A stretch of DNA of 64,000 nt from Diabrotica undecimpunctata (Eukaryota > Arthropoda > Insecta > Coleoptera > Chrysomelidae), in NCBI RefSeq assembly GCF_040954645.1, contig NC_092805.1, positions 73,269,186 to 73,333,185 of the forward strand, in the 5' to 3' direction. How positions within the stretch are numbered: position 1 is the first letter of the stretch; each line of letters begins with the position of its first letter. Below the pieces are notes generated by a model. It was not told the origin of the DNA. It saw only the letters and a list, made by a program, of their open reading frames with translations, and searched no databases. Made by a program: the position numbers and the translations under genes. This document shows positions 1 to 64,000 of this stretch, piece after piece.

Positions 1-183
1 GTGTTTAATTATAAAAGCAATTACAATGCCCAAATACCTGATGAACATCCACTGCACAGAGATGCATTAATTTGGGCAAAGTATATTGACCAGGTGACGT
101 GGTCGTATTGGCAAGACGTAAAAACAAACCTATGGAATAATATAGCAATTTATCAGTATTATGAATTATATCATCGTTTATAA
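1..183 (+). CDS. 3' end of an unrecognised coding sequence
   Basis: An open frame enters from the left edge and runs about 60 codons to a TAA at 181-183. The product is rich in Tyr, Trp and Asn (it ends YQYYELYHRL). An AATAAA poly(A) signal lies at 183-188, overlapping the stop, as expected for a compact transcript end. The 5' part lies outside the window, so the GTG at position 1 is not a real start. I do not recognise the family. It could be the last exon of a host gene or the end of an element or endogenous viral protein. Coding status is inferred from composition and the poly(A) signal only. Confidence 0.35.
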   Translation: MFNYKSNYNAQIPDEHPLHRDALIWAKYIDQVTWSYWQDVKTNLWNNIAIYQYYELYHRL

Positions 184-252
184 ATAAACTTTTATATTTG
201 GTACATTGTTTTTTCTTTAATTTCCTTAAATTTCAAGAGTAAAAACGACATT

Positions 253-278
253 GGCTAGGCTAGGCTAGGCTAGGCTAG
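253..278. repeat. Short (GGCTA)5 tandem repeat
   Basis: Five head-to-tail GGCTA units. Too short to be telomeric, and it is not the usual insect TTAGG. Confidence 0.8.
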
Positions 279-394
279 ATACGACTAAGCAAGTCTGTAC
301 ACAACAAGTTATTTTTTGACTCGCCACTACCAAAAAAAATTTCCAAGTCTCAATACTCATTTATTTCAATCACCCTGTACAAATTTAACTAAAA

Positions 395-735
395 GAAGAG
401 GAGATGAAGCGATAAGCGATGAGTTTTGCACTCGACATACAAGGTGGTCCGTTCCACTCAAAGACACCCCCTCTGGTCATTGTCGACCGATTCTTTTACT
501 TCTTCAGGACAGGTAAGACAAAGAAGAGACAAGTGAGACAGGTGTAAAAACATACAGGTAACGTAGGTGACAATTCTTCGGCTGAGAAGAAGAGATCTAG
601 AGATAAGCGACTAGTTCTTACGACCCTCTGGTCATTGTTGATCACTTCTTCGGGAGAGAAGAAGAAGAGATCAAGCGATAAGCGACCAGTTCTTACAACC
701 CTCTGGTCATTGTCGATCACTTCTTGTACTTCTTG
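395..735. repeat. Imperfect minisatellite, about 75-78 bp period
   Basis: The phrase CCCTCTGGTCATTGT recurs at about 468, 624 and 699, each followed by a GATCACTTCTT-like segment and preceded by AGCGATAAGCGA-like sequence. Spacings are 156 (two units) and 75 bp. The open frame on the minus strand here only reflects the repeat and is not called as a gene. Confidence 0.65.
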
Positions 736-947
736 TACACCCCCAAGGTCAAATCATGGCATCGATACCTTCGCATCGGAGACCCTGATGGACAGGTTAC
801 CAAAGTGCGTTTGAACCCCGCTTGCTATACTACTCTGGACACTAGACAGCAGATTAGGGAACTCCTCTTCCAGCAATAGGATTACTAATAGGTAAAATAA
901 GAGATTAAATGTGTTATAAATAAAACAAAGTTTATTATGCAAACGAT

Positions 948-1200
948 TTATTTTAGAATAGAATAGAAATATTCTTTATTGTCACTGAAAATTGAACAAT
1001 TTTATGGACAAAGCTTACAAAGAGTCAAAAAAGTAACAATAACAATTAAAATTTACTAAAATACATAAATCGTCAATATCACAAAAAAAAGATAATAAAA
1101 TATACAATCAATTGCAAAATTTAACTAAATTGCAAATTGCATAATAAAACTATACGAACTAGTTTACGAATAAGTTTAAGTTGCTGCATATAATACCCAA
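948..1200 (-). mobile_element. Probable 3' end of a non-LTR retrotransposon
   Basis: Read on the minus strand, this ends in GTGACAATAAAG followed by a TATTC-type short-unit tail (948-975). That is the usual 3' terminus of several insect LINE families, with AATAAA just before a simple-repeat tail. No coding part is attached. The LINE at 2326-3055 has the same orientation but lies more than 1 kb away, so I do not join them. Confidence 0.4.
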
Positions 1201-2325
1201 ATACATATATAAAAATACTTTAGTTGATTGTACCTAAACGTACTGTAATTTCTTAGTTTGTAACCGTTTCAAAAGATTTAGAAAATTCATTATAATTTCG
1301 ATTAATTTTTTTTTAATAAAATTCCTCCCGCCATCTATCCGCCAAGTACTTTAATTAACTCAAGGATTCTACTGTAATTCCAAATATATCCGTTAGATGA
1401 GAACGTTCATTAACTTGTCTATCGTCTCGATTTTTAGCGGAAAGGATATATATACCGTCTTTCTTTTTATCTCTTAACGTCAAACCGTCAAGACGTGATT
1501 TTGTTTGAGGTTTCTTATAAGAGGTAAGCCAAAAAAAATCCTTTTCCTTTCTATATTTTCAGATAAATATTTATTTTTAGACCCTTATCGTGAGGCTAGA
1601 GATATTAAATAATATACTTATTTGACTCGAAGTAATACATTCTAAACTCAGTCCAGTAATTCCTAATGGTATAAAAGGATTCCTAATAAAATGGTTTAAT
1701 CCAATCAATACTTAGAGGGTAAAAAGAGCCTTTTTCTTCCTAACCACCAGCAGTTGGATAAATCAGGTTGTACCAAATTTCATATTTCTATTCTCTATTG
1801 CGCAAGCGAGGAATATTTATGAACTTAGAAAATTAGTGAAGTGTCTTATTTTTATCTAAAATTATAATAGATATTCTTAGTTAATAAATAACTATATTTC
1901 TTTGAATGTGAACGAATTTCGAAATTTGGGATAATATATAAAATTCATTCTGAGTTTAACATCATGATATAGAACGTTTGTTTAATTACGATTCTAAAAT
2001 TAGCTTTATATAAACACTTATCATAACCAAATAATGTAAACATAAGTTGATATTTTAATGTCTTTCTGGAATGACATAATTTTTAAAGTGAGATCTTTTA
2101 ATAATGTTTTTTTGTTCATTACTAAGAAATAAGTGTTTTGTTGTAAAACTTTCTCTAAATTCTTATTTTTTTTTCTCGTCCCCCTTCGAGAATAAATAGG
2201 GGTGGCGCCCAATAATAAATTCTAAAATAATACACAATTTCTATATATGTTTGAAAGAACCACACCCACCTCTCTCCGACAAGAGCAACCTGTGGCCTTG
2301 GATATAAATTTGTAAGTACTCTATG
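1201..2325. other. AT-rich interval without a recognised gene
   Basis: I see no supported gene. A minus-strand stretch at about 1345-1510 stays open for roughly 50 codons with mixed composition, but it has no domain I recognise and no splice context. Confidence 0.5.
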
Positions 2326-3055
2326 CTACAAGTTATTCATTAAAAACTCTTCCACTGATAGATAGGCTTTTGTCAACTTAAGGAAAGAAGTTGTAGATTT
2401 AGGGAGATGGTTGTATAATTTTTTTGCCGAATATAATATATGTAGATTTTTTACTAACTCAGTGGATGGAATCGGTAAATACACATCAAAGCTTGAATTT
2501 CTGGTGTAGTAGTCAAGATTAGGTCTTGCTGGAAAAACATGTAGGTGTTTACGAATTAAGCAAACAGTTTCTAGAATATATAAAGAGGGAACAGTTAAAA
2601 TCCCGTGATTTTTGAAGTAGCTTCTGCAATGTGTTATGCTACTGAGGCCAAAAAGATACCGTATTGCTGTTTTTTGTAATTTTAAAATAACATCAGATTG
2701 GGCAGCTGTACTAGAACCCCAAAAAGGAAGGCCATATCGAAGATGAGACTCAAACAAAGGAAAATATGTTATTTCGGAAGATGCTAAATTGATTTCCTTC
2801 GAAACAGATCTTATTGTTTAGCAAGCTGAGGCTAGTTTCTTACTTAACAAATCGATATGAAGGGACCATTTAAGGTTGCTGTCTATAAAAATACCAAAAA
2901 ATTTTACAAAATCAACGATACTGATCTGGCTATTATTAAGAAGTAAGGGTTGAAGAGCTCTTTTATAGGATAATGCTACTATCTTATCCTCGTTAAAAGA
3001 GAGTAAATTAGAGTCGGACTAGGTTTTTATTTTAAGTAATCAGACCATTGTGATC
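2326..3055 (-). pseudogene. LINE reverse transcriptase, C-terminal fragment
   Basis: The minus strand encodes the end of a LINE ORF2. Around 2990-2880 there is the post-catalytic segment with a FFGIFIDSNLKW-type motif (LGV.LD..L.W in relatives). Then comes the FESHLRYGLPFWG motif near 2757 and a C-terminal tail ending LMNNL at 2326. An in-frame TAG interrupts it near 2820. The catalytic palm is absent, so this is a 5'-truncated copy. Its 5' end abuts the P-element-type transposase relic at about 3057, suggesting it inserted there. The clade is CR1/Jockey-like judging from the FESHLRYG...WG motif; I cannot be more precise. Confidence 0.75.
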
Positions 3056-3056
3056 T

Positions 3057-3990
3057 AATTTTAGGAGAATATTCCCTAGATACTGTTTGTTTTGTAGTTT
3101 TATTAAACAAACGATTAATTCATTGTTCATTTGGTCCAAATTGTTCCATAATTGTATAAACTTGGTCTTCATTAAATAAATTTTTTGATAGCTCTTTTAC
3201 GATACTACTCAACTTAAAAATTATTTTCCCTGAGCCCAAACCCTTTTTTGTAATCTCCGCACTTTTGTTTAGTTTTAAATATATTCTTAGCAGAAAGTAT
3301 TTGGATGTGCCTCCTAATTTTTTTCTTTCTTTGAGTTTCTAAAAAAATAAGAGATTCTAATAATAAAACAATATATTTTTGATATTAAAAAATATTACAA
3401 AAGAAGTAAATTTGGTAAGTTGGTACCCTACACACTTTTAATTTTCTACTTTTCTTCTCAAAATAAATATACCTTCTTATGTATGTATGTTTGAAAACGG
3501 TCTCTGTCTATAGAGATCAAAACGTCAGTGAATAAATACGCAAATAAATATATTGTACCTTATTTATGTTATGCCATATCTTTACAAAATACACTCATTA
3601 TGTTGCATTGACTTACCTTGTAAACATGGTGCTTTTCTTTTACCAGTGGGGGTATTTTTGGAAGTAGATGGATTTTCTGTTGAACTGGGTAATATCTCCG
3701 AGTCATATGGAGTTTCATTGGGATTGTAAGCTACATCAAATTCACCACCTAGACTACAAAATTATGAAACAACATATAAACACCTTATCTTATATTCTTA
3801 ATAAGCTTTGGACAAAATTAAAATAAACATAATGCAAATAAACTTACATATCTTTGTCTAACAATAGTTTTACTAGGAATGGCACCAGACTTCAACCTTG
3901 ATTTTGAAGATGATGACATGTTAAAATCTTCCTCTCTAAAATGTTCAGAACATAATTTTTTTATATAATTATGTTTATTTACAATCTTCC
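3057..3990 (-). pseudogene. THAP-domain P-element-type transposase, spliced, decayed
   Basis: Three exon-like pieces on the minus strand. Exon A (about 3985-3848) carries the second half of a THAP zinc finger: a Trp, then CSEHF, then a Phe and RLKSGAIPS, ending at a GTAAGT donor (3847). Exon B (3753-3617) follows a TTTTGTAG acceptor and ends CCATGTTTACAAG|GTAAGT. Exon C begins at 3340 after a TTTTTTTAG acceptor with a basic, coiled-coil-like stretch (TQRKKKIRRHIQIL) and runs to REYSPKIRS near 3060, resembling the YSPE(I/L)R.FA motif of THAP9/P-element transposases. The B-C junction is in phase (CAA-G|AA). The A-B junction is off by one base by my count, and exon C has a stop and a frame change. 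The catalytic part is missing and a LINE fragment takes its place. The first CxxC of the finger is also missing, next to the LINE at 4040-5400. Confidence 0.65.
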
Positions 3991-4039
3991 AGAGTATTAA
4001 GTAAATGTGTTACAGGTTTTGCGCGTGAAAGAGAGACAT

Positions 4040-5400
4040 GCAATGATGATTCTTTTTTGGTTTAGTTTTGAAGTAGGTCTTGGGGCCAGGTTCTATCAAG
4101 TCTTCTTGTGGCTGGACCATTGTTGAATAATTCCCTCCCTACTAGCTCATTTTTATGGTGAATGGTACGTTCATTTTGTGACTCATTGGCTCGACGGGTA
4201 TCTTCTCCGATGAAAGGAATCTTCAAGTCGTAGTGAAGTGTTTGATTACTTTCGTACTATGGTGCATCCACTATCGATCTTAGCACTTTAGCCTGGAATC
4301 TTTGGATAATATCCAGCGACGTTGGCTTTGCACAACCCCATAGGTGTAGTCCGTAGAACCAGATAGGTTTTAGTATGGCTTTATATGGAAGAATTTTGTT
4401 TTGGATGTTAAGTTTTGATTTACGTCCAAGAAGCCAATACATTTGTCGGAATTTTAAGTCGAGCTGCCTTCTTTTGGTCTGAATATGTTTCTTCCAAGTG
4501 AGACGTTGGTCAATATGGAGGCCAAGGTATCTAGCGTCTGTTACTGTTGGTATTCTTACATTTTCCATCCTTCGAGTATGTTCAGATGATGTTGCAGGTT
4601 TTGTGAGGCTTGTATGGGATCTTCATTTACAGCTAGTATTGCTACTTCATTACCAAAGGAAGCGATTGTAGTATTATTAGTCTCTGGTATATCGGCTGTG
4701 TAGAGTGAGAAAAGCAGCAGCCCTAGAACACTACCCAGCGGGGCTCCGGAGTTGATAGAACAGAGGTTGGATTGTTGGTCTTTGAATTTTACAGAGAAAT
4801 ATCTATTTGATATATAGGATTTAAGTAGGAGGAAATAGTTTCTGGATAGTGCTATTTTTACTTTGTAAAGCAGACCTCTGTGCCAAACTTTGTCAAACGC
4901 TTGTGAGATGTCTAGAAATACAGCGTTGCAGTATTTCTTTTCTTCAAGACTTTTTGATATTTCTTTTATGATTCGATGAACTTGTTCGGTAGTGGAGTGA
5001 TTTTCCCAAAAACCAAACTGATGTTTTGGAAGTAATGTTAGGAATTCATGATCTGCGTATATCCTTTGTAGCAGCAATCTTTCAAAAACTTTGCTTACGG
5101 TTGGAAGTAGGCTGATGGGTCGATAAGATGTTACTTCATTTGGCTCTTTTCCTGACTTCAGCAAACTTCCATATTTTTGGAAAGTATGATAAGCTTAGCA
5201 TGCGGTTGAATATAACGGTTAAATATAACTGTTAGCAATTGATTTTCTGGAATGTTTGATATAGGAGTACTTGTGGGTTGCCAGTATATGTGGTTTGGTG
5301 CATGTTCGGATGTGTATTCTAGTGGAGAATATTGTTGGGGAGTTGGGAGATGTTCCTGGATGTTTGTTAATAGTGGACCTGCTGCTTACCTGTAATTTCT
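4040..5400 (-). pseudogene. Jockey-type LINE, partial ORF2 (reverse transcriptase)
   Basis: The minus strand encodes most of a Jockey-clade reverse transcriptase. Visible segments are YRPISLLPTVSKVFE (about 5120), FLDISQAFDKVWH (4910), the GVPQGS-type motif changed to GAPLGSVLG (4735), and the catalytic box, normally FADD, changed to FGNE (about 4650). A frame change near 4565 leads to ARYLGLHIDQRLTWKKHI, the KPIWFYGLHLWG motif (4350), and a tail with LVGREFFN/RRLDRTWP-like sequence ending near 4040. Residual coding continues upstream to about 5400, and no endonuclease is seen. The mutated catalytic aspartates and frameshift mean it is dead. It lies directly upstream of the THAP relic. Confidence 0.85.
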
Positions 5401-6183
5401 GCTGATACTACAATAGACACTGATTGTTTGTGTTCCGTGTGTGTGAATTATTCATTGTAGAAAACAAAATTTTGACACGCCACTGCCACTTTACTGTTTA
5501 TTTTAATAACTAGAATTTTAATAATTAGATTTCAATTGGTCTTATCGGTGGTCACTTTTTGTTATCGCACTCGGCGGAATACGTCCTTACTCTACGATAT
5601 TTAAGTGAACACTATATAGAACATAAATCTATTTATTTATCATTTTCTACCTTTTATTTAAACACTTTCGGTCACATAAATTTACATTACTTTATTTGCC
5701 ATAGTTAACTAATGAGTATTACATTAGTCAAAGTCAACAAAATTTGAAATTTTCTAGTTCTTCTTTCACACTTAAGATACAGTTTATAAAAGAAATTTTC
5801 ATTACGCCACGAGTTTGAAGTGTAGTGACCTTGGTCAACAAGCAAAAAAAAATAATTTTTATTTCTAATTTGTAATAATTAATTTGTTTTGTGGGAAAGG
5901 CCACAAGCAGTACAGCTTACCATGGTGATAAGGTTTTATAATATATTTTATATTATAAAAACTATATATACCATTTTTCAAAGTAAAACACTTGCACGTC
6001 ACGATTTATACAAAGTGACGTCACTTGTATTTAAAATTTCCAGAACATCAACCTTAGAATTCAAATTTCCTAACACAGCTAATAATACGAAAATCGTACG
6101 GAACTGCTTGATCTTTCATAGGCATCAGCATAATGCAATAATCAGAAAAATGTAATCATCATTGTAAATTTTAGAATTATATT
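5401..6183. other. Interval without a recognised gene
   Basis: AT-rich sequence between the LINE and the hAT element. A short plus-strand frame at 5889-6155 shows no domain, and I do not support it as a gene. Confidence 0.5.
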
Positions 6184-6191
6184 GATTAAAT

Positions 6192-8134
6192 CAGTGATTC
6201 CCAACCTGGGGGCGATCGCCCCCCGGGGAGCGATTTGAGATATTCAGGGGGGCGATAGAGCGAAGAGGGCGATACGAGGGGCGTTTAGCATCCGGAAAAC
6301 GAGAAATGGGTAAATGAGAAAAATAATAAAAGAGAAAAAAAAATACAATACTTTCGATCGGATATCCATAGGATAATAAAAAGTAAATATATGTATACCA
6401 ATGCAGGTAATAATAACACAAACATCTCGTCTAGTCACAGAGAGCTATGAATCATAATACAATTTAATTCTATACATTATCGTTATAATTATACATTATA
6501 ACGAATTCTGCATTTTCCTTTGATCGAGCTTTCGTATTGTGCGATTATCTGCACAAAAAAGAAAGAGAGAAGTGGGATAAGAATGATGAGAAGTAGGTAC
6601 TGCTCCTGCCGATCTGACTCGAACAAAAAGCGAACGGCCGAGGTTGTCGTCGCTTCAAATGCGGAGTCTTTCGTTCCCGAGTTTTGTATTGTGGTATATA
6701 AAGTTGTTTTGTTTCAACTGACAGTCATTGTGTTCAGTGACTTAAAAAGTGCCAAGCCGCACACAATTGGAGAACTCATCCTCCCAGCTGCCAAAGAGAT
6801 AGTTGATACTATGTTGGGACCCAGTCAGGCCGGCCAAGTAACAGATGCAGTTCCTCTCAGCAATAATACTGTCTCCAGAAGGATTGATGAAATGGGAGCG
6901 AATGTCGAAGATGTTTTCTGCAACAAATTAAAAAGCAGAGAGTTTACTGTGCAACTTGACGAGAGTACCCTGAGTTACAGCACAGCTTTGCTGCTGTCAT
7001 ATGTCCGATTCATTGACGACAATGAAGAAATGGCCAAGGAAATGCTGTTTGTTAAAAGTCTGATTACTGATACAAAAGGATATTCCATATTTGAGATCGT
7101 TAAGAGATTTTTTGAGAAAAAAGAGATTCCCTTATTAAATATGATCGCCTTTGCTACTGACGGTGCAGCAGCAATGATAGGACGCCATCGGGGATTTATT
7201 GCACATCTGAAACAAGCAGTACCTGGAGTTTTGTGTGTTCACTGCGTCATTCACAGAGAGCATTTGGCTGCCAAGAATTTAAGTGGGAGGTTGCACGATT
7301 CTCTTCCACTTGTCATAGATGCGGTAAATAAAATTAATAACCAAATAATGATCGAATATTTCGTACACTTTGTGAAGAAAATGATGAGATATTTAATACA
7401 TTGCTACTACATATGGAAGTCCGCTGGCTTTCTAAAGGCAATTGCTTAAGGCGGCTCTTCAGCCTCATGGATACTGTTATTGAATTTCTTAATACTACTG
7501 ACCCCACACTGAGTACAGAATTACAAGAGAAGCGAAATGACATCGCTTACTTATCAGATATTTTTCAAAAATTAAATGAAATGAACCTGCAACTACAGGG
7601 AAAGAACATAAATATGGCCAAAGCGAAGGGAATAGTCGGAGCATTCATTGACAAACTATCTATTTTTGAAGAAAATATGCAGAGAAGAGATCTGACCAAA
7701 TTCCCCAACTTGAAATCTTCTTGTGTTGATTCTGAGGATCTTCAAACATACTGCCTTCACCTTCAAACACTGAAAGAAGATCTGCAGTCCCGATTCCAAG
7801 ATTTGACTAGTCTGAAAGTGCCAACTTGGTTTATCAATCTTTTCAGCGTGGCAGTTTCAACGGTATGTCCTCTTCAAGAAAACTTGATTGATTTGAGACT
7901 TGATGTTGAAATTGAAAGTTTGTTTCGGGAGTGTGGTACGAAAGATTTTGGCCGCAGATAAAAGAAGAAGTGTATCCAATCTTGTGGAATGCAATCAAAT
8001 TATTATTATTGGCATTCCCCACAACATATCTAGTGGAGAAAGGTTTTAGTTCTATGTGTATATTGAAAAACAGACAAAGAAATAGGCTCGACATAATAGA
8101 AAGAGGATCATGGGAAAAAGGTTGGGAACCACTG
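6192..8134 (+). mobile_element. hAT transposon with terminal inverted repeats and 8-bp target duplication
   Basis: The ends are CAGTGATTCCCAACCT (6192-6207) and, on the other strand, CAGTGGTTCCCAACCT (8119-8134), matching at 15 of 16 bases. The element is flanked on both sides by the identical octamer GATTAAAT (6184-6191 and 8135-8142), the length expected for hAT insertion. Just inside the left end is a G/C-rich palindromic block (GGGGGCGATCGCCCCC). The element is 1943 bp and holds a hAT transposase with frameshifts. The perfect duplication suggests a fairly young insertion. Confidence 0.93.
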
Positions 8135-8140
8135 GATTAA
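6520..8140 (+). pseudogene. hAT transposase (ZBED/SCAND3-like), frameshifted
   Basis: Three successive reading frames make one protein. Frame 1 (to about 7400) has the first catalytic region VQLDEST (about 6950), the second aspartate in FATDGAAAMIGRHRGF (7150-7200) and the CVHCVIHREHLAAKNL segment. Frame 2 (from 7401) starts with HMEVRWLSKGNCLRRLF, a typical hAT block. Frame 3 (from 7931) carries the C-terminal hAT dimerisation region with AFPTTYLVEKGFSSM, containing the expected acidic residue. Breaks lie near 7330-7400 and 7940. The stop codon falls inside the right inverted repeat. No clear N-terminal BED zinc finger can be read. Relatives are annotated in animals as SCAN domain-containing 3 or ZBED5-like. 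It is likely inactive because of the frameshifts, unless they are assembly errors. Confidence 0.85.
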
Positions 8141-8142
8141 AT

Positions 8143-8812
8143 AACCAAAAACATTTGTTATTATTAATAATATAAATTTTATGAAATAACTCTTTAAGTC
8201 TAATATTCCACAAAATAATAATTTTAATGAAATATATTAGACAATTGTACGCAACTGATACGGAATTACTTAAAATTTTATTGACAGTTTTAAGCGTGTT
8301 AAAAGTGTATAAAGTGTTGCCGCTTTTTTTAGAGTAGGAATTTTGTTTATATTTTGATTTCTTACACAATTTGATCATAATATAATATATATTAATAAAT
8401 TGTATTTATAAATACATATTAAATTTAGATTATTAGCTTTAAAAATTAATTATTGTTGTGTATTGTGATTGTGCTATGCCAAAACAAAAATAGTCTGTAG
8501 AAAGCTGATAAGGTTTCATATAAGATAGATTATTTTGAACAAGAAATAATGGCGGGACGTTTTTACTATTGAAGCCCTAAAGAGATAAGTTTAAAATATA
8601 TAATATATAATTTTGTATCAAAATGTTTTCTTATGTATTTTAGTGTGTTACAGTAGTCTTAAAACTAAGCGTATTTACTGTTAGTATAATAGTTTGACAA
8701 AAATTTGACATTTTAAAAATTCCTCACTAACTATTCTGATGTTTTGGCAACGCTGTGGGGTTCTGACGACGTAAATCTTGAATGACGTGTAAGCTTTTTT
8801 ATATGAAAAATG
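8143..8812. other. AT-rich interval without a recognised gene
   Basis: Nothing recognisable on either strand between the hAT element and the TA microsatellite. Confidence 0.5.

Positions 8813-8871
<59 letters not shown>
8813..8871. repeat. (TA)n microsatellite at the left edge of the Penelope-like element
   Basis: About 29 uninterrupted TA units. The outer edge of the inverted Penelope-like structure starts immediately to the right, and a second TA tract lies near the far end at 18593-18671. Confidence 0.9.
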
Positions 8872-8874
<3 letters not shown>

Positions 8875-8939
8875 GTTTTGGATGGGTTGGAGTCAATAAA
8901 AGGGGTATTGGTTAACTATTTATTATCTCGAGCTTTCAA

Positions 8940-9131
8940 TTGTGTTTACAATTCTTATCAAGAGCTGCTAAAAAAGACAAAATATCTTACAAAGTTGAAC
9001 TAGAAAGAAAAAAAATTTTTATTAACTCACCAAATAACATTAGTTTGGTTAATAAAATTGCTGCAAATAAATTTCAAAAAGAATTAATACTAAAATGCCC
9101 TTATCTAATAAATTCTTCCCTGAAATTTTAA
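8940..9131 (+). CDS. Short frame in the left Penelope arm, function unknown
   Basis: This 63-codon frame (MCLQFLSRAAKK..., ending NSSLKF) is conserved in the opposite arm (18437-18243, minus strand) with only a few substitutions. That argues it derives from coding sequence of the element, perhaps the N-terminal part of its polyprotein. It lacks a recognisable domain. I infer it belongs to the Penelope-like element from its position only. Confidence 0.4.
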   Translation: MCLQFLSRAAKKDKISYKVELERKKIFINSPNNISLVNKIAANKFQKELILKCPYLINSSLKF

Positions 9132-9350
9132 TAATTTTGAAAACAATTTCTTAACAAAAATAATTGAATTTATAAATAGTTTTAAGTTGACAATTATATT
9201 GTCAAAAATAAAATTTTGTTTAAAAATTCTTTTTTGTTTAGTAACAAAAAAGAAGAAGATTTATTCACCATTGATAGATGTCTGAAAAAATGTAACAGAT
9301 ATATGGAAAATTAAATAAAAATGTGATATTTTTCAAGTTTCATTTATAAA

Positions 9351-9716
9351 TTATAAAGAAATAATATAATTATAAATTTTGCTTAGATTTTGAATTTCTG
9401 ATCTTTTGTTTAAATTATTATAACTTTTGCTAATACAAACCATTTCCAAAAAAGTCCTTTTGAATTTATTACTTTCACTACATAAAATTTTAATGTTATC
9501 AAAATCCATAATATGGTCTTTATCGATTACATGCTCTGCCAAAGCACAAGATGGTTTTTTAAATCTGCAATCACTTTTGTGAGAAATAATGCGATTTGAA
9601 AGATTTCTTCCGGTCTCACCAACATAGTCAGCTTCACACTGAGTACAACTAATGCTGTATACTACATTCGTTTTTTCAAATTTGTCTATAGTATATATAT
9701 ATTTTTGATGTAACAT
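9351..9716 (-). pseudogene. Penelope-like GIY-YIG endonuclease domain, left arm
   Basis: Minus-strand product of about 121 residues. It has VVYSISCTQCEADYVGETGR (the GIY-YIG core with the CxxC typical of Penelope-like proteins), then NRIISHK, a central CALAEHVIDKDHIMDF segment (H..H-like) and FKRTFLEMVCI carrying the conserved Glu. In intact elements this domain follows the RT on the same strand. Here the RT begins on the opposite strand only a few bases away (about 9721), so this is an inverted duplicate of the C-terminus rather than part of the adjacent ORF. A nearly identical domain is at 17300-17590 plus. Confidence 0.85.
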
Positions 9717-9720
9717 CTCT

Positions 9721-10472
9721 TTTTACCAATTTACTTTTAGATTTAATCATAAGTAGTGTTGAAAAACATTGGAATGAGATTTCGCAACACACTAATATTA
9801 ACTTATTACATTTCAAAACACTTATCAACTTTGTTTTTGATTCTAATATTTTTATATTTAATGGTGTCTTTTATAAAAAAATTTTTGGTAGTCCTATGGG
9901 ATCTAGTCTTTCACCCATTCTAAGTAGCTATGTCATGGATGATGTCATTAGTGATTGTATCAACAATTGCACTTTTTTCATTCCTTTTGTTAAAAGATAT
10001 GTAGATGATTTAGTTTTGGCACTTTCTAAACACAAAATTCATGAAAAAGTCAACATTTTCAACAATCATAATCAACATATACAATTTACAGTTGAGGAAG
10101 AGGTAGATAATTCTCTACCATTCCTTGACATGAGAATTGTAAGAAATACAGACAATATGTTGAAAACCAGACGGTTCAGAAAACCCATATGTAGTAATAG
10201 ATTTATAAGCTATTACTCTCATCATCTAAATAAGATGAAAATGAACCTTATAACAGGATTAAAAGAACGTGTTTTAAAACTTTCTCATCCAGATTATCTA
10301 CATGAAGATCTTCAATTGTTAAAAAATATTTTAATTGAAAACTCTTATCCTCCAGATATGCTGCATAGGATGCTTTTTTCTAATATTGTTTGTATCTAAC
10401 AATCAGAACATCTATTATCATTCACTACCTTTTATACCATCATTAACACCTAAATTAATACAAACACTAAAG
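9721..10472 (+). pseudogene. Penelope-like reverse transcriptase, partial
   Basis: An open plus-strand frame starts without ATG near 9721. It contains FGSPMGSSLSPILSSYVMDD (RT motif 4 region, about 9885-9945), the catalytic box KRYVDDLVLAL (about 9990) and NSLPFLDMRI, all typical of Penelope-like RTs. The frame hits a stop at 10397, but the next frame continues with YYHSLPFIPSLTPKL to the BEL insertion point at 10473-10477. The same protein resumes at 17227 and leads into the endonuclease. The N-terminal fingers are missing or replaced by the inverted arm. Confidence 0.85.
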
Positions 10473-10477
10473 GTTAT

Positions 10478-10951
10478 TAAATGAGCTTTAAATTCTATAA
10501 CAGAAACACTCACTCATAATTGTTTATTTAGGTGCTGGTATAATTTTAATATGAAAATAAGTTATATGTAAATTTATCAATTAATACAAATACTGTGTGT
10601 GTATGCAATCAAATTACGGTACCTGTGATGTTGATGTAACAATTCTTCTTCCGCAGTGCACTGGGTTGACTCGGGAACAGAATCTTCTCAAAAGGGTCGC
10701 GTGGTCAGGTTACACAAAAATACTGAAGTGTTTAGCGCGCTGATTTATACAAGACTGTAACTAAGATTGAAGTGCGTGTCGTCCCGTAGCTTTGCTCCCT
10801 TAAGACTTTTAGGGGGGGGCGGACTGTACAGGTCCGTATTAATTCACGATTGACAAGACATACACCCACGTTAATTAAAGAATTAAATATAAAAATAAAA
10901 TAATAAAAATTATTAATAAAAAACTAAGAATATATGTGGAGGGACGTAACA
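10478..10951 (-). repeat. BEL/Pao 3' LTR
   Basis: Matches 16749-17221 almost base for base, including a G-rich run (AGGGGGGGCGG) and the end GGAGGGACGTAACA. On the element strand this is the downstream LTR. Confidence 0.93.
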
Positions 10952-10967
10952 TTCCCACCCACCAAAA
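10952..10967 (-). promoter_or_regulatory. BEL/Pao polypurine tract
   Basis: On the minus strand GGTGGGTGGGAA lies immediately upstream of the 3' LTR, the place of the plus-strand primer. Confidence 0.7.
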
Positions 10968-10982
10968 TGCATATTTGCATTT

Positions 10983-11890
10983 TTAGTCAATATAAGGCAA
11001 AGGGCATAGCTTAACCAAAGGTCGCCTAAGTTCACCTTTCGCGGTTTGTACGATAGCTACGCGAGCAATATCATCTTGACCGATAATTAAAGTTTTAATT
11101 CGACCCATTTGCCATTGTAAGGGAGGCTTGGTCTCATTACGTATTAATACGAGTGTACCTATATTAGGGTTACCCTCATTTTTATGCCACTTCGAGCGTT
11201 GATGAAGAGTATGTAAATATTCTCTGCTCCATCTTTGCCAAAAGTCTGCATGTAATCGTTGCAGCAATTGCCAACGACTTAGTCTATTTAAATGAACATC
11301 ACTGTAATCCCGATCGGGAATTATCTTTAAAGGCTCTAGTGTAAGAAAATGTGCAGGTGTTAACACTGAAAAATCATTTGGATCATTACTGACAGGACAT
11401 AAGGGATGACTATTTAAGACAGCCTCTATTTGTATGAGTAATGTATTGAATTCTTCATAGGTTAAAACCTGTTCGCCTATGACTCTAGACACATGTGTTT
11501 TTACGCTTTTTATACCCGCTTCAAACAATCCACTAAAATGGAAAGCTGCCGGAGGATTTAAATGCCATGTAATGACGTCGTTTTTATCAAAATGTGACTT
11601 AATGTCTTCTAAATAGGATTTTGCTCCTACAAAATTTGTTCCGCAATCAGAATAGACAACAGAGCAGCGTCCTCGACGTGCTATAAAACGTCTGAATGAG
11701 GCTAAAAATGCCTCGGTACTAAGTTCAGATACCAATTCTAAGTGCAAAGCCTTAGTGGCAAAGCATACAAATAGGCAAATATAGGCTTTCGTTCGTTTAG
11801 CATTTTTAAGCTTATTGGCTCGTATCAGAAAAGGACCGCCAAAGTCGACGCCAACGCAAGAAAATGGTTTGGCCTTGGATATCCCTAGGT
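10983..11890 (-). pseudogene. BEL/Pao integrase with C-terminal DUF5641 region
   Basis: Retroviral-type integrase core. LHLELVSELSTEAFL and VYSDCGTNFVGAKSYL (second catalytic Asp) are followed by HFSGLFEAGIKSVK (catalytic Glu; the usual form is FGG.WE). The C-terminal part has WQRWSREYLHTLHQR and GTLVLIRNE, as in the DUF5641 domain that ends BEL pol proteins, and finishes PLVKLCPLPYID. The frame joins the RT/RNase H frame through a single-base shift near 11885-11900; between them AKRTKAYICLFVC reads in the integrase frame. It would join cDNA to the chromosome in the nucleus. Inactive unless the shift is an error. Confidence 0.85.
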
Positions 11891-13950
11891 CGGGAAGACC
11901 CCATAGGTGGCTGATAATTTTGAGGTTTTAGTCTCCAACAGGAAAGACATTTTGAAAGAACACTACGAATAACACGTTTGGATGAAATTATCCAAAAGTT
12001 TTGTGACAAGGCGAAGTGCGTACCTTGAATGCCTGCGTGTAGATGTACAATATGAATTTCCGAAATAAGTAATTTAATAAAATTACCTTTGGAAGGTAAA
12101 AGAAGAGGAAAGCGCTTGTGATACGCTAATTCTGACTGGCTAAGTCTTCCGCCCACTCTTAGGAGATCATGTGAATCAATGAAGGGATTTAATTTTTTCA
12201 AATATTTGAATTTTATAGAATTACCCTTAACCTGTTCTATTTCCTCCCTCAAATATCTTTGTTGCACTAATTTAATTAGTTGATTAGTGGCGTTACTTTG
12301 CTCCTGAATAGAAAGCCTTCCAACTGTTCGTTGATTGACTGATTTTAGGTTACCAACAAATCTAAGAACATAGGAAAAGATACGTTTTAATTTTGAAAAG
12401 GAAGAAAATCGATTACAGAGATTATCGACAAATTCATCAGATGAAAAAGACAAAAGACAACTTTTCTGTTTCAATTCTAAGTTGTGCTCGATAGAATTGG
12501 TCAAGGAGAATGACCAGTTATCTTCAGTAGTGCGAAGAAATTCCGGACCCACCCACCAAGCAGGAGTATTTAAGAAATCCTCAGGGAAAAGTCCACGGGA
12601 TCCGTGATCCGCACTATTTAATGAAGAAGGAATATATCGCCAGTATTTTGAAGCAATCCTGTCTTGAATATAAGAAATTCTGTTACTGACGAAGGTTTTC
12701 CCTTTATATGGCTGTGAATTAATCCAATGAAGAACAACAGTCGAATCTGACCATGCGTAAATTCTACTAAACGTTATAGTGAGAGTCTGCAGTATATAAG
12801 ATAATAATTTACTAAGAATTACTGCTGCATTGAGCTCGAGACGAGGAATAGTTTGTACCCTGGTAGGAGATACCTTTGTTCGGGCTAAAAGAAAATAAGT
12901 TTTGATGACTCCTGTATCATAACACACACGAAGGTATGTAACAGCAGAAGATCCACGTAAAGAAGCGTCGCAAAAGCCATGAAGCTCACAGGAAATAATT
13001 GCATTTAAAGAAATATGACGAGGTATAGTAAACTTAGACAGTATAGGCAGTTCAATTTTAAATTGTTCCCACCTTGAAGTAATTTCCAAAGGTGGAGTTG
13101 CATCCCAATCTAAATCAAGTAGCCAAAGACGTTGAATAATAGTCTTTACTATCAAAGTGACAGGATTAAGAATACCGTAAGGATCGAATATGCGAGCTAT
13201 TTGGGATAAGAGATTTCGCTTTGTACAGGAAGCTTGAAGAGGTAAAATTTTGTGAAAGAAATCATCAGATGATGGATTCCATCCAAGTCCTAATACCTTC
13301 AACGAAAATTGATCTAAGTCAAATAAAAAAGACTGTTGCAGAATATGATCCAAAGGAATACTAGCGAGAGAGAATAACTGAGGGGCATTACTTGCCCATT
13401 TTCGTAACTCAAATCCACCACGTTTCAATAAAGATATTAATTCTTTTATAGCAAGAACACTATTTTCTAAAGAATCCTTTCCTGTCACCACATCATCTAC
13501 GTAAGTATCTTTTAGGAGTATAGACGAGGCTACAGGTAAGTCCGGTTCGTCGAGTGCTAGCTGCTGTAGAGTACGAATTGCAAGATATGGTGAGCTAGAC
13601 ACACCGAAAGTAACCCGAGTAAGTTCGTATTCAGCAATAGATTCCTGTTCCGAAAAACGCCAAAGTATTCTTTGAAATCTTTGTTGCTCAGGAGCGATAA
13701 GAATCTGAGTAAACATGGATTTAATATCTGCAGTAAAGACATATTTATGAAACCTGAATTTAAGCAATAAATTTACAAGATCATTTTGTAACTTTGGACC
13801 TGAATATAACGTATCGTTTAAAGACGGAAAGTTGGGGGCGTGTGCGGAAGCATCAAACACAACGCGCAATGGAGTAGTACTGGACTCCTTGTATATACAA
13901 TGGTGTGGTAGATAATAAGCATTATTTATTGCCGTACTTGGCTGAACAAG
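11812..13950 (-). pseudogene. BEL/Pao reverse transcriptase, RNase H and H2C2 region
   Basis: One long open frame (13869-11812, 685 codons). RT motifs: LRVVFDASA, FTADIKSMFTQILI (first Asp), RVTFGVSSSPYLAIRTL and KDTYVDDVVTG (YVDD). Then the A17-type/RNase H segment: LHGFCDASLRGSSAVTYLR, PRLELNAAVILSKL and YAWSDSTVVLHWI. Then a zinc-binding H2C2 stretch ends ...LSCWRLKPQNYQPPMG before the frame changes into integrase. The upstream YLPHH region (about 13920) lies in a different frame. This is the polymerase module of the element polyprotein and is one of the better preserved coding parts of the window. Confidence 0.92.
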
Positions 13951-13952
13951 AT

Positions 13953-16128
13953 TTAATGATTATCTATGAAACTTTTGATAAAGCTTGAATATTGAATCTT
14001 AAGTGATTCATTTTTGGCAAATCTGCGCTCTAAAGAACTAAATGTTTGTAAGGCTAAACGTTTCGTGTCGCCAAAAGAAGGTATTTCGTTTTTGAAAGGC
14101 AGCTTTACTACAATTCTGCCCTCGGAATTTCTATAAGTGGTATGAGTATACAGCTTCTCACAGAACGAGTCTTCCGGAGAATAAGATTTAACTTCTGGTA
14201 CTTCCTCAATGGCCCATAATTGTTTTAATGTCGCATCTAATTGCTCAGAATCATTAGCAGAAAATGACGTAAAAAAGGAATGAATATTTGTTATATTTGT
14301 AGATGGAATATTTCCCATCAAAACATAACCGAAACTGGTTTCAAGAGCTGAAGGCTGATCATTACGGGTTTTAATAATTCTTCCTGTTAAGATGTGAGGA
14401 AAAATATTTGCTCCTAATAGAACATCAACTTTACCTGGAATATTTGCCATTTTATCAGCCAACCTTAAATGTTGAGGCAAAATAAGGCAAGTTGTCTAAA
14501 GAAATTGGAACAGTTGGCATGTTTTGACAGATTTGAGGAAGAATTATTGCATCTATCTCGCAATGAAAGTTTATGTCATAAGACGAAGAAATGTTCAATT
14601 TTACGCCTGATTTGGCTGGGGTGCACATTCTATCAAGACCTTGTATCGATAAAGCCGCATTGAATTTAGGGAGACTTAATTTGTCTGCACATTCTTTACT
14701 AATGAAGTTAGCTTGAGACGCACTGTCTAATAAGGCTCTAACTTCAAAGGCTTTACCAAAACGATCGAGAACATGGATTGTAGCTGTAGGTAGCAAGACA
14801 TTATTTGTCAAAGTATTTGATAAGGCGGATACAGAAAGCATAGGATCGTTAGATAAACTAGCAACCTCGTTGTGAGAAGAAGAAGAAGAATCATTCGCAT
14901 TGAGATTATCAAAGTGAAGAGCAGTATGATGTTTTTTATTACAATGTGTACATCTTTTGGATGAAAGGCATTTGATCGTAACATGAGTTTTAGACAAGCA
15001 GTTTATACAACATTTATTCTGTTTAGCAAAGTCAAAACGTTTTTGAGGTGATTCAGCAAGAAATTGATTGCATTTAAATACAGCATGATCCGAACCACAA
15101 AATAAACACTTATTTTTGACAGAACTGGTCAAAAATGTAGAAGTTTGACGAGATGAATACCGTACGTTATTAGAAGTATCGGAATTAATAGATTTAACAT
15201 TTTTGTTGATTTGTCTTTTATATGACTCCATGAAGTGCAACGCTGCAATGCGAACTTATAAACTTCCTCATAGGAAGGTACATTTTTTGAAGCAAAGTGT
15301 AATTCGAAAGCTCTAACTGTTTCTACATCCAATTTGTCCATCAGTAAATTCATTAGAACGAAGTCCCATTGAGAGGGAGAAAAAAGTAATTTTTCTAGAG
15401 AAGCTAAGTTTTCATTGAAAATATCTAATAATTTTCTAAGTGATATAGGATCATAAGTTTTAACCACTCTGGCATTTTGAATATTTTTCCATAATGCTCT
15501 AGATAAGTCTCGTTTACCCTCATAGCGATCAATTAAGGTGTTGTAAGCAATTATATAATTAGAATCTTGAAGCTTAATGCTTTCAAACTAAATTGTAAGG
15601 TACTCCCTTAAGTGATTGCAGCAGATAACTTAACTTTTCTATATTAGAAAGATCAGAATTATTATGTACAAGAGCATTATACAAATCTATAAATGTGGGA
15701 AAATCGGTAATCTCGCCCGCAAATATACTTAAATTTAGTTTCGGAAGATTTACATTAGTTTTTGATCTAATATGTGGATCAGCGGACACATTTTGAGTTC
15801 CACTAGTAGTATTGTTTAATAAAGAATTATGTTTAAAATAAAGAGAAGCTCTTTTATTAATACTATTAGCAAATTCAAATCTAATTATTTCCTCCGTATC
15901 CAAATTTGCGTCTTCCTCGACAGCAATTAAATTAATTAATTCAGTATGTTGATCATTAAAACTAGTATTGATAGCTTCGTAATCTTTTGCAGCAAAGAGA
16001 AACCCTGGAATTAATGAAGCATCAACCAACACTTCATCTGCCAGCTTTTCCATTTGTTTAATCTTACAAATGTCAACGTTTCTCAATGCACGCAAACGAA
16101 CAATTTTATTTGAATTTCTGGAAGACAT
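13953..16128 (-). pseudogene. BEL/Pao gag (DUF1759) and aspartic protease (DUF1758)
   Basis: Starts at an ATG at 16128 (MSSRNSNKIVRLRALRN). Gag-like DUF1759 sequence LPKLNLSIFAGEITDFPTF is followed by IEKLSYLLQSLKG. A frame change near 15583 leads to DRYEGKRDLSRALWKNI, and another near 15240 leads to zinc knuckles CLFCGSDHAVFKC and CCINCLSKTHVTIKC. The protease follows with ALLDSASQANFIS (about 14730; the active-site Asp is present). A further change near 14480 gives DVLLGANIFPHIL and the linker into RT, ending FIKSFIDNH at 13953. At least three frame breaks mean it cannot be translated as one protein as assembled. Confidence 0.85.
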
Positions 16129-16730
16129 TATTATTTATAGAAAGAGAAATTTATGTAACACAAAGAACCTTTAAAGAATGATCTCAATAAATTCAGTGTG
16201 TACTCGTATATGTAATATATGTAATACTTTTAAAGTTATGAAATTCAATAAGTATCAGTAAGAATAAATATTTATTATATGTGAGTATGTATAATCGAGC
16301 AAACAAAAATACTCCAAGTATTATTTAAACAAAATCCAAAATATATTTATTTAATTGTAACTAGAAATATACATAAAATATTTTTAAAATTAGTGTTCAA
16401 TAAATATTGCGTTTTTAAAATTTCCTAATTTATTTAAAATAAAATATATAATCATATAAACCCCTTGTATTTAAAGAATTCTAAATTGTAGTACCTAGTC
16501 ACAGAAATTGTACGTGTTTTTGGAAACTTTCAACGGCTGTACTTAGATCCAACAATAGGTCAGGTAGAGACCTTGTTTGGGATTAACGGAGCTGATACCA
16601 GATGTGTATCGCTTGTGGAATTTTCTCAATGATTTTAAACGAACTTTGAGAAGCTATGCACTAGTATTTAAAAATTTATATAATTTGATCACGTTTTTAA
16701 TTGAATAAATTACTTTAAACTAATTTTAAT
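16129..16730 (-). other. BEL/Pao untranslated leader
   Basis: AT-rich stretch between the primer-binding site and gag start. No coding content seen. Confidence 0.6.
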
Positions 16731-16747
16731 GTGGATCTGAAGGACCA
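16731..16747 (-). promoter_or_regulatory. BEL/Pao primer-binding site candidate
   Basis: On the minus strand TGGTCCTTCAGATCCAC begins one base after the 5' LTR. A TGG start is the complement of a tRNA CCA end. The tRNA identity was not determined. Confidence 0.65.
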
Positions 16748-16748
16748 A

Positions 16749-17221
16749 TGAATGAGCTTTAAATTCTGTAAGAGAAACACTCACTCATAATTGTTTATTT
16801 AGGTGCTGGTATAATTTTAATATGAAAATAAGTTATATGTAAATTTATCAATTAATATAAATACTGTGTGTGTATGCAATCAAATTACGGTACCTGTGAT
16901 GTTGATGTAACAATTCTTCTTCCGCAGTGCACTGGGTTGACTCGGGAACAGAATCTTCTCAAAAGGGTCGCGTGGTCAGGTTACACAAAAATACTGAAGT
17001 GTTTAGCGCGCTGATTTATACAAGACTGTAACTAAGATTGAAGTGCGTGTCGTCCCGTAGCTTTGCTCCCTTAAGACTTTTAGGGGGGGCGGACTGTACA
17101 GGTCCGTATTAATTCACGATTGACAAGACATACACACACGTTACTTAAAGAATTAAATATAAAAATAAAATAATAAAAATTATTAATAAAAAACTAAGAA
17201 TATATGTGGAGGGACGTAACA
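16749..17221 (-). repeat. BEL/Pao 5' LTR
   Basis: Partner of 10478-10951. It starts TGAATGAGC on the plus strand and ends CGTAACA, followed by the GTTAT duplication. Confidence 0.93.
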
Positions 17222-17226
17222 GTTAT

Positions 17227-17590
17227 TGACAATATAAAAATAGTAACAAAGAACATCAAAACTATTTCATCTTTATATTCCAAAACTAAATATCCTATAG
17301 AAAAATTTAAAAACACGAATGTAGTATACAGCATTAGTTGTACTCAGTGTGAAGCTGACTATGTTGGTGAGACCGGAAGAAATCTTTCAAATCGCATTAT
17401 TTCTCACAAAAGTGATTGCAGAATTAAAAAACCATCTTGTGCTTTGGCAGAGCATGTAATCGATAAAGACCATATTATGGATTTTGATAACATTAAAATT
17501 TTATGTAGTGAAAGTAATAAATTCAAAAGGACTTTTTTGGAAATGGTTTGTATTAGCAAAAGTGATAATAATTTAAACAAAAGATCAGAA
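17227..17590 (+). pseudogene. Penelope-like GIY-YIG endonuclease domain, main copy
   Basis: Continues the RT at 9721-10472 across the BEL insertion. Linker DNIKIVTKNIKTIS, then VVYSISCTQCEADYVGETGR, RIISHK, CALAEHVIDKDH and FKRTFLEMVCISK with the conserved Glu. The last codons (RSEIQNLSKIYNYIISL in the left copy) are split by a 324-bp insertion after KRSE and resume at 17927. It would nick the target DNA for target-primed reverse transcription. Confidence 0.87.
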
Positions 17591-17914
17591 TGAAAAAGAC
17601 AGTTAAGATTTGATTTCACGTACAAAGCGTCTATGTATCTGTTTATACGTATTTCGCCTTAATAAGGCTCATCAGAACAGATATTCATAGGCGTTTTCAA
17701 CGTGAAAGATAAATCTTTCCTGTCTTTAAGAAGCAACACTAAAATGGCTTCGAAACGGACGCAATAGCGACATCTGATAATGAATCCGTAAAATAGTTCC
17801 GAAACACAATTCAGATTTCTGCCTTAATCTGAGCCTTCTAAAAATTGCAAGGCAAAGCAGACGTTGATAAAGATGTTAATAGAGACATGGGGAATCTAAA
17901 ATTTGCATTTGCAT
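17591..17914 (-). mobile_element. 324-bp SINE/retrozyme-like insert with 12-bp duplication
   Basis: Interrupts the Penelope endonuclease. The identical 12-mer AAAAGATCAGAA occurs directly before (17579-17590) and after (17915-17926), and removing the insert plus one 12-mer restores the frame seen in the left arm. It has no ORF and no obvious A/B-box pair. The minus strand carries a hammerhead ribozyme at 17690-17631. The long duplication suggests target-primed retrotransposition by a helper element. No long poly(A) tail is seen. The element strand is set by the ribozyme. Confidence 0.8.
17631..17690 (-). ncRNA. Hammerhead ribozyme (type I arrangement)
   Basis: On the minus strand: stem I strand CTATG..TATCTGTT (17690-17676), catalytic core CTGATGA (17675-17669), stem II GCCTT-ATT-AAGGC (17668-17656, 5 bp), GAAA (17655-17652), a short palindromic stem III ATACGTAT (17652-17645), then A at 17644 as the cleavage base (motif AUA, an NUH). 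Stem I closes with AACAGATA (17643-17636, 8 perfect pairs) and CATAG (17635-17631, 5 more after an AA bulge). All invariant core bases are present. Hammerheads with very short or palindromic stem III are known in Penelope-like elements and retrozymes, where they act best as dimers. Confidence 0.88.
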
Positions 17915-17926
17915 AAAAGATCAGAA

Positions 17927-18515
17927 ATTCAAAATCTAAGCAAAATTTATAATTATATTATTTCTTTATAATTTATATATGAAACTTGAAAAAGATCACA
18001 TTTTTATTTAATTTTCCATATATCTGTAACATTTTTTCAGACATCTATCAATAGTGAATAAATCTTCTTTTTTGTTACTAAACAAAAAAGAATTTTTAAA
18101 CAACATTTTATTTTTGACAATATAATTGTCAAAAGTAAAAATTTTAAGTTGGCATTTATGACATTGAGGCTTATTTGTAATTGGTTGCTACTTTAAACTA
18201 TTTATAAATTCAATTATTTTTGTTAAGAAAATGTTTTCAAAATTATGAAAATTTCATGGAAGAATTTATTAGATAAGGGCATTTTAGTATTAATTCTTTT
18301 TGAAATGTATTTGCAGCAATTTTATTAACCAAACTAATTTTATTTGGTGAGTTAACAAAAAATTTTTTTCTTTCTAGTTCAACTTTGTAAGATATTTTGT
18401 CTTTTTTAGCAGCTCTTGATAAGAATTGTAAACACAATTGAAAGCTCGAGATATTAAATAGTTAACCAATAGCCCCTTTTATTGACTCCAACCCATCCAA
18501 AACATTTATATATTT
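17927..18515 (-). repeat. Right outer arm of the Penelope-like element
   Basis: Starts with the last endonuclease codons (plus strand), then a 3' untranslated stretch, then the inverted copy of the 63-codon frame (18437-18243, minus; MCLQFLSRAAKK...). Matches the reverse complement of 8872-9370 with indels. One inserted block near 18140-18180 (AAGTTGGCATTTATGACATT) is absent from the left arm. Confidence 0.8.
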
Positions 18516-18588
18516 TTTCCAAACGAGTCACAAGTACTTCTTTTTTTTTCAAGCTTTCAAGCCATGGGCATCTAAGGCCTTTAGTGCT

Positions 18589-18592
<4 letters not shown>

Positions 18593-18671
<79 letters not shown>
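18593..18671. repeat. (TA)n microsatellite right of the Penelope-like element
   Basis: About 39 TA units. The tract lies 80 bp beyond the end of arm homology. Confidence 0.9.
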
Positions 18672-18675
<4 letters not shown>

Positions 18676-18889
18676 GATATTACAAACACTATGTTCCAAA
18701 CACTTAAAATACTTTTTAAGACACTAGAGCACAATAAAGTTTTAATTACATAATAACGATAATAGTCTAAAATGTGACACAATTGTTAAAAAACTTCAAT
18801 ATAAATAAAATTTCATGTGACAGTTGGAACAAACAATAACATAACCCAACTAAATTTGATTTCTTAAACAAGAAAAGAGACTCATCATC

Positions 18890-19176
18890 ATACAATGTTC
18901 ATTTTGCCGGATAGAGTAAGGATTTCTTTATTTTGAAAGGACTGAACATATTTGTACCCATTTAGGATCGCTCGATCTTCTTCAGGCTTGAGTTTGAATG
19001 TATTGAGAATAGCAGAACAAAAGCAAACAGTCCTAGAAACCACTGGGGCATTAGCGCTCGTCTTCTGGTGGAGCATCTTATAGACTGTCAAGATGGAGTC
19101 ACTATTCACATCAGAGGTGAAAGGCTTGCCTGGATTATGATGTTCTTTCCAGAGTGAATGTGTGTGTTCTTTGAAC
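18890..19176 (-). CDS. Possible terminal exon, protein not recognised
   Basis: The minus strand is open from an acceptor-like CACCTAG (19177) to a TGA near 18888. It encodes about 95 residues: FKEHTHSLWKEHHNPGKPF, then SDSILTVYKMLHQKTSANAP, SRTVCFCSAILNTFKLKPEE, and it ends LTLSGKMNIV. Composition is protein-like and unlike the AT-rich flanks. An ATTAAA signal lies downstream (about 18745). I recognise no domain. The upstream end overlaps a repeated flank of the GT microsatellite, so the exon boundary is uncertain. It could be a host gene end or an element protein. Confidence 0.35.
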
Positions 19177-19300
19177 TAGGTGCGACAGAGTCGGGTCTCT
19201 AGTGACTATTGTTCCTGTGTCATTTTCGAGCTTGTACTCGACCCCAAAACCAGTGTATTGCACTGTAATTTTGTGGTCGAGCGTGCTAGAAAATGGAGGC
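19157..19300 (+). repeat. Left copy of a diverged direct repeat flanking the GT tract
   Basis: Shares GTGAATGTGT, GTCTCTAGTGACTATTGTTCC and CCAGTGTATTGCACTGTAATT with the right flank (20819-20995: TTCTCTAGTAACCATTGTTCC, CTAGTGTATTGCACTATAATT). The two look like diverged copies of one repeat. Confidence 0.6.
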
Positions 19301-19335
19301 ACTCAGCTTTCGAGAGTCAACTTATCGCATTTTGC

Positions 19336-20648
<1,313 letters not shown>

Positions 20649-20818
20649 AACCCAACAGTGACGGACGCTACCATTTCGATGTTACTTGGCTCCGTCGAAT
20701 CACCTAGATTTTCCCCGTGTTAAGTAACGGAAGCTGCAGTCGGCCGGAGGTCCCGGTGATGAGGATGCTTCGGTAGTATAAAGAGGGCCCCTTTCACTGT
20801 TGGATTAGTGAGAGTGTG

Positions 20819-20995
20819 ATTTGTGTGAATGTGTTATTAGTGTTGAATGTGTGCGAATCCGAGCCGGCAGGGGTTAAGACCGGGTTCTCTAGTAACCATT
20901 GTTCCTACAAGCCGTGTTTGCGATTGCGATCAACTTCAGAACTAGTGTATTGCACTATAATTCTGTTGATCGCTTTCGCTAACGGCCAGGCCTCG
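20819..20995 (+). repeat. Right copy of the direct repeat flanking the GT tract
   Basis: See the left copy at 19157-19300. A TATAAAG box (about 20777) with a GATTAGTGAG initiator-like site lies just upstream. This part may be the promoter of an element whose body I cannot identify. Confidence 0.55.
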
Positions 20996-21499
20996 TCGGA
21001 GTTCGATAGACGGTTCCAGCAACTGCCGGCTCAGGTGAGAAAATAGTTGCGGCTATTTTCTCAGGGACGGACAGGTATCGTTGAGTAGTGAGATTGGGAA
21101 ACCGCAAAAAACCAATCCCCCTCTCTCCGGGGTAAGGAAGAGGAATTGGAGATTAGAGGTGGGTTCTATAAGCTAGTGAAATAGCTTCGAGGATGTCGGC
21201 GTATTCTCCAGGAAGTTCGTCAATGCATACCTGCATTAGGATGGACGGGATGTGAAGTTTTTGTTTTTGACAGGGGATTTACGTGACCGCGGAAAGAGCA
21301 GGAGCTTTTTAGGGTGTCTTTGGTGTTGGAAGGGAGGCCGTTGATAGTGTTTGAGTATAAAATTTCTGTTGAGAGATTTTATTCTCTCGATAATTGGAGT
21401 GACATTGGCTGTTTGATGGATTTCACGGGATGGGAAATACCAACGTTTTCTGCAGGCGCTACTTCTGCGTATATAGGATCCTGCGATAGGATCCTAGGA
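20996..21499 (-). other. Probable 3' portion of the LINE at 21500-23616
   Basis: No clear domain. On the minus strand it follows the RT C-terminus directly, with fragments of protein-like sequence to about 21330, so it is likely the decayed end and 3' UTR of that LINE. The CCCCCTCTCTCCGGGG block is GC-rich. Confidence 0.4.
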
Positions 21500-23040
21500 T
21501 ATCTGCGATACCCGTAGAATTGCGCGCTCCGTAGCGACTAGCTTTTTCTTTTGATAATCTTTAAGAAGGCAATATAAGTTAGACTTATACTCTATAACGG
21601 GTCGAACGAATGTTTTATAAGTGTGGATGAGAGTTTTTGTGTGTTCCGAATGTCCCTGTAAGTGGTACTAGAAGTCGGGCTCGATTTCTAACCCTATCTA
21701 AAGTTGCCTTTATATCAGGTTTCCAGTTGAGCATCCTATTGAATAGGACACCCAAATAGAAAGGTGTTAGGCTGGTAGCGAGCCTTTCTCCTATCAGATA
21801 CAGGGGGAATTGATCATCGCTGCGGCGAATGACTCTAAACGATGTTTTTGGACTGCGGAACACAATTGTTTGTGTTTTTGTAGCGTTTAGAGTAACTCTC
21901 CACTTATTGCACCATTCTTCGATACCGTTTTAAAGAGTTTGTGCTCTTCTAAAGGTTCTCTCGGGAAAATAACCGTTCGCTGTAGTAAGGAGGGCAGTGT
22001 CATCTGCCTAGAGGTATAGTTGGGTTTTTGGTATGTTTAGGTTTGAAATGTTGCTGTTGTATGTGATATACAACAAGGGTGCTAGCACTGAACCTTAGGG
22101 GACTCCAGCACGTGGAGTGAACGGGGTTGATATTTGATCGCTTATTCTCACTCTGACAGTTCGATTCATAAGGTAAGAATGTATGATTTTTATGAATTGT
22201 AGGGGTAGCCTGATGTCAATTAGTCTCCGAACTAGTCCGTCATGCCAGACTGATCGAAGGCCTTTTGCACATCCAAAAACGTGGCGATGGCGATGGAATT
22301 GTCGTTTAGAGATTGTGTAAGTTTTGATGTGAAATCTATTACTGCATTTTGTGTTGATTTGTTTGCTTAGAATCCATACTAAAATTTGAGGATTATATTA
22401 TGTGTTTCGAGAAAGTCGCTGAGCCTCTCTTTTAGGATAAGCTCGAGGACTTTCCCTAGAGTATTAATTAAGATTATTGGTCTGTATGATTCCACATTTG
22501 TACGAGGTTTACCCGGTTTGGGTATCATGATAGTGTTAGCTACTTTCCACGGAGTAGGAAAGTAGCTGTTTTTGAGGCATGCATTAATAGTTTTTGTGAG
22601 AAGCGAGGTGATACTCTCTGGAAGTTGTTTTAGGCACCTTCTACTGATACGTCAGGTTCGGGGGAGTTATTTTTGCCGATTCGGCAATAACTCTCCGTTT
22701 CTCTGTCAGTAATAGGTTCCATGATTGGATCATGTTCTGGAATTTGGTACATGAGAGTATTTCTTACAATGAAGAGAAGTTGAGAAGATTTTTGTTTTAT
22801 TAGGACTTTGAGTTTGTTCCAGAATTTAGTCCCATCTCTGTAATCTAGTTTCGAGGTAGTATCTTCCCACTGGCGAGTCTGTAGGGTAGATATTTCCCTG
22901 TTAATTCTAGCAGAGATGCGATTATATTCTGTTTTGATAAGGGGGTCTCTATTAATCTTGTATTGACGTAAGAGCCGTCTTTTTTGTGATGTATGATTTG
23001 AAGAGTGGCCAGTTTGCTCTACGATAATCTCTTATTTGTC
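21500..23040 (-). pseudogene. Jockey/R1-like LINE reverse transcriptase, heavily decayed
   Basis: The minus strand reads through many stops and shifts as an RT. From 23040 there is a basic linker (TSQKRRLLRQYKIN, TKFWNKLKVLI). The palm includes FGCAKGLRSVWHDGLV (about 22250; F.D...AFD.VWH in relatives), FIKIIHSYLMNRTV, GVP-stop-GSVLAPLLYI (about 22090) and the catalytic box ADDTAL (about 22010). The thumb has WCNKWRVTLNATKTQTIVF, then LGVLFNRMLNWKPDIKATL (21715) and RPVIEYKSN-type sequence (about 21580). The frame breaks many times, so it is long dead. Confidence 0.85.
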
Positions 23041-23616
23041 TGGGGGAGCTGGAATTCTAGGTGACATGATGTCTGAGTTTACTAGAATTGGTAGATGGTC
23101 TGACGTTATTGAATCACCTATGTGGCACCGATCGTCGAACCTGTGCATCACGCTACCAGTAACAATGATGTGGTCCGGGATGGATGCCCCATTTGCGTTC
23201 AGTAACGTCTAATCAGTGTTGGAGATTCTAATGATTGGAAGGTCTAGAAGTGTTTCCGTTAATCGGATGCCTTCAGGGTTACTTAAGTGATCTCCGAATT
23301 GGGTGTGTCTACAGTTCAGGTCGCCCATGAGGATTGCTTTATTTAGAGTAGAGAAATACTCTAAGAGTTCTAGAGGAAGCGGGCTCGCTGGATGTCTGTA
23401 GTAAGAGATTATCGTAAGGGTTTGGTTGTTGGGAAGGTGCAGATCTATTTCCAGGAAGCCCACATTGGGAGAGGGTATGTTTTGCGGAAATTTGTGGGGG
23501 GAGTGTGGTAGTCCATGTTTGATAAGGATACCATTCCCACGGGAAACCTGACATCGGTTTCGATAGATAGTTGGATATCCTGCAAAGGTCGGAGAGTAGA
23601 AAGGGATGCGCTTCAC
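23041..23616 (-). pseudogene. LINE apurinic-type endonuclease domain
   Basis: Minus-strand open stretch (135 codons to 23209, continuing to about 23041). NGILIKHGLPHSPHKF, VGFLEIDLHLPNNQTLTII, then ILMGDLNCRHTQFGD (the GDLN..H catalytic motif of the endonuclease/exonuclease/phosphatase fold), and DHIIVTGSVMHR followed by ITSDHLPI (SDH motif). It would nick target DNA for the LINE. It continues directly into the RT linker on the same strand. The 5' part of the domain is missing. Confidence 0.87.
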
Positions 23617-23754
23617 CCCACTTTGACCTCTGACGTCACAAGCCCCGTCCCCACTCCGGTCATGCCCTGGTGATCGCTAGTCGTCACCGCCAGTAATTAG
23701 CCATTTTTAAATTGAATTAATTTACGTATTATTTTTCTATTTCAACTATTATCT

Positions 23755-23910
23755 ACTAGTCGTCTCTATCTATATAAGCCAATTTTATTCCAAATTATTA
23801 AATTAATAATAATTATTAAATAAAAAATTCTGCCTTGTGTGGGACTCGAACTCTCGACCATCTGCACCGAAGCTAAGCATGCACATCGCTAAGCCAGATA
23901 GCCGTTTAAA
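23755..23910 (-). mobile_element. tRNA-derived SINE head (tRNA-like)
   Basis: On the minus strand TGGCTTAGCG (23896-23887) resembles an A box and GAGTTCGAGTCCC (23853-23841) is a good B box, about 35 bases apart, as in RNA polymerase III tRNA promoters. The acceptor and T stems do not pair properly, so this is not a working tRNA gene. An AT-rich tail (TAATAATTATTATTAATT) follows on the minus strand, as in SINEs. Confidence 0.55.
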
Positions 23911-23989
23911 ATTTACCCACAATAATCTGTATAAAAAAAAGTATAGTGCATATTGAATAATCGAAATAAAGAACATGATACACAACAAT

Positions 23990-24120
23990 TATCGTAGAGC
24001 AAACTGGCCACTCTTCAAATCATACATCACAAACAACATTCCCGAGTTAGGTGAACTCGATGCAACATATAAGAACATGATACACAACAATAATAAAGGT
24101 GAGAGGATAAAAGGAACCTA
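23990..24120 (+). pseudogene. Short LINE fragment related to the linker of the LINE at 21500-23616
   Basis: TATCGTAGAGCAAACTGGCC, followed by CACTCTTCAAATCATACATC, also occurs (reverse complement) at about 22983-23036. It reads RANWPLFKSYIT, then NNIPELGELDATYKNM, matching the endonuclease-RT linker. A 21-base direct repeat (AAGAACATGATACACAACAAT, less its final T) occurs at 23969-23989 and 24071-24091. Confidence 0.65.
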
Positions 24121-24890
24121 ATACGTTACCATCCTTAGTTTTCTAAACACATAAGGCGTATAGCTTGCTGCGTATTTACATAAAAAAACACGTGTTAAAC
24201 AGGAAATATTATGCAGCTTATATAATATCTCAAAAATGCGTCTGTGTGATTAATTAATGGGATAGCTTAGTCACCGGAAAACAGATAGATCTATCGTATC
24301 TTACTTATTAACTAGGTTTGTTATTTCTCTTATCTATGGACCACTATTAAAAAAATCTAATCATCAGTAAAACTTGCGTAAAATTTTCAGTGATATTTTT
24401 GGCAGGCTGCATATTTTCTAATAATTACCATTTAAACATCGAAAATCGAAAAATTAGTATAGGCGTTCAAAAAAACCCGAAAATTATTGTTTACCGTCGG
24501 TTAGATAGTGATCTCTAATATGTTTACTACAACTTGAGTATACATGGTGTTATTAAAATTTACATGAATAGAAAGATAATATTTTTTATTGAAAAAATAC
24601 ACAAAGGTTGTGCATTAAAATCATATGAGTTATTATTTAAAATTTTTTACATCTCTTTTCAAGACCTACCCAGGAGGCAATAAGTCAACATTCTGTGACA
24701 TATTCAAGAATATGCCATAGAATATTGGCGTATTGGAAATGTTTTAAGGTCTCGTTAAGATTCCCTGCCACATGTCTTAATATACAGAGCTTAGAAAGGC
24801 ATAAGACATGCCTACGTTGTAAGTATTTTGTTATCATCCGTGCTTTGTTTATTTAGAAATTACATATAAGTAGTGTGGGCTCATTCAATA
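24121..24890. other. AT-rich interval without a recognised gene
   Basis: No supported coding or structural feature. Part of it may belong to the mariner relic that follows. Confidence 0.5.
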
Positions 24891-24894
24891 TCTT

Positions 24895-25140
24895 CTACTG
24901 ATCTGCAGACTATCTTTTGTTTCAAGAGCCTGCACGAACCCTAGATCTTAACTTAATAAGAACAGTTCATTAATTTGCCAGTGACTCATAACAGATATCT
25001 TTTGGTGATTTGAATGAGCATCTTTTAAGATGTTTATTATACACAGAGTTGGCCAGAATTTAGTTCAATGGCTACTACTTTGGGATAGTCTACCACTGAC
25101 TAATAATACTGACTCATATTGTAGGACAAGTATCAAAGAT
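24895..25140 (+). pseudogene. Tc1/mariner transposase C-terminus, decayed
   Basis: EPARTLDLNLIRTVH resembles the SPDLNPIE.LW motif of Tc1/mariner transposases. It is followed by FGDLNEHLL and further helical sequence reaching HIVGQVSKIKAF, with stops. The rest of the transposase and the inverted repeats are not visible. Recognition rests on one motif, so moderate at best. Confidence 0.4.
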
Positions 25141-25359
25141 TAAAGCATTTTTTACACCGAAACATGCAAATATTCTTCGTAAACAAAACGTGGGAAGAAA
25201 ACATGTAAATACAGACTATGTAAAAGTACAGTAGCTCTGAAATATTTTTTAACATTGAAAATAAGATTACATTCTAAAATTTTGAATATTATCACTGTTA
25301 ATTTGAATGATAAATTTTTAAAACAATTTTAATAACAGTAAAAAAGGAATTAGCGAGGC

Positions 25360-25660
25360 ATTTTTATGATTTGAATGTCGAATTTCGTATCTTTCAGTTG
25401 TATGTAAGCATTGGAACTGATCACATTTTCAATTTGTTCTAACAACTTTGCCATATTGACATCTGCACTAGTTGTGGTCGAAATAGGATGATTGAAATTT
25501 TCATTTAAAGCCACAATACGGATTCTGTCACCCTTTTTGTAGTCAATTTGCTTTTTTATATCGTTAAGAGCAGACTCGTAATTTATTTTTCAAAGAGTAT
25601 TGATCAAGGGTACCACCTTCATAGTTTGTGCAGCATAGTTGGAAAGAATTGATTATTAGA
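25360..25660 (-). pseudogene. Diverged N-terminal fragment of a second family B polymerase
   Basis: Minus strand: FQLCCTNYEGGTLDQYSL, ESALNDIKKQIDYKKGDRIR, VALNENFNHPIST and DTKFDIQIIKM correspond to the N-terminus of the polymerase at 29183 and 61702 (FQLSCEQHTGGSLSH, ENALNDAKKQ, AHNDNFNHSIST, DTKFDIQIFKM). Divergence is clearly higher than between the other two copies. It lies just after the end of the 25805-29183 polymerase in the same orientation, so this is a tandem pair, the second truncated. Confidence 0.75.
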
Positions 25661-25804
25661 TTATTATTATTACATAGATGGGCATTGAATTTTTTAATTT
25701 CTCGCTGGTTTATAACATTTACCGACCACATCTTGGCACGTCTGTACTCTATGAGTATTCAACTGTAAATGAAGAGATTTCGACGTGTGACACACTATTA
25801 AAAA

Positions 25805-28800
25805 CAATCTAAGAGGCCTTGTAGCCTAGAGGCAGGGTATCCATAAAATCATCATTATGTACAATCTTCCGTTTTTTGAATTCCATCTTGAATGCCTTCG
25901 ATATCCTTTTCCTCGTCACTATGTCTTTAGTGTGGACATCGTGACCTATTTGATCATACTGTAAAGTGATTTTCTTGGAGGGAACGTGTATGATATCATT
26001 CATCATTGAGCCATTGAGTACTAGGCTGTTTTCATAGTTTAAAGTGAAGCCTTTGATTTTAGTAACCTCTTTACCCATGGCTGTTTTGTAGTAATAACTT
26101 TTTGGTCCAGTAGCCTGCCATTCTACAATATAATCATCTGACCCAAGCTCATCGTTCCAATCGCCCAACATTTCACCTGTTTCGACAGTGTTTAGTCCAT
26201 CATCAATATAAACAATGGAGTCTGTGTCGACATAAGCTACAGCTTCTCCTAGGGTATCAATCATATTGTACAGTCTTAGACGAGCGTTACTTGTTGTAAA
26301 TAAAGCCACAAAAATATTTGTAGATGTGGGGTCTTCTACAAATACGTCCTTGTAATCATATGAGCTTAGACTATGTGATCGTTAACAAATATCACATTAG
26401 TTATGTTGATTTTATCATCGAGCAATATTCCGTACCATCTTTTGAGGTCCACAATATACTCTGTCTGTTTCATATTCATTCTTTGCCCAAACTTACCCCA
26501 TAGGCTATTCAGACATATTTTAACGACTGCTCGTTTACGAAGATTTGGAACTATTTTCTCTTAAGTCTATACCCAACTGTTCTTTAACTGTTCGTACATA
26601 TTCTTCATTTGAGAGATATGTATGTGGACTAGTTTCTAATTTTATTTTCATAAAATCTTCGACATAGCCCTTAAATAAATCCGTCGAAGTTTATTCAAAA
26701 TTCCATACCTCGAACACTACCAACATTTTACACCCCTTTTCTATGGCTTTATTGATCTCTAGAGTTGTCCACGTACCTTTTAATGCACGTTCTGAGTCAT
26801 CATGATCACAATTTTTGCAGTCTTCCAACACGCATTGATTACACAGTCAGTTTTGAGAGGTAGGACAGGGTGATATAAGTCGGTAGGTGGCAGTATTTGG
26901 CAATGTACTGGGCGAAACCACCAGGGGTCGTATAATTCGTAGCGGTCATAATACTGTACGGTTGGATACAGTGATACAATATCTATATATCTAAGCTTTT
27001 TGCCACATTTAGCTTTATGGCGTTTGTTTGTCCTCCAAAGAATGCTTCACGAGGCTTTAAAGGTTCAACAATTTGAGAGTTCAGTGCCTTTTTACATTCT
27101 TTTGATTTTAACCATTCACATTCCCACATTTCCACTATGTTGTAACCGGCGTCTTTTATCTGTGAGGCTCACCGTATAGTTCTTTCGTATAAGTCACTCA
27201 TTGTATCGTTATTAATGTGGTTAACTGTATTGGGAGCAAAACACTCTGGGTGGCCATGCCAGAAACAGCCGTGGTACTGGTACACAGTATTTGTGGAGGA
27301 GTCATAGCCATCTACTTAAGCACCGCAAATTGTCACTTCTCCACCATTAAGAGCATGCTGTACGTCTGGAAACTGGCTCAGCCATTTTATCGATGCCAGG
27401 CTATACGTCTCCTTTATGTCCTGTTTTACAACCCCAATAGTGTTTGGTTGCAGATATTTGGACCTATATATAGCCATACAAACACCGGCAATTGTCAGAT
27501 ATTGAAATGTGTCTATGTTAGCGATCCCCAAAAATTCCTTGCGAAACTCCAAACATCCACGTCTTAAAATATTAACATCCGAATCACAGTAAGCATGTAG
27601 TGCCCTCTAAAAATCCATCGTGTCATTTAAGAAACTCTTTCCTTTGTTTAGGTTCCATTGTGTACTTAACATCTGGTAAACATCCTTTATAAAACTAATT
27701 TTCGGGAGTATTGAAAAAGTGAGGAAAATATCCCTTTTTAGACTCTGTCAGGCCAAACGTTTTCGGAAAATTTGCCAGAGGACCAATCACGAAATTAGAA
27801 CTGTCTATTATTTTCAATTTAAGAGCCTCGACTTCCAAAAGCATCAGTTTTGACCCGTTGTAGATGGTGTACGGCTTTATCGTATTTTCTACACAGTATT
27901 TTAAAATAAAATACGAATCGTAACCCTTAGTTTAGCTTCGTAACCGAAAAATAAATACTTTTCTGTATATGTGCAACGATTTATGGGGCTGTTAGAGAGT
28001 CCGTTGCATTGGCATGGATCTTGACATGTAACAGTTGTTTTATAATGCTTCCGACAACCCATATTTTCTTCATTACTACGACTATTACATAAGCACGGTA
28101 CTTCGCAAAATCCTCCTTTGGCGGGTTTTTTCATCATGTAACATTGATGCGTAGCTATTTCTACAAATGTGTTACAATTCCTGCACATCGAGTAGCCACA
28201 TTCATGCTGTTTTTCCCTCTTACACAGCTTATTACAAGTGGTACATTTAAATACTTCTTTGCAATTTTCTGTGTGTTTGTCCAAACAATCTTTATTAAAA
28301 CAAAATCTATTCCAAAGTTCAAAGTAGATTTTATTTTGCGTAGCCAAGTCATGTTCAGGTTGTTTACAAATCGTACACTTTGATAAGCGTTGTCGCACTT
28401 GCTGCAGTAGTTGGTACCGTGTAGACCCTTTAAATTATTTATAACATCGAAGTGGTTTTTATATTTGTAGAGGTATAGTTTATCAGGTTTATCATCACTT
28501 TCGTCTATTATTGTATTAAAATTTTCTGCACATATAATTTTTATTTGAACATCCAAAAGCTTCGCAGCCTGTTTAAAATCGGAGAGCGTGAAACCCTCGT
28601 CATAGTAACCACCCAAGAGGTTGCAAAGTTTTTCAGCCGAAACAGTCTGCAGTGTTCGTCCATCGCGTATGCTCCGAGTATCCCTTTTGATCAATTTGTA
28701 CCCCAAAATCTCTGTTGTGACGTATGTAAGAGCAGTTACGATTGCTCGGGCCCCACAAAGATTATCAGTATTAACAATCCGTGTAATGCTCTTTTTGGTT

Positions 28801-29183
28801 CGACGATCCTCTGACAAATCTATCATTCTACGACGACCGCTACTCCTAAGCATCTTAAAGATTTGGATATCGAATTTTGTGTCAGCCAAAAGAACAGTAT
28901 TGTTAGATGTTAGTATATTTTCAAGTTGCTGCAATAAATTGTCCATATTGTCTTCTGTGGTTACTTTTGTCGATATCGAATGATTGAAATTGTCATTGTG
29001 GGCAATTATGTGAATTTTATCACCTTTTTTGTAGCCACCCTGTTTCTTTGCATCATTCAGTGCATTTTCCAATAGATTTTTCAAATTCAATTCGCCATGA
29101 CTAAGAGAACCCCCTGTATGCTGCTCGCAAGAGAGCTGGAAACTATGTAGGTACGCATAAAATGTAGTTATGAACCTACGCAT
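25805..29183 (-). pseudogene. Protein-primed family B DNA polymerase (Maverick/Polinton type)
   Basis: Starts ATG at 29183 (MRRFITTFYAYLHSFQLSCE). An N-terminal region of about 300 residues includes NTDNLCGARAIVTALTYV. Then comes a Cys/His-rich stretch (CTICKQPEHDL, CFNKDCLDKHTENC, CTTCNKLCKREKQHECGY). Exonuclease I motif region near 27930 (YLFFGYEAKL; FDYEA in the right copy). The middle part is recognisable in mixed frames: ALHAYCDSDVNILRRGC (about 27580), NTVYQYHGCFWHGHPEC (27250), CNQCVLEDCKNCDHDDS (26830). The C-terminal palm has GEAVAYVDTDSIVY (about 26230, catalytic DTDS) and KIKGFTLNY, ending PLGYKAS at 25809. Many frame breaks. Capsid, integrase, protease and ATPase genes of a full Polinton are not seen here. 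Confidence 0.87.
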
Positions 29184-30529
29184 TAAAAACTTTAATGATC
29201 AATTGTGGACCATTTCAAAAAATTATTCAAAAAATAAACGTGATAACCAAAAATTTTTAAAATTATTTAAAGTATAAAAGTTAAAAAAATTTCCAAAATT
29301 TTTTTCAAAAAAACGTGTACAAATTCAAAATTGAAAATGCAATATCTATTTTTCAAAAATTCAAAAATTTTGCAAACTTACCGCAAGAGCAGATCAGAGA
29401 GCACGTCTTAACGCCAAAGCTGACGGATAAGAAATGAGAGTAAATCATCTTTTGCGTGTCGTAAGGCCGTAGCGTCCTCCTGGTTTTCAGGGGTTTCTGG
29501 ACGATCTACGACCGCCGCTCTTGAACAGGATCTCAAGTTTCGAGAGTCCATCATCGTTTCGTGGAGTTAAATTGGGATTCCGTCCTCTACGGGTGAGAAG
29601 CTCCGCCGAGCCTCTGTGGTAGGTGAGGGGACACCGGCAAACAAAATTCTTCAAAAACAGTTCGAGCTTTCTTACAGACAATATTCTTACAATGACTTAA
29701 TATTTGTGTTAAAATTTTGATGCGTAGTGTATGTCTCAAATTCCACAGAGATGTCGGTCTTCTCACTTCGTGTAGCCGCGTTCCCTCTCCTCGAGAGAGG
29801 TACAAGAATGCCGGCAATGTCGACTCTTCCTGCTGCCTGTCGCTTCGTGTTGCTACCTTTCGCTAACAGTAATTCCTATAGTTACTATTTGCATAAGGTT
29901 TCTGGAGACGAAGTGTTATTGCAGCTCAACCTGATCGGAAAAGCAATTACAAGTCCCCGTCGGGGCTTTCATTCGCTCTTTACCGTGACAGGCCCAAATA
30001 ACGCTGTGGTCAGTTCGACACAATTTGAAATAGTTCTAAGATCAATGTCTTTTCTATCTCAGAAAGTCGTGTTCTACTGCCAGGAAGCGTTTTTGTAGTC
30101 GACACGCCGGTTCTCGTACTCTTGATAATTAAACTTCTAAATTGCATAATTATTCTTGGATTCGACGTCTTCGACGATAGCAGGATATTGGTTAAATAAT
30201 AAAACTTAAAGTAGCATGGTAGCACACCGAGCCAACAAGGTCTAACTAGGCTTGTAATGTATGACGACTGGATCCCGATCGAAAGATGTGCTGGTCTTTT
30301 ATACACATTGTGTTTGAGAATTTGCAGCAATCTTCCGCCGAGAGGCCAATGACAGCGTAGTTAATAACATGCGCTGTGATTGGCCGGCCAAAGTAACAAT
30401 CTTTGTCGTGATTGGTTACCTTGGCGACATGCGGACCTTTTATACGTTTCCACCCTAGGTCACGTGACCCACGCTATAACTTCAAATAATAATAATAATA
30501 GCACTGCTTGAGAAAATATGGAAAACTAT
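29184..30529 (-). other. 5' region of the left polymerase element
   Basis: 29200-29460 matches the reverse complement of 61430-61700, including a splice-donor-like CTCTTGCG|GTAAGT (29381 on the minus strand). 30390-30529 matches the reverse complement of 60876-60985 (GGTCACGTGACCCACGCTAT). The piece between (about 29470-30385) is GC-richer and differs from the right copy. Whether it is leader, internal promoter or a different terminal module is unknown. No gene is supported. Confidence 0.55.
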
Positions 30530-30838
30530 TGTTACGATAATTATGGCGTTTAAAACTAAATATATTATGACTAATTCTGTTTTTGTTCTAGTTTGTTTAC
30601 CAGAAACCTCTAGACCCGAATTAAGATGAGTCATCCACGACTTGAGGTTTTTAAACAGTTGAAAAACTAGTTTTAGCCGAAGACCGCCTTCGCCAAAATA
30701 CCAGTCTATTCGATGGAGTTCCCGTTATTCTTGTCAACACCACCAACAACCGGTCTTCCCCAATGTTCGAGTAAATTCATGTCTGCTATAGGGAATTCCG
30801 AAACTAACGGAGTTTTATATAAAAAGAGAAATTTTGTT
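30530..30838 (+). repeat. Gypsy-1 5' LTR, first part
   Basis: Matches 39280-39588 with few changes. Ends at TTTTGTT, repeated at 34891-34897 as the LINE target duplication. Confidence 0.9.
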
Positions 30839-31189
30839 TTTTTTTTATTTATTTATTAACGGGATACCACCCAATTTAATATATACACAAAGTATTAAAA
30901 GTATTAACTAGTGATACAATAATTATAAAGATATAGTAAATATGTATAAAAAGAATTGGCGATGCAGCTATATAGAAAAAAAACAAATATTAAAATTATA
31001 TAAAGCACATAGCAAATATAAATCACATAAAATTACAAATTTTTTTTAAACACATTCTACAGACATTTTCCGAAGCGCACAGCAACAAATCAAAGTCTAT
31101 TCTATTTCCATTTAGAATGATTCTACTCAGTGGAGAATGCCTACCAAAGTTAGAGCGATGAAATTTAATTGCAAAATTATGAGATGTAA

Positions 31190-33820
31190 CTAGTAACTAG
31201 ATCTAGTAACTCTAGAGGGAACATTAAAGTCAATTAGAGACAGTAGATCATTGCAATTAATTTTTGAATTCAGTAGTTTATGAAGAAACAAAACATCAGC
31301 ATACATCCGTTTGGAAGATAGCCTAGGAAGGTTTAATGTATTTCTAATTTCTGAGTAGGAATGGTCGCTTAAAGGTTTGTGTAATTTAAAACTTAAGTAC
31401 CTAATTAATTTATTTTGGACTTTTTCAAGCTTGGCTATATGGACTTCATAAGTGGGTGACCAAACGACTGAGCAATACTCAAGAACAGATCTAACTAGGG
31501 AAATGTAAATCAGTCTGATGGAATTAATGTTATGCAAACATCTAGAGGTTCTAATAATGAAGCCTAACATTTTAAATGCCTGGTTATTCACATAATCAAA
31601 ATGAGCGCAAAAATTTAGTTTGGAATCTAATTGAACACCTAGATCTCTTACAGTTGAGACAGCCTTTAGTGGTTCTTCAGCTAATTTGTAATTATAAGAG
31701 AGGTTGTTAATTCTTCTACAGAAACTAATAAAGTGACATTTTCCAACATTAATGCTGATTTGGTTCCAATTGCACCATGCCATAATTTTGTTAATATCAA
31801 TTTGGAGTTTTTCACAATCTGAGACGTCTTCGATAATTCTCTAGATTTTCAAATCATCAGCAAATAGCAAAAATTTAGAGTTAATTTGAGATTTAATGTC
31901 ATTAACAAATATATTAAAAAGGAAAGGCCCTAAGTGGCTTCCTTGTGGAACACCAGATGTTACGGAGATCTCACTAGATTGAAAGTGTTTAATTTTAACA
32001 AGTTGTATTCTGCTAGTTAGGTAACTACATAACCAGTTATACAGATTGCCTGTAAATCCAATAGTTTTAAGCTTGGTACACAACAATTTATGATTCACAG
32101 TGTCAAATGCTTTGGAGAAATCTGTATAAATAGCATCCACCTGTAGTCTCCTTTCCAAAGCATCAGGTAGAAGTTGATCTACCTGAAAGAAAACCATGTT
32201 GCTCTTCAATTAGTACATTGCATAAAGGTGTTTTAATAGAGTAACATATTATACTCTCTAGTATTTTAGGAATAGAAGAAAGAATGCTTATTGGTCTGTA
32301 GTTAGCTATGTTACTCCTGTCACCTGATTTATGAATAGGAACAATAGAACTAGATTTCCACAAACTTGGACAAATACCTGAATCAAGTGAATGAGAAAAC
32401 AGAAAATATAAGGGATGGGTTAAAGTACATCTACATTTTTTTAATAGTATGGGTGGAATTCCATCTGGCCCAGAGCCCTTATAAATGTCTAAATTGGGTA
32501 ATTTTTCAAATATGATTTCAATAGATACATTACAAGAATTTAGACTCACTGTTTTCTCATACTCTAAGATGGGCTGTATTAAATCATCATTTGCTCTGTA
32601 AATATTTTGAAAGCATTGCGCAAAGCTATTAACGATATCCGCACCATTATTAAGGATTGTGTTTCCAAAAAAACATTGTGTTTGGTAGACCATTATTTTT
32701 GCGTTTGCTGTTAACAAAATTCCAAAAATGCTTTACGTTTGAACTAATTCTAGATTCAGTTTGACTTGTCTTTGCATTTGGTTCTCAAGGAAGAGAAAAG
32801 TAGATAATCGTCCCAAGAATTTGTTTGTTTATATATGTTATGAGCAATTTTTTTCCTAAATATTAATCATTTTAGGTCATTAGTCATCCAACGAGGAAAT
32901 TTGGGGTTTTTTAATCTTGTACGTGGTATTGAACAATTGACACCAAACTGCAATATGGAGTTGAACAGTTCCGTGGCTTCGTTAATATCTCTGCAAATAC
33001 TTAAAACGTTCTCCCAGGAGATACTAGCAAGATACATATTAAGAGCAACATAGTCTCCTCTACTAAAATTGAAGGCAAAACTATTATATTGAAGCTCGGG
33101 CATATTATCTTTTATAGCTAAAGAAATTGATAACGCAGGATGATAACGATCACAAGGCAATAAATAATCGTTAGCAATTTCAACTGTTACATTTTCATTA
33201 TCATTTGCAAAAACTAGGTCAAGTAAAACTCCGTTGCAATTTGTGATTTGATTGAGCTGAAATAGGTTATGAAATGCAAAAGTATCAACTAAAGTATCAG
33301 TAGCAGTGTTACTATTATTACTAAGGACACCTCTTTCATCATGGTACCATTCGCTGTTTGGCAGATTGTAGTCTCCTGTTAGAATGAACTTGTGTTCAGG
33401 AAAATTGTTACAGACAGATTCTATACTAATACAATGATTCTCATGGCATATTAAGGCTGAATTAGGCGGAAGATAAACTGTACCAAGTATATAGCATTGA
33501 TTCAGAGTGCAAACTCGACAAACAGTTCCTCCAAGTGAACATGTGGTAATAGAATAGACCTCGATGAGTAACATTCTTTAACTGCAATAAGGACACCCCC
33601 TCCAATTACTTTAACACTAGTTAATGGAGAGCGGTCCTTTCGATATATATTAAAATCTAAAAGTCCCAATTCGTCACTACTGATACCATCACACAACCAC
33701 GACTCAGTAAATATAAGCACATCATAGTCAGTTGTAGCAGCACTTTCTTCAAGAGCACCAAGCTTAGTTCTTATTCCTCTAACATTCTGATAATATACTG
33801 TTAGTTCATTAGACACAATG
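31190..33820 (-). pseudogene. LINE ORF2: endonuclease and reverse transcriptase
   Basis: Endonuclease: YYQNVRGIRTKLGALEE (about 33790), TESWL (catalytic Glu), GGGVLIAVKE, and after a shift near 33540 ILTGDYNLPNSEW, then DLVFAND and YHPALSI. A gap in the frame near 32800 precedes the RT: GSGPDGIPPILLKKC (32500), YRPISILSSIPKILE, FLSGRSTST, TDFSKAFDTVNHKLL (32110), SGVPQGSHLGPFLFNIFVND (31950) and FLLFADDLKI (31865, catalytic). The thumb reads VRDLGVQLDSKLNFCAHF, LVRSVLEYCSVVWSP and ends VPSRVTRSSY near 31190. Breaks are at about 33540, 32750, 32190 and 31830. Most catalytic residues are intact. Confidence 0.9.
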
Positions 33821-34563
33821 TGGGAGGTACCCCTGGAATTGTTTTTTTTCTGGATTACTATTTTTGGTACGCCACGAATGTACCTAATGGTAAGATTTTC
33901 TTCACCTTTTGAAACCCTATCTGCCAAATTAGTACGAAGTTCACTAAGGTATTTTCTCTGTAGATAGATGGAATCGGAGCTAATCTTAATATTGGATGCA
34001 GCAAGTTTATTTTTATTTTTTAAAATTGATAGTGCTATTCTTATTTTCAAGAACTACTTTAAGTGGACGTGAAATATTATTCTTGATATTACCAAGTCTA
34101 ATTACTTTTTTAACTTGAATATTGGGATTGATCACGCTTATAGATTGTTTAACTTTCTTCATATCTTCTTCAATTCTTGCTGGTGCTGTGCTAGAGTTGG
34201 TTTCATGGAGGTTATAAATAATAATATTATTTTCACGGAATTTACGTTCCTCCACTTCCTGGATGATGGTGTCAAGATCTGTGGCTTTGTTATCTCTAGG
34301 CAGTTCTAGTGAGCTAATTTTATCAATAAGTTGTTCCACCTTTTGTTCAAGAGAACTGATTTGCTTCTTCATCATAGGAATCATTTTAATACCCTCCTCA
34401 CAGGATTCGCAAAAAGTTTAAGGACTCTTCTACCCTTCAACTCCAACACCCTGATTTCTGATGCTGTCAGATTGGCACATTGATGATGAATATTCTGATT
34501 GCAACCATCACAAACCCAATATTCACCACCCTTGACATCCAACAAACATTTTGTGCATGACAT
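33820..34563 (-). pseudogene. LINE ORF1: zinc finger, coiled coil and RNA-binding protein
   Basis: Starts MSCTKC (34563). PHD-like finger CTKC..., then YWVCDGCNQNIHHQCANL; the last CxxC (CESC) reads after a one-base shift near 34420. Then coiled coil MIPMMKKQISSLEQKVEQL and an RRM-like RENNIIIYNLHE (34240) to VIRLGNI. A second shift near 34010 leads to a conserved tail QRKYLSELRTNLADRVSKGE and LTIRYIRGVPKIV. Such ORF1 proteins coat LINE RNA. The frame then runs into ORF2. Confidence 0.78.
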
Positions 34564-34890
34564 ATTTAAAAATTTTAAAATTTTTTAGATCAAGTACTGG
34601 CCTATCTTCTAAATATATTATTTGTAGAAGTACTGATAACTTTTTATGAAGAGTACTTAAGTTTTTGTTGAACTCAATTAGGAGAATATGTGCTTCTAAT
34701 TGCAAATAAATGCAATTTCTGGAACATTCACTAATAAATATGAAAAATAACTTACAGATTAATAGGGTCTGAACTTTTACGAGTTTTTTGATACCAAACA
34801 ACACATTAATCACTAATAAATATCACTTAAATTGTACACCATTAACAGAGCAGAAAAATATGTGCTTACGCCAGTAAATATTGTGGAGGC

Positions 34891-34945
34891 TTTTGTTGGG
34901 AAGAGAACAGTTAATATCTGAAGATCGCGCGCCGCGTTTAAATTG
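34891..34945 (+). repeat. Gypsy-1 5' LTR, second part, truncated
   Basis: TTGGGAAGAGAACAGTTAAT, then ATCTGAAGATC and GCGCCGCGTTTAAATTG, matches 39588-39637 of the right LTR, then jumps directly into RT coding sequence. The remaining ~140 bp of LTR plus leader, gag and protease are absent. Confidence 0.85.
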
Positions 34946-37260
34946 CCCATGTGTCTCTCCGGTGGTCCTGGTTAAGAAGAAAGACGGAACGACGAGGTTC
35001 TGTGTGGATTACCGTTTGCTGAACAACGTTACCAAGAAAGATAGTTATCCTCTGCCTCGGATCGACGATACATTGGACACATTGGCTGGAAGTAAATTGT
35101 TTTCTACTTTGGATTTGAAGTCTGAATACTGGCAGGTAGAAATGGATCCAGTAGATAAAGAAAAGACAGCCTTCACCACAGGATCTGAATTGTTGCAGTT
35201 CAACGTTATGCCATTTGGACTCTGTAATGCTCCTGCGACATTTGAGAGGCTTATGGAAAATGTGTTGAGAGGGTTATCTTGGAAAACATGCCTGGTTTAT
35301 CTAGATGACATAATCGTCTTGGGAGAGACATTCGAAGAACATTTGAAGAATTTAGAAAACGTTTTTAATCGACTTAAAGCCGCCCAATTGATGTTAAACC
35401 CCAAGAAGTGCCAGCTATTTCAAGGTAAAGTCAATTATCTGGGTCATATAGTCAGTAAAGAAGGAGTGGCCGTGGATAAGGGAAAAATTGATTCCATTAA
35501 GGAATGGCCAGTACCAACGGACAAATATCAAGTTAGAAGTTTTCTTGGACTATGTACTTACTACCGAAGGTTTATTAAGAAGTTTGCAGATATCGCTAAG
35601 CCATTAACGCGACTCACAGAGGAAGCAAGAGATTACCGCTGGGATACAGACTGCCAAAATGCCTTTGAGACCTTGAAAAAGCATTTAATAACAGCACCAA
35701 TTTTAGGGTATCCACTGCCAGAAGGAGAGTTCATCTTAGATACAGATGCAAGTAATGTGGGAATTGGAGGAGTGCTGTCTCAGATCCAAGGAGGACAGGA
35801 ACGAGTCCTCGGATATTTTAGTAAAGATCTTTCACAACCTAAGCGGAATTATTGCTTCACGAGAAGAGAACTTCTAGCAGTAGTTAAATCAGTAGAGCAC
35901 TTCTATCAATACCTCTATGGCAGAAAGTTTCTAATCCGAACCGACCATACCGCCCTTAAGTGGTTGATACAGTTTAAGAATCCAGAGGGTCAGATAGCCA
36001 GATGGATCGAACGACTCCAAGAATACGATTTCAAGATTGAGCACCGGGCCGTAGTTAGCCACAGAAACGCTGATTCTCTTTCCAGAAGGCCATGCCCAGC
36101 AGAGTGTTCCCACTGCAACAAAACGGAATCCAAGGAAGCAGCAGTGCTAAGAACAACGATGGTCAACGACGACTGGACGCCTACTAAGATCAGAAAAGAA
36201 CAAGAAAGAGATCCAGTTATACAGAAAATTCGAAAATGGAAAGAGGAAAACCGTCGACCACCTTGGCAAGAAATATCAAACCTATGCTCAGTAGTTAAGA
36301 CGTATTGGGCCCAGTGGGACTCATTTATCATGGAAGATGGCTTGCTCAAACGAGTCCTGGAAAATAATGACGGTTCAAAGAAGAGAAGACAGTTGGTGAT
36401 CCCAAAGAGCAGAATAGCCGAAGTACTTCGTCAATTACACGACAGTCCATCAGGAGGGCATTTTGGTGTAAAGAAGACCCTTCAGCGAATTCGGGGACGG
36501 TTTTATTGGATGAACAGTTCCGACGATGTAAAAGACTGGTGTAAGAAATGTACTATTTGTGCTACGAGTAACGGGCCTTATCGAAAAAGGAAAGCTCCTA
36601 TGAGACAATATAATGTTGGAAGCCCGTTTGAAAGAATAGCTTTGGACATTGCAGGGCCATTTCTAGAAAGTGAAAATGGAGGCAAGTACATGTTAGTAGT
36701 AATGGATTACTTCACTAAGTGGGTCGAGATTTGCGCAGTTCCAGACCAGAAGGCCGCCACCGTTGCAGATAAGTTGATCCAAGAATATATCAGCCGATTT
36801 GGAGTGCCTTTGGAGATCCATAGTGACCAAGGCAGGAACCTCGAAAGCGATCTATTTCAAGGAATATGTAATAGACTAGGCATGAAGAAAACAAGAACTA
36901 CGGCTTATCATGCGCAATCGGATGATATGGTAGAACGGATGAATAGGACAAAGGGCAAGTATTTGACAAAGATGGTGTCCGATCATCAGCGAGACTGGGA
37001 CCAATATCTATCGTTCTTCACAATGGCCTATAGATCTGCTGTTAACGAATCAACAGGCCAGACACCAGCCAGGGTCCTATTCGGGCGCGAAATGCGACTA
37101 CCTTGTGATCTAGAGTTTGGGTGTCGACCTGGAGAAGATGTAGCAGGTGAAGATTATGTGATCGAATTACGAAGAAGAATGGACGATGTACATGAGTTGG
37201 TCCGTTCCCATCTTCAGATCGCTAGCGACCGAATGAAGAAACGGTACGATATACAAGCCA
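34946..37260 (+). CDS. Gypsy-1 pol: reverse transcriptase, RNase H, integrase (5'-deleted)
   Basis: Open for about 770 codons. [34 protein letters not shown] (usual Gly is Glu), [19 protein letters not shown] and [12 protein letters not shown] (YLDD). Then [12 protein letters not shown] and [19 protein letters not shown]. RNase [49 protein letters not shown]. Integrase: zinc-binding [10 protein letters not shown]...CKKCTIC, core [20 protein letters not shown] and the Glu in ERMNR. It has no own start: the upstream in-frame codons derive from the LTR. It is cut after KKRYDIQA by the insert at 37272. The missing gag and protease make it non-autonomous. Confidence 0.93.
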
Positions 37261-37271
37261 TACAAGCAATG

Positions 37272-38410
37272 TGTAACGATGAGACTACCAAAGAGAATTG
37301 AAATATTATTGTAAAAAATAATACCTCAATCAACCATGGGAGCTTATCGTCTATATCGTCTTGTCTTAAACTAGGGATTGAACCTGAGTTCTCAGTTGAT
37401 AGCAAATAAGACAAATTTTAACCAAACATATTTATTTAAATGAATAAAAAAACAATAATTAACCCTGCCAAAGCTTAACAGTTAATAAGTGTTACTTATT
37501 GCTTCGATGGGCTGCTTGTGTGTTCTAGCTGTTGGGTCCTCCAATTAGAAGTTGTGGCTTCTGGAGAGAGAGCTGCAGTCACACGTGGCTGTATGTCCTA
37601 AGTTTTGGTGTCCAACAAACCAATAAATTCAACAACTCCAATTAAGTTTTGATGTGTCCAACAAACCCAATAAAATATCCAGTAAACCAATAAAGTTTTG
37701 ATATCTCCAATAAACTAAAAGGATAAGAAACAACTTGCGTTAGAAACACATCAAAAAGAAAGGTTTAACTTCCTTGCCATCTTACACAATTACACTTAAA
37801 CAAATAGCGTATGGCAAGGATAAAATGAAATATGAATGTTACTACTTAGTTAAATTCTGTTAAAGAGTCCTAATGCATATATCAGAAAAAAAATGTGCTT
37901 TCGAAAGAAAGTAAGGTTACATTGGAAATGCGGTCAGAATTATAGAATAAATATCACAATGAAAGTAATTACCCCAAGAGAATTTGTAGACCATAAAAAT
38001 GAGTCTTATAATTATTTTTGCCTTCTTTTATAAATTTCAAAAAGAGGCAAAAAATAATCCCACTACAGAAAAGTTGTTTTGACAGAAAGTGGGAGACTGA
38101 ATGAAGTTAGCACAGATGTCATAGGATGTTGCTATAGATATCATGAAACTAGCTTGTCAGTCAACACGGAACAGAATAGTCTGCCGAACAAAAGTGAGAG
38201 GGCGAATATTTATTCTATGGGACAGAAAGAGAGAAAAAAAAATAAAGACAGAGGAAGAAGAGAAAAAACATGGGGCGCCAACTATTTTTATAAATAAAAA
38301 ATAGTAAAAATTAAACTGAAGATAAAGAAATTAATAAATTAATAAACAAATTACAATGAAATAATTATTTAAATATAAATTAATAGAGATGTGACGTTTA
38401 TAACGTTACA
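37272..38410. mobile_element. LTR-like insert (possible solo LTR) inside Gypsy-1 integrase
   Basis: Ends TGTAACG (37272) and CGTTACA (38404-38410), a perfect 7-bp inverted pair of TG...CA type. Integrase coding stops just before it and resumes right after (KGCFKKNDKVWLYNP at 38411). It is 1139 bp with no domain. The middle has CCAATAAA-rich short repeats (37610-37720). I could not find a clean target duplication, so LTR status is inferred. Confidence 0.6.
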
Positions 38411-39268
38411 AAGGGTTGCTTTAAGAAGAACGACAAAGTCTGGCTCTATAATCCCAAGAAACGAAAAGGTTGTTCTCCCAAATTGTAGCAGTTTTGAAAA
38501 GGCCCATACTTAATTATGGAGAAGATCAACGATGTCATCTACCGAATAAGCAAGATTTCGAGGGGAAAGCCGATGATAGTACACCATAGCCGGCTGGCGT
38601 CTTTCGAAGGTGACCACGACGTAGATGAAGAAATGGAAGTAAACCAAGTCCAAGATGTGTCTGACCTCACGTTTGAGGAATTCATGGGTGCCTATGGAGG
38701 TACCGGTAAAGCAAGACATGGTGTTACCACTGAAGAAAAGCAAGATCTACTCGCGCTCCCCGATGACTACTCGCTGGCCCTTGCCATCCCGGCCAGTATC
38801 AAAGACGCACCAGGGTTGGCATCCGTCATTCGAAGGAAGTTCGGTCGAGTTGCAGAACTTCAATGCCAAGTGCCAGCTCCTGGGAAAGCCTTGAAACTCC
38901 AAGAAGCATCACGTTACCTTTTCTACCTGGTAACAAAAGACACTGCCCGTGACCAACCTACCTACCGAGATGTATGGGAAGCCTTACTTCAATTGAGAGA
39001 GCACGTACTAGAGTCCGACGTGCAAAAGTTAGCTATGCCAAAGTTAGAGTGCCGCCAATTAGATTGGAGGGTTATCCGAAGTATGGTGGAGGAGATCTTT
39101 AGAGACACCGAAGTCCAGGTGTTAGTCTGTTGCAATCCGCATAGTTACTGGTGCGGAGAGAAAACCGTCCCGTGTCATTTTTATAAAACTGAAAGTTGTA
39201 AAAGAGGGATACCAGCATACCGTTCCAGTTCCAGTCCCGACAAAGTTCCAGGAGGAACTATCTTTTAA
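38411..39268 (+). pseudogene. Gypsy-1 integrase C-terminus fused to a macro domain (TARG1/OARD1-like)
   Basis: From 38411: integrase tail KGCFKKNDKVWLYNPKKRKG, two in-frame stops (about 38486, 38495), then from ATG 38516 INDVIYRISKISRGKP and HHSRLASF, the usual Gypsy integrase end. After an acidic linker (residues 32-65) a macro domain follows (about 69-206): VTTEEKQDLLALPDDYSLAL, GLASVIRRKFGRVAEL, RYLFYLVTK (Lys141 at the position of the catalytic Lys of TARG1), PTYRDVWEALLQLREHVLE, KLAMPKLECRQLDWRVIRSM, TEVQVLV. Family members bind ADP-ribose and remove it from acidic residues. The GCGLD loop with the catalytic Asp is shortened to ECRQLD here. A Cys-rich tail ends at the polypurine tract. 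Confidence 0.82.
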
Positions 39269-39279
39269 GAGGGGGGCAA
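39267..39279 (+). promoter_or_regulatory. Gypsy-1 polypurine tract
   Basis: AAGAGGGGGGCAA immediately before the right LTR. The preceding ORF ends inside it. Confidence 0.8.
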
Positions 39280-39776
39280 TGTTACGATAACTATGGCGTT
39301 TAAAACTAAATATATTATGACTAATTCTGTTTTTGTTCTAGTTTGTTTACCAGAAACCTCTAGACCCGAATTATGATGAGTCATCCACGACTCGAGGTTT
39401 CTAAGCAGTTGAAAAACTAGTTTTAGCCGAAGACCGCCTTCGCCAAAATACCAGTCTATTCGATGGAGTTCCCGTTATTCTTGTCAACACCACCAACAAC
39501 CGGTCTTCCCCAATGTTCGAGTAAATTCATGTCTGCTATAGGGAATTCCGAAACTAACAGAGTTTTATATAAAAAGAGAAATTTTTTTTGGGAAGAGAAC
39601 AGTTAATATCTGAAGATCGGGCGCCGCGTTTAAATTGTAACGTCCGATAGATAAATTATGTAATTAGTCAAATAAATTGTTGTACAGTGGTTTAATAAAT
39701 TGATATAAATTATCGTGTTTTTTAATAAATTAAAATAAGAACAATATAATAAATTAGAATTAATAAAGTCGTAACA
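39280..39776 (+). repeat. Gypsy-1 3' LTR, complete
   Basis: 497 bp, TGTTACGA to TCGTAACA, followed by the CTAT duplication. Reference for the broken left LTR. Confidence 0.9.
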
Positions 39777-40107
39777 CTATATTTAAAATAACTATTTCAG
39801 TTATCAGAATAATTATAAAAATAAGATATAAATACTATTTTTAAAGTTCACGACGCTAAATCTTGCTTTATCAATGTAAGTAAGTAACCGTTGCTATTTT
39901 TAGAACGGTTGATTATTTATAGGTCTCGCGAAGCAATATTTTTTTAGTAATAGACAAAGTCGTCATTGATACTTATTTTTTAAAGCGCGAAAGACCAGTT
40001 TTTTAGAATTTATTAAACTGTTTTAGGTATTTGTTTTTTTATTTAGTACAGTTTAACAGTGTGAGGTGATTTGTTAAATTATTTAGAATTACTAGTTAAA
40101 CTATTTT
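39777..40107 (-). repeat. Outer end of the left polymerase element
   Basis: Reverse complement of 60497-60870 with scattered changes (shared TTAGCGTCGTGAAC, GGTTGATTATTTATAGGTCT). Similarity stops at CTATTTTAATAAG on this side and CTTATTAAAATAG on the right copy, the likely element terminus. Confidence 0.75.
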
Positions 40108-40525
40108 AATAAGTTTTTTGAATATGGGATGTTGTTTTTTCATTATGATATAAGGTTGATTCAAATTTGACGTGCATTAAAAGTAAACAAAACCTGGCTA
40201 TGCTACGTAAGACTCCATAGACGTGCGGTTTTGCTTTCCTATTTCCTATCAAATTAATAAAACAGTATGTACAATAAAAGGTTTGTTTACTATGAACAAC
40301 GAAGATAAAATATACAATATTAGTATTATTTTCAAGGAAATTCAAAATTAGCTTCCCTACTGTAAAATAAAAAGAAACTGACAAAAATAATAAAGCAGTA
40401 ATTGCAACGTTGTTTTGACACTTAAACGATCGAAATCGAAACATCAAATAAACTTATTTTTTAAAGTAAATCGTGTGTTAGTTCGCATCAAAAGTAGTAA
40501 CTTATTATTATGTTTTCAGTTTTTA
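40108..40525. other. Interval between polymerase element and satellite
   Basis: No gene or recognised repeat seen. Confidence 0.5.
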
Positions 40526-41290
40526 TTTGGTAGTCATCTTGTTTGTTTTGTCTATCTTAATATAATCGTTATCCCCTCCCCTTTCATTTTCTATGTCGCA
40601 TGTTAGGATTCAATCAGTTGTTTATTTTGAACTCAACCAGAGGCCTTCCTTGAGTCAATAATCAAAATTTGTTTTATAGTATATCTATTTTCATCCATAG
40701 CGTCCTATGATATCTCATATGTAACTATACGTCCATTAATAACGAAGATGCTGTGTAGTGCCGTTTTGGTAGTCATCTTGTTTGTTTTGTCTTTTTTAAT
40801 ATAATCGTTATCCCCTCCCCTTTCATTTTCTATGTCGCATGTTAGGATTCAATTAGTTGTTTATTTTGAACTCAACCAGAGGCCTTCATTGAGTCAATAA
40901 TCAAAATTTGTTTTATAGTATATCTATTTTCATCCATAGCGTCTTATGATATCTCGTATGTAACTATACGTCCATTAATAACGAAGATGCTGTGTAGTGC
41001 CGTTGTGGTAGTCGTCTTGTTTGTTTTTTCCATCTTTATCCCATCCCCTTTCATTTTCTATGTCGCATGTTAGGATTCGATCAGTTGTTTATTTTGAACT
41101 CAGAGGCCTTCCTTAAGTCAATAAATCAAAATTCGTCTATAGTAAATTTATTTTCATTCGTAGTGCCTTATGATATCTCGTACGTAACTATACGTTCTAT
41201 ATAATCAAGATCCTGTGTAGTGCCCTTTTGGTAGTCGCCATGTTTTTTCCTATCTTAATATATTCGTTATATCCTCCCCGTTTAATAAAT
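40526..41290. repeat. Tandem satellite, ~239-bp unit, about 3.2 copies
   Basis: TAGTCATCTTG-type starts at 40531, 40770, 41009 and 41232. The first two units differ at only a few bases; the last is shorter and more diverged. The same family occurs in reverse orientation at 59235-59930. Confidence 0.9.
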
Positions 41291-41843
41291 ATCGACAACC
41301 GAGTTGAAGAAAGCGGATATTCAAAAGTGGCTGTGATCAAAAGTTTTGACAATTCAGTTCTAAAACTCGAGCTTTTGACTATTGTGAATAAACATAAAAA
41401 GAATACACTATTGTAAGCATATTGTAGATGAAATGGGTAAAGAAAAAAGAAGGTATTCACAAGCACTCGAGATAGATTCTGAGTAAAATATTACCTAAGT
41501 TACACTTTGAGTTTTTTGTTGTATTTATTAGTCAGATATGTTGAATGTTTTTATTTTTGACAAGATTTTTCTGACCTTTGCATAGGTTTTTGCTTTGAAA
41601 TTTCGTTTTCCTTAAACCAACGAATGGAGTGCCATTAAGAGCTCAGTTAACGAGTGGCAACTCCGTTTCAACCTTAAATATTACGTTTAATTATAAAACA
41701 TTTTTACACATTTATTGTACTTGTATTTTAATTCCGTGCATTACAATAACGGATTCACATTATTATGTTGTTGGAAAACCTCATTCTAACATCTTTATTC
41801 AGTTATTTTCAGTTCTGTTATCCCTGTGAACAGAAAATTTATA
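41291..41843. other. Interval without a recognised gene
   Basis: AT-rich, and nothing supported on either strand. Confidence 0.5.
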
Positions 41844-42125
41844 TGAATTAATTCAAGTACGTAAATCCAGCACGCTCTAGGTAAGACATTAAAGACCCAG
41901 ATAGCAGTGGCCCAACTAAGTTAAATTAAATCCTTCCGCGTACAATAACTATAAATCATACGGTCGGCCGCAACTTATGCTACGATGTCTACTTCATATT
42001 TTCATATGTATTTTATAATACAGGAAAATATAGGTTTATACATCGTTAAAATCATGATGTGGGAGTGCCCCCCGTAACATTCATACTGTTGACGGTTTAT
42101 TTATACTTACTGCAGCTCTATCTTG
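41844..42125 (+). repeat. Dispersed repeat copy A
   Basis: Shares CAGTGGCCCAA.TAAGTTA, CTTCCGCGTACAA, ACGATGTCTA, TTTATACAT and GTGGGAGTGC with 58413-58690 in the same orientation. The family is unidentified. Possibly one repeat split by the 42.4-58.4 kb insertions, or two copies. Confidence 0.6.
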
Positions 42126-42456
42126 TATTTAGTGTAGAAATGTTTAGAAAGTTTCGAAGCCCCGCCCATTGTGACGTCAGAGGTGAGGTAGTCCATTAAT
42201 AAACACAACTGACCGTTTCCACTAAACAGACTCGAGTTTCAAAAACTCGGGACAAGAAAAACAAAACGAACTGTTTCAAAACACGCCAGTCTTTAAAAAG
42301 TTTGTGAAAAGTTGCTATTTTGTTTTATTGGACACGAGTTTGTGTTTTGTTTTTATTTTTTCCGTTTGGTGGGAAACCGCCATTAGATTTTACATTTAAT
42401 TTTAAAACAATTTTTACATATTTAATTTAATTTTATTAATTCAATGCATTATAATA
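42126..42456. other. Interval left of Gypsy-2
   Basis: No gene. Contains CCCGCCCATTGTGACGTCAG, similar to a segment at about 23620-23650 (opposite strand). Confidence 0.4.
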
Positions 42457-42897
42457 TGTAACAAAAACAAATGAGGAAGGATGTAACAAAACAAATAAAT
42501 TAAAGCTGGCTAGCTGAATGTGCCGGAGAGTGACTAACACTCAAAAGAGGATTCGGCAAATTTGCATGCCCTACAGAGACCATAGAATAAAAAAATGAAT
42601 GACAAGGTAATAAACAATCTATAGATATATAACTGAGGTAAATAAAAATGATTATAGAAGTTGCTCCAAAATGTGAGTGGGCGCCAGGAAAGTATTAACA
42701 TAAACTTTCCAAGGTATCTTGTAAAGCTATTTGCTGAAATACAAAAAAAAAAGATACAGGTATGAATTGAAATATTTAGTTTTCACCAAAAATTTAATCC
42801 CTATCCAATATATACAATCTAAATTTACCCTAAAATACCCACCACCAATTATGTACAGTCAACTTAGTTAATTATCTACAAAAAAATAAATGCCCTA

Positions 42898-44978
42898 CAG
42901 ACTGTTTCAAGTTAAGAATTCACAACTGAACAGATAGGCCAGTGCATTTCTTACGGGCGTATGTTGCCAATAGTTCACGGGACTATGCAGGGCCGGCCGA
43001 AATAACCCATTCTTTATTTATATTCAAATTTTTATTTATATTTTCCAATGTTAATCAAATTTATTTTAAAAAGATAGGTACGTATCTATTTAATAAGCTT
43101 AACGACTACAATTACTTATAAATATGGTTACATTTTCAGGGAAGTGATTTTAAAGATTATTAGAAAAATGTCTTTATTAGTGGTTAAAATATTAGGTTTT
43201 ACGCAATTGGTTAATTATTATGGCACAGGTAATTCTGACAGCTTAGGTGTCAACTCTCAAAATTATTTATAAAATATTACTTTCACAATAGTTAATAAAT
43301 AGAAAGCAATAATAATTAAGATATTGTGCTTAAACTTCCATTATCGGGCAAGCCGGGCTAACAGGCCCTAACAGTAAACAATATTGATTACTTTATAATT
43401 GACTATTAATAGTTTTCTAATTCTCTTTATGTACTTAGTCATTCCAAACAATAGTGTCATTTGGAAAGCACATTTGGAAAGCAGACAGATTTATGAGTTA
43501 TAGATAAATGAGCGGTATGTTTTTCAAAATAGTGTAATTAGGTGAAGTGGAGATTATATGTTTGTCTGTATACATAAGCCCAAACTGCCCGATTACGTTT
43601 TTAAATTCTTCTGCCCGGACAAGGGTTAAGGCATAACCATCGCGCACTCAAATCTCAAGTGTAAAAAATTATATTGTTAAAATGGATCCAGTTTTGCCGT
43701 TTAAAAGTGGTCAAATTTTACATCTGAGTGCTAAAAAAGTGATCTTAAACGTAGTGAGATACCACATTAATTTGCTTCGAGATGAAAGTCAACGTATTGT
43801 ATTCGACAAAGTATCCGCGATGACAGGAGTGTCAGTTCGTACGATTCAAAAAATCGTACAGGAAGACAAAGAAGGTGAGCTTTCTGAGGTAAAAACAAAC
43901 AGAAAAAGAACCCGTTGCCGAAACAACTCCAGAGACTATACTTACGATGAAGGTGTTCGTATCGGCGTTCGTCGAACAGTGCATAGTTTTTTTTTTGAAA
44001 ACATTCCTCCTACTTTGAATCGTCTTCTGCCAAAAGTGAACCAAGACGAAAACTTGCCAAATTTTACCCGCAGTACAATGTACAGGTTGTTAAAAGACAT
44101 GAACTTTGTTTATGCAAAACGTGATAAAAGTGCCGTGCTAATAGAACGTCCTGATATAATTGCATGGAGGCATGGATATTTAAGGGCCATTAAACAATAT
44201 CGGGCTGAGGGCTATGACATTGTGTATTTGGATGAGTCATGGGTCAATGTGGGGCACTCGGTTTCCAGAGAATGGAAAGACAAAACCGTCACCTCGGCAA
44301 GAGATGCGTTCATAAAAGGGCTAAGTACTGGACTAAAGCATCCCACTCAGCGTGGACCACGTTTCATCCTTGTCCATGCCGGAAGTGAAAATGGTTTTGT
44401 AAACGGTGCTGAAATGTTTTTCCTTGCAAAAAAAAACAGCGCTGATTATCACGACGAAATGGACGGTCCGTGTTTTGAGAACTGGTTTGAAAACAAACTG
44501 TTGCCCAACTTAGTTCGAAAAACGGTTATTGTTATGGACAATGCTCCATATCATAGTGTAAAAACCAAATAATTTGTTACATTTCTATGGTTCTGTTGTA
44601 TTTTTTTTAAAATATACAGAAGTTTTTATTGTTTTTTTATGTTTTTTACTGACACTAATAATATCTACCACAATACTCACTCAATTTGTTCATTAAACAA
44701 TTAAGAATATTTTTAAGAGTCTGATGATGACCTAAGCCGAAATTTAATAAATAACTGTTGTGAGAAAAAGACATGTCTTTAATTTTTATTTTTCAAAAAA
44801 ACAAAAAAAATTTAAAGTTACCTAAGTGAAAAAACGTCTAATGTGCAATATAACATGCAGTTCGGCCCTGCTTTTTCGCTGCAACTCCACTACTCTCGCC
44901 TATCTCAGTCTATCGGTAGTTCTGGCATCACCGCTTCCCATAAGGCTCCTTTATGAATTCTTAACTTGACACAGACAG
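42898..44978 (+). mobile_element. IS630/Tc1-type DNA transposon with TA duplication
   Basis: Inverted ends CAGACTGTTTCAAGTTAAG (42898) and, on the other strand, CTGTCTGTGTCAAGTTAAG (ending 44978), both continuing AATTCA; 22 of 25 match. Flanked by TA on both sides (42896-42897, 44979-44980), and the right LTR shows the empty site CCCTAGTTG. Length 2081 bp. Holds one transposase frame. Confidence 0.92.
43682..44572 (+). CDS. IS630/Tc1-family transposase, C-terminally truncated
   Basis: 296 codons from ATG 43682. The N-terminal helix-turn-helix region includes TGVSVRTIQKIVQE (about residue 55). A linker KRTRCRNN precedes the catalytic core: DIVYLDESWVNVGHSVSREW (first Asp, with the typical W), GPRFILVHAGSENGFV, DYHDEMDGPCFENWFENKLL, TVIVMDNAPYHSVKTK (second Asp, MDNA.YHS). 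Then a stop. The final third with the last acidic residue (after GH..LRLPPYHC..NPIE in relatives) is absent and not found downstream in any frame. Likely inactive as assembled, despite well-conserved inverted repeats. Confidence 0.88.
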   Translation: MDPVLPFKSGQILHLSAKKVILNVVRYHINLLRDESQRIVFDKVSAMTGVSVRTIQKIVQEDKEGELSEVKTNRKRTRCRNNSRDYTYDEGVRIGVRRTVHSFFFENIPPTLNRLLPKVNQDENLPNFTRSTMYRLLKDMNFVYAKRDKSAVLIERPDIIAWRHGYLRAIKQYRAEGYDIVYLDESWVNVGHSVSREWKDKTVTSARDAFIKGLSTGLKHPTQRGPRFILVHAGSENGFVNGAEMFFLAKKNSADYHDEMDGPCFENWFENKLLPNLVRKTVIVMDNAPYHSVKTK

Positions 44979-46499
44979 TAGTTGTACGCAACTGATCCTT
45001 GATGATCTAAATTTACCAATAATAAGATATAGAAAAAATTGTAATGATTGACCTAAAAAGGTAATTACTTGCCTCAGAGATGCAACTCTGTCATTTGGCT
45101 TTCAATCGAAGGTTGTAATAAAGTAATGAGGACAATATCCTGAAGGGATAAATGTCCCAAAGGTTTGAAAATATAATAATAATAAAATCTTAATAAGTAA
45201 CTCTCTGATTAGATGTGTACACATAAACCTGGACGTGACAATTTTACTGCATATATATATATTATAATTATTTAGAAAAAATGACGGGTCTTTATTATTA
45301 AATGAAACAGTATGATTTAAGATTGGAAACAAAATATTATAAACAAAATTATTAACAATTAATGAATAAAAAAATATATAAAAAAAAAATGAACAATGTT
45401 CCACCCTCTAAATAAGGGAGGTCTTTCGGGCTGGAATCCTGAAGTGGTCCGAGAGTAGTCTGAGAGAGCTCTGGACCTCTGATGGAACAGACGGGCAAAT
45501 GGGCAAATTCAAAAACGCAAATTCTTTTCCTCCTTGTAAAAAAATCCCCAAAAATAAATGAGAAAAAAAAATCCTCGATCCTGGATTTAACTTCTTGGGG
45601 TAGGCTAAAAAGAACAGTTGTGTTACAATTCCTCCTTACGCTTAATAAAAAGAAGGGAAAAATACAAGGTTTATTAACAAATGAAATAACTTGAAAAATA
45701 TTACAAAAAGTTGCTGGGAAGCTTGTATCAAAGAAAAAAGCTGTAATGATTTTGTAGATAATGTGACCTTCGCATGGTCTGACAATATTTGATGTAAAAT
45801 AAATTGATCAAATAGATAATTTTTAACGAAAACTTGCTACGGAAATATTTTTGAATGTAAAAGAACGATATGAGGCAAAATATTTTTACAGATAGACTTA
45901 ATAGACAATAGATAGTTTTAAAAATGATGAAATGAAATTCCAAAATGAATACCTAATTATATGTTTTTAAGGCCGGGAAGTAAAATAGAAAATTGATATG
46001 ATTTTATAACATTACTATATCTAAATCCAGAATGTTTCTTAATGAAATAATGTGATAAATGACAGATAGATATATCCCTAACGAAGGGAAAAATGACGAT
46101 ATTATAGAAGTTAAAATGGCTGATGGTTTTTACACTGTTATTTATAATTGAATCAACTTACCGACTAGAAGTGGCTTATAAATCAACGGGTATACACTAC
46201 GAAACAACTAAAACTGTATATATTCTTCCTTCCCAACGAAATTAATATTCTTTAAAACAAATTTAGCCTTCTTCTGCCGCCTACCCTTTTTTTTTGTTAA
46301 ACGATGTTGTCTACCAAAAGGTTAAAACCAGAATGAGCGCTAATTGCTAGCCGGATGATCATGTTGCCCTACATCATCGTAGGTGTCGCTGTTTAAGCCA
46401 ACTTAGAAATTCAAAATTCAGAAAAGCATTAAGAGGATTGGGATTTTAAAATTGTATTTAAAAATGTTTACGGATTATTAAAGTAACGGACTCGTTACA

Positions 46500-46509
46500 T
46501 TCCCCTCTT
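46500..46509 (-). promoter_or_regulatory. Gypsy-2 polypurine tract
   Basis: AAGAGGGGAA on the minus strand immediately upstream of the 3' LTR. Confidence 0.8.
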
Positions 46510-48560
46510 ACTCGGAGAAAAAAAAAATTTTTAAATGAAAATTTTTTTTTTTTTCATATCTAACAACAATCATAGAATAGGTATGAACCGTGCGTCATGG
46601 CAATATCTCGAACAGACGCTTAACTGTTTGTTAGCCAAAGTTTCCATCACTGTAGTAGAAGCAAAGGATACAAACCAATCCAAAATTTAAATTTTTAGCC
46701 ATGGCACTAGTTTGCCAAATGTAGCTAAAATACACTAACTTAAAACTAACTTCCGAACAATCTACATCGATTCGCAAGATTACAAGTAACCACAGATTAT
46801 GAATAATGTAGAAAGAAGGAGACATCTAAAGATATCCAAATATTACTAAGTGACTTACAAGTCATCCTATCAATAGTACATAAACTACATTAAGCTTCCA
46901 TGTAGCCTAAAATAGTCGTAAAGACAAATACTCATATATCTCAAAATAATGTGTAATCGGACACTGATTCCAAAATTGACCATTCGGTGGACAACAGATT
47001 TATAGTAGAATATCCAAAGATAATCAATCAGGCAGAGGTGTGGACCGATTCACAATTTATAAGTAACGATAAAAAAATCAAAACATATATACTAATTATT
47101 TAAGTATTGAATTGGCCACTAAATCCGAAATTGATCAACCAGTGGACAACAGATTTATAGAATAGCATATCCAAAGATATAATCAACCAGGCAAATGAGT
47201 CACCAATCTCTTACTCTAACCAAATACTCCAAAAAGTAACAATAAGAAAAATGCCAAATATGTATGGACCAGTTTAAGTGTTGAATTGGGTACTAAATCC
47301 AAAATTGATCAACCAGTGGACAACAGATTTATAGAATAGCATATCCAAAGGTATAATCGACCAGGCAAATGGATAACCAATTCACACTATAATCAAAATA
47401 ATCTAAATAAATTATATATATAGCAGGTAGCTACAACAGATTTATAAGAATATCAGACATAAGTGAGTTACAAGGCATTTAGTAAGTCAATAATAACTAC
47501 TTAACATATCCAAAAAGTAATAGTTAAAGAAGTAAGTAATCAAGTAAATAATAAGTAAGTAATCAACAAACAAAATATCAAGAACGAACAGGCCAATTTC
47601 TGTAGAAACTGCAAATTACTGATTCGTTCTGACATTACTAAGAAAAAACAAGATATGTTCTAATTCTAAATCCAAAATCAATAAGTGAATGCCTAAGGAA
47701 AGAAGTGAATGTAACTGTAAACGGTCATTTGTTGACTAAAATATAAATTACTAATTTCAGAAAGCAATCTAACTATGCTAGCCATAAAGGTAGCAATGTC
47801 AAGAATATCTTAACATAAGTGAGACTAAGAAATCAGCTAAAGGAAATCTTTTGTAATTACAATTGAACATAGTCTGGAAAGACTCAAGATTAAAACTAAA
47901 ATGTTCAAATTAGAATTCAAATTGAAGATGGTTAACTAATTATGAACGAAACATCTTACTGCCCAGTTATATACATAATCTGTCATGAAAATGGTGAATT
48001 CCGAAACTCATCGAACAACTGAGGCCTCTAATTGAACAACAACTTCGAACCCACGTATTCAATTAAGTATGCATAGGCAGAATAGTCCATATGATATAAG
48101 AGTATACAAAAACCTACAAATTAAGTATATAAATAATTCCTAGTAACTGATTTTAGAATCCTTCCATATAGTACATGAAGATATTAATTAAAATAAAGCA
48201 TGACTATGACCAATAAAGTGACTAAATCTATACACAAAAAAAATCACAACATTCTTTCCAATATGGCAACCAAATAACAAAAGATGATAATCAAATTAAC
48301 AAACAAAATATATAATAGTAGTATTTCATAAAGTTCCATACCAGTATAAAGTAAACAAAGATAAGTGTACCTAATAATAAGAATGAAAAGGGTTAATAAT
48401 TTTAACTTATATAACCAAATAATAAGCAAGGAATAAGCTGTACATATACAATGTCTGGTGATTAGTAATAAAGTTCCAAGCAAATACCAAATCGTAATCA
48501 AAACCGAGCCAAAACAATAATAGTCACAATGGTAGATTAACTTTATTAGACAAACTTAAG
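46510..48560 (-). other. Gypsy-2 long 3' untranslated region
   Basis: About 2 kb between pol and the polypurine tract without an ORF of note. Contains three imperfect tandem units at 46960-47400. Confidence 0.65.
46960..47400. repeat. Imperfect tandem repeat in the Gypsy-2 3' region
   Basis: GTGGACAACAGATTTATAG recurs at 46987, 47142 and 47316, with TATCCAAAG.TA and CAGGCAAATG in each unit. Spacing 155 and 174 bp. Confidence 0.8.
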
Positions 48561-51500
48561 TTAATCTTCATCTGAGGAAGAGGATGCTATGTCATCCACT
48601 GTATTATCTGGAAGTAAATCCTTTATATGAAATTGACCAATTCGTCTATTTGTCGAATTGTCTTTTAATTCATATACTAAAGGAGAAATTACTCGAACGA
48701 CAGTACAGGGAATATATTTCTGGCAGAACTTAGCAGAAATGGCATCACTCTTACTTGATTTTACAAAATTTCGCTTCAAAACTCGATCGCCAATAAAGAA
48801 TCGCATGTCTCGTTTCCTCAAATTATACTGACTCTGATTTCTAAGGTAAGAAGCTTTCAACTTCTTCCTAATGTCAGCGAAGATTGGAGGTAAGTTTTGG
48901 AGATCTTCCATACGGTGAAGTTTCTCAGAAATTTGAGGAAGAGTTGTTAAATTTTCAGAAATTAAACCGAAATAATCACCTGACAATGGAACATGCCTAC
49001 CAAAATTAACATAAGCTGGAGAGCACTGAGTGATTTCATGAACCGAAGTTCGAATGGCTTGAGCAACTGAATGAATGTACTGATCCCAAGCTCTATGATC
49101 AGTGTAAGTGTAAGATCGAAGAGCAGTAACAATGCTACGATTTACACGTTCAGTGTGGTTAGCTTGCGGATGATAAGCTGCATTGTAGAATATCTTTTGG
49201 ACCTTATATTTACTTAAAAGATCTTTAAAGGCTCTAGAAATAAATTGTGGACCATTATCACATGATACTATTTGGGGAATACCAAATAGTAAGAACACTT
49301 GCTCCTCTAAGAACTTCAAAATAGCTGGAGTTGTAGCCTTACGAAGAGGACAAACTAAAGGAAATTTGGTGAAGTAATCTACAACTACCAAGCAATATGT
49401 ATTACCTAAATAACTACGTGGATACGGTCCAATAAGGTCTAAAGAGATCATTTGCCAAGGAAAATTAATGTTCCTAAACGAACCCATTAATCCAGCTTGA
49501 GGTAGGTTACTCGGTTTGCATGTTGCACAAACTCTACATCTAGAGATGTATTTCTTAACTGAGTTGCACAGACCAGGCCAGTAATATAACTCAGCTATTT
49601 TACTAAATGTTTTATAAAAACCAAAGTGACCTGATGTCACATCATCATGAAAGGTTCTCAAGACTTCATCCCTATTTGCTGTTGGGACTACTATTTTCCA
49701 ATCAGACATATTCGATAAAGATTCAACTGGACTGATTACATGTTTATAAAGGATATTATTCTCTACCTTGAAATCAGGATATCTAGTAGGTTCTTGGGTG
49801 ACATTATGAATCATAGTTCGATACCAATTATCTGGAGATAAAGTGGACAGATCTAAAAGATTGATATCGAATGTACGTGACAACGCATCTGCAACCACAA
49901 CACCATTGGCTTTGCGATGAACAATATTATAATCAAAGACAGAAAGCCTACAAATCCAACGGGATAAACGTTGTGACGGATTTTTCATGGAATGTAACCA
50001 TAATAAAGAACTATGATCTGTGATGATAGTAAACTTACGACCCTCAAGATAGTACCGAAAGGCATCAAGACCATGGATAGTTGCAAGAAGTTCTCTCTCT
50101 GTGGTGGAATAATTTTTCTGTGCTTTATTGAGCTTTTTGCTGGTATAAGCTATTGGATGTTCCGAACCATCCTTAATTTGAAATAGTACACAACCTGAAG
50201 CAGTGTTGGAACAATCTGTCATGAGATAGAAATGCTCTTTAAAATTCGGAGATGTCATGACAGGTGCACTAGTAAGAGCTTCTTTTATACGCCGGAAAGC
50301 ATCATCGGCTTCTGAAGTCCATGTAATAGTTTGGCCTTTTTTCCTATTTTTAAGGAGATCTGTAAGTGGGGACAACAAAGTAGAATAAGACGGCACAAAC
50401 CGACGATAATATCCACACATGCCTAATATCCTACGGACTTGGGTAGTAGTCTTAGGTATAGGAAAATCCTTGATAGCAGCAACTTTATCAGGATCAGTCC
50501 TTAAACCTTTACTATCGACTACATATCCTAAAAATTTAAGACTAGGACGACAAAACTGACATTTATCTAAATTAATCGTTAAATTAGCCTCTTTGAGACG
50601 TAAAAACAACTTATCCAAAATTTCCATATGAAGAGAAAAATCAGGAGTGACAACCAAAATGTCATCCAAATAATAAAAAACATAGGACTCTAACTGAGGA
50701 CCAATGACTAAGTCCATCAGACAACACATTGTCTGAGGAGCTGAAACAAGACCAAAAGGCATCGTGACAAACTGAAATAATCCTTTCCCACTAACTGCAA
50801 AAGCTGTATACTTTTTACTTTCCTCACTTAAAGGAATTTGTAAAAAAGCTTTAGATAGGTCGATAGAAGAAATATACCTAGCATTCTGGAGTTTACTTAG
50901 AATGACGTCTATTCGGGGAATAGGATAAGCATCCCGATTTGTAGTAATATTATTCAACTTTCGACCATCGAAGCAAACCCTAAAAGATCCATCCTTTTTC
51001 TTGGTTAACCACAAAGGACTACAGTAAGAAGACGTGGAAGGTTCAATGATCTTCAACTCTAACATGGAATCAATTTCCTTTTCCAAGTCAACTTGCCAAG
51101 CCTGAGGAATAGGATACTGGTATTGTCGAAAAGGTGTGGTATCTCCCACCTCGATAGTGTGAGATATTAAGGATGTACGACCTAACTTGTCTTTCGACGA
51201 AAGAGTTATAAATTTAGAGATCATATTCTCTAATTGTCTTTGTTCGAGACTAGATAAACTCGAAAAGTCCTGAATAGTACTAAGTACAGACAGATTAAAT
51301 TGAGAAACAGAAAAAGAAAAATTAGAACAATTTAGTGTGCTATTAAAAGCATTTAAGAAATCCATACCTAAAATGATAGAATTCTGAACTGAGGGAATAA
51401 TGTAGAATGTAATTTGCTTACATAAATCTGCTACTGTGATTTCAGTTTCAAATTTGCCTGTAATAGACTGAACTGTACCATCTGCAGTAGATACTTGCAG

Positions 51501-51894
51501 AGAAGAAATGAACAAAGCTAATGAATGTGAACCTATCACAGAAATGTTTGAGCCACTATCTAAAAGAGCTAAATAAGATTGTCCTAAAATCTTAATAGGA
51601 AGATAAGGTCTATTATCATTATGTTTCTTCACTAATAAGGAATTCAAATCAAAACAACCATAATCTGATTGGTCAAAAATTTTAAATGGTACCAAACTAA
51701 ATTTATTATCTCTACCAACACAATCAGAGGATGCAATAGGAAAACAAGAAGAATCAGAAATAAAAGAATCCTCCTGACCTGTGGTAGACTCTGGTATGCA
51801 TATTGGAACTACTACACTACTACTATCACGTTTAACACTAAAATTTGGGGAAGATAATCTATGCGAATCAAATGTTTTAGATTGGGAAGTTACT
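48561..51894 (-). CDS. Gypsy-2 pol: protease, RT, RNase H, integrase
   Basis: Open over 1044 codons from the ATG at 51695 and further open upstream to about 51894, where it overlaps the gag end in the -1 frame. Protease: LALLDSGSNISVIG (active-site DSG). RT: SPLWLTKKKDGSFRVCFDGR, SSIDLSKAFLQIPL, FVTMPFGLVSAPQTM, FYYLDDILVV. RNase H: MTDCSNTASGCVLFQ, TERELLATI, ITDHSSLLWL, ADALSRTF. Integrase: zinc-binding TSGHFGFYKT...CRVCATC, SLDLIGPYP, VSCDNGPQFISR, HPQANHTERVNRSI (D, D, E all present). The C-terminal GDRVLKRNF and YELKDNSTNRRIG, then an acidic end. No break seen. The best preserved retroelement protein here. Confidence 0.95.
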
Positions 51895-53299
51895 CTTTTG
51901 AGTGATTCTGTGTGGTGTGTGTTGGTTTTTTCGTGTAAACCCCTTTTCCTTTTCGACTGGAAGATGGGTTTGAATGGTTAGACGTGGTTGGAACAGTTGC
52001 TGTGTTTGGTGGATCGGTTTGGCTCCCTGATGGGGGTGTGGACGGAGAAACGCTCAGGGGACGGACCTCCGACCGTTCGTTTCCCGAACACTTAAAACAA
52101 TTACGTTTGAGAGTATTTTCTTTACCGCAACCATGGCAGAAAATACGGGTACGAGGGATACCGCAATCATAAAAAGTATGACCAGACTCACGACAATTCC
52201 AACAAACTACAGAACTCAATGCGGAAATATTACGTTCATGGCCTTTGGATTGCCAAGAACGGTGTTTGGAAGTATCTAGGTGACGTGAAGAATTAAAAGA
52301 AGAGGGTCGAGAAGTAGAAGGAAGGTGAGAAGACCAAGATAAAGTTTCTTCTAAACGTTTACACTTCTCCGTAATATCAGCTATACTAGTGATCTCTACA
52401 AGAGCCAACTGCTGATGATAAAATGGCAATAGACATTTCAGGATGATCTTAATCTTTGCAGTCAGAGGTGTTTCAAGGCGACTACACATACCTAAAATAT
52501 TATTAATGAACATCGTAACAGACTCGTGTGGCTTCTGTTTACGATTTTTAATTTGATCTAAAAGGTCGTCTTGAAAAGAATAAGGTAGAAAATCAGACTT
52601 AAGTTTCTGAGCTAGATCAGACCAATTTGAAAAATTATTGCGGTTATTCATAAACCACGTAAAAGCTGCACCTGAAAACAATTCTGCAGACGCTGCGAAG
52701 AGATCATCTTCACTCACTCCTCTCGATACACGAAGACATTCCACTCGATCCAAAAAGGAAATAACCTGGTCATAATGACCTTCACCAGAAAATGTAATGC
52801 CCCATTTATGAACCTGAACAGGTTTGGGTTGTAGAAATGCATTTGCCGCTTGGACAGAAGAGATTGGAGTTGATGTTGCTATTGGACTCACTCGAGAATC
52901 AAGTTCGCCCTCTAGACTTAGGATTCGGACAGAGACAGAGCGTTGGAAGATTTGTTGTGCATCATCTGAACAAGATAATAAATGCACACGACCTGAGATG
53001 TGAGCTAGGCGTGATATTAGCCTGGAATATAGGCTATCTTGGACAGTCCCTCTAAAATCGGCTATCCTTTTCGCCAAATCATCCACAGTCTCTTCAATCT
53101 CCTGTTGTTGGACCTCAAAAGGAATATTTGAGGCGGAAATCTGTCGGAAACTCCTGTTTCCTTCTTCCTGCCTTAAAGCTCCACGCAATATTTTGCGTTT
53201 CAGATCAACATTGGAAGACTCATCAATATTGATGTCCCTAATCCTTAACTCGTAATCCAGTTCCTTCACTAACAAATGTTCTACCTTAAATGCAGACAT
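51890..53299 (-). CDS. Gypsy-2 gag
   Basis: The likely start is ATG 53299 (MSAFKVEHLLVKELDY). The frame is open upstream to 53368 but with a low-complexity Phe-rich stretch inside the leader. Central capsid-like part: WGITFSGEGHYDQVISFLDR, AFTWFMNNRNNFSNWSDLAQ, KNRKQKPHESVTMFINNILG. Nucleocapsid with CWNCRESGHTFYDC, CHGCGKENTLKRNC and the basic Ser-rich end KKPTHTTQNHSKE. The stop at 51890 overlaps the pol frame; CTCAAAAGAG nearby could be a slip site. Forms the particle that packages element RNA. Confidence 0.92.
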   Translation of the reverse strand: MSAFKVEHLLVKELDYELRIRDINIDESSNVDLKRKILRGALRQEEGNRSFRQISASNIPFEVQQQEIEETVDDLAKRIADFRGTVQDSLYSRLISRLAHISGRVHLLSCSDDAQQIFQRSVSVRILSLEGELDSRVSPIATSTPISSVQAANAFLQPKPVQVHKWGITFSGEGHYDQVISFLDRVECLRVSRGVSEDDLFAASAELFSGAAFTWFMNNRNNFSNWSDLAQKLKSDFLPYSFQDDLLDQIKNRKQKPHESVTMFINNILGMCSRLETPLTAKIKIILKCLLPFYHQQLALVEITSIADITEKCKRLEETLSWSSHLPSTSRPSSFNSSRHLDTSKHRSWQSKGHERNISALSSVVCWNCRESGHTFYDCGIPRTRIFCHGCGKENTLKRNCFKCSGNERSEVRPLSVSPSTPPSGSQTDPPNTATVPTTSNHSNPSSSRKGKGVYTKKPTHTTQNHSKE

Positions 53300-53911
53300 T
53301 ATGAAAACAAAAAAAAAACAAAAATAGATGAATATAAAGGATAGACAAAAGAAATAATGTACTAACATGCCACAAAGTCAATCGAAGAATAATCTAAAGT
53401 TTTTAAAAAAAAATATGAATATATATGTACCAACACACCACAAAATCAATCAAGGAACTAAAGTTATCCAAAAGAATATATCTATATATAATTAAGTGTT
53501 TAAAAAGAATTAAGTAAAGTTAAGTTAAATATTTAAAGTTGAATCCCTAAAGCACATACAGTGGTTTCAACAAATATATGGTCAACCAGCAGTTAAATAC
53601 CAAAAATACACTAAGATTGGCTAATATATCAAAATAGCAATGTCTAAATAATTAAATTTTTTATCATACAAAAATAGTAAATAACTAGTCAACTGTACAC
53701 AATGATATCAAAATAGGTGAGGGTTTAAATATGACTATAACTGCAGCAATACAAGTATACCTTAAAATAGTAAATCTTATAAGGAAAAATAAATAAATAA
53801 AGAAGTTAAAAAAATTGAACAAAGAGCAACAGGAACAAATTAGAAATAATAAAGAATATTTTGCAAAGAGAAATATATTACAGAATGTACGGTCTGAACT
53901 GAAAATAGGCA
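53300..53911 (-). other. Gypsy-2 untranslated leader
   Basis: AT-rich leader between the primer-binding site and gag. Confidence 0.6.
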
Positions 53912-53928
53912 CCACGTTGGGCTCGCCA
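53912..53928 (-). promoter_or_regulatory. Gypsy-2 primer-binding site candidate
   Basis: On the minus strand TGGCGAGCCCAACGTGG begins one base inside the 5' LTR boundary, with the expected TGG start. The tRNA was not identified. Confidence 0.7.
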
Positions 53929-53929
53929 A

Positions 53930-55757
53930 TGTAACAAAAACAAATGAGGAAGGATGTAGCAAAACAAATAAATTAAAGCTGGCTAGCTGAATGTGCCGGA
54001 GAGTGACTACTTAACACTCAAAAGAGGATTCGGCAAATTTGCATGCCCTACAGAGACCGTAGAATAAAAAAATGAATGACAAGGTAATAAACAATCTATA
54101 GATATATAACTGAGGTAAATAAAAATGATTATAGAAGTTGCTCCAAAATGTGAGTGGGCGCCAGGAAAGTATTAACATAAACTTTCCAAGGTATCTTGTA
54201 AAGCTATTTGCTGAAATACAAAAAAAAAAGATACAGGTATGAATTGAAATATTTAGTTTTCACCAAAAATTTAATCCCTATCCAATATATACAATCTAAA
54301 TTTACCCTAAAATACCCACCACCAATTATGTACAGTCAACTTAGTTAATTATCTACAAAAAAATAAATGCCCTAGTTGTACGCAACTGATCCTTGATGAT
54401 CTAAATTTACCAATAATAAGATATAGAAAAAATTGTAATGATTGACCTAAAAAGGTAATTACTTGCCTCAGAGATGCAACTCTGTCATTTGGCTTTCAAT
54501 CGAAGGTTGTAATAAAGTAATGAGGACAATATCCTGAAGGGATAAATGTCCCAAAGGTTTGAAAATATAATAATAATAAAATCTTAATAAGTAACTCTCT
54601 GATTAGATGTGTACACATAAAATCGCACAAATTGAGTTAAATGGGAGGATTTAAAACCTCGACCTGGACGTGACAATTTTACTGCATATATATATATTAT
54701 AATTATTTAGAAAAAATGACGGGTCTTTATTATTAAATGAAACAGTATGATTTAAGATTGGAAACAAAATATTATAAACAAAATTATTAACAATTAATGA
54801 ATAAAAAAAATATAAAAAAAAATGAACAATGTTCCACCCTCTAAATAAGGGAGGTCTTTCGGGCTGGTATCCTGAAGTGGTCCGAGAGTAGTCTGAGAGA
54901 GCTCTGGACCTCTGATGGAACAGACGGGCAAATGGGCAAATTCAAAAACGCAAATTCTTTTCCTCCTTGTAAAAAAAATCCCCAAAAATAAATGAGAAAA
55001 AAAAATCCTCGATCCTGGATTTAACTTCTTGGGGTAGGCTAAAAAGAACAGTTGTGTTACAATTCCTCCTTACGCTTAATAAAAAGAAGGGAAAAATACA
55101 AGGTTTATTAACAAATGAAATAACTTGAAAAATATTACAAAAAGTTGCTGGGAAGCTTGTATCAAAGAAAAAAGCTGTAATGATTTTGTAGATAATGTGA
55201 CCTTCGCATGGTCTGACAATATTTGATGTAAAATAAATTGATCAAATAGATAATTTTTAACGAAAACTTGCTACGGAAATATTTTTGAATGTAAAAGAAC
55301 GATATGAGGCAGAATATTTTTACAGATAGACTTAATAGATAATAGATAGTTTTAAAAATGGATACCTAATTATATGTTTTTAAGGCCGGGAAGTAAAATA
55401 GAAAATTGATATGATTTTATAGCATTACTATATCTAAATCCAGAATGTTTCTTAATGAAATAATGTGATAAATGACAGATAGATATATCCCTAACGAAGG
55501 GAAAAATGACGATATTATAGAAGTTAAAATGGCTGATGGTTTTTACACTGTTATTTATAATTGAATCAACTTACCGACTAGAAGTGGCTTATAAACCAAC
55601 GGGTATACACTACGAAACAACTAAAACTGTATATATTCTTCCTTCCCAACGAAATTAATATTCTTTAAAACAAATTTAGCCTTCTTCTGCCGCCTACCCT
55701 TTTTTTTTTGTTAAACGATGTTGTCTACCAAAAGGTTAAAACCAGAATGAGCGCTAT
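53930..55757 (-). repeat. Gypsy-2 5' LTR (right), truncated
   Basis: Matches 42457-42897 plus 44979-46335. Differences include a 36-bp block (AATCGCACAAATTGAGTT... at 54620) lacking on the left and a small gap near 55358. Truncated at GAGCGCTA. Confidence 0.9.
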
Positions 55758-55906
55758 AATAAGGTATGTTGCCTATAAATAAATAGTTTTCATTTTCGTA
55801 TATATGTCGTTACAATACTTGTGATGAATGCCTTTTAACCTATAAATATCGTTGCCAATAATTGCCGGGTTTTCTGTTTACATCCAACTGAAACTTTAAA
55901 CCTGTG

Positions 55907-55967
55907 GTAGTACACATTGAAACATATAGTGGTGGTACACAATGACACATGTTTCATTGTGTACCAT
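55907..55967. repeat. Left subterminal palindromic motifs of the pogo-type element
   Basis: TGGTACACAATGA (55933-55945) and its exact reverse complement (55954-55966), with an 8-base loop. A further TAGTACACATTGA copy precedes it. Probable transposase-binding sites. Confidence 0.75.
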
Positions 55968-56010
55968 ACTAAATCATTCTATAACAATGGCATTTTATTG
56001 CAGGTGTACC

Positions 56011-58106
56011 ATGGTAAGGAGGAAGAAAGAAAGATCCAGAGCCAAATTTACAAGTGAACAAATGGCGGCAGCAGTCACTTAGTCACTTAGAGGTTAAAAA
56101 AAATGGAACTGCACTTCGCGTTGCGGCAGATATGTTTGGCGTAAATTTTAGCACATTAAGGCGATACGTTCTAAAACAAAAAAATGATCCAAATGCAAAA
56201 ATGGAGCCAAATTATGCTGTTAGATTAGTATTTAACACAGAGCATGAGACGTCGATCTGTGATTATATTAAGAACTGTAGCAAAATGGCTTTTGGGTTGA
56301 ATACTCTAAAAGTTAGAGAATTGGCGTATGACATGGCTGCTAAAAACAATATCACTATGCCAGACTCTTGGAAGGCCAACAAATGTGCAAGCAAAGATTG
56401 GTTAAGGGCATTTATAAAAAGACATTTATTTAGAAAATCATTAAGCCTCAGAAAGCCAGAAGGATGTTCACTGTTAAGGCTTACTTCATTTACAAAACCC
56501 AATGTTGACCGGTTTTTCGTAAATTTGGAGCAAATATACGTAAAATATCCATCAATTGTTGAAGATATTCGCATCTACAATTTAGACGAAACTGCTACTA
56601 CGACTGTCCAACGACCACATAAAGTTGTGGCACAAAAAGGTGTTAAACAGCTGAACCAGTGCACAAGCGCCGAAAGAGGATTACTCGCTACTACTTGTGC
56701 AATAATTCGAGCAAATGGAACATTTCTACCTCCGGTCATTGTTTTTCCTCGTAAAAAGTTTAATACCATTATGCTAAATAGTGCTCCACCAGGAACATTA
56801 GGACTAGCTAATCCAAGTGGATGGATAACCGCCGAACTATTCACACAAGTACTAGATCATTTTATTAAGCATACTGGTGCTAGAAAAGAAAACCCGTGTT
56901 TATTAATATATGCTAATCACAAATCCAATATGTCTCTGGAAATAGCAGAAAAAGCAAAAGCTAATGGCATAATAGTTTTAACCTTGCCCCCACATACAAG
57001 CAATAAGATACAGCCTTTGAACAAATCAGTTTATTTTTCCTTCAAAAACTATTACAATAGTGCGATTGATTCATGGCTTCTTAACCACCCCGGAGTTCCT
57101 ATTACACTGTACCAAATAGCAGACAGAATGTGCTGGTATTGTCCACTCAAAATCAATGACACCTGAAAATATTCTGAACGGCTTCAAATCTACAGGTATC
57201 TACCCTTTTAATAGACATATTTTTAGTGAAACTTATTTTCTATTATCGTCAGTTACTGACAGACCGATTCATGATTTTGAAAAGTATGACGGACAAAAAG
57301 CTATGGTTGTACTAAGAGATTCTACCAATCACGAAGAAAATGCATTTGTATCTTCATCTTCAGTTAATACAGCTTCTACTTCATCTAATACAACCCAAGA
57401 AACTGAACCGAACTCAACTCTTGAAATACCTTCGACATCAAAAAGTTATTTTATTACCCCATTCGACATACGGGGTTTTCCTAAGGCCGCACCCAGAAAA
57501 AATTCAAATCGTAGACGGAAATCAAGAAAAAGTGTCATTTTAACTAGTACACCAGAAATGAAAGACCTTTCTTATAAAACGGAAGGTAAGAAAACTCCGA
57601 CAACAGCAGCAGTTAATAAAGTGGAACGAAATATCAGTAAAGCTTTAAGCACAAAAGCCTGTAAAAAGGACTCTCCCAGAAAAAAGATCAAGTCAGGTGA
57701 AAGTGATTCAGAAACAGACTCCGGAAGTTTAGAGTTGGCCGACTCTTCAGATGATGAATTAGGTTCTCCTATGATGCAGGAACAAAATGATGACTTAGAA
57801 TCTTACGCAATTGCTGAAAATACTGAAATTTTAAAAGACTCTTTCGTGTTAGTGAAATTTGAGAAGAACATCCATTATGTCGCCAAAATTTTGGAAATTG
57901 TGAACTGTTATGAATTTGAAATTTCATATTTGAGAAGAAGCACGAAATTTTCCAATTCATTTTACTTTCCAGATGTTCCTGACATTCATATGGGTTTGAA
58001 ATCTGATTTTGTTATGTTATTGACAGCACCCATATATACAAAAAACAAACGACTATCTTGCTATTATAGATTTGGTTTGGAGTTTAACAATTTTATCGTA
58101 CGGTAA
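56011..58106 (+). pseudogene. pogo/Tigger-type (DDE_1) transposase, frameshifted, catalytic site altered
   Basis: Best start ATG 56011 (MVRRKKERSRAKFTSEQM), after an acceptor-like TTTTATTGCAG. A duplicated GTCACTTA (about 56074-56089) coincides with the first frame break. N-terminal psq-type HTH GTALRVAADMFGVNFSTLRR; CENP-B-like HTH with DWLRAFIKRH (about 56400). Catalytic core: IYNLDETAT (first Asp), GTFLPPVIVFPRKKF, then LLIYANHKSNMS where relatives have D before NH, and TSNKIQPLNKSV where relatives have PLD. Two of three catalytic acids are therefore changed. A shift near 57160 leads to MTPENILNGFKSTGIYPFNR, a long Ser/Lys-rich acidic linker (GESDSETDSGSLELADSSDD) and a C-terminal domain VLVKFEKNIHYVAKILEI to the stop at 58106. 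Confidence 0.85.
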
Positions 58107-58157
58107 CTTGAAGAAATATTAAACATTTTTTTGTATTTAATAGTTGTTTTTAATACG

Positions 58158-58215
58158 TTTCATTGTGTACTACCTTATGTTTCAAACTGTACCACTGGTG
58201 GTACACATTGAAACA
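58158..58215. repeat. Right subterminal palindromic motifs of the pogo-type element
   Basis: TCATTGTGTACTACC, then TGTACCAC-TG-GTGGTACA (58188-58205) and TACACATTGAAACA. Another copy, TCATTGTGTACCACT, lies near the right end (about 58382). Confidence 0.75.
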
Positions 58216-58412
58216 AATTCAGTATTTCATATTTATGAAAATTTCTAAGTTACTATTTATATTTTACTTATAATAACTATCAAATTTGATAGACAAATGT
58301 ACCCAGATAACAAAACTCTAAATGGAGATTTTTTCGAAGATTTCATGCCGATGTTAGAACACATTTCCTAAAAAATGTGTCATTGTGTACCACTCTCCCC
58401 TATTATAAATAT

Positions 58413-58690
58413 AAATGAATAAATTCAAGCACTATAATTCACTGACGCACGCCCTGGCTAAAATATTATCACTAGAATAACAGTGGTCCAAATAAGTTAT
58501 AGCAATTCTTCCGCGTACAAGGACTACTAAATGATATGGTATGCTGTTAATACTTGAGTTTCGTATACGATGTCTATTTATATAGTTTATGAGGTGAATA
58601 TTATGTACGTTTATACATTGTAAATCGTGATTTGGGAGTGCTCCTCGTAATATTCATTATGTTGATAACGTGTCTTGGTTTGTTTACTAC
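58413..58690 (+). repeat. Dispersed repeat copy B
   Basis: Counterpart of 41844-42125 (CAGTGGTCCAAATAAGTTA, CTTCCGCGTACAA, ACGATGTCTA, TTTGGGAGTGC). More diverged than the LTR pairs. Confidence 0.6.
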
Positions 58691-59234
58691 TGCATCTTTA
58701 AGTTAAATTTGGTTTAGGTTGTTCTATTTTTAGTTCTTCTTATTTTGATATAGTTTTTTAAGAGAATGTTTCGAATGTAGGGCTCTATTAGGTAATACAA
58801 ATAAAAGACTGATTAACTTAAACTAATATATTTTAATAATAATGTACATATAAATCATAAAATATATTATTCGTATTGTATTTCACCATTACGAAGATGA
58901 CCTATTTTATTTGAAGTGTAGTTTTTTTTCTGCGTAGATGGCCTGAACTCACATAAATGTTTAAATAATTTGCATACGTCATAGAAATGCGTTTCCGTTG
59001 TTCAAATAAATAAATGAAGCAATTTTTCCACAGAGGAATATGATTAGTCATGATATTAAATAATCCAAGGAATGCCAGATATTACAGTTCTCAGTCAAAG
59101 AAAACTTTATTAGTAATTATACCGGAGTAATCAAAAAGTAAAAGAATTTTTAGAACAAAATAATTTTTAGGAATAGAAGTTCAAATTTAATCTTTTACGC
59201 TAATCGTTGATGATAGTATAGAAAGTTATTGTAC
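58691..59234. other. Interval without a recognised gene
   Basis: AT-rich, nothing supported. Confidence 0.5.
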
Positions 59235-59930
59235 ATACAGTATTGATCAAAAATTGCTTCAAAAATAAAACGAATTTTAGCGTTAATAATAAGTATATAG
59301 TAACATACGAGATATATGGCACTATGGATGTTAATATATATATATTATATTCTATAAGCAAATTTGCATTTATTGGCCTAAAAAAGGCGTCTGACGCAGT
59401 AAAAAACAAACAATCAGTCGAATCCTAACATGTGACACATCAAATGAAAGGGGAAGATTTAACGAATATACTAAGATAGAAAACAAAACATATCGAATAC
59501 TAAAAAGGCACTGTACATTATCTTTGCTATTAATGAACTTAGCGACATACGTCATACAATATGATACTATAGACGATAATAGACACTCTAAAAGATCAAT
59601 TTACATTTATTGGGCTAAAGAAGGCCTCTGACACACTAAAAACAAACATCCAGTCGGAGCCTAACATGTGATATATCAAATGAAAGCTAACGGAGGATCA
59701 AATGAAAAGGAGGAGCTAACGAATATATTGTGACAGAAAAACAAAACATGACCACTAATAAAAGGGCACTATACATAATTTTTAATAATAATAAAAGTAT
59801 AGTGAAATACGTTATATAATAGGGTACTACTGATGATAATAGATTTATCCTATAAGACAAATTTTAATTTTTTACTCGAAGACGACCTATGACTGAGTAT
59901 AAAATATAGTGATAATTAAGCGTTCACTTT
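59235..59930. repeat. Tandem satellite, ~240-260-bp unit, reverse orientation of 40526-41290
   Basis: TTTATTGG.CTAAA.AAGGC marks units at 59365 and 59606, and a diverged one near 59864. CGAATCCTAACATGTGACA and TAACGAATATACTAAGATAG correspond to the reverse complement of the left satellite. Units here are more diverged from each other than on the left. Confidence 0.82.
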
Positions 59931-60040
59931 TCATCGTTTTACATCGCTGTTTTAACATTTTTAAAAAATTTCTATTTATCAATGATTTTTACATGTCTTT
60001 ATATGGGATCAAAAAGTGCGTAAAGCGATAAAAAACGATG

Positions 60041-60079
60041 AAAAAGCGATGAAAAGCGACAATTTTTTCATCGCTTTTT
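60041..60079. repeat. Perfect 15-bp hairpin
   Basis: AAAAAGCGATGAAAA (60041-60055) and TTTTCATCGCTTTTT (60065-60079), 9-base loop. The neighbourhood (59940-60120) is rich in GCGAT(G/A)AAAA words. Confidence 0.85.
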
Positions 60080-60139
60080 ATTTCTTTTTTTACCGCTTTT
60101 AAAAAACGATAAAATCGATCGCATTCTTCCAATTACATG

Positions 60140-60425
60140 TCTCTGTCACGTCAAATACCAGGTCAAGTGCCCCTGTCAACGTAATTCAGTTTAGACATAG
60201 TTTCGATAGGTAATTTATTAGGTTAGCTCGTGTCACGCGTCACGTCAAAACGTCACTTTTACGTCCAAACGTCACGTTTTAACATCAAAATGTCACCCGC
60301 CACGTCAAAACGCTACACATCACGTATAAAAGTCACATTTTCATGTGAAGACACCACGCGTCACGTCAAAATGTCACGCATCACGTCAAAAACGTCACGT
60401 TTTAAAGTCAACACGTCACACCTTA
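60140..60425. repeat. Degenerate ACGTCA-rich array
   Basis: More than a dozen irregularly spaced GTCACGTCA/ACGTCAC words, mostly on the plus strand, with TTTTA and CAAAA spacers. ACGTCA is the half-site of the CRE (TGACGT). Confidence 0.75.
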
Positions 60426-60496
60426 CAGATATATAAGATGGGAGTAAAGCGTCTTTTCGTCTCTTGAGTAAAGTTATTAAAATTAGTAGTACCACC

Positions 60497-61701
60497 TTAT
60501 TAAAATAGTTTAACTAGTAATTCTAAATAATTTCACAAATCACCTCACAGTTAAACGGTACTAATTAAAAAAACAAATACCTAAAACAGTTAAATAAATT
60601 CTAAAAAACTGGTCGATTCCAAACACCGCGATGACGTCACCGACAAGTCTTAACTTGTCTTTCACGCTTTAAAAAATAGGTATCAATGACTACTTCGTCT
60701 ATTACTAAAGAATATTGCTTCGCAAGACCTATAAATAATCAACCGTTCTAAAAATAGCAACGGTTACTTACTTACATTGATAAAGCAAGATTTAGCGTCG
60801 TGAACTTTAAAAATAGTATTTATATCTTATTTTTATAATTATTCTGATAACTGAAATAGTTATTTTAAATACAGTTTTCCATATTTTCTTAATCAGTGCT
60901 ATTATTATTATTATTTGAAGTTATAGCGTGGGTCACGTGACCTAGGGTGGAAACGTATAAAAGGTCCGCATGTCACCTCGGGGGAATAAATAAGGGTCTA
61001 ACCACCTTCTGTTGTCTCCGGGTGCTCTGTAGAGGGCTTCGAATATACTATCGAGAGCTCCCCTACTTAAGTCCATTTTCGGGTTATGGACTTGGAAAAT
61101 ATTTATCTTCGGTGTCTTGCCTTGAAAAAGGCAAGATATTTCTTACATGACAATTTCTTCGTCGAAATAAAACAGCAAATTAAGTTGAAACAATTCTCAG
61201 CCACAGAGTATGGTAAATAAATGCAGGAAGCAGAGCCCCGAGAGCACTAAGCTCTCGGAGAGCCCGTGAGGGACTGACTTGCTGACCTGAAAATCGCTAA
61301 TATTTATATGCGCTGTTCGAGCGATAAATAGGGATTTCCAGGTCAAGAGCCAATGGGAAAATTCGAGGCGGGGCGATGCGCATCGAAATGCGTACTAGTC
61401 CACAGACTATGGCATTCGATGACACGCAAAAGATGATTTACTCTCATTTTTTATCAATCAGTTCTGGCGTTAAGACGTGCTCTCTTATCAGCTCTTGCTC
61501 TTATCTGCTCTTGCGGTAAGTGTGCAAAATTTTTAAATTTTTGAAAAATAGATATTGCATTTTCAATTTTGAATTTGTACACGTTTTTTTGAAAAAATCT
61601 TTGGAAATTTTTTTAACTTTTATACTTTAAATAATTTTAAAAATTTTAGGTTCTCACGTTTATTTTTTGAAATGGTCCACAATTGATCATTAAAATTTTT
61701 A
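60497..61701 (+). other. Terminus and 5' region of the right polymerase element
   Basis: 60497-60870 and 60876-60985 match the left copy (39777-40107 and 30390-30529 reversed) and are contiguous here, giving the uninterrupted order. 60986-61425 differs from the left copy and has two strong hairpins (61115-61136, 61238-61258). 61430-61700 matches again, with CTCTTGCG|GTAAGT (intron start 61516) retained. No ORF. Confidence 0.65.
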
Positions 61702-63043
61702 ATGCGTAGGTTCATAACTACATTTTGTGCGTACCTTCATAGCTTACAGCTCTCTTGTGAGCAGCATACATTGGGTTCTCTTAGTCATGGCGAAGAGAAT
61801 TTGAAAAATCTGTTGGAAAATGCACTGAATGATGCAAAGAGACTACAAAAAAGGTGATAAAATTAACATAATTGCCCACAATGACAATTTCAATCATCCG
61901 ATATCGACAAAAGTAACCACAGAAGACAATATGGACAATTTATTGCAGCAACTTGAAAATATACTAACATCTAACAATACTATTCTCTTGGCTGACAGAA
62001 AATTCGATATCCAAATCATTAAGATGCTTAGGGGTAGCGGTTGTCGTAGAATGATAAATTTGTCAGAGGATCGTCAAACCAAAAAGAGCATTGCACGGAT
62101 TGTTAATACTGATAATCTTTGTGGGGCCCGAGCAATCGTAACTGCTCTTACATACGTCACAACAGAGATTTTGGGGTACAAATTGATCAAAAGGGATACT
62201 CGGAGCATACGCGATGGACGAACACTGCAGACTGTTTTGGCTAAAAAACTTTACAACCTCTTGGGTGGTTACTATGACGAGGGTTTCACGCTCTCCGATT
62301 TTAAACAGGCTGCGAAGCTTTTGGATGTTCAAATAAAAATTATATGTGCAGAAAATTTTAATACGGGTCTATACGGTACCAACTTTTACTGCAGCAAGTG
62401 CGACAACGCGTATCAAAGCAAGCACAAATGCCGGAAGGCCCCGTTGTGTACGATTTGTAAACAACCTGAACATGACTTGGCTACGCAAAATAAAATCCGC
62501 TGTGAACTTGGTAATAGATTTTGTTTTAATAAAAATTGTTTGGACAAACACACAGAAAATTGCAAAGAAGTATTTAAATGCACCACCTGTAATACGCTGT
62601 GTAAGAGGGAAAAATAGCATGAATGTGGCTACTTGATGTGCAGGAATTGTAACACATTTGTAGAAATAGTTACGCATCAATGTTACATGATGAAAAAACC
62701 CGCCTAAGGAGGATTTTGCAAAGTACCGTGCGTATGTAATAGTCGTAGTAATGAAGAAAATATGGGTTGTCGGAAGCATTATAAAACACGTCAAGATCCA
62801 TGCCAATGCAACGGACTCTCTAACAGCCCCATAAATCGTTGCACATATACAGAAAAGTATTTTTTCGATTACGAAGCAATGCAAGCCACCGGTATACACG
62901 TTCCAAATCTGATAATTGCCCACGATTTTGAAGGAAAGAAATTTGTTTTTAAAGATAACGATGAGTTTTGGAAATTATTAATAGCCCAGTCTGGTTATAC
63001 AAAAATCATCGATTTCACGGCAAAATGTTTCGCAGATATCTGA
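61702..63043 (+). pseudogene. Protein-primed family B DNA polymerase, N-terminal part (right copy)
   Basis: ATG 61702 (MRRFITTFCAYLHSLQLSC), frame break at about 61848, then HNDNFNHPISTKVTTEDN, NLCGARAIVTALTYV, a deletion of about 29 codons relative to the left copy after AENFNT, and the Cys/His cluster CRKAPLCTICKQPEHDL and CFNKNCLDKHTENC. Stops at about 62617 and 62704. Exonuclease region TEKYFFDYEAMQATGIHVP (the DxE motif is intact), HDFEGKKFVFKDNDEFWKLL, then truncation at 63043 (KCFADI). The polymerase palm is absent. Confidence 0.87.
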
Positions 63044-64000
63044 AGCTTTTAAGACATAGGTTGGGGTTACTAGATGACGAATAGATAAAAAGATACTCCT
63101 ATTTTTACCTTGCTTTTTTTTAAACAATAATTTATGGTCAGAATTTGATTTTTTATCATTAAGTTTTTCCCTTATAATTTAAATAAACAATATTTATACC
63201 ATTTTTTTATATCAAGAATATCTTCATTTTCCCGTTTTTTCAATTAAAATTGATAAATAATTTACGGAGATATTAGCAAAAAAGCAGTTTTTTTGCACTA
63301 ATTTATAAATTTAATTAATTTTTTTATTAACAAAATAAAATGTTATTAATACATTTCAACATTGAAGAATTACCGTCCTTTAAATTTGTGCGAAATTTCC
63401 CCCCGATCGGTCAAATAGTTTAAAAGTTATTTAATTTGTTTATCCCTGGGACTAATTATTTAAACCATTGAACTTGCCCTATGAATGATGCTAGACACAT
63501 TTAACAAATCTCATAGGATTCTTTTAAGACTTATACTATCTCAGAAGTTAAATGAATATTGAGTTTTCATCGAAATTATTTACAAAATAAACGTTTGAAA
63601 AAGGGGTATGTTTTTTACTTATAAACAATTGTAATAACTTCTATATTTTTCAAGCTACAGACTTGTACGTACAACCATTATATAGCTGGTAAAAAACTCA
63701 CATTTAACAAAAAAAATAAACCTTCTATGAACAATAGGAACGAAGGTAGCGACAATTTTTTTGTTAATTATATCTCCATTGTTTATAAACATTAAGAAGT
63801 AAAATTTGCACAAATTTTGAATGAAAATCTAAACTTTATATTGAATTTTATAGCTATAAAATTCATCCAATTTTTCGAAACTTAAAACCTTTCGAAACGA
63901 AGTTACTTTCGAAACATCGACATAGGAAAGTGGAGGGAAAACTGTTTTAGCTCCTCGTTGCAAAATTTAATATTATGGTTACGGATTTATCATTCAAAAG
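63044..64000. other. Right-end interval without a recognised gene
   Basis: Very AT-rich, no supported feature. A short TTTCGAAAC-type cluster occurs at 63876-63915. Confidence 0.5.

Follow-up and report, generated by a model that had tools for sequence, protein, structure and literature searches.

An insect lineage of Ty3/Gypsy LTR retrotransposons carries a macro domain of the TARG1/OARD1 class as the C-terminus of Pol, located behind integrase and, in most cases, with a CCCH zinc finger after it. In the beetle Diabrotica undecimpunctata this lineage has kept the macro domain under selection and has multiplied into thousands of copies. The family is abundant and recently active, and in it a signal of DNA breaks and antiviral defence, ADP-ribosylation, is physically tied to the integrase of a retrotransposon. 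The explanation as a whole, comprising a lineage with a selected macro domain, a single capture, action on ADP-ribose at the sites of integrase and a division into erasers and readers, is in our judgement probably correct.

A defective element copy in the window

The window, by which we mean the complete 64,000-nucleotide stretch of D. undecimpunctata DNA that was analysed (contig NC_092805.1, positions 73,269,186 to 73,333,185, assembly GCF_040954645.1), contains one copy of the element (Table 1). A preliminary description of this DNA had placed a macro domain inside the retrotransposon, between integrase and the 3′ LTR. This arrangement, with a domain of the TARG1 class, was seen in many LTR-flanked copies. 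The window copy is dead: a LINE lies inside its 5′ LTR, gag and protease are gone, integrase is split and the zinc finger is frameshifted. The family is not, as recently inserted LTR-flanked copies are present elsewhere in the genome. Because the LTR runs straight into pol at approximately 34945, the rest of the 5′ LTR is absent from the window copy together with gag and protease. The remaining upstream part of pol (34945..37259) displayed 95.5–95.9 % DNA identity to the four copies compared (L031, L034, L037 and L038). The insertion at 37260-38409 is AT-rich, and clear terminal inverted repeats were not seen in it.

Table 1. Features of the macro-bearing element copy, in window positions
Feature	Position	Strand	Basis or remark
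Target-site duplication CTAT, flanking both ends	left 30526..30529; right 39777-39780	no strand	read from sequence
5′ LTR, first part (TGTTACG...), broken by LINE	30530..30837	+	303/310 bases identical to 3′ LTR
Nested non-LTR retrotransposon (LINE), endonuclease and reverse-transcriptase remnants	30838..34890 (approximate ends)	-	minus-strand ORFs; Pfam RVT_1, Exo_endo_phos_2
5′ LTR continuation, abuts pol	34891..34945	+	96 % identity over 55 bases to 39583-39637 of 3′ LTR
pol: reverse transcriptase, RNase H, integrase zinc-binding and core	34945..37259	+	Pfam RVT_1, RT_RNaseH, Integrase_H2C2, rve
Unclassified 1.15-kb insertion within integrase coding region	37260..38409	no strand	missing from L031, L034, L037, L038
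Integrase C-terminal tail and acidic linker	38498..38710	+	PF22938, E 2.5e-12
TARG1/OARD1-class (ALC1-like) macro domain; Lys84 present, Asp125 gone with a 2-residue deletion	38711..39136	+	
CCCH zinc finger remnant, frameshifted	39137..39214 (approximate ends)	+	alignment with relatives
Polypurine tract	39267..39279	+	same TCTTTTAAGAGGGGGGCAA before 3′ LTR in 8/8 fetched copies
3′ LTR (TGTTACG...TAACA)	39280..39776	+	end fixed by CTAT duplication

The window also holds several unrelated features. Directly downstream of the macro-bearing element, a 239-bp unit is repeated 3.2 times (40526-41279), and roughly 1.3 kb of CA/GT dinucleotide repeat (19340-20650) is open in several frames. A second Gypsy-like gag/pol pair on the minus strand (48561-53377) has a 1,138-aa pol frame, by eye with no macro domain behind its integrase. 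Further ORFs, likewise judged by eye, look like BEL/Pao-type sequences (10983-15255, minus strand) and mariner- and pogo-type transposases (43637-44572 and 56018-58106, plus strand), and two related ORFs (28161-29198, minus; 61829-62617, plus) perhaps represent one kind of large DNA transposon.

Copy number, structure and retention in D. undecimpunctata

With up to three mismatches allowed, a 36-base macro signature of the window family (family A) matched the 1.74 Gb genome 2,589 times, and a signature of the same length from a second family (family B) matched 1,097 times; reversed-pattern controls gave 0 matches for both. Eight copies, picked by macro similarity and most with long frames, were fetched in 9-kb stretches. 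All eight carried LTR pairs that were 96.3–100 % identical and had the ends TGTTACG...ACA, as well as 4-bp target-site duplications, identified by visual inspection of the copy ends. In every one the macro domain lay upstream of the 3′ LTR and its identical polypurine tract, TCTTTTAAGAGGGGGGCAA, whilst the 5′ LTR was followed by TGGTGTCA, a candidate primer-binding site to which no tRNA was matched. Three copies retained a single gag-pol frame (1810, 1814 and 1847 aa) and four a pol frame of 1414–1422 aa after shorter frames; L038 was broken up, and was the exception to the location of the macro domain within the pol frame (7/8). The frame of L031 and L037 crosses the polypurine tract and ends 11 nt into the LTR. 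The preliminary description had looked to multiple LTR-flanked copies as a mark of functional capture, an expectation matched by thousands of signature matches and by LTR pairs in each copy fetched.

Pfam identified SAP, Retrotrans_gag (capsid) and zf-CCHC (zinc knuckle) domains in the gag of L037, and the order aspartyl protease, RVT_1, RNase H, H2C2, rve and Integrase_p58_C in the related protein P0013, assigning the pol domains to the Gypsy/retroviral type only. The element is a Ty3/Gypsy LTR retrotransposon, as indicated by its paired LTRs, target-site duplication, polypurine tract, gag zinc knuckle and PR-RT-RNaseH-IN order. The SAP domain (PF02037), of a DNA-binding type, is N-terminal in gag (L037:5394-6671, minus strand), where it was unexpected.

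Retention was also assessed independently of the macro domain, with the reverse transcriptase (RT) piece of the window as query and the best 150 of 16,743 candidates scored. Frames of 1407–1431 aa were found in 61 of these 150 and frames of at least 1784 aa in 50, with nine in between and 30 shorter. The two major classes have the lengths of known macro-bearing copies, in a sample nearest to the window in RT and so favouring intact copies. On C1 below 87.4 Mb, an exact macro 36-mer was present approximately 2.1 kb downstream of 21 of 22 RT matches (one such pair lying at 85296717). The relevant passages of PMC8982398 count Gypsy-like LTR elements with the repeats responsible for genome-size variation in Diabrotica.

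Class and detection of the macro domain

The top matches in both fold searches were all TARG1 (C6orf130), which occupied ranks 1–8 in Foldseek and ranks 1–6 in VIA-align. A macro fold is present, and the TARG1/ALC1-like class is closest. The preliminary description had proposed the Pfam Macro profile as a means of recognizing the domain; that part did not hold for the window copy, which gave no match, whereas the TARG1-class identity was upheld by Foldseek and VIA-align. The profile also failed to match P0002, P0003, P0022, L061 and P0013, scored below cut-off in P0007, P0014, P0016, P0019 and P0024, and exceeded it in P0035. Pfam is a poor test for the macro domain of these elements. The missing match in the window copy is what would be expected of chance similarity, or of DNA passively hitch-hiking at the 3′ end of pol, a reading that we regard as exceedingly improbable. 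Chance similarity was rejected on the fold-search ranks, the LTR-flanked copies and the thousands of signature matches.

Purifying selection

Substitution patterns point to purifying selection on the macro domain in the Diabrotica families, with omega at approximately 0.1–0.2, as the preliminary description had anticipated for a functional domain. A codon model fitted to five family A and three family B sequences gave omega values of 0.194 for the macro domain (137 codons) and 0.208 for integrase (185 codons). Pairwise A–B comparisons of the macro domain gave 0.090 and 0.102 (2dlnL of 47.2 and 46.5 versus omega 1); the corresponding integrase fit hit a boundary, with omega at 0.000 and t unbounded, and was unused. 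Synonymous sites are saturated between the families (pS 0.84 for macro and 0.88 for integrase), and NG86 gave no dN/dS. Within family A, dN/dS was 0.16 for linker plus macro, 0.21 for integrase and 0.51 for the finger (39 different macro sequences from 55 loci), and within family B (10 loci) the values were 0.28, 0.59 and 0.67, respectively, all from copies picked by macro similarity, which biases dN and the macro value low. More weight was placed on the A–B comparison and the RT-picked copies. Macro pairs within families gave omega values of 0.07–0.21 with 2dlnL of 2.7, 8.9 and 4.4, one of the three being non-significant.

A CCCH zinc finger behind the macro domain

Behind the macro domain lies a CCCH zinc finger that the preliminary description had missed, present in 48 of 55 family A loci and 8 of 10 family B loci. 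The window protein has a frameshifted tail, and its seven closest matches are the seven family A loci that lack the finger. Pfam scored the finger above cut-off in P0002, P0003, P0007 and L061 and below it in P0022 and P0024; P0013 matched only other zinc-finger models, below cut-off. In copy L034 (the same as L003), the finger is frameshifted, the LTRs are 100 % identical and the pol frame measures 1415 aa. The identity of its LTRs indicates a recent insertion and hence recent movement of the finger-less subgroup, so the finger is not strictly required in cis. No CCCH finger is seen in P0014 or the two Macrosteles rows, which are sister to the other element rows in the drawn tree; acquisition of the macro domain first and of the finger second is therefore the simplest order.

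Relatives and origin of the domain

Protein searches returned 9, 4 and 715 matches, with the best 120 of 715 considered for the last. Among the matches listed, P0011–P0014 are Gypsy pol proteins that carry the macro domain, shorter relatives are labelled Diabrotica virgifera, D. balteata, Brassicogethes, Aromia and Callosobruchus, and others bear the labels of two fireflies, Pyrocoelia and Aquatica, and of a leafhopper, Macrosteles. P0012, close to the element protein P0011, is filed under the powdery mildew fungus Erysiphe pulchra; our guess is contamination by insect DNA. In the preliminary description, a lack of the domain in relatives was to have signalled a one-off fusion with a piece of a host gene; instead, the domain occurs in other beetles and a leafhopper. 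A single joining of a Gypsy remnant to part of a host OARD1 gene would fit the broken state of the window copy, and some such pieces are publicly annotated as host 'OARD1-like' genes (P0006, P0018, P0019, P0020 and P0023 bear this name). Set against it are these relatives, the thousands of signature matches and the recently inserted LTR-flanked copies that carry this domain at the corresponding position. We rejected it on the signature matches and LTR-flanked copies, and assign it next to no probability.

For phylogenetic analysis, 65 macro domains were aligned and seven short or redundant rows dropped, leaving 58. The 24 element macro domains formed one clade against 34 others, which included fly and mosquito proteins and human OARD1, with branch support of 98/95. 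An integrase tail was visible in 12 of the 24 (11 by motif, plus L074); the other 12, with no visible tail, were counted as element pieces by their place in the tree. The single clade makes one capture likely, and the event is not bracketed, since the nearest macro-less Gypsy relative was not found. P0035 combines an integrase tail of a seemingly different Gypsy type with a macro domain that has an intact dyad (PF24626, PF22938, PF01661). It fell outside the element clade, and forcing it inside was not rejected (p-AU 0.18); a second, independent capture is possible in this protein.

Loss of the catalytic dyad in the Diabrotica families

TARG1 catalysis uses Lys84 and residue 125, given as Glu125 in the passages concerned of PMC7050489 and as Asp125 in those of PMC9411070. 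The Lys84/Asp125 dyad was intact in all 37 non-element rows aligned and in 15 of 24 element rows, a group defined by the dyad itself. It was broken in the other nine, including both Diabrotica families, and these nine constitute one tree branch whose support of 89/75 is not strong. In the window copy, P0002, P0003 and P0004, Lys is present and Asp, together with two loop 2 residues, has been lost. P0007 and family B have Arg and Asp at the dyad positions, the related P0018 and P0020 have Arg and Glu, and P0005 has neither dyad residue. All nine rows retain Gly43 and Asp20, the latter of which we take to be an adenine contact. Within the D. undecimpunctata genome, Lys84 and the motif LECRQLDW, from which the catalytic Asp is absent, were found in 55/55 family A loci, and Arg84 in nine of 10 family B loci, the tenth being unread.

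The idea in the preliminary description that the window element reverses ADP-ribosylation by the TARG1 mechanism is at odds with the lost Asp and the two-residue shortening of loop 2 throughout the 55 loci. Family A is also without the loop 2 residues Gly121 and Gly123, so even its ADP-ribose binding is putative. According to the parts of PMC7050489 and PMC9411070 that treat them, DarG and SCO6735 need no full dyad to act on ADP-ribosylated DNA, and for this reason a loss of hydrolase activity in the Diabrotica families is likely, not sure. On the residues present, de-ADP-ribosylation by these families is doubtful. That they remain ADP-ribosyl hydrolases through a DarG-like or SCO6735-like mechanism independent of Asp125 seems unlikely to us, given the shortened loop 2 and lost glycines of family A, the Arg at position 84 in family B and the absence of both residues in P0005. 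Lineage members that keep both dyad residues may be read as enzymes.

A different use of the fold might account for purifying selection despite a broken dyad and altered loops: within integrase the macro domain could have a structural role or bind protein or RNA, the finger could be an RNA binder, and ADP-ribose could be irrelevant in Diabrotica. The frequency of the finger in both families (48/55 and 8/10 loci) is in line with this, whereas the retention of Asp20 and Gly43 in 9/9 rows, and the recent insertion of L034 with a broken finger, speak against it. We treat this as a possible alternative that is not our preferred one.

Proposed mechanism and comparison with known systems

Under the preferred reading, in which the domain acts on ADP-ribose, the macro domain would have been captured once from a TARG1-like gene and the zinc finger added later. 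The macro domain would be produced as a continuation of integrase, or be released from it by cleavage, and would stay with or near integrase, meeting ADP-ribose at integration-nicked chromatin or at element DNA ends. PARP enzymes can put ADP-ribose on such DNA ends. TARG1 is named among the enzymes that strip ADP-ribose from nucleic-acid ends in the relevant section of PMC7050489. Members bearing the dyad would erase ADP-ribose. Reading or tethering would be the chief role in the Diabrotica families, which have lost the dyad and retain Asp20, Gly43 and the fold. For the CCCH finger, nucleic acid is the most likely ligand, perhaps the RNA of the element. A more specific scenario is put forward tentatively: in an ancient Gypsy lineage of insects, an ADP-ribose module fused to integrase would find or clear PARP-marked DNA where integration takes place, as the ADP-ribose equivalent of a chromodomain; the lineage would have passed from eraser to reader, and would have been paralleled by independent capture of a macro domain, in the same position, in the P0035 lineage. 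The selection seen, together with the relatives, suggests use of the cell's DNA-damage signal by some mobile elements. Intact and broken catalytic sites occur within a single macro lineage, making eraser and reader directly comparable.

TARG1/OARD1 (C6orf130) is an ALC1-like macrodomain hydrolase, whereas the element macro domain forms the C-terminus of a Pol protein encoded by a retrotransposon, mostly has a CCCH finger attached and, in the window family, has a broken dyad. Chromoviruses are Gypsy elements with a chromodomain, a reader of histone marks, behind integrase. They resemble the present elements in having a domain of chromatin-reader type in the same position; the domain here is a macro domain and not a chromodomain, and a targeting role is putative. 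No chromodomain was detected by Pfam (E 0.01) in P0002, P0003, P0007, P0013, P0014 or L061. Macro-domain ORFs are reported from endogenous retroviral sequences of fish (Basta et al. 2009, as cited in PMC4977317), which are likewise retroelements encoding such a domain; as outlined in that citing source, they are vertebrate, epsilon-like and carry the domain in additional ORFs, in contrast to the in-frame integrase fusion of an insect Ty3/Gypsy element. The macrodomain of the DarG antitoxin, a bacterial toxin-antitoxin partner, has 18–23 % identity to the element macro domain. No report of a macro domain in a Gypsy element was found among the matches listed in a search of titles and abstract starts in the open-access literature. 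Retroelements with captured host domains are a known kind, of which the Gypsy integrase-macro fusion is a variant.

Element pieces among OARD1-like gene models

When the host OARD1 gene was sought in the beetle genome with P0009 and P0018 as queries, transposon copies filled the best-scoring matches. The only D. undecimpunctata 'OARD1-like' gene model among the matches listed, P0018, is a family-B-like piece, a warning that insect gene models of this name can be retrotransposon pieces. P0018 is 100 % identical to a lone family-B-like macro domain, annotated OARD1-like, in a 177-aa frame at G000:C8:128837550-128838005, with at most 86 % identity to other copies; this locus is either an old fragment or a domesticated copy.
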